Of a DNA stretch of 38,000 bases, positions 1 through 38,000 are shown piece after piece. A program made the position numbers and the translations under genes. Positions within the stretch are counted from its first letter, which is position 1, and every line of letters starts with the position of its first letter. The stretch is taken from the IMG/VR virus record IMGVR_UViG_3300001450_000098, positions 1-38,000 of that record. The stretch is one strand, 5' to 3'. Under the pieces are notes generated by a model. That model had not been told where the DNA came from. It did no database searches and saw nothing but the letters and a program-made list of their open reading frames with translations. This DNA is from a virus.

Positions 1-14
1 AAAGAGAAAGTATA

Positions 15-113
15 ATGAAAGATTGTTTTTGTGATAATTGTTTCTATGGCAGAAATAAATTAGCATTAGAATTATTAAAACTAAAACCAAAAGAAGATGA
101 GAGAAAGAGTTGA
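15..113 (+). CDS. tiny Cys-rich ORF, possible zinc knuckle
   Basis: A 32-residue reading frame starting at an ATG that overlaps an in-frame-1 TAA (TAATG at 13-17), which suggests coupling to a gene ending at the window's left edge. It carries a CFCDNC cluster near its N-terminus that could bind a metal. It reads through the first copy of the KPK cassette, giving LKLKPKED, and ends inside the next gene, overlapping it by 17 bases. Most other copies give KPKQR and an immediate stop; here the cassette is 4 bases shorter, so the frame shifts and the protein gains a few residues. Function is unknown. It is too short to be sure it is translated, and the frame is also open upstream to the edge, so a longer 5' part cannot be excluded. 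Confidence 0.4.
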   Translation: MKDCFCDNCFYGRNKLALELLKLKPKEDERKS

Positions 114-444
114 AAATATATTTTGGGAAGAAATGAAAGATGATACATCTTTTAATGATAATAGACCTTCCTCTATTAAAGAGTTTTTGTTTGGAGTTAG
201 TTATTCTAATAAAGACATGAGAGAAGCTTGGGATGGAGGGATAAGACTAGGTATTGAAATAGGATTAAGAAAAGCAAGTTTAGAAGGTCAAAAAATAGAG
301 TTAAATGCAAATACTTCTGAAGGTAAAAGTAAAGAGTTTCTTGAAAAATTTTATAAACTAGCAAGTGAATATAACTGTGCTATCCAATACCATCCAGAAA
401 TAGGAATGACTGTTAGACAATTAAAACCAAAACAAAGAATATGA
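97..444 (+). CDS. small phage protein of unknown function, 115 aa
   Basis: Not recognised. The protein is charged and soluble-looking, with an acidic N-terminus, a glycine-rich stretch (WDGGIRLGIEIGL, about residues 45-57) likely forming a helix, and a C-terminal part ending RQLKPKQRI. The final KPKQRI is encoded by the shared start cassette of the next gene, so it may be a by-product of that cassette and not part of the fold. Its ATG directly follows a shortened cassette copy. It overlaps the 32-aa ORF upstream by 17 bases and the next gene by 4 (ATGA at 441-444), so translation is probably coupled. It belongs to a run of small genes of the accessory or early type. Confidence 0.7.
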   Translation: MRERVENIFWEEMKDDTSFNDNRPSSIKEFLFGVSYSNKDMREAWDGGIRLGIEIGLRKASLEGQKIELNANTSEGKSKEFLEKFYKLASEYNCAIQYHPEIGMTVRQLKPKQRI

Positions 445-587
445 GTAAAGTAGTTAAAAGTAAATACCCACAAATGGATGGATATAGTAAGTGGACAGAA
501 GTTAGTGATTTCCTTGCTTGTGGGTTAGTAGGTGTAAAAGTTAAAACTAAGTTAAATCTAAAAGATACTAAACCAAAACAAAGATGA
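441..587 (+). CDS. 48-aa phage protein with KPKQR tail
   Basis: A short frame of 48 residues beginning MSKVVKSKYP and ending KDTKPKQR. It starts in an ATGA overlap with the preceding stop and itself ends in an ATGA overlap (584-587) with the next gene. Both junctions carry the cassette, which makes this a clean example of a cassette-gene-cassette unit. There is no recognisable domain and no membrane segment. Because both ends are fixed by the cassette logic I think it is a real gene despite its length. Function unknown. Confidence 0.6.
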   Translation: MSKVVKSKYPQMDGYSKWTEVSDFLACGLVGVKVKTKLNLKDTKPKQR

Positions 588-799
588 GTAGAGCAACAAG
601 ATATAGGATAAAGGAATATAACTTTCCTTATAATAGAACCAGTTGGGTTGTCCAAAGACGGTCAATATTTGGATTTTGGTATAATCCAGACAATGTAGAT
701 GGCAATACAACAGGGTGGTATGATTCGTTAAATGATGCTGAGAGAGCATTAAAAGCCAAGTTACATAAGACAACCTCTAAAGTTGTTAAAGAAATATAA
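584..799 (+). CDS. small basic phage protein, 71 aa
   Basis: Not recognised. A 71-residue protein with an aromatic, arginine-rich first half (YRIKEYNFPYNRTSW, then RRSIFGFWYNP) and a basic helical C-terminus (LNDAERALKAKLHKTTSKV). The ATG is preceded by the cassette and overlaps the previous TGA. The stop TAA at 797-799 sits at the start of another cassette copy that lacks a usable start codon, so the run of coupled genes ends here. A 231-base gene-free stretch follows. Confidence 0.6.
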   Translation: MSRATRYRIKEYNFPYNRTSWVVQRRSIFGFWYNPDNVDGNTTGWYDSLNDAERALKAKLHKTTSKVVKEI

Positions 800-1030
800 A
801 CCAAAACAAAGATAAGTGAAAATATAAATTTCTTTATTTTCATTTTTAACATTTATTGAAAATATGCGGTAAAACCTTCTTCAGTTAGTAGGGCAGTAAA
901 TAACTTAGGGACATTTTATTTATTAATTTGAAAGCTGAAGATTTTATAATCCTAGTGTAAAATGGCGTTTTAATGCATTTTAAACATTGTTAGCATTAGT
1001 ACGGAATATTAATAATTAAATTATATAAAA
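800..1030 (+). other. gene-free stretch with orphan cassette and inverted-repeat arm
   Basis: These 231 bases contain no plausible ORF: the few ATGs (for example near 864 and 962) meet stops within a few codons. The stretch begins with the orphan start cassette and a weak A/T hairpin around 815-838 (GAAAATA pairing with TATTTTC). A TCTTCAG/CTGAAGA pair about 70 bases apart could form a long-range stem. The left arm of the inverted repeat around the next gene lies at 985-1002. A promoter for the next gene could lie here, but I cannot point to a convincing Bacteroidota TAnnTTTG box. Confidence 0.5.
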
Positions 1031-1258
1031 ATGAAAGAAGTAATTAAAAAGTTAAACGAAGGATTAAAAGACCCAACTTACAGAATAGGCTGGACTGCAA
1101 ATATAGCAATGGCACAAATAGACTGTGAGCGTTGGTATAGAGAAGAAAACAATAAGGTAGGCAAATACCTTAATTACCAAGATAGATTAGCCATTGCGAA
1201 CAAAGGTGCTGAATACTTTCTTGAATTGTTAGCGAAGTAGTATTAATGCTAACGAATG
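985..1258. repeat. 18-bp imperfect inverted repeat flanking one small gene
   Basis: Arms at 985-1002 (CATTGTTAGCATTAGTAC) and 1240-1258 (GTATTAATGCTAACGAATG) pair over 18 base pairs with one bulged G and one G-U. The right arm begins at the last base of the stop codon. The arms enclose the 1031-1240 gene almost exactly. The pair could be an RNA stem or the ends of a small mobile or recombined segment. Confidence 0.6.
1031..1240 (+). CDS. small helical phage protein, 69 aa
   Basis: Not recognised. A 69-residue, probably all-helical protein: KEVIKKLNEGL, then a middle part with MAQIDCERWYREE, and a C-terminal helix LAIANKGAEYFLELLAK. The start context is TTATATAAAAATG, without the cassette used by its neighbours. 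It is the only gene in the first 2 kb preceded by a long gene-free stretch and the only one bracketed by inverted-repeat arms, so it may have its own promoter or its own history. No membrane segment or enzyme motif is seen. Confidence 0.7.
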   Translation: MKEVIKKLNEGLKDPTYRIGWTANIAMAQIDCERWYREENNKVGKYLNYQDRLAIANKGAEYFLELLAK

Positions 1259-1259
1259 G

Positions 1260-1284
1260 ATAAACTGAATAAATAAACTGAATA
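1260..1284 (+). repeat. tandem 12-base direct repeat
   Basis: ATAAACTGAATA occurs twice, at 1260-1271 and 1273-1284, separated by one base. The repeat fills the space between the right arm of the inverted repeat and the 8-residue leader ORF. It could be a small duplication or a protein-binding site; nothing in it decides between these. Confidence 0.6.
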
Positions 1285-1311
1285 ATGAAAAAACCAAAAC
1301 AAAGAAGATGA
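1285..1311 (+). CDS. 8-residue leader ORF MKKPKQRR made only of the cassette
   Basis: An ATG at 1285 is followed by seven codons that are the start cassette itself and then TGA, which overlaps the ATG of the next gene (ATGA at 1308-1311). The arrangement is the same as between the larger genes: a ribosome ending here would be placed on the next start. It may be a leader peptide that keeps coupling intact where no upstream gene runs into the cassette, or simply a chance ATG. Translation is not proven. Confidence 0.35.
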   Translation: MKKPKQRR

Positions 1312-1541
1312 CAATAGATAACTTAATTAGTTGGTTGCAAGAAGCTGAAGATAATAACACTTGGTTAGTAAGTACGCAAAGTGTAAAACGACACCTTGAA
1401 AAAATAAAAGAAACTGATCAATTAACTATACCTGTTGTTGTACAGCAAAGCGAACAGTATTGCGAATGCGAAAAACCAACTTTAGGGAAAAGTATTAGTA
1501 GGTGTGGCACTTGCGATGAATGGTTTAAACCACTTAAATAG
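1308..1541 (+). CDS. small phage protein with C-terminal Cys cluster, 77 aa
   Basis: Function unknown. The N-terminal half is helical (IDNLISWLQEAEDNNTW, then SVKRHLEKIKE). The C-terminal half carries CECEKP and CGTCDEWF, four to five cysteines in CxC and CxxC arrangements that could form a small zinc ribbon or treble-clef-like site. The ATG lies at the end of an exact cassette copy and overlaps the stop of the 8-residue leader ORF. A nucleic-acid or protein-binding adaptor is possible, but this is inference from the cysteine spacing only. Confidence 0.7.
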   Translation: MTIDNLISWLQEAEDNNTWLVSTQSVKRHLEKIKETDQLTIPVVVQQSEQYCECEKPTLGKSISRCGTCDEWFKPLK

Positions 1542-1587
1542 CAATATTGTGTACAACATAGAAATAAACTAAACCAAAACAAAGAAG

Positions 1588-1797
1588 ATGAGTAAAGAAA
1601 TAGTATATAGAACAATAGTGCTACCTAATGATGTAAAAGCAGGTGATGTAATACAAATTAAATTTGACACAGAGGGTGTTGTATATGATTTATTTGACAA
1701 CTCTATGGAAGAATGTAAAGAGGAATTTGGATATGACTTTTACACAGAAATAAAAGCATTAAACCAAAAAAAAGAAGGTGAGAAAAGCAATTCTTAA
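1588..1797 (+). CDS. small acidic phage protein, 69 aa
   Basis: Not recognised. It begins with beta-like segments (IVYRTIVLPNDVKAGDVIQIKFDTEG) and continues with an acidic helix (MEECKEEFGYDF). The opening resembles small barrel folds, but this is only an impression. The ATG follows an exact cassette copy; the 46-base spacer after the previous stop carries an in-frame TAA before the cassette, so coupling is broken here. The C-terminus reads through the next cassette in another frame (LNQKKEGEKSNS) and overlaps the next gene by 20 bases. Confidence 0.65.
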   Translation: MSKEIVYRTIVLPNDVKAGDVIQIKFDTEGVVYDLFDNSMEECKEEFGYDFYTEIKALNQKKEGEKSNS

Positions 1798-1978
1798 AAG
1801 AAAATACAGAAACTTGTATGTAAAAATACAAAACTACAAAGGGTATGATTGTGGGCATAAAATGATGTTAAATGTTAGTAGTGAATATTATAATCTAGTA
1901 AAATTATTTAATGACGTAGCAGATAAATTATCTAAAATGGACAATGATTGTCCATCATTTAGATTTGAATTAAATTAA
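1778..1978 (+). CDS. small basic phage protein, GTG start, 66 aa
   Basis: Not recognised. A 66-residue protein with a strongly basic N-terminus (RKAILKRKYRN) and a helical remainder (YYNLVKLFNDVADKLSKM). GTG occupies exactly the position where other cassettes place ATG, and no in-frame ATG offers a better start until a methionine about 28 codons in. This supports GTG as the true start and the cassette as the element that defines it. It overlaps the preceding gene by 20 bases, and its own TAA overlaps the next cassette copy. Confidence 0.6.
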   Translation: MRKAILKRKYRNLYVKIQNYKGYDCGHKMMLNVSSEYYNLVKLFNDVADKLSKMDNDCPSFRFELN

Positions 1979-1989
1979 ACCAAAAAAAG

Positions 1990-2187
1990 ATGGTAATAGT
2001 AATTAAGCCTATGGTTATTTTTGGAGATAAATGCTTATTATCTTATGGAATATTTAAGCAAAGTGGGTATGTTGTGTTTAGTGTAGTTATAGCATCTATT
2101 AGTTTTAATAGAAATACTCTATGTCTTTGTTTATGCTTACCCTATATTATAGAAGGGGCTTTATTTATACGAATATTAAAAAATTAA
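1990..2187 (+). CDS. small hydrophobic protein, probable membrane protein, 65 aa
   Basis: A 65-residue protein with long hydrophobic stretches: VIVIKPMVIFG at the start, YVVFSVVIASISF in the middle and TLCLCLCLPYIIEGALFI near the end. At least one and probably two membrane-spanning segments are likely. There is no cleavable signal of classic form. It is the last gene started by the cassette (a shortened copy at 1977-1992). Small membrane proteins of this kind are common among phage early genes, but no specific role can be read from the sequence. Confidence 0.55.
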   Translation: MVIVIKPMVIFGDKCLLSYGIFKQSGYVVFSVVIASISFNRNTLCLCLCLPYIIEGALFIRILKN

Positions 2188-2191
2188 AAAA

Positions 2192-2590
2192 ATGGCACAA
2201 ATTAAATACGAAGTAGGGGATTGGATAGAATTACATGATGATTGTGATTTATGTGGAGATCTTGCTGCTTGTCAAGGAATTATAGTAGAAACAAGAAATG
2301 ACGGATATCTTCGTTTCCAAGTTGAAGAACCTTGGGGTGATGTAAAAAGTGGTGATTTATTTTGGATTAAAAAAGAGAAAATAATTGATAAAATAAGTGG
2401 AAATAATTCTCAATTTCTTCCTGAACCTGAAGAAAAAGGTCCTGTTTCAATAAAAGAAGCAACAAATAACTTTAGAACAAGAGATAAGTTAAATGAAGAT
2501 GAGTTAGCATCTCAGCTATATTGCGTTGATAATACTGGAGGTTTAAAAAATGAAGAACCGATAAATAAACTATATAGAAATTTAAAATAA
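2192..2590 (+). CDS. hypothetical phage protein, 132 aa
   Basis: Not recognised. Residues 1-70 look like a small beta fold (YEVGDWIELHDDCDL, GIIVETRNDGYLRFQVEEPWGDVKSGDLFWIKKEKI) of SH3-like or single-barrel type, with three cysteines in CDLCGDLAAC. The rest is acidic and probably flexible. It starts four bases after the previous stop and lies 9 bases before the helicase gene, so it is likely co-transcribed with it. Its start context (ATTAAAAAA then ATG) lacks the cassette, which marks the boundary between the small-gene cluster and the replication block. Confidence 0.7.
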   Translation: MAQIKYEVGDWIELHDDCDLCGDLAACQGIIVETRNDGYLRFQVEEPWGDVKSGDLFWIKKEKIIDKISGNNSQFLPEPEEKGPVSIKEATNNFRTRDKLNEDELASQLYCVDNTGGLKNEEPINKLYRNLK

Positions 2591-2599
2591 TAAATAATT

Positions 2600-3928
2600 A
2601 TGGATAAACAAAAAGCTAAAGATTTAGTACAACGAGAATCTCTTAATGCTTGGACAAAAAGAAGGTGTAAAGGAACCTTACAATTATGTACAGGTGCTGG
2701 TAAAACATATGCGGCTATACGGGCTATTGAGTGGGTTTTTTCTCTTAATCCTAATGCTAATGTTTTAATTATTTGTCCAACTGAGATTATTCGAGATGAT
2801 ACTTTCCCAAAAGAGTTTAAAAAATGGAAAAAAACAGAACTCTTAAAGAAAGTTGATATAAAATGTATTCAAACCGTTTATAAATGGAAGGATAAACATT
2901 TTGATTTAGTAGTTGCGGATGAAATTCACAATTACATTCCAGAAGATGGAGATTACAAAAGCAAACTTTATGAATATCATAAGTTCTTTGAAAATTGTAA
3001 GTATGATAGATTGTTAGGTTTATCTGCTTGGATACCTGATAAGAAAAAAACTGTTATTCGTAAGATTGCTCCAGTAGCCTATACTCTTACTACTGATAAA
3101 GGAGTAGAATTAGGAGTGATTTCTCCTTATATTGAGTACAATATTCCTGTAGAATTAAATAGTATGGAAAGATCTGCATATAATAAGATACAGCAGACTT
3201 ACTTTTCTTTACAAAATAGATTGGGAGGAGCAGCTTTTGCTTTTAAAAATGCAGGGCACTTAATAAAAACTATTGGTAGTATAGATTCTAAATCCAGAAC
3301 ATCTGATGAAAAAGCTAAATATCAATTGGCTTTACAATTTTGGAAAGTTATGGGAAAAAGAAAAAGAATACTTTACGAAATGCCTTCTAAATTAAAAAGT
3401 GTTAAAGCTTTAATTGATGAGCTTAAAATAGAAAAGTCTGTAATATTTTCACAGGCTACTATTTTTGCAGATCATATATGTGTAGGTAGAGATGATATAA
3501 TTTCCTATCATTCTAAAGTAAAAGATAGAAAAGGAGCAATGAATAAGTTCAAAGATGGAAGAACTAAAATTTCTCACTTATCTACATGTTTAGCAGTAAA
3601 TGAAGGTATGGATTTACCCAAATTACCAGTTATTATTATTGCAGCAAGAACTAGTGGGGCGAAAGCACATATTCAAAGAAGAGGTAGGTGTCTTAGGTTT
3701 GAAGAAGGCAAAACAAGTTACGTATTTAATTTATACGTAGCAGAGACTCAAGATGAGAAGTGGTTAAGGTCTTCTCAATCTACAACCGATCCAAGTAGGA
3801 TCGTAGAAGTAAATAATATAAACGCTTTAAAAAAGATTATTAATGGAGCAGAAACAAAAAATGAAGTTACTAAAAGTGTATATAAGGAGAAATCTAAAAC
3901 GTTTAAATTTACTACCAAATTCTCCTAA
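2600..3928 (+). CDS. superfamily 2 DNA/RNA helicase
   Basis: A 442-residue ATP-dependent helicase or translocase. Walker A is TGAGKT (31-36), motif II is DEIH (107-110), motif III-like is SAW (142-144), motif V lies in LAVNEGMDLP (331-340) and motif VI is QRRGRCLR (359-366). These define two RecA-like domains, with the second from about residue 265. Phage proteins of this type unwind or remodel DNA during replication, recombination or transcription switching; the exact role is not fixed by sequence. The glutamine-arginine finger QRRGR is characteristic of SF2. The start ATG is preceded by AATAATT. The C-terminal end overlaps the start of the next ORF by up to 86 bases. Confidence 0.93.
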   Translation: MDKQKAKDLVQRESLNAWTKRRCKGTLQLCTGAGKTYAAIRAIEWVFSLNPNANVLIICPTEIIRDDTFPKEFKKWKKTELLKKVDIKCIQTVYKWKDKHFDLVVADEIHNYIPEDGDYKSKLYEYHKFFENCKYDRLLGLSAWIPDKKKTVIRKIAPVAYTLTTDKGVELGVISPYIEYNIPVELNSMERSAYNKIQQTYFSLQNRLGGAAFAFKNAGHLIKTIGSIDSKSRTSDEKAKYQLALQFWKVMGKRKRILYEMPSKLKSVKALIDELKIEKSVIFSQATIFADHICVGRDDIISYHSKVKDRKGAMNKFKDGRTKISHLSTCLAVNEGMDLPKLPVIIIAARTSGAKAHIQRRGRCLRFEEGKTSYVFNLYVAETQDEKWLRSSQSTTDPSRIVEVNNINALKKIINGAETKNEVTKSVYKEKSKTFKFTTKFS

Positions 3929-4199
3929 TAAGATTAATCGTAAATTTTATATAAATAATAAATTATGTGAAATTTCTTTTATGAAACAAAATCCTTTTAA
4001 GGATAATCAATGGTCAAAATATGCACAAGATGGGTTAAAAGTTATTCAAATAGTTTTAATATTTGATGATAATGAATCTTGTTTTGAGTATTTAGGAGTA
4101 AAAGTTGAGAGTCAATTATATTGGTATGATAGTAAAAATCCTTTTAGTCTAAATCAAAGATTAAAAGAATATTCAAAATCATCTCATGATAATTTTTAG
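3843..4199 (+). CDS. conserved-looking phage protein, start uncertain, 118 aa
   Basis: Not assigned to a named family. The core runs from about residue 33 (RKFYINNKLCEISFMKQNPFKDNQWSK and onward) and is a compact alpha/beta region; the ending is acidic and aromatic. The start given here overlaps the helicase by 86 bases. Its first 30 residues are basic and low in complexity, so a later start is possible: Met7 (3861), a GTG (3876), a non-ATG codon just after the helicase stop, or Met48 (3984). It is the last gene before the structured 4200-4325 patch. Confidence 0.65.
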   Translation: MEQKQKMKLLKVYIRRNLKRLNLLPNSPNKINRKFYINNKLCEISFMKQNPFKDNQWSKYAQDGLKVIQIVLIFDDNESCFEYLGVKVESQLYWYDSKNPFSLNQRLKEYSKSSHDNF

Positions 4200-4325
4200 G
4201 TGTGGCCGCCTATTCTGTATTATAGAAAAAAAAGTCAGTGGCGAGGATTGGGCGAAGAGTAATAAATAGACTCCTGGTATCCAGGCAGTAAAAGGTAATG
4301 CCCTCTGGGAAGATTGCCCTATAAT
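4200..4325 (+). ncRNA. candidate structured RNA (5' leader or small RNA)
   Basis: This gene-free patch is about 45% G+C by hand count against roughly 30% around it, and it folds well. One hairpin is ACTCCTGG-TAT-CCAGGcAGT, eight base pairs with one bulged C. A second pairs GGTAAT with ATTGCC and has an inner CCC/GGG. CGCC near 4206 can pair with GGCG near 4239. An alternative pairing of CCAGGCA with TGCC and CTGG would exclude the first hairpin, as in a switch. It precedes the 4346 gene by about 20 bases, so it may be a leader. It is not a tRNA (no T-loop motif, no 7-base anticodon loop), and I do not recognise a named riboswitch or ribozyme. Confidence 0.45.
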
Positions 4326-4345
4326 ATAGATTTTTTATTTTAAAA

Positions 4346-4615
4346 ATGACAAAAACAAAAATAAAAGAAGAAGAAAAAGTTGGAAAAATTGAAATTCAAC
4401 TTGGTTTGAAGTTAGTTTTAGGTAAGTATTCTAAAGATGAAACAAATACTTACCAAAAGCTAGCAGATTTATTATCAAAGACTATTAATAGAAAAGTTAC
4501 AGTTGAAATAATTGTAGATTATTATTTACCAAGTATAGAATATGAGGATCGTCTTTTAATTGCAAAAGAACATTGGCCAGATGGTTGGATAGGAGATGAA
4601 AATTTTGTAAATTAG
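4346..4615 (+). CDS. hypothetical protein with HTH-like segment, 89 aa
   Basis: An 89-residue protein. After a lysine/glutamate-rich N-terminus (residues 1-14) comes a short beta or helical stretch, then TYQKLADLLSKTINRKVTVEIIVDYYLP (about residues 34-61), which resembles a helix-turn-helix with the second helix after the INRKVT turn. A DNA-binding or regulatory role would fit but is not established. It follows the structured patch and may be controlled by it. It ends in TAG, 33 bases before the next gene. Confidence 0.65.
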   Translation: MTKTKIKEEEKVGKIEIQLGLKLVLGKYSKDETNTYQKLADLLSKTINRKVTVEIIVDYYLPSIEYEDRLLIAKEHWPDGWIGDENFVN

Positions 4616-4648
4616 TGAAGCGATTTTATTTAATAATTATAGTATAAT

Positions 4649-5203
4649 ATGGTAATTAATATTGACACAGAGGTGTTAGTAGATTATAAATTTACGGCAT
4701 CTGAGTATATATTTTTGCTCTTATTATTTAAGGAAAAAAGTGATTTATGTTGGAAAATATGTGATGACATAGATACGCATCGTCTTGAAGAAGAAGGGTG
4801 GATGAAAAAATCAGGAATTGAATTAGAAGATTGGACTGTAAGAAGAAAATTTATTAATTTAATAAACGGAGATAGTTCTAAAATGTGGTATGAGTTCTGC
4901 GTTAGAATGCCTTTTAAAGTGCCTAATGGATATGGAGGCAATAGGATATTGAGGGCCAAAGACCCTGATGCAGCTACTAATAATAAATGTAAAAAATTAT
5001 ATTTAGCAGTAGTAAAAGAAGATCCAGAGTTACATAAAAAAATATTAAAATGTATTGATTATCAGTTAAAGGAAATGAGAAATACATTACAATATTTACA
5101 AAACAGTGAAACTTGGATAAGACAAAGAACTTGGGAAAAATATCAACATTTAATAAACGAAGAAATAGAAGAAAAAAAATCTTATGGATCACAAATCATC
5201 TAA
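4649..5203 (+). CDS. hypothetical protein upstream of DnaB-like helicase, 184 aa
   Basis: Not recognised. A 184-residue alpha-rich protein with an opening hydrophobic helix (FTASEYIFLLLLF), a middle with MWYEFCVRMPFKVPNGYGGNR, and a long basic/acidic C-terminal helix (from about residue 120) rich in Lys and Glu. The first 70 residues (EYIFLLLLFKEKSDLCWKI, then WTVRRKFINL) could be a winged-helix-like fold, as in phage replication initiators or helicase loaders. That idea rests mainly on position: it overlaps the DnaB-like gene by 20 bases. No ATPase motif is present, so it is not a DnaC-type loader. Confidence 0.65.
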   Translation: MVINIDTEVLVDYKFTASEYIFLLLLFKEKSDLCWKICDDIDTHRLEEEGWMKKSGIELEDWTVRRKFINLINGDSSKMWYEFCVRMPFKVPNGYGGNRILRAKDPDAATNNKCKKLYLAVVKEDPELHKKILKCIDYQLKEMRNTLQYLQNSETWIRQRTWEKYQHLINEEIEEKKSYGSQII

Positions 5204-6164
5204 ATTAGTTTATAAATCTTTTCATAGAGCAGCGCAAGAAGAAATTTCATATATGTTAGATAGGATGTCTGGTAAACGGAGATCCTTAATGACAGGCTGG
5301 AATAAATTTAATCAAGTTTCTATGAATGGAATAGAATGGGGTAGTATTATTACTATCGCAGGAATGTCTGGAAGTGGAAAAACTGCAATTCTTAATGAGA
5401 TGGAAACATCTTTATTTGTTAAGAATCCTGATGAAAAATTTGCAGTGTTATCATTTAACTTTGAAATGTTAGCACGAAGATTAGTAGGAAGAAAAATATC
5501 ATCTAAATTAAATAAGAGTGTAAAACAATTGTACTCTGCTGATTTAGAAGAGAAGGAAAGAAACCTTACTAAAGAAGATTTAGAAATTGCTAAAGAATAT
5601 ATAGAAAGTATAAAGAATTTACCTATTTATTATGTAGATATGCCTGGTACTCCTGCTCAAATAAGGGATACTATTTATCGCATAAATGATTTACCTGAAG
5701 TGCGAGATAAGAAACTATTGATCACTTTAGATCATAGTATTCTTGTTAAGAAATCTCCAGGAAAAGATCAAATGGAAACTTTATATGATTTATCTTTTGA
5801 AGCAAATCAAATTAAAAAGAATATAGACAGTTCTTTTGTTTTTTTATCTCAATTAAATAGAGCTATAGAAAGCACTGAGAGAAGACAAAATTCTGATTTA
5901 CATTACCCAACAAAAGCAGATATATTTGGCGCAGATGCTCTTTATCAGTATTCAGACGTGGTTTTAGTACCTCATCGTCCTGAAATGCTTGGAATAAGAG
6001 AATATGGACCAAATAAAATGACTACTGCTGGGTTTATTTATTGGCATTATTTAAAAGTTAGAGATGGAGACCCCGTCATAGCTAAAATGATCAATGATTT
6101 AAAACATAATAGGGTCTTGGAGTATGTTCCCCCTCCAAAAAAAGTGTGGAATATTAAAAATTAA
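5184..6164 (+). CDS. replicative DNA helicase, DnaB-type RecA-fold domain
   Basis: A 326-residue hexameric-type helicase subunit that would unwind DNA at the replication fork. Walker A is GMSGSGKT (60-67), the DnaB-style segment VLSFNFEMLARRLVGRK covers 88-104, Walker B is LLITLDHS (178-185) with Asp183, and LSQLNRAIE (221-229) followed by the YPTKADIFGADALYQYSD stretch is the DnaB motif H4 region. It lacks the roughly 100-residue N-terminal domain of bacterial DnaB and is shorter than the usual 450 or so residues, as often in phages of this kind. It overlaps the preceding gene by 20 bases. A circadian-KaiC-like ATPase is the nearest alternative, but H4 favours DnaB. Confidence 0.92.
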   Translation: MDHKSSKLVYKSFHRAAQEEISYMLDRMSGKRRSLMTGWNKFNQVSMNGIEWGSIITIAGMSGSGKTAILNEMETSLFVKNPDEKFAVLSFNFEMLARRLVGRKISSKLNKSVKQLYSADLEEKERNLTKEDLEIAKEYIESIKNLPIYYVDMPGTPAQIRDTIYRINDLPEVRDKKLLITLDHSILVKKSPGKDQMETLYDLSFEANQIKKNIDSSFVFLSQLNRAIESTERRQNSDLHYPTKADIFGADALYQYSDVVLVPHRPEMLGIREYGPNKMTTAGFIYWHYLKVRDGDPVIAKMINDLKHNRVLEYVPPPKKVWNIKN

Positions 6165-6168
6165 ATTA

Positions 6169-6468
6169 ATGGAAAATAATTTTAAAAAACTTAGTGAGTT
6201 AAAAAAAAAGACTTTAGAGGCTTTAGATGATTCTAAATATGTTTATGATGAAGAAAAAGAGTTAAAGTATTTAAAAGAAAGGATGGAAACTTTAAGTTTT
6301 AATTTAGATTATCATAAAGAAAAAGTAATACAAACTAAATCAGAATTGACTTTTATTATAAATCAAATAAATAGTTCATTAGCTAAAACTATTGAAATAG
6401 TTAATGAACCTATAGATATTCCTGTATCCACAGCATTCATAAAAACGCCAACTTATCCTAATGACTAA
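6169..6468 (+). CDS. coiled-coil protein, 99 aa
   Basis: I place the start at 6169 (MENNFKKL), five bases after the helicase stop and behind ATTAAATTA; a longer frame from 6124 would overlap the helicase and add an unlikely Met-Phe-Pro opening. Residues 1-75 are a nearly continuous charged helix (KELKYLKERMETLSFNLDYHKEKVIQTKSELTFIINQI) typical of a coiled coil. The end is short and extended (IPVSTAFIKTPTYPND). Function unknown; perhaps an accessory or structural partner for the helicase. It overlaps the next gene by 8 bases. Confidence 0.65.
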   Translation: MENNFKKLSELKKKTLEALDDSKYVYDEEKELKYLKERMETLSFNLDYHKEKVIQTKSELTFIINQINSSLAKTIEIVNEPIDIPVSTAFIKTPTYPND

Positions 6469-6823
6469 AGTAGTTAAATATAATGAAATAGTTGAGGAGA
6501 TTTTAGAGGAAGATGAAGCATCTAGGGATTGTGATTATAAACTTTATTTTGAGTTAATAAATAAAATTAATGTTAATTATACAAATCATATGTTAGAAAT
6601 GACTTTAATGGATGCTTTACATTCTTGGCATAAGAAGAAAATTCCTTCTTTATTTTCTATATCAAGATCAAGAAGAATAATTCAAGAAAAGTATGCAAAC
6701 ATACCTAGTAAAAATTATTTGTGTGGTAATAGAAAAGAAAAAAAATCTCTAAGCGAAGAATTTGCAGAGGAAATAATAATTAATAAAATAAAAGAAAAAG
6801 ATGGAGATAACACTTCCAAATAA
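6461..6823 (+). CDS. hypothetical phage protein in replication block, 120 aa
   Basis: Not recognised. A 120-residue alpha-helical protein with a central LMDALHSWHKKKIPSLFSISRSRRIIQEKYANIP (about 50-82), whose IPS-SISRSRR stretch looks like a conserved DNA- or nucleotide-facing motif. A basic and acidic helix follows. I have the impression that such proteins recur beside phage replication genes, but I cannot name a family. It starts in an 8-base overlap and ends in a 23-base overlap with the Sak4-like gene, so it is translated as part of this operon. Confidence 0.65.
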   Translation: MTKVVKYNEIVEEILEEDEASRDCDYKLYFELINKINVNYTNHMLEMTLMDALHSWHKKKIPSLFSISRSRRIIQEKYANIPSKNYLCGNRKEKKSLSEEFAEEIIINKIKEKDGDNTSK

Positions 6824-7583
6824 AATATCAAAAGCGACTTATACAAGTCCTCATATATTATTGATATACGGTCCCCCTAAAGTGGGAAAATCGACCTTAT
6901 TGAGTAAATTAAAAGATTGTCTTATTTTAGATTTAGAAAATGGTACTAAATTCTTAGATGCTCTGAAAGTTAATTTAATTGGTTTAGAACCTTCTACTAT
7001 GGAGTCTGAAACAAATAAAAAAAAGAGACTAAAAGAAGGAGAATATTATTTATCTGAAATAGGAAAGGCAATACATAAGGCAGAAAAGCCTTATAAATAC
7101 GTAGCTCTAGACACAGTTACTAAATTAGAAGAATGGTGCGAATGGGAAGGAACTAAACTTTACATGCGCAGTAGTACTGGGAAGAATTTTAATAAAGATA
7201 AGCAAGGCGATGTTATGCCTCGATCAAAATGGTCTTCTGTATTAACATTACCTAATGGTGCTGGTTATTTTTGGTTAAGAGTAGCTATGAAAAAATGGCT
7301 TGATAAAATTTATACTTTAGCTGATCATATTATATTGGTTGGACACTTACTTGACAAACAGATAGAGAAAAAAGGAAAAGAAGTAAGTGCTAAAGATATA
7401 GATTTAACAGGCAAACTTAAACGAATTGTATGTGCTCACGCAGATGCAATTGGTTATTTATATCGTGATGGAGATAAAGCTTTCATCAATTTCAAAACTT
7501 CCGATGAAGTCAATTGTGGATCTAGATGTGAACATCTTCTAGGGAAAGATATTGAGTTTAATTGGAAATCAATTTATCGTTAA
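6801..7583 (+). CDS. Sak4-like RecA-fold ATPase (phage single-strand annealing/recombination)
   Basis: A 260-residue P-loop ATPase. Walker A is GPPKVGKST (24-32), directly followed by the ILDLENGTKFLDAL segment typical of Sak4/AAA_24 phage nucleotide-binding proteins. Walker B is YVALDTVTKLEEW (about 100-112, Asp104). A LVGHLLDKQIEKKGKEV loop follows, then the family's C-terminal beta part (IDLTGKLKRIVCAHADAIGYLYRDGD). Sak4 is a short RecA/Rad51-like protein that promotes annealing or strand exchange together with the phage SSB, and the SSB-like gene is next. It overlaps the preceding gene by 23 bases. Confidence 0.87.
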   Translation: MEITLPNKISKATYTSPHILLIYGPPKVGKSTLLSKLKDCLILDLENGTKFLDALKVNLIGLEPSTMESETNKKKRLKEGEYYLSEIGKAIHKAEKPYKYVALDTVTKLEEWCEWEGTKLYMRSSTGKNFNKDKQGDVMPRSKWSSVLTLPNGAGYFWLRVAMKKWLDKIYTLADHIILVGHLLDKQIEKKGKEVSAKDIDLTGKLKRIVCAHADAIGYLYRDGDKAFINFKTSDEVNCGSRCEHLLGKDIEFNWKSIYR

Positions 7584-7609
7584 TAATTATTAATTTTTAA
7601 AAAAAGTGT

Positions 7610-8185
7610 ATGTATAGTACAAAAAACACAGAAGAAAAAGTGTTCGAAAGTAAATTTATCGAACCAGGAGTACATGTTGTTAAAATAACAGCAATTAAAG
7701 GAGAAGAACCTGATGGATATTCTCCAAGATTAACTATCTCTTTTGCTAGTGAAGACGAAAAATCAGTAGAAGCTGTTTTTTATATGTCAGAAAAAGCACA
7801 AGATATGTCTCTTAGAAAAATAAAGCATTTAGCTACTAAATGTATTAAAGTAAGTGTTTTAGATAAGATAGAGGCAGATAGTCTTGAAGATTATGCTTCA
7901 GCTTTATTCAAAACATTAAAAAATAAAGTTGTAAGAGTTAAGTTTGTAGGGGAAGAGATAGAGGGAAAAGAAGGTAAAAATAATTGGGTTAAAGCCAATA
8001 TTGGATTACCAGCTTTTGCTGAAGCAGTTACTAAAGGAGCAGAACACGATCCCGTACCTGCAGAATCTAGTAAATTATCTTATGATAAAAATAATAAATG
8101 GGATTTTAAACCTTTACCGACAGCAGATTTGGAAAATGCAAATCAAGATGGTGATGGTGATGGTGATGATGATCAGCCATTTTAA
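7610..8185 (+). CDS. ssb: single-stranded DNA-binding protein (SSB-like, acidic tail)
   Basis: A 191-residue protein with a beta-rich N-terminal part (about 10-140; GVHVVKITAIKGEE, RLTISFASED, VVRVKFVGEE, NWVKANIG) compatible with an OB fold. A flexible linker follows, then the tail DGDGDGDDDQPF (180-191). Bacterial SSB ends in a closely similar acidic tip (DDDIPF), which recruits replication and repair proteins, so this tail is the strongest evidence. It sits just after the Sak4-like gene, a typical SSB position. It could alternatively belong to a divergent phage family with the same role. The start ATG is 26 bases after the previous stop, next to a TAATAATTATTA palindrome. Confidence 0.82.
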   Translation: MYSTKNTEEKVFESKFIEPGVHVVKITAIKGEEPDGYSPRLTISFASEDEKSVEAVFYMSEKAQDMSLRKIKHLATKCIKVSVLDKIEADSLEDYASALFKTLKNKVVRVKFVGEEIEGKEGKNNWVKANIGLPAFAEAVTKGAEHDPVPAESSKLSYDKNNKWDFKPLPTADLENANQDGDGDGDDDQPF

Positions 8186-8206
8186 TTACATTATATTTGT
8201 TTGTAC

Positions 8207-8226
8207 AAAGGGGCTTCGGCCCCTTT
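8207..8226 (+). terminator. rho-independent terminator with UUCG tetraloop
   Basis: AAAGGGGC-TTCG-GCCCCTTT is a perfect 8-bp stem closed by the very stable C(UUCG)G tetraloop, followed by CCTTTTAA. It lies just after the SSB-like gene and before the primase start at 8243. This shows that the frame open upstream of 8243 (a TTG at 8201) is not coding there. Confidence 0.88.
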
Positions 8227-8242
8227 CCTTTTAACTAAAAAT

Positions 8243-9274
8243 ATGTACGGAACTAAAAATGTAAAACAACTTACAATTCAAGAAATTCTTAAATCTATTA
8301 CTGAGTATGATATTTTCAAATATTATATAGGTAAGAATTTTAAAATAGGAACTATTAAATCGCCTCTTAGAAAAGATTCTAGAGCTTCGTTTGATATTTT
8401 TAAAAGCCCTAATACAGTTAGGAAAATTTTATTTAAAGATCATGGGACAGGAGATAAAGGAAGTTGTTTTGATTTAGTTATGTGTATGTATAGATTAAGC
8501 TTTATGGAGGCTTTAAAATGTATAGACAATGATTTTAAGTTAGGATTAAACAATAAACCTTTTTCAAAAAAAGGCCTTACTAAAGGTTATATTGGAAAAG
8601 CTTCTGGAGTAGATGTAGACAAGATAGAAAGTTCTTGTTTAATTAGAGTGAAAAGAAGAAAATGGAATGCTACTACAGATAAGAGATTTTGGGGAAGTTA
8701 CGGTATTACTGGAACTCAACTACTAAAATTTAATGTTAGTCCATTAGAAGCTTTAAAAATAAATAACAAATGGTTTAAATTTAAAAAAGATGAATGTATT
8801 TATTGTTATCATTTCGGGGATTATATTTATAAAATATATCAACCGTATAGTGAAGATTTCAAGTGGTTGTCTAATGCCTCAGCGGATATTATACAAGGAT
8901 GGGAACAAATTCCCCAAAAAGGAAATATAATAGTTATTACTAAAAGCTTAAAGGATATTTTAGTATTAGATTCTATAGAAGTTCCTGCTATAGCTCCGCA
9001 AAGTGAAGGTACAATTCCATCACAAGAGATTATTTCTGAATTGAAAGAAAGATTTGAAATAGTGATTTCGAATTATGATTATGATAGGCGAGGAATAGTT
9101 TCTGCTAATCGTATGAGAAAAATATATAACATAACTCCTTTCATGTTTACACCTGAGTTTAAGGTTAAAGATGTAAGTGATTATGTTAAAAAATATGGTA
9201 TTAATTCTTTAAAAACATTAAAAAATGAAGTTTACAAACAATTCCACACGAACGGAGTTATTTATACCAGGTAA
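8243..9274 (+). CDS. DnaG-like phage primase with Toprim domain
   Basis: A 343-residue primase-like protein. I start it at ATG 8243, after the terminator, because an upstream TTG would translate the hairpin. Residues 36-90 resemble the primase N-terminal module (SPLRKDSRASFDIF, FKDHGTGDKGSCFDLVM) but show no CHC2 zinc cysteines. The Toprim part is about 225-310: NIIVITKSLKDILVL, then ISNYDYDRRG with the DYD metal site (279-281), then VKDVSDYVKKYG. The glutamate normally found in the first Toprim motif is occupied by lysine (TKSLKD), so metal binding must differ from the textbook site. It would make RNA primers for the DnaB-like helicase complex. Its end overlaps the next gene by 50 bases. Confidence 0.83.
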   Translation: MYGTKNVKQLTIQEILKSITEYDIFKYYIGKNFKIGTIKSPLRKDSRASFDIFKSPNTVRKILFKDHGTGDKGSCFDLVMCMYRLSFMEALKCIDNDFKLGLNNKPFSKKGLTKGYIGKASGVDVDKIESSCLIRVKRRKWNATTDKRFWGSYGITGTQLLKFNVSPLEALKINNKWFKFKKDECIYCYHFGDYIYKIYQPYSEDFKWLSNASADIIQGWEQIPQKGNIIVITKSLKDILVLDSIEVPAIAPQSEGTIPSQEIISELKERFEIVISNYDYDRRGIVSANRMRKIYNITPFMFTPEFKVKDVSDYVKKYGINSLKTLKNEVYKQFHTNGVIYTR

Positions 9275-9683
9275 TGTACCGTCTTTAAAGAATAGTAAAA
9301 TTAAAACTAGTCGAGGAGTATTTGCATCAAAAACGGTTAAAAAATATCTCCAAAAACAAGGTATAGTAAAGTATTCTGTACGGGATAAAGCAGTTACTAA
9401 TTATAAGACAAGAGATAATGAATTTGCTAAACATGAAAAATTTTTTATTAGAAATTTACAATTAGGGGGTCCTCATCAAATAGGATTTCATTTTGTTAGA
9501 GGGTCAAAACATAAGTTTGATTTTCATAATGCAGTACAAATTATTGCGGATCTTATGGTAGCGCATGATTTTATTGAAGATGATAATATGGATTATTTTA
9601 TACCAAAAGCTTATAAAAAAAAGGATAAATGGTATTCTTATGACAAAACTAATCCAGGAGTTTGGATTAAAATTTATAAATAA
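9225..9683 (+). CDS. RusA-like Holliday junction resolvase
   Basis: A 152-residue endonuclease of the RusA type. Diagnostic features are FIPGNVPSLKNSK (13-25) at the N-terminal beta strand and KHKFDFHNAVQIIADLMVAHDFIEDDN (95-121), which supplies the acidic metal ligands (Asp99, Asp109, Asp119/Asp120) and Asn102. RusA dimers cut four-way DNA junctions made during recombination and replication, which fits with Sak4, SSB and the nuclease encoded nearby. The ATG lies within the primase gene, giving a 50-base overlap; a later start would remove the conserved first strand. Confidence 0.85.
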   Translation: MKFTNNSTRTELFIPGNVPSLKNSKIKTSRGVFASKTVKKYLQKQGIVKYSVRDKAVTNYKTRDNEFAKHEKFFIRNLQLGGPHQIGFHFVRGSKHKFDFHNAVQIIADLMVAHDFIEDDNMDYFIPKAYKKKDKWYSYDKTNPGVWIKIYK

Positions 9684-9685
9684 TT

Positions 9686-10027
9686 ATGATAGATGTAACA
9701 GAAAATAAACTTCACTTAGGAGATTGCATAGTTGTAGCATTAGGTGGAGATTTAGAAATGGCTGTTTATTTAGGAAAAGGATCTTGGTATGATGAGGAGA
9801 CAAAAAAACATGTAGAAATAAATACTATAATGGAATTTTTAACCTTATATGAAGGACATTCTGCTTCTATTAAAAAATATGGAATGTATCCAACTAGAAT
9901 ACATTCAGCAAGATCTACTAGGGTTGCGAATATAAATCCTAAAGTATTAAATAAACTATTATATAAAGAATATATAAAATTAAATAAACTATTAAAAAAT
10001 GGCTATACAAGAGATAGAAATAAATAA
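9686..10027 (+). CDS. hypothetical protein, 113 aa
   Basis: Not recognised. The first half is beta-like (KLHLGDCIVVALGGDLEMAVYLGKGSWYD), possibly a small barrel. The second half is basic and helical (NPKVLNKLLYKEYIKLNKLLKNGYTRDRNK). It lies two bases after the RusA-like gene and overlaps the rIIA-like gene by 29 bases. DNA or RNA binding is plausible from the basic C-terminus, but nothing specific can be claimed. Confidence 0.65.
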   Translation: MIDVTENKLHLGDCIVVALGGDLEMAVYLGKGSWYDEETKKHVEINTIMEFLTLYEGHSASIKKYGMYPTRIHSARSTRVANINPKVLNKLLYKEYIKLNKLLKNGYTRDRNK

Positions 10028-12638
10028 AATTCAAGGTGCTGCTGGTCATGGAAAGAAGATTGACGAAGGTGCTAAGAAAATGGTTTTTGATATTTTACAA
10101 GCAACTCAATATCAAAAACCTGAAGAAAGTACAGTAAGAGAGCTAGTATCTAATGCTGTTGATTCTCAGAGAGAAAAAGAGATTGCTATTGAAATATTAA
10201 ATAGGAAAGCTAATCCTGAAAAATATTTTATAACAAGAGAAGGCGAACAATATAAGGATAGTAATTGGGCCCCAAGTTATTATAATTTGGATCATTTAGA
10301 TAAAGGTAATAATCATGTTGATCTTGTTTACAAGGAAAATGAAGGTGTAGGTTTTTGCGATACATTTACTATTACAGATTATGGTGTGGGAATTGGTGAG
10401 TCTAGACTAGAGGGTATTGTTTCTCTGGGATATTCTACTAAAAGAAATAATAAAGCTGTATTGGGAGCTTGGGGATTAGGTGCTAAATCCGCATTATCTT
10501 TAAGATGTGATTACTTTTCTATAATAACTGTTCATAATGGTAAAAAATTCGCAATGAATTGTTATGCTTATAAAACAGATTTTGTTATAGGTAAATTTAA
10601 TTTAGCAACTAAAAAAGAAAATAAATTTATTACTCTTTCTGACGGTACTAAAGTATATTATGAGGAAGTTAATAATAAGAATTTTACTAAAATTATAGTT
10701 CCAACGAAAAGATATCATAGAACTAAATTTAAAGATGCTGTAAAATCTCAATTACTTTACTTTAAAGATGTGAACTTTCTATATATTGAAGAAGATGGAG
10801 ACGAAACTGATATTGATTTTTTAGCAGATGTTACGTATAATTCAGATAACATTATTATTTCAGATAACAGACAATTTAGTAGACCTCATATTATTATCGT
10901 AAAGGGAGATGATTCTGAGAATAGAACTGGTGTATGTTATGGATATATTGATTTTAAGGAATTAGAAATGGAACAATTATATGGTAATGTTGGAGTAAAA
11001 TGCCCTATTAGATCTACTATGTTTGATGAGGCTACTCAACAACAAATAATTTTACAAGAAGGAGTAAGTGTTACTCCATCTAGAGAAGCTGTTATTTGGG
11101 ATGACCACACTAGAGATTTTTTAAAAAAAAGATTTTCTAAGGTATTAGAGGAAGCTAGTGATATTATTACTTCTAAATTAGATCAAACAGATTTTCTAGC
11201 TTGGATAACTAATTGTATAACTATAATAGCTAATGTAAATCAAGACCCTACTTTAAATAAGATGTGTAAATTAGTAGGAGCTGATAGACTTAAGCCAAAG
11301 TTTCCTAGTTTTCCTGCTATATCTTTTCGTAATGTTAAAGACCTTTTTTGGGGATATGATGTGAAACTATACCAAAAGTATTATGATCATAGTAAGAAAA
11401 GAGATAAGATTACTAGAGAAGATGTTAAATATTGGGCTGATTTTACTCCAAATAATATTTTTATTAAAGTAGGAAATACCCTGCCCAGCAAAGATATGTA
11501 TTTAACTTCTACTAAAGGATCATTTACAGTTATTTCAATTAATGATTTTGATAAATCTTTAGATAAAATTGTTAGCACTTATAAGGAAAAAAATAAGAAT
11601 TTTTCTAAAACTATTGAGAATAATTATATTAAAGTTTTTGAATATTTTAAAAAATATTTTGAAAAAGCTCTAAAAAATAAAACTGTTCAAAGTTATGAAG
11701 ATTTTGAGGTTCCTAAAGATTGGCAGAAAAAGTTTGAAGAAACGGAAGGTAAATTAGACGAAGAACAAGCTCTTACGCCAGAACTTAAAAGACAATTTGA
11801 ACAAAGAACAGTGGCGCATTATCCTAGATATACAAGAAGAAATGATGTTAGAGAGTTTACATATACTAAAATAGAACCTAGAATTGCTGATCTTATTGAA
11901 GAAAAAGCAGATATTTATTATGGTTCTACTCAGGATGATGAAACTATTCACGCTATTGCTTCTATTTTAAGATTTTATGGTCATACAAATACCTGGAATT
12001 GGCAAGGAGGAGAGAATATGGATAGTTCTACTTTCAAGTTACTTAAACTAGGATTGTCTAATTTAGAACATGTACAAAAATTTAGACATGTAGATAGATT
12101 TTTCAAAACTTTAATAAAAGACACAATAGTTATGGATTATAGGTTAACTAAATGGCACACTGCTAAGATAATATCGGAAGTTATAGATACTGATTTATTA
12201 TTCTTTAATAATTTTTCTTTATTAAATAAGGAAATGGCTGATATTTATATAGAACTTAAAGAGTATAAAAATAAGTATTATACAGAAATAAAATCTCATA
12301 GTTATGGAGGAGATTTTATAGACAAAGAACATATGCCTTTCTTCGATAAACTTTTAGAAATGCAACTTTATGTTCAAGCTAATCCTAAAAATGATAAAGA
12401 GATACTAAATAAAAGTAAAACTTTATTTGGAATACCTGATGTAAAACAAGCAATTGCTGTTGATATAGAAATTTATAATAAATTACAATTATTAATAGAC
12501 TATGCTGAACCTATAAAAGATTTATTTAATAGAATAGATAATCTTGTTTCTAACCATAGGCATGATGAACAAATTTCATTAAAACAAGAAAGATTAATGA
12601 AGGAAATTTTAGACCTTCACAAGAGAGATTATGCGTAG
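9999..12638 (+). CDS. rIIA-like protein with GHKL ATPase domain
   Basis: An 879-residue protein. The N-terminal part is a GHKL (Bergerat) ATPase: N box ELVSNAVDS (Glu48, Asn52, Asp55), G1 box DYGVG (127-131) and G2 box LGAWGLGAKSAL (155-166), with YSTKR before it. It resembles the phage rIIA family, which in T4 acts with rIIB in lysis inhibition and in protection against Rex-type exclusion; the biochemical role is still unclear. The remaining 600 or so residues are helical and not recognisable. An rIIB-like gene 325 bases downstream completes the pair. A MutL- or Hsp90-type ATPase is less likely given this context. It overlaps the previous gene by 29 bases. Confidence 0.83.
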   Translation: MAIQEIEINKIQGAAGHGKKIDEGAKKMVFDILQATQYQKPEESTVRELVSNAVDSQREKEIAIEILNRKANPEKYFITREGEQYKDSNWAPSYYNLDHLDKGNNHVDLVYKENEGVGFCDTFTITDYGVGIGESRLEGIVSLGYSTKRNNKAVLGAWGLGAKSALSLRCDYFSIITVHNGKKFAMNCYAYKTDFVIGKFNLATKKENKFITLSDGTKVYYEEVNNKNFTKIIVPTKRYHRTKFKDAVKSQLLYFKDVNFLYIEEDGDETDIDFLADVTYNSDNIIISDNRQFSRPHIIIVKGDDSENRTGVCYGYIDFKELEMEQLYGNVGVKCPIRSTMFDEATQQQIILQEGVSVTPSREAVIWDDHTRDFLKKRFSKVLEEASDIITSKLDQTDFLAWITNCITIIANVNQDPTLNKMCKLVGADRLKPKFPSFPAISFRNVKDLFWGYDVKLYQKYYDHSKKRDKITREDVKYWADFTPNNIFIKVGNTLPSKDMYLTSTKGSFTVISINDFDKSLDKIVSTYKEKNKNFSKTIENNYIKVFEYFKKYFEKALKNKTVQSYEDFEVPKDWQKKFEETEGKLDEEQALTPELKRQFEQRTVAHYPRYTRRNDVREFTYTKIEPRIADLIEEKADIYYGSTQDDETIHAIASILRFYGHTNTWNWQGGENMDSSTFKLLKLGLSNLEHVQKFRHVDRFFKTLIKDTIVMDYRLTKWHTAKIISEVIDTDLLFFNNFSLLNKEMADIYIELKEYKNKYYTEIKSHSYGGDFIDKEHMPFFDKLLEMQLYVQANPKNDKEILNKSKTLFGIPDVKQAIAVDIEIYNKLQLLIDYAEPIKDLFNRIDNLVSNHRHDEQISLKQERLMKEILDLHKRDYA

Positions 12639-12641
12639 CTC

Positions 12642-12664
12642 ATATGAGGGAAAGTCCCTTATAT
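12642..12664 (+). terminator. hairpin after the rIIA-like gene (terminator or processing site)
   Basis: ATATGAGGGA-AAG-TCCCTTATAT forms a 10-bp stem with one G-U pair and a 3-base loop, starting four bases after the stop codon. The downstream run is only moderately T-rich (TTCGTATATTTATAT), so it may be a weak terminator, an RNA stabiliser or a cleavage site between the rIIA-like gene and the genes that follow. Confidence 0.55.
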
Positions 12665-12708
12665 TTCGTATATTTATATAGTACAATTAACAATTAAAAA
12701 TTAAAATT

Positions 12709-12960
12709 ATGGCGGATATCCGTGAAATAGTTCTTAAAAAAACAGAACTAGCAATTTACAAAGGTCTTGGTAAAAACAATACTGAAATGGCAGAGAAATT
12801 TGGTGTAAAGCCAGGTGAAATTAATGAAGCATTAGTTATTTTCGGAATGAAAAAAGGAAATGCTACAAAAAAAGAATATCAAATTAAATATGTAGATGAT
12901 ATGGAAACTACAGATGTTAATGTTGAAGAAAAAAAAGTTCAAGAAAAACAAGAATCTTAA
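12709..12960 (+). CDS. small HTH-like protein preceding rIIB-like gene, 83 aa
   Basis: An 83-residue protein. Residues 10-48 (KKTELAIYKGLGKNNTEMAEKFGVKPGEINEALVIFGM) look like a helix-turn-helix of the kind that asks a cell or DNA which site to bind (NNTEMAEKFGV turn, then a recognition-like helix). The tail from about residue 60 is acidic and probably disordered. T4 rIIB itself begins with such a helix-turn-helix, while the rIIB-like protein just downstream (2-base gap) lacks one, so this gene may be that domain as a separate protein. That relation is inference. Its start follows the 12642-12664 hairpin and an A/T-rich leader. Confidence 0.68.
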   Translation: MADIREIVLKKTELAIYKGLGKNNTEMAEKFGVKPGEINEALVIFGMKKGNATKKEYQIKYVDDMETTDVNVEEKKVQEKQES

Positions 12961-12962
12961 TT

Positions 12963-14186
12963 ATGTCGAATATAATAGTTAATCGAATAGGTAATTCTTT
13001 AACTGGATCATATGGCAATAAAACTTTCGGGGTATCTTTTAGCCCCGAAAGATATGCAGCTATGATTAAGTTAGAAGAAAAATCTAATGAAGCTTCTTCA
13101 ATGAAGGAGTTAATGGGTATTCTAGAAGAATTTGAACTTCTTACTAAAGAAGATTTTAAAGAATTAATAGAATCAGAATGTCCAGATATTTATGTAAATA
13201 GAGCTACAGGAAAATTTTATTTAAAAATATCTAATACTAAAGAGGGTCTTGGCAAAGAAACAATAAGTTCTATTTCTATGCCTGATATTTTAGTTGATAA
13301 AATAAAAGATTCTTTAGATAAAGGAATAGACCATACTCCATTAGTTAAATTTTGGATAAGATGGTTAAGAAATCCAGTTTTGCGCAAAAAAAGTAAACAA
13401 ATGCAAGAAGATTTTTCTGAAAGAGTATTTACTTATATTAATGCTATTTATATCAATGGGGATATAGTTGCAAAATTAATGGAAGAAGAAGGATTGTCTA
13501 AAGAAATAGCCGAAGAAAGAGCTACTGTTTATCAAGTTAAAATTACTAAAGAAGGTTTATTATGTACTTATAAAGTATCTAAAGAAATTGATTTTAAGTA
13601 TGGACTTGATAGTGATGGCGAAGTTGTGACTATGGATAGATACACTAAAAGTGTGGATCCTGATACAGGAATTATTACTTATGATGAGCCTGAATTTGTT
13701 GAACAAAGAGTGTTTGAGCCAGTTGTTATGGGACAAGGGGGAGATCCTTTCTTTTGTGAAGAATTAGGAGCTACTAATAAAGAACCTGGGCATGTAATTA
13801 GAGTAGGAGCTACTCATAGACTTCCAAATTGGGAATATGTGGATACTAATAATAATAGGTCTTGTGTTAAAGGGCTTCATGTTGGTGGATTATCTTATAT
13901 AAGTGGATATCAACATGAAAATACAGTAACACATAATGTTTTTGTTGATCCTATGCATGTTGGAGCTGTTCCTGCTGCTAGCCATGAAAATGATGGAGCT
14001 ATAAGATGTCTTCAATATTTTGTACATTCTTCTTTTGCAGGATTAAATGGCTCTATTTATCATTCTTCTCAATATGCTGAACTTACAGATATTGAATGGT
14101 TAACTATGAAAAAGGAAATCATGGAAAATTTCGGAGAATATTCTGCTAGTATTGAGCAAGAAATTAATGAAATTTCTGAACTATAA
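12963..14186 (+). CDS. rIIB-like protein
   Basis: A 407-residue protein, longer than T4 rIIB (about 310). The C-terminal part has the family's recognisable pieces: CVKGLHVGGLSYI (about 301-313) and VFVDPMHVGAVPAA followed by GAIRCLQYFV (about 326-350). The middle has PDILVDKIKDSLDKGIDHTPLVKFWIRWLRNP, as in rIIB. With the rIIA-like ATPase it probably forms the two-part system, whose exact biochemistry is unknown even in T4. An insertion around residues 165-300 accounts for the extra length. It starts 2 bases after the HTH gene and ends 6 bases before the nuclease gene. Confidence 0.8.
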   Translation: MSNIIVNRIGNSLTGSYGNKTFGVSFSPERYAAMIKLEEKSNEASSMKELMGILEEFELLTKEDFKELIESECPDIYVNRATGKFYLKISNTKEGLGKETISSISMPDILVDKIKDSLDKGIDHTPLVKFWIRWLRNPVLRKKSKQMQEDFSERVFTYINAIYINGDIVAKLMEEEGLSKEIAEERATVYQVKITKEGLLCTYKVSKEIDFKYGLDSDGEVVTMDRYTKSVDPDTGIITYDEPEFVEQRVFEPVVMGQGGDPFFCEELGATNKEPGHVIRVGATHRLPNWEYVDTNNNRSCVKGLHVGGLSYISGYQHENTVTHNVFVDPMHVGAVPAASHENDGAIRCLQYFVHSSFAGLNGSIYHSSQYAELTDIEWLTMKKEIMENFGEYSASIEQEINEISEL

Positions 14187-14192
14187 TTAGAA

Positions 14193-15257
14193 ATGATTGT
14201 TAGTATGACTAAGTTTAGAAAGACTGAGGCGGCTTCTCCGTCTCGTCTTTCTGATCTTGATTATTCTCCTTTACAGTATAAAAAAAGGAAAGAATCAAGT
14301 GATAAAGACGCATCTACATTCATGATATTTGGAAGTTTAGTTGATTGTTTATTAACTGAGCCTTCTGAATTTAAAAATAGATATAGTGTTTCTTCCGTTG
14401 AAATTCCCAGTGATGCTATTAAGAATATTATTACTGGAGTATTTAATGAAATAAAATTAGGTAAAGAAGTTAGTCCTTTTTTAGAATTAGCTGATTTTGA
14501 GCCTAAAATAATAGAATATGCTAATTACGAACAATATGGTAAGAGTTGGAAACAAGAAACTGTCGTAAAAAAAGTAATTGACTCAGGTTCGGATTATTTT
14601 CAATCTTTATTAAAAAGTATTGGAAAAGAAATAATAAGTTCCGAAGATTATGATCGGGCTTTGGCCTGTGTTGACACTTTAAAAACTCATGAATTTACTA
14701 GAGATTATTTCGATCCTAAGTCTGTATATGGAACAGATGATTTAAATATTGAATTACATTTTCAATGTAAATTAGTCTGGAAAGTAGAAGAAAATACTTG
14801 TAAAGGTATTTTAGATTTAATGATAATAGATCATATAAATAAATTGATTATTGTTATAGATTTAAAAACAACAGCTAGTAGTGTATATACATTTTCACAT
14901 AGTTATATCAAGTTTAGATATTACTTACAAGGTGCTATGTATTATGACGCTGTAGTTGATTTAGTAAAAACTCTTCCAAAATTAAAAGACTATAAAATAT
15001 GTAATCCTAAATTTATAGTTATAGAACAGAATAATTATAATCCACCATTCATATATGAAATGAGTGATGAGGATTTGTTAGTAGGACGTTCAGGAGGTAT
15101 TTTAAAATCAACTAATAAGCCTATTAATGGTTATTTAAAATTAGTTGAAGATTTAAAATGGCATCAGGATATGGGTACTTGGGAGTATCCAAAAGATGTT
15201 TATTTAAATAAAGGAAATGTTAGTTTAAATTTATTAAGCTTTAATTTTAATGATTAG
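14193..15257 (+). CDS. PD-(D/E)XK nuclease (RecE/exonuclease VIII-like)
   Basis: A 354-residue nuclease. MIFGSLVDCLLTEPSEF (44-60) matches the N-terminal motif of the RecE/PDDEXK family, with Asp51 where His is usual. The active site follows as GILDLMI (205-211, Asp208), VIDLKTT (221-227, the D-x-K pair at 223/225) and YYLQGAMYYDA (243-253) with the Gln motif. Such enzymes degrade or trim DNA ends, giving single strands for annealing by Sak4 and SSB. The start could also be Met5 (14205). It overlaps the next gene by 8 bases. Confidence 0.88.
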   Translation: MIVSMTKFRKTEAASPSRLSDLDYSPLQYKKRKESSDKDASTFMIFGSLVDCLLTEPSEFKNRYSVSSVEIPSDAIKNIITGVFNEIKLGKEVSPFLELADFEPKIIEYANYEQYGKSWKQETVVKKVIDSGSDYFQSLLKSIGKEIISSEDYDRALACVDTLKTHEFTRDYFDPKSVYGTDDLNIELHFQCKLVWKVEENTCKGILDLMIIDHINKLIIVIDLKTTASSVYTFSHSYIKFRYYLQGAMYYDAVVDLVKTLPKLKDYKICNPKFIVIEQNNYNPPFIYEMSDEDLLVGRSGGILKSTNKPINGYLKLVEDLKWHQDMGTWEYPKDVYLNKGNVSLNLLSFNFND

Positions 15258-16056
15258 AACAAATATTAAAATAAACAATGATTCTTTTATAGTACTTAGT
15301 CCTTTAAATGCACGTACTGTACAAGTAAATTCTGCTAAGAAAAAGCCTAAAGTACGTACAGATGGTTTTAATATTATAAAAGTTGATTATGGAGACTTTA
15401 GTATTGAAGTAGGGCAGCAAATAACGTTAAAAGAACCTTTTAAAGTCTCTTCTATAGAAAAGACAGATACAGGATTTCTTTTACATGCTTGCCTACTATC
15501 TAAGACTAGTTATTTCTTATTACCTATATTGGGTAATGATAGAAATTATTTTATGTGGAACTCTTTATTTACAAATGCTTATATTGATATCGAAAATACA
15601 GATTATAAATTATGTGGACCTCACATATATTTAGTATATAGATTTAATAAAAGAAAAGTATTTCAAGATTTTGAATATAAAATAGAATCTCATTCTTTGT
15701 ACTTAGAAACATTTGATGTAGATCCTTATCAAGTTATTTACGTATTTAAAATTCCAGAAAAACATTTTGAGAATTTTGAATATTTTAGACAAGGTAAGTA
15801 CTCTCAATTAGATGCGGACTATAAAGAAGAGATTATAGACTTTCATAATACAAGTTTCGACTCTGAATTAAGTCAAATATTATTTAAATCAGTTGACAGA
15901 AAAAAGAAAATGGAAAAAGATTTTCTAGTTAAGATAAAAGATAACGCAGAACTTTTTGATTTTCCTCATATGAAAACTGAAACATTCTATAATAAATACT
16001 TAATTAAAAATCACATAGCGCCAAATATAAAGTTTGGGCAAAATCAAGAAATATGA
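15250..16056 (+). CDS. hypothetical phage protein, 268 aa
   Basis: Not recognised. The first 85 residues are beta-like (IRTNIKINNDSFIVLSPLNARTVQVNS). Residues 125-185 read PHIYLVYRFNKRKVFQDFEYKIESHSLYLETFDVDPYQVIYVFKIPEKHFENFEYFRQGKYSQLD, an ordered alpha/beta region, and the C-terminus is basic and helical. I have the impression that proteins like it occur after the PD-(D/E)XK gene in related phages, but I cannot name it. It is the last plus-strand gene of this transcription unit. The ATG overlaps the nuclease stop by 8 bases. Confidence 0.7.
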   Translation: MIRTNIKINNDSFIVLSPLNARTVQVNSAKKKPKVRTDGFNIIKVDYGDFSIEVGQQITLKEPFKVSSIEKTDTGFLLHACLLSKTSYFLLPILGNDRNYFMWNSLFTNAYIDIENTDYKLCGPHIYLVYRFNKRKVFQDFEYKIESHSLYLETFDVDPYQVIYVFKIPEKHFENFEYFRQGKYSQLDADYKEEIIDFHNTSFDSELSQILFKSVDRKKKMEKDFLVKIKDNAELFDFPHMKTETFYNKYLIKNHIAPNIKFGQNQEI

Positions 16057-16074
16057 AAAGCGGTGATTCTTTTC

Positions 16075-16137
16075 GTAATGCTTATTAGAATGTCTTAAAG
16101 GAATAAAATCTTTTAAGACATTTCTAATGAGTAATAT
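16075..16137. repeat. long imperfect inverted repeat (about 28-bp stem) at convergent junction
   Basis: The arms at about 16075-16102 and 16109-16137 flank the six-base loop ATAAAA. The inner 13 bp are ATGTCTTAAAGGA against TCTTTTAAGACAT with a single G-U. The stem then continues through ATTAGA/TCTAAT, one bulge, several G-U pairs and one mismatch to about 28 bp. It lies 19 bases past the last plus-strand stop. It may protect RNA ends, act as an RNase III site or terminate transcription from either side. Confidence 0.75.
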
Positions 16138-16199
16138 TTAGACGTAAATTTTAGGTTCAATCATTTTTTTTTACTTTTAGTTTTTTTAGTAAGCAAAAG

Positions 16200-16221
16200 A
16201 AAGCCCCCAAGTGGAGGCTTT
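16200..16221. terminator. bidirectional rho-independent terminator
   Basis: AAAGCC-c-CC-AAGT-GG-a-GGCTTT gives an 8-bp stem with one C/A mismatch and a 4-base loop. On the plus strand it is followed by TATTT; on the minus strand the outward run is TTTCTTTTGC. It can therefore end both converging transcripts. Confidence 0.8.
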
Positions 16222-16275
16222 TATTTACGAACTTAAGAATTAGCGATTTTAATGTTCGGGTTTTTGCAAAGATAT

Positions 16276-19200
16276 CTAATGTGTTCCTAAATTCTGCATA
16301 AATCTAGCACTTTCTTTAGTATGTTCTAATCTTTTAATTTGATTAGCGTATGGTACAAGATCATACCAATAACGAGCTGCTTTAGAAGTTCCTTTTCGTT
16401 TACCTCTTGTGTATATATCATACTCCATCCATTCGTTTCCAAAATCCCACATAGGTTCTGTAGTATACCATAAAGCATTTCCTAATTTTTCTACGGTAGA
16501 TACTGCGGCAGAAGGAGATCTTAATATTTTTAAAGTTTCTCCTGATGGTAAATAAAATAGCATTTCAGATTTTAATCTATATGCTTGATAAATTAACATG
16601 TTTTTAGTTGCTGCCACTAAATCGTCATCATCGTCATCTGGAGCTCCTAATATTGTAATTAATAATAAAGTACCAATTAAGAAAGATATTTCAGAAAGAG
16701 TTCTTTTGATTCCTTGTTTTTTCCATTCAGGCAATGTACTCCACCCATTTTTTTCTTTATTTAATATAGCCAGCCCTATTCCAGTACCTTTTAATTCTTG
16801 TCTTACCTGTTTAAGAAATTGATAGGTAATAGCATAATTACCTGCAATATTAGCTCCGAGCCTCTGATCAAAACTATCTTGTCCATCAAAAGTGGCCGAA
16901 GCATATCTTCTATTAAACCCAGGCCTTAACCATTTACGAAATAGCAAAGCTAGCCTACCAAGTGCATATCTTTGTATTGCAGGTTGATCTTTTTTAGAAT
17001 AGTTTCCGTGTAATCTTTGATAAACTCCTTTAATTCTCTCTGTAAATCTAATTAATTGTTCTCTTTTCACTGTTTCTTTAGTCCAAACAGCCCCGTCTTT
17101 AATCTCTATTAAATCTCTAACAGTGGATCCTAATTCCTCAAATTCTAATCTAGTTTTTTTATTAATAGCTTTATTATTAGCTATTGCCCAATCTGTATGA
17201 TTTATTATTTCGCCATTAATAAGTCTATGAGACTTCATCATTGCAATAGTTAATTCAGATTGTATCATGTGTTCCCCCGAGCTTTGTAAAAAATAAGAAG
17301 CTTTTCCTACAATTCTAGCCAATTTAGAACTTGATTCCATAGGTTTTCCATTTTGATCAAATTCTTGGAATATATCATACTGCTCCATAAATAAATTTAA
17401 CCAGCTTTCTGAGAATCGTGAAGTAGAATCTTTTATAATTTGAGGTAATAATTTAGTGTATTCTACTTTAGCTGCTAGATAATCTTTTCTTCTATAAAAT
17501 TGTCCTCCAGCTCCTTCTATTGCATTCATTACTTGTCCTATAGCAGAGTTATTAATTCCTGAATAAAGGTTTAAAGATAGCTGCGTTAAAGAAGTGTGTT
17601 TCATAAGTAAATCAGCAGCTTTTCCTGTATTAATACCTGCCCATTCCTCTCCTTTCATTTTTTTCTCGCCATATACCACCATACTTAAGTAACTACTTAA
17701 TCTTTCGTAAGCATAAGACTCGATTCCTGGTTGGTCTACTAGTTCTTGAGTAGTTCTATCTCTAAGTTTCGTAGATCCTCTTTTTTTAGTAAATCTCCTA
17801 TCACCAACTAATGCTTTAGTGGCCTCTAGTTCTACTAAAATAGAGTTCATAGCTGAATAATTCTTAGCCATAGTCATAAACTGTAATAAACTCTCGCCCA
17901 TATTCATTGAAACATCTTCGATAGCTATTCCCGCAGGTCCTTTTGCTCCAATTTTTGCTGCATAATTAATAGGTACAAATTTGTATTCTTTGCCTTGTTC
18001 GTCTACAAAAACCTCACCGTATTCAGTCTCATCGCCTCTCATTTTGACTTGATCTCCTAAGTACTTTGAAGCAGCTTTAACTCCCGATTTAAATCCTTTC
18101 ACATCTTCCCAAGCTCTAGCACTTCCTGATTTTAAAATAGGAATTAATTGATATCCCCTTCTATATCCAGGAGGTAACATTTTTTGATGTTTAGAGTATA
18201 ACTCATGAAACATTTCTAAAAAATCTTGTTCGGGTTTAGATAATTCTTTACCAATTTTTGATTTAGGATCTATATACCTTCCTAAGTTTTGGCCTTTAGT
18301 TCCTTTTTCTACCATAAAATCATACATTTTTTCATGGTTTGTAATAGAAATTCCCCTGGATTTTTTATATTTTTCTAACGCAAGTATTACTTTTTTATAT
18401 TTTCCGTTCTTAAAAGATTCTATATTATAATTTACTTCGCTCATTTTACTAGATACAGCTCTATCTACAAGTGCTAATACTTGATCAGGAGACTCTGCTA
18501 ATGAATCTAAATTAGCCTGAAACCAGCTTATATCATCATTAACATGGGTAAACATTTGCCTGAGCTTATCGGAAGTTAATTTAGAATCAGTATTATATTC
18601 CATTAGGAAGTCTACTATAATATCTTTAGATGCACTAATATAACTTCTTTTTACAGATCTTATAGTTGTTATTACTGGAGATATATACGCATCTCTAAAT
18701 GCGGTATCTACTACAATTTCTTCCCCACCTGCTGAAAATGTTTTATTTTGTAAATCTCCATATATTTCCTCAACTAAATCAAAGGCTGATAAATAATCAG
18801 CAGATCTAGCTAATTTTTTTAATAATAATCTTTTTTCTTTTTTAGTTGCTTTAGGATCATTAATAGCCGTTAATATTTCAGGAATAGTATTTTCAGAAGC
18901 AACAGTAGCCTCTGAATAAGCAAACTCTAAAAAAGACATAATAGCACTAGCGTTTTCTCCTTTGACTATATCAAGTTGTATTTTATTTATTTGCGCTTGT
19001 AATGTTTTAGCAATAGGATTTTCTTTTCCTTCTTTTTTCTTGTAAAAGCTTAATTTCTTCTTCAGTATTCCAACGGCTCTATTAGCTAGTTTTTTTCTAT
19101 CTTCTAATTCTTTTTTGCCTTTTTCTGTTAATCCTTCTGTCTCTGCTCTTATTATAGCCTCATCTGTAGTTTCTGGTAATTCTGGTACTTTGTCGCTAGC

Positions 19201-19878
19201 TTCAGCAGTATCTTCTGCTATACCTTGAGTAGCAAGTATTACTTGATTTGGGTATAAATTAATTATGTCACCATCTTTTTTCTTACTATCGAATTTTTTT
19301 CTACCATCTCTTTTTTCACCTTTAGCTCTTTTTACATTTAAAAATACAGGTAAAGTACTTTCTTCTATAGGCATCGGAATTTTTCCTTCATATTTTTCAG
19401 GCTTAGAAAACTTACCTGCTTTTGATATATTAGAACTAAATACAAAACTATCTTTTGAAAAAGTAAAATCACTGTCTATCATGTACATTAATTCAGGCTC
19501 TCCTTGAGAATTTACTGCGTAAGATACTTGCCCATCTCTAGGCTTTATGATTCCTACTATAAAAGCAGATTTTTTACCTGCTGTTCCTGATTTAGCAACA
19601 GTGACGGCTCGATAAAAAGCAGTGCCTGGTCCAAATCTATTATTTAAAAAATCAACATGCTTCTGCGCTTCTTCTTCAGTCTCTTGTTCTGGTTTTAATA
19701 AATTTTTCTTGATGTAATTAAAATTGTGGTATAATTCCCAATTACCAAATTTAGCTTTGAAATCATTCCCATTAATAAATTCATAAGTATCATCAGCTAC
19801 TTTTGTACCATAAGTTTTTTCTAACTCAGTATAAAGTTTACTATCTTCTCCTGTTATAGTTTTAATTTTACAAGCCAT
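16276..19878 (-). CDS. giant late protein, probable virion cargo, 1200 aa
   Basis: Not assigned to a family. It is mostly helical and charged, with a beta-rich N-terminal 200 residues (TAFYRAVTVAKSG, SAFIVGII) and a long central helical region. The C-terminal part contains one hydrophobic segment (SFLIGTLLLITILGA, about 1063-1080) followed at once by six aspartates (about 1081-1086), then an amphipathic end (NQIKRLEHTKESARFMQNLGTH). The start ATG shares its A with the stop of the 4694-aa gene (TAATG), so the two are translated together and probably packaged together. In crAss-like phages, neighbours of the virion RNA polymerase are large ejected cargo proteins; that is the basis for this inference. 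The hydrophobic helix could touch the host membrane. Confidence 0.72.
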   Translation of the reverse strand: MACKIKTITGEDSKLYTELEKTYGTKVADDTYEFINGNDFKAKFGNWELYHNFNYIKKNLLKPEQETEEEAQKHVDFLNNRFGPGTAFYRAVTVAKSGTAGKKSAFIVGIIKPRDGQVSYAVNSQGEPELMYMIDSDFTFSKDSFVFSSNISKAGKFSKPEKYEGKIPMPIEESTLPVFLNVKRAKGEKRDGRKKFDSKKKDGDIINLYPNQVILATQGIAEDTAEASDKVPELPETTDEAIIRAETEGLTEKGKKELEDRKKLANRAVGILKKKLSFYKKKEGKENPIAKTLQAQINKIQLDIVKGENASAIMSFLEFAYSEATVASENTIPEILTAINDPKATKKEKRLLLKKLARSADYLSAFDLVEEIYGDLQNKTFSAGGEEIVVDTAFRDAYISPVITTIRSVKRSYISASKDIIVDFLMEYNTDSKLTSDKLRQMFTHVNDDISWFQANLDSLAESPDQVLALVDRAVSSKMSEVNYNIESFKNGKYKKVILALEKYKKSRGISITNHEKMYDFMVEKGTKGQNLGRYIDPKSKIGKELSKPEQDFLEMFHELYSKHQKMLPPGYRRGYQLIPILKSGSARAWEDVKGFKSGVKAASKYLGDQVKMRGDETEYGEVFVDEQGKEYKFVPINYAAKIGAKGPAGIAIEDVSMNMGESLLQFMTMAKNYSAMNSILVELEATKALVGDRRFTKKRGSTKLRDRTTQELVDQPGIESYAYERLSSYLSMVVYGEKKMKGEEWAGINTGKAADLLMKHTSLTQLSLNLYSGINNSAIGQVMNAIEGAGGQFYRRKDYLAAKVEYTKLLPQIIKDSTSRFSESWLNLFMEQYDIFQEFDQNGKPMESSSKLARIVGKASYFLQSSGEHMIQSELTIAMMKSHRLINGEIINHTDWAIANNKAINKKTRLEFEELGSTVRDLIEIKDGAVWTKETVKREQLIRFTERIKGVYQRLHGNYSKKDQPAIQRYALGRLALLFRKWLRPGFNRRYASATFDGQDSFDQRLGANIAGNYAITYQFLKQVRQELKGTGIGLAILNKEKNGWSTLPEWKKQGIKRTLSEISFLIGTLLLITILGAPDDDDDDLVAATKNMLIYQAYRLKSEMLFYLPSGETLKILRSPSAAVSTVEKLGNALWYTTEPMWDFGNEWMEYDIYTRGKRKGTSKAARYWYDLVPYANQIKRLEHTKESARFMQNLGTH

Positions 19879-22800
19879 TAGTTACATTTTTTATTTTTTC
19901 TTATTGCGCCTATTCTCTCTTTAGGATTGTTAGTCTTTGCATTAATAGCCATTACATCTGAACCTGTTAATTCTTGAAAATTATATTCTTGTAATTTAAA
20001 AGGAGTTCCCTTAGTTTCTGCTTTTACATAAGTAGCTCTGTCTCCACGGTCTCTTACTTTTTGATATAATAAATATTCTTGATTTTTATTATTGTAAAGT
20101 AAGAAAAATTTAGAGAAAGATTGTAAATCTCCACTATATGCAGAAGATTTTTTAGTTAATGTAATTTCTCTGTTATTAGGAGTTATTCCATTCTTAGTAT
20201 TTTTTCTAACACTTGGTATTAAGTTTCTTAAATGCTTATTATTTTTTACAAATTCTTCTGAAAAACCTTTCCAGAAATTAGGATCTGAAAATGATTGATT
20301 AACATTTTTCTCGTAAAAATCAGTCATTGATGTTTTTTCTTCTAGTAAAGAAAAGTCAGCATCATTCCAAACTTCATTAGGAATAATATCTATAAAAGAA
20401 TCTATTCCAGTATTAAATCCTTTACTCAGGATATTATAATAAACTAAATTTTTTCCAAAATTTCTTATAGTTTCATTTTCATTATAAATTAAGGTCGCTA
20501 AATCATCCGATAAAGCAGAAACTTCAGTAGGGCTTAAAGCAAAAGAGTAATCAAAAGACAATATTTTTTCTTCAAATCTAGGAGTTATAATAGTATCTGT
20601 TTTTCCTGTCATATCTACTATTATCTCATTTTCATCTAATTTAGCATTATCTATATGGGTATCTAAAGATAAAATAAATTTATTATTAGCTAATTTTCCT
20701 AGTTCTGAATTTTTACTTGATTTTTTTATTAAGTCTCTAATGTTTAAATATTGATTTTCTATATTGTTATCTCCTGTTAATAAGTCTTTCTTCCAAGAAG
20801 TACTAAATAAAGGGCTTATCGGGCTAGGAATTTGCTTTTGGCTGTAAAACCATACCATAGAAGCATTATTGATAGCCTGTATTTGATCTTTATTTAAATT
20901 CTTTTTATTTAAGTCTTTTCTAATTTGGTTTTTAGTTGTTCTTAAACCGTATCTTAAATAAGGAAAAAATAATTCTGAAAATTCTAATGAATCCATAAGA
21001 GCATCAGTAAAACTAGAACTAATTCTAAATTTTTCTCCGTCTAATACATCTTCAAATCCTTTTATAAACTTATTTCTGTTAGGATCTTGTATTTCAGTAG
21101 CAATTTGAAGAAAATCTTCAATAGCCGCCATGGAGCTCATATCTTTTATTCTATCAGAATTATATACCTTATTTACTTTGTTAAGCATTCTACCTGCTTG
21201 GTGATAAAAATAAAAATTAACTAATACTGCTTTTTGCAAATCAGTATCATCCTCAATATCTTTATTTTCTAAGATAAAGTCTTTTAAATCTTTTGTAGAT
21301 ATAGGAAATGTATTTTTAAAATCTTGTAATTTAAAACCTCCCCTAAAATATTTTTTACCTAATCTTTCTATAAAGAATTTTAAATTACCAGGGTTACCCT
21401 CTTCATTTAAATATGCTTCATTTAATTCTCTTATTATAGGCTGTGTTCTGAACCAGGTAGCTACTTCTGTAGAATCTCCTGTGGTATCAGTTCCTTTTAT
21501 GGCCAATCTTTTATTACTAATTCCTGAGCTTACAATAAGATTTGTTACTGGAGAAGTTAATGATGTATCCTGTATAATATCCATCATAGGATCTTTACCA
21601 TTATCTACTGCTAAATTTAAATGCTTATTAAATAAGAATGTAATTAAAGTATTAGTTCCATCTCTTACTGTGTTAAGTTTCTTTTTTATTTTTGTATCAA
21701 ATTTAACAGCATAAGAAGGTAATAATTCTAAAGTATTACTATGCTGCCTAATAGCAGCTCCTGTTAAGTTAGTTGCGTATATTCCAATACCTGTCTTACC
21801 TGTCTTATTTCTAAATTCTAAAGTTGACTCAGTATTTACATTTTGAGGATCTACTTTTTCTGAGAATTTTTCTGGATTAGCTTTTCTAATTTTATTAGCC
21901 AAATCAGGTAGTGTCTGAGAATCTACTGATTGTACAACTTCTTCTAAGTGTGCGCTATTAAGTAAAATACTATTAGCTAAATCTATAAAAGCATTTTCTA
22001 AAGTTCTTCTATCTCCTACTTTTAGATTGTTAATATCGTAAGGTACTTTTATTGCTTTTCTACTCACTTCAAAATAATTAGCTCTTCTATCTAGTTCCAT
22101 ACTTGCTTGAATAGCCGCTCCCTGTAAGTCAAGAGTTCCATATCTTAGTATATCTTCTGCGTAATCTTTACTTTTTAATAAATTACTCGCTTCTACATTA
22201 TTTAATTTAAAACCTTGTTGTAGCATTAAAGACTTAAAAGCCCCTGTTTCTTCCCAAACATCTCCTTTTTTTGTAGTGTATTTTATATTAAAATTAGGAA
22301 ACATTAGAAATAATTTATCTATATCATAATCAGAACCCATCTGTGTAGCGATTTCTGAAGGAACTAATATAGCTTTTCCCATAGCAGAAGTTAAAATTCT
22401 TTTTATTTTCAATGGAAGCATTGAATTTTTACCTTGCGTAGGTATACGATATCCTATAATTTCTAATAAATTAGGATCTATTTTAGATATATCATATTCT
22501 CCATCTTCACCTTTAGGCAGGTTTAATTTTTCTGCTAAATGGTAAGGTAAAGCTACTTCAGCAGCAATAATTTTACCTTCTTTATTTCTAATAAAATCTA
22601 AATCATTAATGTCTCCATTTTGTTCTCTGAATCCACCAAGCTCCGCTATTTGTACTAAAGCTTTACCGTTAATACTAGGACGCATTAAATTATTTCTAAA
22701 TAAACTAAATATAATAGACTCAAACTTTTTTTGATAAGCAGGCATTCCTATTGGAGTTGAAAATCCATAACTATCTGCTTCTTCAAATTGTCCTGTAAGT

Positions 22801-25800
22801 TTATTTTCTACAAATTCTACAATAGGTTTAATATTTAAAGCCTTTATATAATTATCAGGAAGGTCATTATTCTCTGCTGACTTTCTTAAAACTTGTCTTA
22901 AACTTTTTAAGAATTTTAACTTATCTTCTTTATTTCTATTAGACTCAACATATTTATCGTACCCTAAATCATTATATAATTTTCTTCTTCCCGTCTCTAT
23001 CATTTTCTCAATTACTTCATTATACTTTTGAAGTACTTCTTCTCCTGACATCTGTACTTTACCTACAGTGTAACTTCCATCTAAATTCTCAATAACATTA
23101 GCAGGTAACAACTTCATTAATTGAGACCCTATTTTACTTTCTTTTTCTTTATTACTTACTATTTGTGGGATTCTTTGGTTTCTTGTTTCTAAAGTAGTTA
23201 CATACATGTCATCTAAATTGGTAATCCTACCATTTTCATCTATTTCAACTTCTAGAGAATCTGTCAATCCTACTTTAATAGCTGAGTCCATATTAACTTC
23301 ATCTACTTTATTAATTTCCATCCACTCTCTAAGCGAATCAAATGTTGGACGATTTTTAGTAAATTCTTTTATTAAAGGAAAAGTAGAGTGTTTTACAAGT
23401 ATTCTAACCATTCTACCATTCTTTAGGTATAGGCCGTCATGATAAGTTTTAATAGGATCTAGTTTAGGAATTACTGTATTACCTTCTACATCTTTCCAAG
23501 AAAAATTACCTGTTTTTAAATAATTTTTATACGCTAAATCATGGCTATCAAGCCAAGTTCCTTGGCCTTCCATCTTAGCTTTATGCTTTTTTATAGTTGT
23601 AAATCCTATACCATCAGCTCTATTAGAACCTTTACCGTTATTTCCTTCTTTATATGCCTTTACAGATTCTTTTCCTGCGATTTTTTCAAGTTCGTCTAAT
23701 AATGCCTCATCTTTCTTAAATAAATCATTAATAGCGCCCATTTCGTATTGAGTCATATCTCCATAAGTAGCTCCTTTAGCAAACTCTTCTAACCAAGCTT
23801 CTAATCCTGGAGTTGTTATTCCACCGTTTCTTTTAGAAAATGTAGCATAGTTTTTATATAATGCTAAATCCCCAGCTGTCATTTTTCTAAATTCATTCTG
23901 GCCTATTAGAGTAGAAACTACATAATCTTTTATAAAAGCATCTAAATCCCCATTATATATAGCTAATCCATTTGGATCTATAGGATTTGTTTTTCTTCTT
24001 CCACTCTGCGAATCTATTTTTAATTTTCTTATATCTTCTAATTGCTCTTCTACCTGATTATTTATATATACTTCTATTTCAGTTAATACATTTTTAAATA
24101 AAGAATATATTTCAGGGTCTTTATCTTGAGCCTCTCTAGTCAAATCATTACTTCTATATAGTAGTTGATCTTCAGAATTTTTTAAAGCATATTCTAGTAA
24201 TTTTTTACCTGCTTCATTATCATTTAAAAATTCAAATTGACTGTATCTTAATCCTCTAGCTTCTTCTTTATGAATGTGAAGAGCATCTACTTTTGGGCCC
24301 TTAGTGTTGAGATCACTATAAGTTCTTTGTGCTCTTTTAAGATCTTGTACTACATATCCTAATAAGATTTCTTGAATATTTTTATCTCTATATTGATGTA
24401 ATTTTTTATTATAACTAATTCTGGGAACAGTCATAAGAATCATCTTAGACCTATCTGCTAATGTTGGAGCTACTATTTTCATCTCCCTTTTGTTTCCGTT
24501 ATTAGCAAAAGAATTTAATCTATGTAATTTGGATAATAATGGAGACATATTATCAAATGTATTTTGACTAGTAGCTTCATTTTTTCTTTTGTAAGTATCA
24601 AATTCTTCAATATCTAATATTGATTTAAATCTAGACTTACCAGAGATTATTTCAGATAAGAATAAAGCATTATAAGGACTTTCTTTATTTCCTTCAGGAA
24701 AATAAAACTGATCTTTAGTAAAATCCATAACCCAATTATTCCAAAAAGAACCTTCTTCTATATTAAAGGATTTAAATGCATTAAATTGCCTAGTTAATGA
24801 TGTATGCATATTAATAGGATAAATAGATTTACCCTCTCCATTTATGAAAGATCCTCTAACAGCCTCTTCAAATTCTTTACTAATATTTAAAAATCTTTGT
24901 ATAACTCCTCTATCATGTAAAAACGGATCTTTATTTTTCTTAAGATTTTTGATTAAAGTATTTAGTCCTATATTATTATTACTATGTCTAGATTTTCCAT
25001 CAGTTAAGTATCTATATAACTCTCCTGAATTGATTATTTCAGTACCTATTTTTATACCAGATTCTAAAGATTGCGCCAAAACAGCAGGAGATATATCAAT
25101 AGACATTAAGTTAAGAAAATCAGATAATGCTTGAATATGTTTTTGGTCTGGAATAGCTTTGTCTGTTTTTATCTCGCTTATTACTTTTAAAAGGTCTTGC
25201 ATGTAATCTACTTTAACCTTGTCTACTATTAAAGTACCTACTTCAGATTTAACTAATAGTCCTTTATTATCACTTCTTCTGGATTCTAAGTTCCATTTTT
25301 TATAAATCCTATTTTCAGATTTATTAGTGTTGGTATTAAAATATCTTATTTTAAAAGTTATATCCTGTCCTCCACCTTCAAGCTCTATAATATCAACTTC
25401 TTCTATTGCTCCTACAAAATTTAAATAAGTAAGAGATAAGTTTTTATAAAAATCTGCTAAAAATTGCCAGTTTTCTTTACGCACTTCTTCTTCTAGCATA
25501 GTAGCTACAGTATTTAAAGGCTCTTTAGTAATTCCTGAAATTTTTAATTTATTTAACATATCATTAAATGAAACAGAATTAACTATTGTATAGGCTACAT
25601 CCTCATAGATTTGATCAAATGGAATTGTTTTTTTAGTATTTCCCCCTAAAATAGTTGGAACTACTTTACCATCTTTTAATTCAGGAACTTTACTTAAGAA
25701 AGCCTTTACTTTTCCTGATAAAGAATCTTTTCTACTTTCTTCAGCATAATTTCTATTATAAATTCTTTCGTCAAATACATCATCTTCTATTTCAGTAGTT

Positions 25801-28800
25801 AAATCTCCAACTACTGTAATTCCCCATTTAGAAAGTTGTCTTTTTGCTAAGTATTCAAATCCAAATCCTTCTTCTGATATATTCTCAAATTCATCTTTAG
25901 TAAGTTTTGTATTCCACCTCTTGTATATAGAGCCAAATAATTTCCATTTTTTAGCAACTTTAATATTAGAATCTTTTCCTTTATTAAAAACTTTAGTTCC
26001 TTGTGATAATAAATCGTAATGTTTTTTAGCTACTTCTAGATCAGGATTACTTACTATTCCGTTATCTTCTTGTAAAAACATTCCTTTTAAGAAGGTATTT
26101 TTAATATTAAGATATACTTTGTTAGGATTTATTCTTTGTCCTGAGCTCGTTATACTTTCATATATCCTAGTAAACTCGCTATTAATACTATTTAAAATTT
26201 CTTCTTGTTCTGTAGTTGTAAACCCTTTTACAAGTGAAAAAGCATCTTCTTGTTTATACCTTTGATTTACATATTTACGATTGATTTTACCTGATTCTAT
26301 ATTAGAAAATAGCTGATCAATAGTTCTACCTTTAGAAATATAGGTAGTCATGTAATTAAATAAGTCTTTAAAGAATTTAGCTATACGACTTAATAATCCC
26401 TTTGGTTTCTGATTGGAAAGAACATAGCCTCTAAATTGTTCAGCTAATCTCTCTTCAAGGATCATACGCTCTAAGTCTTTTTTACTTATTTCTACTTCTC
26501 CATTAAGAGTTTTCTTAAATATTTTTTCCTCTTTTCCTGTAGATACAATAGTTTGTTTGCCAAAATCAGTTGGTCTATTATTTTTTACAGACTTTTCATC
26601 ATTAATAATTTCTTCTATTCTTACGTTTTTTGAATCAAAAACAACAAATCCATAGTCTTGATCTACACCATCATATGCCAATCCATATACTATACCGTCA
26701 TGACCAAGAGCTTCTAACTCTTTTTTCTTAGCAGCATATCCCTCTTCTGAATTTGGATTATCTACTAATGTATCTATAAAGCCATTATGAACATAAGGAT
26801 TTTTAAGATTTATAGAAACCTTGTGTACATTATGGCCGAGAATATCTTTTCCTTCTAGCAAGTCTGTTTTAGACTCTCTCATTTTGGCAATAGTCATGTA
26901 TTTTTCAGAAAAGAAAAATCCTAATTTAGCGTCTGGGGCGTTAGTATTTTTACCAATTTCTAAATATGAAATTTCGTTTATTTTGTTTTGAGATATATGA
27001 AATACTTGACGCTTTACTTTTGAATCCTTAAAAGAATTCGCTTTAGTTGATAAATCAATTTCTTCTTCAACTTCTTTTAAGTAAGAAGTATTTAACGTTC
27101 TTTTGGCTTTATAAAGATTTTCTTTTTCTTTTAATTTAAAATATCCCTCTTCTTCTTTTTGTTTTAATTCTTCTTCAGTTACTTTTCCTGCTTCTTTTAA
27201 GATTTGATCCTGTTGAGCATCTGTTAAGAATGTTCTAAATACTGCATGGAATGCTTCATGATACTCTGTACCGTGCACTGCATTTTCCTTTAAGTATATT
27301 AACCCTTGATGAAATGCTCCAGCAATGTTCGCATCTAATCCATTTCCGAACATTTTTATTACTTGTTTACTTTGGTCAAAAGTTAATCCTCTAGCTTGTA
27401 ACCAAGCAGACGCCTCTTTAATATTGATTCTTTCTCCTCCAGTATCCACTAAACTAAAAGGTGGAGAGTCATCATCTTCTAATTCTCCTTCTTCAGTATC
27501 TAAGAAAGAAGATCCAGTTTCTGTATCATTATTAAAATCAAGATTATCTTCTTCTACTACTGTATATCCTGGACTAGTATCTTTTGTAGAAGTTTCTTCT
27601 TTATTTTGCGCACTATCTGCTAATGTTCCAGGTATAGTAAAGTTCATACCTACATCAAAGAAAAAATTACCATCAGCTCCTCTAACATCTGTTGCTATAA
27701 TAGTATTTGGACGTCCTTCTCTAGGTTCATCTACTTCATTATTAGGATTTCCTTCTAAGTCTGGAGCCCCCATTAAATAGTGCTCATAGCTTGCATATTC
27801 TTGTCCTGTTACAGGACTTACGTAATCTCTACTACTTCTTAGTTGAGTATTATCAATATTGTACTTTTTATTTTGTACTAATTCTCTTAATAATTCTTTT
27901 ACATCAAGTTCGACAGTTTCTTCAGTTTTACGTAGTACAAATTTATCTTCTGATCCTTTTTTTACATTAGTAATTACTTCTACTTGTACTTCTGCTTTAG
28001 TATCGCTTTTAACGGCTTTTACATAATCTTGTAAGGATATACTATAGAATACTTCTCCTGACTTAAATTTAATATATTTTTCAGTTGTCTTAAAGTTTTC
28101 ATTTAACTGTAAAAAAGTATCAAAGTATAGTGCCTGATCGTCTTGATAATTTGCAAAAATTATATCATTTACTCCCGCAAAATCTCCATCCTCTATTTTC
28201 TGCATTATTACATCTACAGCATTTTCAGATATGTAAGAAGTTGATAATTTTATTGGAATATAATGCCCACTTGGATTTATTATAGTAGTAAAAGCATGTC
28301 CATCTTGATTTCCTAATGCTTGCTCTAAATCTAAAGCAGATAAACCGTCCTGTATTTCAGGAGATGCATTTTCTGTATTTAATTGGGGAGAAACATCTCC
28401 AAAAGTTTGAGAACCAGTTGTTCCAAATACATACATGGGAGCATTATTTACAGCTAAAACGTAAGAACCATTTTTTAATGTCCAAGCAGTTTTAAATGCA
28501 TCCCACCCTGATTGAAAAAGAGGGACCCCTTGTTCGGTTTTGGCATTTCTTATATTTTTTTTATTTACAGTATTACTATGATTTGTATTTCCATAGTTTA
28601 CTATTTTTACAGCTGCTTCTGTTTTCTCATCATTCTTATAATTTGTCCAGATAGCCTTTCTTGCGTCTTTATAATCAAAACCTCCCTTTAGCTTTCCAAC
28701 AACTTCATAAAAATCCATATCAGGATTATATATTTCTACATACATAGGAACATATATATAATGATCACTTTCTTTTTTACTGTCTTTTGTTTTTTCCCAC

Positions 28801-31800
28801 CATTCAGTAGTCTCATCTACAAAAATTCTAACTTTTGCATCTGCTCCAATATTAGGATTAGCTAAAAGATTAAGATTAGGTTTGTATTTTGGATCTGTGT
28901 AAATAGGTTTTAAAGTATCAGGGTCTAATACTAAAGAATATTTACCATCAAGATATTGAACTTGAAGTTCCATAACACTTAAAGCTACTTCTCCTACATT
29001 ATCTGGAATAATAGTAGGCTCAGTTTCACTTAAAATTTCTTCAATTTCTTCAGCATAAGAAGTTCGCATTGCGAGTTCTTTTTCGCTAAGAGGAATATTA
29101 TTTATTATTTTATCAGCAAGTTCTTCAACTTTACTTTGCGGAATTTTGCCTGTATCAACAAATGTATCCCACATTTTATCCTCATCACTAGTTTGTTGTT
29201 GCTTTAAAGCATTTCTATAGTCTTCTAGTATTACATCAAATTTATTTTTAGTTACTTTATTTTTGCTTTTTTGTTGTTGTTCTTTAGCCTCTTTAATTTT
29301 TTCTTGAAGATTATTTTTTACAAAAGGTTCTATATACTTTTTAAGAGATTTAACATTAGCAGGAAGTTTATTAAACTCTTTAGCTAGTTGTTCAATACTC
29401 TTTACAGGAGTAAAGAAATCATATGACTGCATTCCTCTTAAAGGTATTCCTAGTAAATGCACTTCAAAAACTTGACGACTGTTTCCATCTAAGTTTTTAT
29501 AAGCAAGTAAAGAATTTAATAGTTCTTTGGGTAAGTTTTCCCTAACAAAAGCATCAGTTTCTTTTCTATTTTTTACTTTTCCTTTAGAATCTCTTTCTGG
29601 TTTATAGCTATTATTTTCTTGTTTAGTTACTAATTTAAAAACGGGAGTACCTTGTGCATCAGCATCTAAAAATACTCTATGCTCTTTTCCTTCTTTATCA
29701 GTAAATTCTACTTGAAAATCATCTGTACTTTTAGGGAAATTAATTTTTTGTACATTTTCTAATCCTACAACATCAACCTCACTAGCTTGTTTTGTTGTAG
29801 ATGTAGTAGAACTAGGAGGGTTTTTACTAGTTCCTGTGTTAGAAGGACCACTAGGAGCAGCACTTCCTGGGCCTGCGCCTAAAGGAGTTATTCCAGGACC
29901 AGTAACATCAGAAGGAGGCCTTCCCGCTGCTGGCATATTTATTATACCATCTTCATTTATAGTTATTTCTTCTCCTGAAGAGTTTGTACCTATTACATGT
30001 TCTTCCGAGCCGTCTTTAGATACTACTACAATAGCTTCTTCTATTCTATTTATATAATCATCTACATAAGGACTTGATTCTAAAGCATTTTTAATTTCTT
30101 CTTCTATTTCTTTACCTGTTTTAGATAAAGAAGGTCCCATTGTATTTTCTCCTGTAGCTACATCCAGGCTATGTAACTTGTCTTGCAATAATTTAATTAA
30201 TTCTCCACCTTCCTCAATAGATAATCCGCTTGCTGCTACTACTTTTTTAGAAATATCTAAAAATTGTAATGGGTTGGCTTCTTCTATTTCTTTTCTGAGT
30301 TGGATGAATTTTTCCGATTTAGCAAGTAAAGGCTCCGTTCTTTCGGAGACATTTTCATCAACTGTTTCACCATTGTTTTGTCTTGCAGCTGATTCAGCAG
30401 TCGAGTCTTCGTTGTTTGTTTCATCTGAATTTCTTTTTATAGGGTCTCCTATTATACTTGTTAATACTTCCTCTCTAAATCTATTAAGTACTTCATTTAT
30501 AATCTTTCCCTTTTTATTATAACTTCCGTCTTTCTTACGTATTTTACTTTTAGGTAAAATTTCTCTAATATCCCCGTTTTTATTCTCTTTAAATACTTTA
30601 GAATTAAATGGGTCTCCTTGATTAAATTCTATTATATAATTACCATCTTCCTTAAATACTATAGTATTTTCAGGATTTTGCATAAACTGTTCTAATAACA
30701 AATCATAAATTAAAATTTGATCTGCTATATCATATCTTATTTCACCATCAAAAGTAACCTCTTCTCCTCTTGAGTTTGTTAATTTAACTGCTACTAAATT
30801 TCCTCCTTCATCTATTACTATAGAGTCTGCAGGATTAATATTATTAATTAACATTAAATGATCTCCTACGTATAAAGTTACACGGTCTCCTTCATTAGAT
30901 AATGAAATAGGATAGTAGCCATCTTTTTGAACTCCTAATTCTAAGCTAGCAATAGTATTAGTGTTTCCGCCTCCCGCAATTACTAGTTGATCATTAATTA
31001 TAAATTCTTTAGTTTCAGGATCTATAGTTAAAGTAGCAAATTCTCCTTTATAAATTACAGGAATTATATCACTTTCAGCTACAAAGAGTTCTAGTAAAGT
31101 AAGTTCATCGTATCTAGGATCTTTTAAATCTTCTATAGCTTGTCGTCTAGTTCTTTCGTCATCTATATCTCTAGCTATTTGATTTCTTTTTCTGGTTAAA
31201 GCGCCTTTTTGAGCTCTTAGTTTATTTCTTTCTCTAATTGTAAATTTATCTTTTTGTTTTTTTACAATCATACTGAGTTTTTCAAGGAATGGCCTCAATC
31301 CTTCTCTTTCTTTCTTTAGTTTATCAGACTCTGTATCATATCTTTTCTTTTGCGCTTCAGTAAGTTGATCATAAGTAGTTTTTTGACCATCTGTAAACTC
31401 TAAAATACTTAATCCTCCTAATTGGGCCCAAAGTTCCCATGCCTCTTCTAGTAAATCATTCTTTTCTTTTAAAGTAAGCTGAACTTCTTCTAATTCACCA
31501 TCATTTATTTGTCCTAAATTAGGTAATTGTTCTTTAGACATTGTAAGATCTCCTTCAGTGTAGGATTGATCTTCTGGGCTTAAGTCTTTGGAAAATCTTT
31601 TTGATTTTTTCTGAGTTCCTTCTGTAAGTAAAGTAGTTATTTCTCTTAACCTATCAGCATATTGTTCATTTCTAGCCTCTCTTATTTCTAAAGAAATAGC
31701 TTCTTCATTAAACTCTTTACTTCCTAAATCTTTTAATCTATTTGTATGTACATCTAATAACTCATCTGCCCATCCTAAAGCAGTTTTTGCTGCTACTATA

Positions 31801-33962
31801 GAATTAGTTAGTGGATTTTTATCTATTTCATTTAAAATTTTTCTATCTTCAGGAGTTAGCTTAGTCTCTTCTGCATTTATTTTATCTTTTAAAATATCTT
31901 TTGCAATCTTAATTGTCTCTTCCTGCTCGTTTATAATTTCTTCTAATCTTGTTCTTTCCGACTCAGGAATATTTTTTCTTCTGCTTAATAAATACTTAGC
32001 TCCTTTGATTTTCTTCTGAGCTGTTTCGATATTCATATGCATATCAAAAATCTGTCTTCCGTCTAATGATAATTCATTTATTTTAGGAAATTGATTTGTA
32101 GCTTCTTCTATTTCTCTCTGTAATTCAGGTCTTTGTTTATTTAGTTTCTTAACCATAAACTCACTCTGAACTATTGGAGCTAAAAGATTATTAGCATATT
32201 TAGGACCATTCTTTTCATAAAGAGCTCCTATTGTTTTAACATCACTTATTAACTCATCAATATTAGTAGCAAATTCATTTGTTAGATTGTATTTTTGCTT
32301 GTCCTCATTAGTAGCCCCTTTCATTTCTTCTAGGTTACCAACAAGTTGATCTAAATTTCCTGCTTGAGCAGCTGTTAGGCCTAAATCAAAAGCTGCGTTT
32401 GCTTTTGCTTGATAGAAAGCAGCTTCATTGCCTGCTTCAGCAGCCGCTTCTATTTCTTTTGAATGATAAAGTATTTTTTTATTTCTATCCTGAGCCTCTA
32501 ATACTCTATTTTCTTGTTCTGTTTTTCCTCCTTTATTTTTAAGTATTGCATTATTAACACGTTGTCCTAAAGTTTGCATTACTCCCGCACCAAATGCTCC
32601 AAATGTAGCAGCTGTCCAAAGTTGCCCATCATTTACATATTTTCTATAACGTTGTCCCATAGGACCTCCGCCTTCTAACCCAGCCTCGATATCTGCTATA
32701 TGCATACCTTCTTCTCCCACAACAAATTGATAAGCTTCTTCTGCTCCTTCGCTTATCATATCTAATCCTATAGGTACGGCATAATTAGTAGCAGCTCCTA
32801 CTTTAGAGCTACCTTCTATTGCTGCTTGTTTTATGCTTTTAATCTTTTTGGCTGCTCTAAAGCTTCTCCCTAATAATAAATATTGTGGAATATCCTGAGC
32901 AAGCATTGCCCAGTTTGCATTATATGTAAATGTAGCAGCTCTTGCTGCGGCTACTTTAGCTTCTTCTTCGGATTTACCTAAAGAAATCATTTTATCAAAC
33001 TCTTGATCGTATATTTGACCTGCTTCCATCATACTCTCAGCATGTCTTGAAGCTATTGCTTGATTTACTCCTGTAGTTACCCAAGAAAATGCTGCTGGAT
33101 TCTCTGCTTTACTAAGAACTTTAGCTGCTTTTCCTAACTTCCCTGTTGGAGATATTGCTCTAGCTAATCTGGCAGAACTACGTGCGGCAAGGCCAGCGGC
33201 TCTGGTCCAACCTGCTGCAGGTATCATGAGAGATAAAGTAGATGCTATAGATACTCCATTTGATAGCCACCATCCTATATCAGAAGGAGCATATGTACCA
33301 GGGTCATCTTCGTAAATAGGAGTAGTTTCTCTAGTCCATTCTTTAATTCCTATTCCTATATCTGATAACCAATTTCCATATTCTTTTTGAACATTATTAG
33401 ATGCGTCTTTTACATCTTGCCAATCTAAAAGGTATCCTATACCTTCAATAGTTCCTCCTGTTAATTCTCCTACTACAACTTGATTAACAAAACCTAGAAG
33501 TTGATCTCCTATTGGTTGATTTTTTCTTCTAGCTTCTTCTGCTGCTTGTACTGCACTATTATATTTGTCTATTAAATCATAAGCAGTAGTATTACTACTT
33601 AGTTTAAATTCATTTCCTAATTTTTCTGAAAATTCTTTAAAAGAAACATCGCTTTTATCAAATAAACTTGTGTCACTATCGCCATATGCATCAGGTAAAT
33701 ACTCCTCATTCTTCTGTATAGCAGTGGTAAAGCTTTTAAAATCAGGAATAGTAAATTTTTCGGGTGGATCTGCTTTAGTACCATCATCATTTAAATAAAC
33801 AGTATGGGGACTTCCTTGTTCTGCAAATCTTCTAGATGCAGACGCATTGAATTTTCCCCTAGCTTCTCCAGAAAAACCTGTTAATGGATCTATTTGTTTA
33901 TACTCTTTTACAGGTTCTTTATCAACACTGTCTCCGTAGAATGTTTTCTTTTTCTTTGCCAT
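19878..33962 (-). CDS. giant polyvalent virion protein: metallopeptidase + ADP-ribosyltransferase-like + RNA polymerase
   Basis: A 4694-residue fusion. Residues 1-470 hold hydrophobic or amphipathic stretches (about 228-262 and 445-462). About 480-1000 are helical and coiled-coil-like. About 1340-1395 is a Pro/Ser/Thr linker. About 2174-2560 is a zincin-like domain with HEAFH (2235-2239) and a later EERLAEQF (about 2502). Inside it, about 2320-2450, lies an ART-like stretch (VFHISQNK, GFFFSEKY, SINLKNPYV, LGHDGIVYG, GFVVFDSKNVRI). The RNA polymerase-like part is about 2560-4694, with RIPTQGKNS (about 3839-3847) and MGSDYDIDKLFLM; D3878-Y-D-I-D3882 would bind catalytic Mg. In crAss-like phages such polymerases (phage phi14:2 gp66) are virion-packaged and transcribe early genes. 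The gene is co-translated with both flanking genes. Confidence 0.85.
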   Translation of the reverse strand: MAKKKKTFYGDSVDKEPVKEYKQIDPLTGFSGEARGKFNASASRRFAEQGSPHTVYLNDDGTKADPPEKFTIPDFKSFTTAIQKNEEYLPDAYGDSDTSLFDKSDVSFKEFSEKLGNEFKLSSNTTAYDLIDKYNSAVQAAEEARRKNQPIGDQLLGFVNQVVVGELTGGTIEGIGYLLDWQDVKDASNNVQKEYGNWLSDIGIGIKEWTRETTPIYEDDPGTYAPSDIGWWLSNGVSIASTLSLMIPAAGWTRAAGLAARSSARLARAISPTGKLGKAAKVLSKAENPAAFSWVTTGVNQAIASRHAESMMEAGQIYDQEFDKMISLGKSEEEAKVAAARAATFTYNANWAMLAQDIPQYLLLGRSFRAAKKIKSIKQAAIEGSSKVGAATNYAVPIGLDMISEGAEEAYQFVVGEEGMHIADIEAGLEGGGPMGQRYRKYVNDGQLWTAATFGAFGAGVMQTLGQRVNNAILKNKGGKTEQENRVLEAQDRNKKILYHSKEIEAAAEAGNEAAFYQAKANAAFDLGLTAAQAGNLDQLVGNLEEMKGATNEDKQKYNLTNEFATNIDELISDVKTIGALYEKNGPKYANNLLAPIVQSEFMVKKLNKQRPELQREIEEATNQFPKINELSLDGRQIFDMHMNIETAQKKIKGAKYLLSRRKNIPESERTRLEEIINEQEETIKIAKDILKDKINAEETKLTPEDRKILNEIDKNPLTNSIVAAKTALGWADELLDVHTNRLKDLGSKEFNEEAISLEIREARNEQYADRLREITTLLTEGTQKKSKRFSKDLSPEDQSYTEGDLTMSKEQLPNLGQINDGELEEVQLTLKEKNDLLEEAWELWAQLGGLSILEFTDGQKTTYDQLTEAQKKRYDTESDKLKKEREGLRPFLEKLSMIVKKQKDKFTIRERNKLRAQKGALTRKRNQIARDIDDERTRRQAIEDLKDPRYDELTLLELFVAESDIIPVIYKGEFATLTIDPETKEFIINDQLVIAGGGNTNTIASLELGVQKDGYYPISLSNEGDRVTLYVGDHLMLINNINPADSIVIDEGGNLVAVKLTNSRGEEVTFDGEIRYDIADQILIYDLLLEQFMQNPENTIVFKEDGNYIIEFNQGDPFNSKVFKENKNGDIREILPKSKIRKKDGSYNKKGKIINEVLNRFREEVLTSIIGDPIKRNSDETNNEDSTAESAARQNNGETVDENVSERTEPLLAKSEKFIQLRKEIEEANPLQFLDISKKVVAASGLSIEEGGELIKLLQDKLHSLDVATGENTMGPSLSKTGKEIEEEIKNALESSPYVDDYINRIEEAIVVVSKDGSEEHVIGTNSSGEEITINEDGIINMPAAGRPPSDVTGPGITPLGAGPGSAAPSGPSNTGTSKNPPSSTTSTTKQASEVDVVGLENVQKINFPKSTDDFQVEFTDKEGKEHRVFLDADAQGTPVFKLVTKQENNSYKPERDSKGKVKNRKETDAFVRENLPKELLNSLLAYKNLDGNSRQVFEVHLLGIPLRGMQSYDFFTPVKSIEQLAKEFNKLPANVKSLKKYIEPFVKNNLQEKIKEAKEQQQKSKNKVTKNKFDVILEDYRNALKQQQTSDEDKMWDTFVDTGKIPQSKVEELADKIINNIPLSEKELAMRTSYAEEIEEILSETEPTIIPDNVGEVALSVMELQVQYLDGKYSLVLDPDTLKPIYTDPKYKPNLNLLANPNIGADAKVRIFVDETTEWWEKTKDSKKESDHYIYVPMYVEIYNPDMDFYEVVGKLKGGFDYKDARKAIWTNYKNDEKTEAAVKIVNYGNTNHSNTVNKKNIRNAKTEQGVPLFQSGWDAFKTAWTLKNGSYVLAVNNAPMYVFGTTGSQTFGDVSPQLNTENASPEIQDGLSALDLEQALGNQDGHAFTTIINPSGHYIPIKLSTSYISENAVDVIMQKIEDGDFAGVNDIIFANYQDDQALYFDTFLQLNENFKTTEKYIKFKSGEVFYSISLQDYVKAVKSDTKAEVQVEVITNVKKGSEDKFVLRKTEETVELDVKELLRELVQNKKYNIDNTQLRSSRDYVSPVTGQEYASYEHYLMGAPDLEGNPNNEVDEPREGRPNTIIATDVRGADGNFFFDVGMNFTIPGTLADSAQNKEETSTKDTSPGYTVVEEDNLDFNNDTETGSSFLDTEEGELEDDDSPPFSLVDTGGERINIKEASAWLQARGLTFDQSKQVIKMFGNGLDANIAGAFHQGLIYLKENAVHGTEYHEAFHAVFRTFLTDAQQDQILKEAGKVTEEELKQKEEEGYFKLKEKENLYKAKRTLNTSYLKEVEEEIDLSTKANSFKDSKVKRQVFHISQNKINEISYLEIGKNTNAPDAKLGFFFSEKYMTIAKMRESKTDLLEGKDILGHNVHKVSINLKNPYVHNGFIDTLVDNPNSEEGYAAKKKELEALGHDGIVYGLAYDGVDQDYGFVVFDSKNVRIEEIINDEKSVKNNRPTDFGKQTIVSTGKEEKIFKKTLNGEVEISKKDLERMILEERLAEQFRGYVLSNQKPKGLLSRIAKFFKDLFNYMTTYISKGRTIDQLFSNIESGKINRKYVNQRYKQEDAFSLVKGFTTTEQEEILNSINSEFTRIYESITSSGQRINPNKVYLNIKNTFLKGMFLQEDNGIVSNPDLEVAKKHYDLLSQGTKVFNKGKDSNIKVAKKWKLFGSIYKRWNTKLTKDEFENISEEGFGFEYLAKRQLSKWGITVVGDLTTEIEDDVFDERIYNRNYAEESRKDSLSGKVKAFLSKVPELKDGKVVPTILGGNTKKTIPFDQIYEDVAYTIVNSVSFNDMLNKLKISGITKEPLNTVATMLEEEVRKENWQFLADFYKNLSLTYLNFVGAIEEVDIIELEGGGQDITFKIRYFNTNTNKSENRIYKKWNLESRRSDNKGLLVKSEVGTLIVDKVKVDYMQDLLKVISEIKTDKAIPDQKHIQALSDFLNLMSIDISPAVLAQSLESGIKIGTEIINSGELYRYLTDGKSRHSNNNIGLNTLIKNLKKNKDPFLHDRGVIQRFLNISKEFEEAVRGSFINGEGKSIYPINMHTSLTRQFNAFKSFNIEEGSFWNNWVMDFTKDQFYFPEGNKESPYNALFLSEIISGKSRFKSILDIEEFDTYKRKNEATSQNTFDNMSPLLSKLHRLNSFANNGNKREMKIVAPTLADRSKMILMTVPRISYNKKLHQYRDKNIQEILLGYVVQDLKRAQRTYSDLNTKGPKVDALHIHKEEARGLRYSQFEFLNDNEAGKKLLEYALKNSEDQLLYRSNDLTREAQDKDPEIYSLFKNVLTEIEVYINNQVEEQLEDIRKLKIDSQSGRRKTNPIDPNGLAIYNGDLDAFIKDYVVSTLIGQNEFRKMTAGDLALYKNYATFSKRNGGITTPGLEAWLEEFAKGATYGDMTQYEMGAINDLFKKDEALLDELEKIAGKESVKAYKEGNNGKGSNRADGIGFTTIKKHKAKMEGQGTWLDSHDLAYKNYLKTGNFSWKDVEGNTVIPKLDPIKTYHDGLYLKNGRMVRILVKHSTFPLIKEFTKNRPTFDSLREWMEINKVDEVNMDSAIKVGLTDSLEVEIDENGRITNLDDMYVTTLETRNQRIPQIVSNKEKESKIGSQLMKLLPANVIENLDGSYTVGKVQMSGEEVLQKYNEVIEKMIETGRRKLYNDLGYDKYVESNRNKEDKLKFLKSLRQVLRKSAENNDLPDNYIKALNIKPIVEFVENKLTGQFEEADSYGFSTPIGMPAYQKKFESIIFSLFRNNLMRPSINGKALVQIAELGGFREQNGDINDLDFIRNKEGKIIAAEVALPYHLAEKLNLPKGEDGEYDISKIDPNLLEIIGYRIPTQGKNSMLPLKIKRILTSAMGKAILVPSEIATQMGSDYDIDKLFLMFPNFNIKYTTKKGDVWEETGAFKSLMLQQGFKLNNVEASNLLKSKDYAEDILRYGTLDLQGAAIQASMELDRRANYFEVSRKAIKVPYDINNLKVGDRRTLENAFIDLANSILLNSAHLEEVVQSVDSQTLPDLANKIRKANPEKFSEKVDPQNVNTESTLEFRNKTGKTGIGIYATNLTGAAIRQHSNTLELLPSYAVKFDTKIKKKLNTVRDGTNTLITFLFNKHLNLAVDNGKDPMMDIIQDTSLTSPVTNLIVSSGISNKRLAIKGTDTTGDSTEVATWFRTQPIIRELNEAYLNEEGNPGNLKFFIERLGKKYFRGGFKLQDFKNTFPISTKDLKDFILENKDIEDDTDLQKAVLVNFYFYHQAGRMLNKVNKVYNSDRIKDMSSMAAIEDFLQIATEIQDPNRNKFIKGFEDVLDGEKFRISSSFTDALMDSLEFSELFFPYLRYGLRTTKNQIRKDLNKKNLNKDQIQAINNASMVWFYSQKQIPSPISPLFSTSWKKDLLTGDNNIENQYLNIRDLIKKSSKNSELGKLANNKFILSLDTHIDNAKLDENEIIVDMTGKTDTIITPRFEEKILSFDYSFALSPTEVSALSDDLATLIYNENETIRNFGKNLVYYNILSKGFNTGIDSFIDIIPNEVWNDADFSLLEEKTSMTDFYEKNVNQSFSDPNFWKGFSEEFVKNNKHLRNLIPSVRKNTKNGITPNNREITLTKKSSAYSGDLQSFSKFFLLYNNKNQEYLLYQKVRDRGDRATYVKAETKGTPFKLQEYNFQELTGSDVMAINAKTNNPKERIGAIRKNKKCN

Positions 33963-33963
33963 T

Positions 33964-36786
33964 TTATTTTAAAATACCAGTTCCCCATGTAGAAAGCCAT
34001 TGTTTCCATTCATCTTCATTAATCTCTTTACCGTCAAATTTTTCTTTAGCTTCTTGATACATACTAATAGTTCTTATTTTACTAGCTAATTGTCCCATTG
34101 TTTTAGGATGATCAGTTTCCATCACTTCTTCATTCCCATTAATATCTATATAAGTAGCTTCTAAATCATATCCTCCATTAACAGATGGTCGAGCTGTAAA
34201 ATTAACTCCCTGAGAATCATAATTTATGGTACTATTATTTTCATCCATATCAGCTAATTTACCTGCTAATGTTGGATTATCAAATGCTACATAATTCATA
34301 TAATCTTTTCGTCCTGCTTTACTATAAGGATCTGCTAAATAGTTAGAAAGAAACTCATCTTTTCTAAGCTCATTATAATCAGATAAATCAGCACTACCTG
34401 TTAAAGAAAAAGTTAAATTTCTAGTTTGGTTTACTTCTATTGTCCTATCAGGATTATTAGGATCTGGTATTCTTACTTTTTGATTTGCAGTTCCTCCAAA
34501 TGTAGCTTCATCATAATGTTTATTAACATGTTCTGTAACAAAATTAGCGTCAGCTATATCTATTGTGGATACTTCTTCTGCAGTTAATATTTCTCCATCT
34601 TCTCCATAAATCGTCCATAGTGTAGGGTCTTTTTTAAACTGATTTATATATTTTGAGGCGCTTTCACTTAGTTTTTTATCTGTTTTAACTTTTCCATCAT
34701 TTCCTAAAGATCTTTTTAAATATGTTTTTTGGTTATCATCATAGTTTCTATTAACAGGAAGAACTATAGTTGCTTTATTATATGCTTCTCTTTCTTCTTT
34801 AGTAAGTGCACTATAATCTCCCTCAACAAATTTTTGCTCTCTATCTCGTGATTGCATATATTCAATAACTCCTCCTTTATCATCTCTCCACATTAAATAA
34901 TTTTCATAATTAGATGAACCATCACTACCACTCCAAGTTGATGATTTACTTACATTTTCATTATCTCCCCCTCCGTATCCTGGTAAAGTTTCTAATTCTG
35001 CAACAGTTCCTTCTGATCCTATTGCTCCGTTTCTATATAATGCATAAGGAGTATTTCTTAGGAAATCATAAGTGTCTCTTGGAGCTGCTGTTTGATTTTC
35101 TTGTCCTCTAGGTTCAGCACGGCCTGTTTCTACTAACCATTCTTGTATATCAGAATCTAGTTTTCTCCATCCTTGGCCTTCTATGTTACGTCTATTTAGT
35201 ATAAGTCTATTATTCTGATCATCCCATCTAAAATATACTTCTCTATTTTGCCCTAATTTTCCTTCAGCATTAGGGTACTTATTAAATAAATCAATATTAT
35301 GTATAAAATTAGCCATTAGAGGCTCATTATCTGTTTCTCTAATTTGCCTTAATACTTCTGCAGAGGTAATAGCTTCCTGAGCATATTCTTCATCATCTTC
35401 ATATTTCTTTTGCTCTCTTGCGTATGCTTCGGGACCTTTTGAAAATGTATTAGACATTGCAGCGTTTATTTTATTTTCTGCTTCATAATAATCATCACTT
35501 TGGTCTTGTAGTAAATGATTAAATTCTTTCCATTTATAAGGTTTGTATTCTGAGTCTAACATATTCAATGGAGTGTCTTGTAAGAAAGTAGCTCTCTGAT
35601 TTTCATCTAAACCATAATCTCCATTTGCAGTTATTAAGTTATGTATCTCCATTGGATTAGTAAGTCCAGTAGCTTTGGCTTTATCATAAGCAGCAATATA
35701 GGCGTCCTTACCTTTCATTACGTCTAACATTCCATTAGTAAGCGCCTCTTTAGTATTAGGATAATTTGCAAACAATTCTGAAGCTTCTTTTGCATTAAAT
35801 TCTGCTTCTTTATTATAAGGAGCAGCGTGAAGATCAAATACAGCTTTTTGTTGGTTATTATCGACTATTTCATTAGCTTTTTTCAATGCTTTTGCTAATC
35901 CAGGACTAGTTTGTTCCATATAACTACGTTCCATACCTGTATTAAATAATTCTTTATATAAATATTCTCCTTCAGTCATTACATCGCCAACTTCTTTTTC
36001 AAAAGCTTCTGCTAAAGCAACATCTGCTTGTCCCCAAGCCATTGGTTCTAAACCTTGTCTATCAAGAGATATATTTTGCTCTTGGAATCTTCTTCTAATT
36101 TGAGCTCCTGCTGGATTATCTGCGCCTGCGAATGATTCATAAGCATCTGAAGTAGCTTGTGCTATTCTTGCAGGATCAATATATTTTTGTTTTGTGATTG
36201 TTCCATTAGGGCCTGGTGTTTCAACTACATCTGCTTTTAAATTATCATAGACATTGTTTATTATATCCCTTTCGTCTACTCCTTTATAAAAATCAGGATC
36301 TCCTAGTTGTAATTTATTTGAACCTCCACTTCCTACTGAGGTTAATTCGTTTCTTTTTCTTAAGTAATCCCGTGTTGCTATTTCATTAAAATCAAACGGT
36401 TCTCCGTCTTTTAATGTGGATGCTCTTTCTTGGAATTGTTGATCTACAGTATAAGTAGTGTTTATTTTTTCTAAATAATCATCTCGTTTTAAACTTTTTA
36501 ATAAATCAGTAAACTCTCTTATATATCTAGGGTCTCCTAAATCTTTATTAACAGAATTATCTACAAAATCATGAACTTCTTTTTCTCTTTTATCTGCATA
36601 ATCTCTGTCATCACCAGGTAAGGATTTGATTTTAAAATCTGCATATTGATCAATAAAAGCTTTATTTGTATCATATGTTTTTTGCCTTCCTTTTAAAGCC
36701 GCATTCATTGCGTTTAAAGGTAAGGGTACGAACTGAGATTGATATTTTCTCGGTCTTGCTTTATAAAATAATCCTGCTCCTGCCAT
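33964..36786 (-). CDS. large late protein upstream of virion RNA polymerase, 940 aa
   Basis: Not assigned to a family. A 940-residue, highly charged, mostly helical protein without enzyme motifs, signal peptide or membrane helix. The opening (AGLFYKARPRKYQSQFVPLPLNAMNAALKGRQKTYDTNKAFIDQY) resembles structural or cargo proteins that precede the giant genes in Bacteroidota phages. Acidic and repetitive helical patches (QLGDPDFYKGVDERDIINNV, then EKEVGDVMTEGEYLYKELF) fill much of the length. Its stop is one base before the ATG of the 4694-aa gene. A virion internal or ejection protein is the best guess, from position only. Confidence 0.7.
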   Translation of the reverse strand: MAGAGLFYKARPRKYQSQFVPLPLNAMNAALKGRQKTYDTNKAFIDQYADFKIKSLPGDDRDYADKREKEVHDFVDNSVNKDLGDPRYIREFTDLLKSLKRDDYLEKINTTYTVDQQFQERASTLKDGEPFDFNEIATRDYLRKRNELTSVGSGGSNKLQLGDPDFYKGVDERDIINNVYDNLKADVVETPGPNGTITKQKYIDPARIAQATSDAYESFAGADNPAGAQIRRRFQEQNISLDRQGLEPMAWGQADVALAEAFEKEVGDVMTEGEYLYKELFNTGMERSYMEQTSPGLAKALKKANEIVDNNQQKAVFDLHAAPYNKEAEFNAKEASELFANYPNTKEALTNGMLDVMKGKDAYIAAYDKAKATGLTNPMEIHNLITANGDYGLDENQRATFLQDTPLNMLDSEYKPYKWKEFNHLLQDQSDDYYEAENKINAAMSNTFSKGPEAYAREQKKYEDDEEYAQEAITSAEVLRQIRETDNEPLMANFIHNIDLFNKYPNAEGKLGQNREVYFRWDDQNNRLILNRRNIEGQGWRKLDSDIQEWLVETGRAEPRGQENQTAAPRDTYDFLRNTPYALYRNGAIGSEGTVAELETLPGYGGGDNENVSKSSTWSGSDGSSNYENYLMWRDDKGGVIEYMQSRDREQKFVEGDYSALTKEEREAYNKATIVLPVNRNYDDNQKTYLKRSLGNDGKVKTDKKLSESASKYINQFKKDPTLWTIYGEDGEILTAEEVSTIDIADANFVTEHVNKHYDEATFGGTANQKVRIPDPNNPDRTIEVNQTRNLTFSLTGSADLSDYNELRKDEFLSNYLADPYSKAGRKDYMNYVAFDNPTLAGKLADMDENNSTINYDSQGVNFTARPSVNGGYDLEATYIDINGNEEVMETDHPKTMGQLASKIRTISMYQEAKEKFDGKEINEDEWKQWLSTWGTGILK

Positions 36787-36788
36787 TT

Positions 36789-38000
36789 TTATGCGTCTAA
36801 AGGGTTTCCGTTAAATAAAATTTTACCATCTGGTCCTATTGTAACATTTGCATTAGGATACATTGAATTTAACATTTCTATTGTGTTTGCTTGTTGTAAT
36901 GTTTTTTCTTTATCTAAACCAACTCCTGTTATATTATTAGCTATATTTTTTCCATGTATTCCTATATTAGAAATTCTATTATCATCTTGCTCTTTATTAA
37001 GCATCTTGGCTCTTTGTCTTTCACTTATGTTAAATAAGTCAATTTCATTTTGTCTTGCTCTATCTGCATTATCAGCTTGGAATTTAAGTTGAGCTTCGCT
37101 TAATCCTGAGTTTCTTTGTGCTTGAGAATTTCCTGCTATAAACGCTCCTGGATTTCTGAAGCCACTTCCTCTCGTATAATTTCTCATCTCTCCTCTTGCA
37201 TTAGCTTCCGCATCATCAATAGGAGCAACTAATGATGAAATATCTGTAGTTTCAGCATCAGGTCGTAAGTAGGGATTAAATTCATCAGGCTTTTGTATAC
37301 TCTTAACTAATCCATATACATCTGGAATACTTTGAACTGCAGCTCCTACTTTTCGTTTATCGCCTGCTTTTTTAGCAGCTGTTTCTTCGTTATATTTTTT
37401 TAATCTTGCTTGGAAATCCTCATCACTTTCTCCAGTTTCTTGTGTAGGAGCTTCGCCATATCGCCATTTACTAAATTTATCTTTTATTCCATCAAAAGGA
37501 CCTCCTAAAGCATAACTTCCTATATGATCTTTAGCAGGTATTCTTCCTCCCATTCCGTACCCTCCTATTTCATCTTTAGCTGGGATTTTACCCCCTGCTC
37601 CATAATTTCCCACCATAGTAGATACTGGAAAATATTCAGCATTAAATTCTTCGTCATCTATTCTAGTACTAGAATTTTTTTGTAGCATTTCTTCTATAGT
37701 AGGTGCATTTGGATTAAACATTGGCCCCGCTAAAAAATCTCTTGAATCTCCATATCTTCTATACGTAGGAAGTTCTTTTTTACCTCCATACGCATAGCCG
37801 CCTATATGATCTTTTCGTGGAATATTTCCTCCCATAGCATAACCTCCAATGTGGTCTTTAGCTGGAATGTTTCCTCCGTAACCGTAACCACCGATATGAT
37901 CTTTTCTAGGACCTCCATAGCCAGCCATTGGCTGTTGTTGTTGCATTTGTTGTTGTTGCATCATAGCCATTTCTTCTTGAGATGGTTGTTGTTGTTGTTG
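36789..38000 (-). CDS. Q/G/Y-rich repeat protein, 5' end outside window
   Basis: At least 403 residues are visible. The frame stays open to the window edge (QQQQQPSQEE before the first visible Met at 37970), so the real start is beyond it. From that Met, residues 1-15 are Gln-rich. Units of 15 residues with consensus (N/G)IPAKDHIGGYxxGG occur at 19-63 (three) and 128-157 (two). The rest is helical and charged, ending VTIGPDGKILFNGNPLDA. No enzyme motif is seen. Low-complexity repeat and helical regions suggest a structural or cargo protein, first in the visible late operon; its stop lies 2 bases before the 940-aa gene. Confidence 0.7.
   Translation of the reverse strand, partial: QQQQQPSQEEMAMMQQQQMQQQQPMAGYGGPRKDHIGGYGYGGNIPAKDHIGGYAMGGNIPRKDHIGGYAYGGKKELPTYRRYGDSRDFLAGPMFNPNAPTIEEMLQKNSSTRIDDEEFNAEYFPVSTMVGNYGAGGKIPAKDEIGGYGMGGRIPAKDHIGSYALGGPFDGIKDKFSKWRYGEAPTQETGESDEDFQARLKKYNEETAAKKAGDKRKVGAAVQSIPDVYGLVKSIQKPDEFNPYLRPDAETTDISSLVAPIDDAEANARGEMRNYTRGSGFRNPGAFIAGNSQAQRNSGLSEAQLKFQADNADRARQNEIDLFNISERQRAKMLNKEQDDNRISNIGIHGKNIANNITGVGLDKEKTLQQANTIEMLNSMYPNANVTIGPDGKILFNGNPLDA
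37500..37916 (-). repeat. 45-bp coding tandem repeat (15-residue units)
   Basis: Three units at 37782-37916 and two at 37500-37589 encode IPAKDHIGGYxxGG-type units with an exact 15-codon period, separated by a non-repeat spacer of 64 residues. The conserved core is K-D-(H/E)-I-G-(G/S)-Y followed by GG. The units are in frame with the protein throughout. Confidence 0.8.

Follow-up and report, generated by a model that had tools for sequence, protein, structure and literature searches.

A short cassette abutting the start codons of tiny genes in crAss-like, T4-like and jumbo phages: a candidate stop-start junction at which genes are exchanged

Introduction

Why should one short A-rich sequence stand, almost unchanged, directly before the start codons of a whole cluster of tiny genes? 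The question is raised by the first 2 kb of the window, by which we mean the entire stretch of 38,000 nucleotides analysed (positions 1 to 38,000 of the IMG/VR record IMGVR_UViG_3300001450_000098). The original prediction, made from the letters of the sequence, held that this cassette is a modular unit of initiation and coupling which also offers homology for the exchange of small genes. Here we describe the cassette, its distribution among phages and the explanations that can be given for it.

Results

All eight copies stand at the predicted start or former start positions. When up to three mismatches were allowed, eight cassette matches were found in the window; the mean in 100 shuffled windows was 0.92, the largest number was 4 and none reached eight. 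The six best matches all lie within the first 1.8 kb of the 38 kb, and the exact core AAACCAAAACAAAG occurs at 424, 570, 798, 1291 and 1571. Seven of the eight copies abut a start codon followed by an open frame (97, 441, 584, 1308, 1588, GTG 1778 and 1990).

All features of the array are on the plus strand. A short variant, AAACCAAAAGAAG (84..96), abuts the ATG at 97 of a 115-aa gene (97..444) that ends in KPKQRI and has no Pfam or PHROGs match; the short form is also present in the close relatives L122 and L123, and its 20-mer was found at 28 viral loci. The next copy, AAACCAAAACAAAG followed by AAT (424..440), abuts the ATG of a 48-aa gene (441..587), and positions 419-545 match L154, a contig from a T4-like phage close to G009, with 81% identity. 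An exact core (570..583) then precedes the ATG of a 71-aa gene (584..799), whose TAA stop (797-799) doubles as the first part of the following cassette. This copy (798..811) has the exact core, ATA in place of ATG and no ORF, and it is a relic of a former start. Two copies of the +3 form (AAACCAAAACAAAGAAG, 1291..1307, and 1571..1587) abut the ATG codons of a 77-aa gene (1308..1541) and a 69-aa gene (1588..1797); they had been described as exact 20-base copies and are in fact identical over 21 bases (1571-1591 in the second). The 23-mer of the +3 form was found at 32 viral loci. A copy with one mismatch (1761..1777) abuts the GTG of a 66-aa gene (1778..1978), the stop of which is the TAA of a degenerate cassette, AAACCAAAAAAAG (1977..1989); the latter abuts the ATG of a hydrophobic 65-aa gene (1990..2187), the last of the array. 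The expected ATGA stop-start overlaps were seen at 441/444 and 584/587, but the remaining junctions in the window use other frames, and KPKQR is the tail of two ORFs only (97-444 and 441-587).

The phage belongs to the Crassvirales (crAss-like phages). Its DnaB is 40-44% identical to that of crAss-like genomes, the core replication genes and the giant opposite-strand ORFs are present in crAss order, and the layout matches that of cr118_1, in which one giant ORF at 16381-31221 can be compared with the 4694-aa ORF of the window. The window also encodes a Sak4-like single-strand annealing protein (6801..7583, plus strand; phrog_124 of PHROGs, E 3.6e-27) and an Exonuclease VIII-like nuclease (14193..15257, plus strand; phrog_412 of PHROGs, E 5.9e-32). 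Judging from the relatives, the hosts of the cassette viruses are probably Bacteroidota.

In general form the cassette is TTAAACCAAAACAAAG(AAG)ATGAGTAAAG, about 20 bases before the starts of tiny genes, and dozens of viral contigs carry it. One of its 25-mers was found at 48 viral loci and a 25-mer with the same bases in scrambled order at none, in line with the claim that its conservation exceeds that of a generic A-rich leader. That it is a modular unit found in many other phages was likewise borne out, as the pattern matched 32 of 33 records and the reversed pattern 0 of 33; the relatives G024 and G025, in which its absence would have spoken against the prediction, carry it too. In 257 Gb of bacterial and archaeal genomes a 20-mer of the cassette was present in only 4 stretches. 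The carriers are crAss-like, T4-like and jumbo phages with one or a few cassette blocks per genome, so that the arrays, foreseen for Bacteroidota phages, occur in many phages and are not confined to one phage group. The cassette was not found in the known cultured phages examined; copies abutting a start were absent from phi14:2, immuto and the examined half of the gut crAss-like phage cr118_1, and a comparison with 50,697 phage records gave no DNA match for two cassette arrays. The ORFs downstream of the cassette have a median length of 59 aa, compared with 126 for all genes, and their pooled pN/pS of 0.29 (35 pairs) indicates that they are real genes. When ten of the tiny proteins were scanned per library, Pfam gave nothing above the cut-off and PHROGs one match, of unknown function.

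At 226 non-redundant sites the cassette abuts the start codon at a spacing of 0 or +3 and its core is near-invariant; the conserved stretch is about 30 bp long (-17 to +14), and farther upstream than about -17 no position is strongly conserved. The loci were collected by means of the cassette itself, and the conservation figures are therefore biased upward; there are also homologues of cassette genes that have no cassette. Upstream ORFs enter in every frame (239 sites: frame 0, 47; the ATGA frame, 58; the third frame, 88; none, 46). It follows that the cassette is conserved at the level of nucleic acid and that KPKQR is a by-product; coding constraint as the cause was rejected. One and the same protein ends in KPKEDE or NQNKDE, and the same gene occurs with different cassette forms or tails. 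Thus hundreds of tiny genes, in phages unrelated to one another, are preceded by about 20–30 nt kept as nucleic acid. The cassette holds a stop in each frame (TAA at -15, the TGA of ATGA and the TAA of ATGAGTAA), so that, whatever the frame in which a gene enters, it terminates at the next start or right by it. In AT-rich DNA stops in all three frames are frequent, and their presence here may be incidental. The TAA at -15 is retained in 40/49 and 64/75 of the spacing-0 sites at which it does not serve as the stop.

At least 99% of the spacing-0 sites have A at -3, -6, -12 and -13, the positions at which A was measured as a positive determinant in Flavobacterium johnsoniae (PMC6847099); the +3 form lacks the A at -13. 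Cassette sites are more unpaired than other starts (0.65 vs 0.55, p about 1e-14), and the core, made of A and C only, cannot pair with itself. The cassette phages are mostly without Shine-Dalgarno sites, generic A-rich leaders being the norm; one carrier, G004, has Shine-Dalgarno-like sites in many of its larger genes, so its ribosome context may differ. As predicted, the cassette is not a Shine-Dalgarno site: its pairing with Chryseobacterium 16S rRNA did not exceed that of shuffles, for either the entire molecule or its tail, and the same was true of an 8-base match (UUAAACCA/UGGUUUAA) near position 930. The specificity for cytosines (CC at -10/-11, C at -5) goes beyond the needs of known Bacteroidota initiation, and given this excess an RNA- or DNA-binding protein may be a specific reader of the cassette. 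Phage bS21 was rejected as such a reader, as it is present in only 6/27 records.

The proposed role in the exchange of small genes was supported by DNA blocks common to different phages. Of 200 block ends, 105 fell within a cassette in both phages, against a null of 6.5 with a maximum of 15, and 35 blocks had both ends in cassettes, with 0.14 expected. G009 and the 380-kb G006, whose portal proteins are 39% identical, have in common five modules that are 96-99% identical and stand in shuffled order, and some tiny genes are common to crAss-like and T4-like phages. In the window, a module running from cassette to cassette (1567..1775, plus strand), in which the 69-aa gene lies, is 90% identical at the DNA level to L133/L136, a distant crAss-like phage with core proteins only 27-34% identical to those of the window. 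Tiny genes thus travel as cassette-to-cassette blocks, also across phage orders, and the block ends strongly suggest that they are swapped singly with the swap points in the cassette. Because the alignments run on through the shared cassette, the crossover cannot be located exactly. The cassette stays about 94% identical, against a mean of 79% for gene bodies, a difference biased by site selection. Assembly chimeras are an unlikely source of the arrays, since the array seen in L114 is present also in L129, a contig from a different metagenome sample (4570/4720 bases identical). A tyrosine-recombinase or integron-type gene cassette was also rejected: PF00589 was found in 2/26 records, and the cassette is asymmetric and unstructured and has no palindromic attC.

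Discussion

The reading that we favour, with a probability of about 70%, is that the cassette serves arrays of tiny, probably early, genes as a portable stop-start junction, in hosts that do not use Shine-Dalgarno sites. Its position, base identities and lack of structure suggest a role in initiation and coupling. An unstructured A/C-only stretch with A at -3, -6, -12 and -13 would form a strong, context-independent initiation region and would also couple the translation of neighbouring genes, so that any inserted gene would be expressed at once. Crossing-over within the shared sequence could proceed by homologous or annealing recombination, for which phage annealing proteins such as Sak4 are candidates; in the window this would be the protein at 6801..7583, with the nuclease at 14193..15257 as its possible partner. 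Exchange and selection for expression would then sustain one another. More tentatively, unrelated phages of one host group may have a common standardised expression joint into which any tiny gene can be inserted in any frame, an interchangeable pool circulating among crAss-like, T4-like and jumbo phages, and the reader may be a sequence-specific factor beyond the preferences of the ribosome; we regard this wider picture as possible rather than expected.

Such a junction would offer a concrete mechanism for the gain and swapping of tiny phage genes of unknown function, often suspected of acting on the host, and exchange across phage orders can be seen here together with its junction sequence. 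For bacteria that make no use of Shine-Dalgarno sites, the cassette is a strong candidate for a start signal recognised by its specific sequence. It is also a search handle, a simple scan leading to otherwise unrecognisable tiny-gene arrays and their true start codons.

The cassette could instead be a promoter for a phage or phage-modified RNA polymerase, each tiny gene having its own nearly leaderless transcript. The length of about 30 bp and the base specificity are more promoter-like than ribosome-site-like, virion RNA polymerases are carried by Crassvirales, and in immuto, a cultured Flavobacterium phage, a block resembling a host-type promoter stands before most of the tiny genes. However, no Bacteroidota -7 element was seen upstream (TAnnTTTG in 3/176 sites; shuffles, 4.0), strong conservation stops at -17, the fixed distance of 0 or +3 to the start codon is a translation-type rule, genes overlap the cassette in all frames, and one polymerase specificity would have to be common to crAss-like and T4-like phages. 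We consider a promoter unlikely. Slightly less likely is a cassette with no function, hitch-hiking with swapped genes while recombination keeps its copies alike. Frequent exchange ending in the cassette agrees with this, and conversion could homogenise the copies, but passive carriage does not explain why the cassette keeps a fixed spacing to the start codon whatever the frame of the upstream gene, or has A at all measured Flavobacterium determinants, and the higher identity of the cassette than of gene bodies, a figure inflated by site selection, also argues against it.

A site on the mRNA bound by a phage translational regulator, which would turn the entire array on or off, seems less likely again. 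The sequence specificity at the starts of many tiny genes would suit it, and T4 RegA acts at early-gene starts. Against it, RegA (PF01818) was found in 0/27 records, a weak result as no control gave a signal, phage bS21 is too rare, and no protein family is common to all carriers, the widest, which we take to be a gp25-like baseplate protein, occurring in 10/15. An ordinary Bacteroidota A-rich start context, alike through composition only, is refuted at the sequence level by the scrambled 25-mer and the reversed pattern, even though generic A-rich leaders are usual in these phages.

A portable junction was predicted to be an undescribed design in Bacteroidota phages. Its core was not found printed in the literature searched, but the design has precedents. 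In the nin region of lambdoid phages, conserved sequences at overlapping gene boundaries have been proposed as recombination linkers; they differ in not being one single sequence at every start across unrelated phages. Closer is the SAS/ESAS of cluster K mycobacteriophages, a short asymmetric repeat found in one orientation a few bases before many non-structural gene starts, virtually absent from the host, in which the upstream stop may fall and for which a role in translation start was proposed, the reader being unknown (PMC3203893). The cassette, too, is fixed just upstream of starts in one orientation. Unlike the SAS consensus GGGATAGGAGCCC, which contains AGGAG as a Shine-Dalgarno core and is separated from the start by 3-7 bp, the cassette TTAAACCAAAACAAAG has no AGGAG and abuts the start; half of the SAS have extra inverted repeats and SAS is reported essentially from one phage cluster, whereas the cassette spans unrelated phages, has stops in three frames and marks exchange points.

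The second precedent is the PeSL (promoter early stem-loop) of T4-like phages, a repeated regulatory sequence between small genes (Arbiol 2010, Comeau 2014). As far as PMC4503421 describes them, PeSLs mediate gene-by-gene shuffling in plastic regions, and the cassette similarly marks the ends of exchanged small-gene modules. By the same account a PeSL is a promoter-terminator standing between genes and serving shuffling among closely related T4-like phages, whereas the cassette is overlapped by genes, has no terminator hairpin or host-type promoter and is exchanged as far as crAss-like phages. Finally, the Kozak-like, Shine-Dalgarno-free initiation regions of Flavobacterium (PMC6847099) resemble the cassette in the four A positions and in being unstructured, but they reflect a statistical base preference, while the cassette is a fixed sequence with invariant cytosines.

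Conserved sequence at the starts of tiny genes

All eight cassette copies placed by the original prediction in the first 2 kb were found in the window (84-1992), against 0.92 matches in shuffled sequence. Seven adjoin a start codon with an open reading frame, and the copy at 798 is a relic in which the start reads ATA. The consensus of 226 non-redundant sites from the viruses compared was TTAAACCAAAACAAAG(AAG)ATGAGTAAAGAAGAA. At spacing 0, positions -14 to -1 were near-invariant and T stood at -15 in 89% of sites; upstream of this T no strong conservation was seen across the 226 sites. The genes downstream had a median length of 59 aa, compared with 126 for all genes, and their pooled pN/pS was 0.29; these tiny genes encode real proteins.

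The cassette carries a stop codon in each frame. At 239 sites the upstream ORF entered in frame 0 (47), in the ATGA frame (58) or in the third frame (88), and at 46 there was none. The TAA at -15 was retained even where unused as a stop (40/49 and 64/75 spacing-0 sites), and the encoded tail was KPKQR, NQNKDE or absent. Since upstream ORFs arrive in all frames and the unused TAA persists, the encoded tail is a by-product.

Distribution of the cassette

Judged by its genes, the 38 kb window record is a crAss-like phage fragment: plus-strand genes match helicases, DnaB (40-44% identity to crAss-like genomes), Sak4, primase, RusA, RIIA/RIIB and an exonuclease, and a giant 4694-aa ORF on the opposite strand is placed as in cr118_1. 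The minus strand at 16276-37970 holds four large ORFs (1200, 4694, 940 and 393 aa), arranged like crAss-like structural/polymerase genes; a PHROGs search of these four gave zero matches.

The start-abutting pattern was present in 32 of 33 virus records and its reversed control in none. A 25-mer including the start was found at 48 viral loci; scrambled, with its start left intact, it was found at none. The +3 form occurred at 32 viral loci and the short form, as at window 84, at 28. The 14-base core had at least 144 viral matches; among the 144 listed, 62 had an ATG within about 10 bases. Copies were grouped, mostly in a single block of a few kb on a single strand (in record G001, about 25 sites, almost all within the first 5.5 kb), and some records also had stray copies or a second block. 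The carriers belong to groups unrelated to one another: crAss-like phages (the window, G024, G025 and L133) and myoviruses with T4-like terminase, portal and gp25-like proteins, jumbo genomes among them. Bacterial and archaeal genomes held a 20-mer of the cassette in only four stretches. One of these, L174, filed under a Campylobacteraceae bin, contains a phage-like helicase as well as the cassette at four sites and is therefore probably a misbinned phage contig.

Exchange of tiny-gene blocks

We aligned 44 distinct arrays, from loci found by way of the cassette, against each other and collected the blocks of 90 bp or more that they had in common (n=100). Block ends lay within cassettes of both phages in 105 of 200 cases, against 6.5 by random placement (maximum 15 in 1000), a null that merges cassettes with general gene boundaries; 35 blocks had both ends in cassettes, against 0.14. 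The alignments run through the cassette, so that they do not fix the crossover to a point within it. Five modules common to G009 and the 380-kb G006 shared 96-99% DNA identity in a different order, with every edge at a cassette; the portal proteins of the two are 39% identical. Cassette genes common to crAss-like G025 and T4-like G011 had 58% and 76% amino-acid identity.

The window itself participates. Positions 1567-1775 match L133 at 90% identity; L133 is also crAss-like, with only 27-34% identity to the window in helicase, primase and RIIA. Positions 419-545 match L154, a contig from a T4-like phage near G009, at 81% identity. A recombination enzyme would presumably lie behind the exchange.

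The start-associated sequences (SAS) of mycobacteriophages resemble the cassette in position and in their unknown reader (PMC3203893), and the T4 PeSLs, as cited in PMC4503421, in small-gene shuffling. The cassette did not match the SAS consensus, nor the promoter-hairpin arrangement of PeSLs, and it therefore falls in neither class, although it acts like both at once. The novelty lies in a single, probably translational junction sequence, lacking Shine-Dalgarno (SD), promoter and hairpin, that is common to phages of different orders and marks the ends of swapped genes.

Possible role in translation

The cassette phages largely lack an SD signal, which a fraction of 0-0.12 of their starts has (T4, 0.42), with T4-like G004 as an exception at 0.30. 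In Flavobacterium johnsoniae, A at -3, -6, -12 and -13 increases initiation (PMC6847099); among spacing-0 cassette sites, 99% or more carry A at each of these positions. Its core is A and C alone as far as the last base, and structure was lower at cassette sites than at other starts. Pairing with 16S rRNA was not above that of shuffles. UUAAACCA is fully complementary to the 16S segment UGGUUUAA near position 930 (L291), overall no better than shuffled cassettes. The cassette probably acts in translation initiation and would couple neighbouring genes. The cassette phages would presumably infect Bacteroidota, as originally predicted, and the cassette genes would be early.

In G004 (L217-L220; e.g. 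30876-31772 and 66065-66214), SD-like sites precede 30% of larger genes, against 6% after shuffling, and many such sites fall in the late/structural region. The phage also encodes a bS21-like protein. According to PMC9976891, flavobacterial ribosomes without bS21 acquire SD recognition, so it is conceivable that ribosome preference switches in the course of infection, but a different host would explain this more simply.

That the cassette is instead a promoter is less likely, because no host-type element was present upstream of it and its spacing is fixed by the start codon; the per-gene host-type promoters of the cultured Flavobacterium phage immuto (L286) also look unlike it. In the long tiny-gene array of immuto, at about 17600-25100, most genes share one promoter-like block (GTTG..., TATATTTAG) upstream, together with a constant leader, TCAATAATTAAAAC; this, too, is a repeated unit for expressing tiny genes. 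In six virus records (G004, G005, G009, G010, G026 and G027), TATTTATAA-like 9-mers resembling T4-type late promoters were enriched within 24 bases of starts; gene starts of G001 had TTAATATATA in their place.
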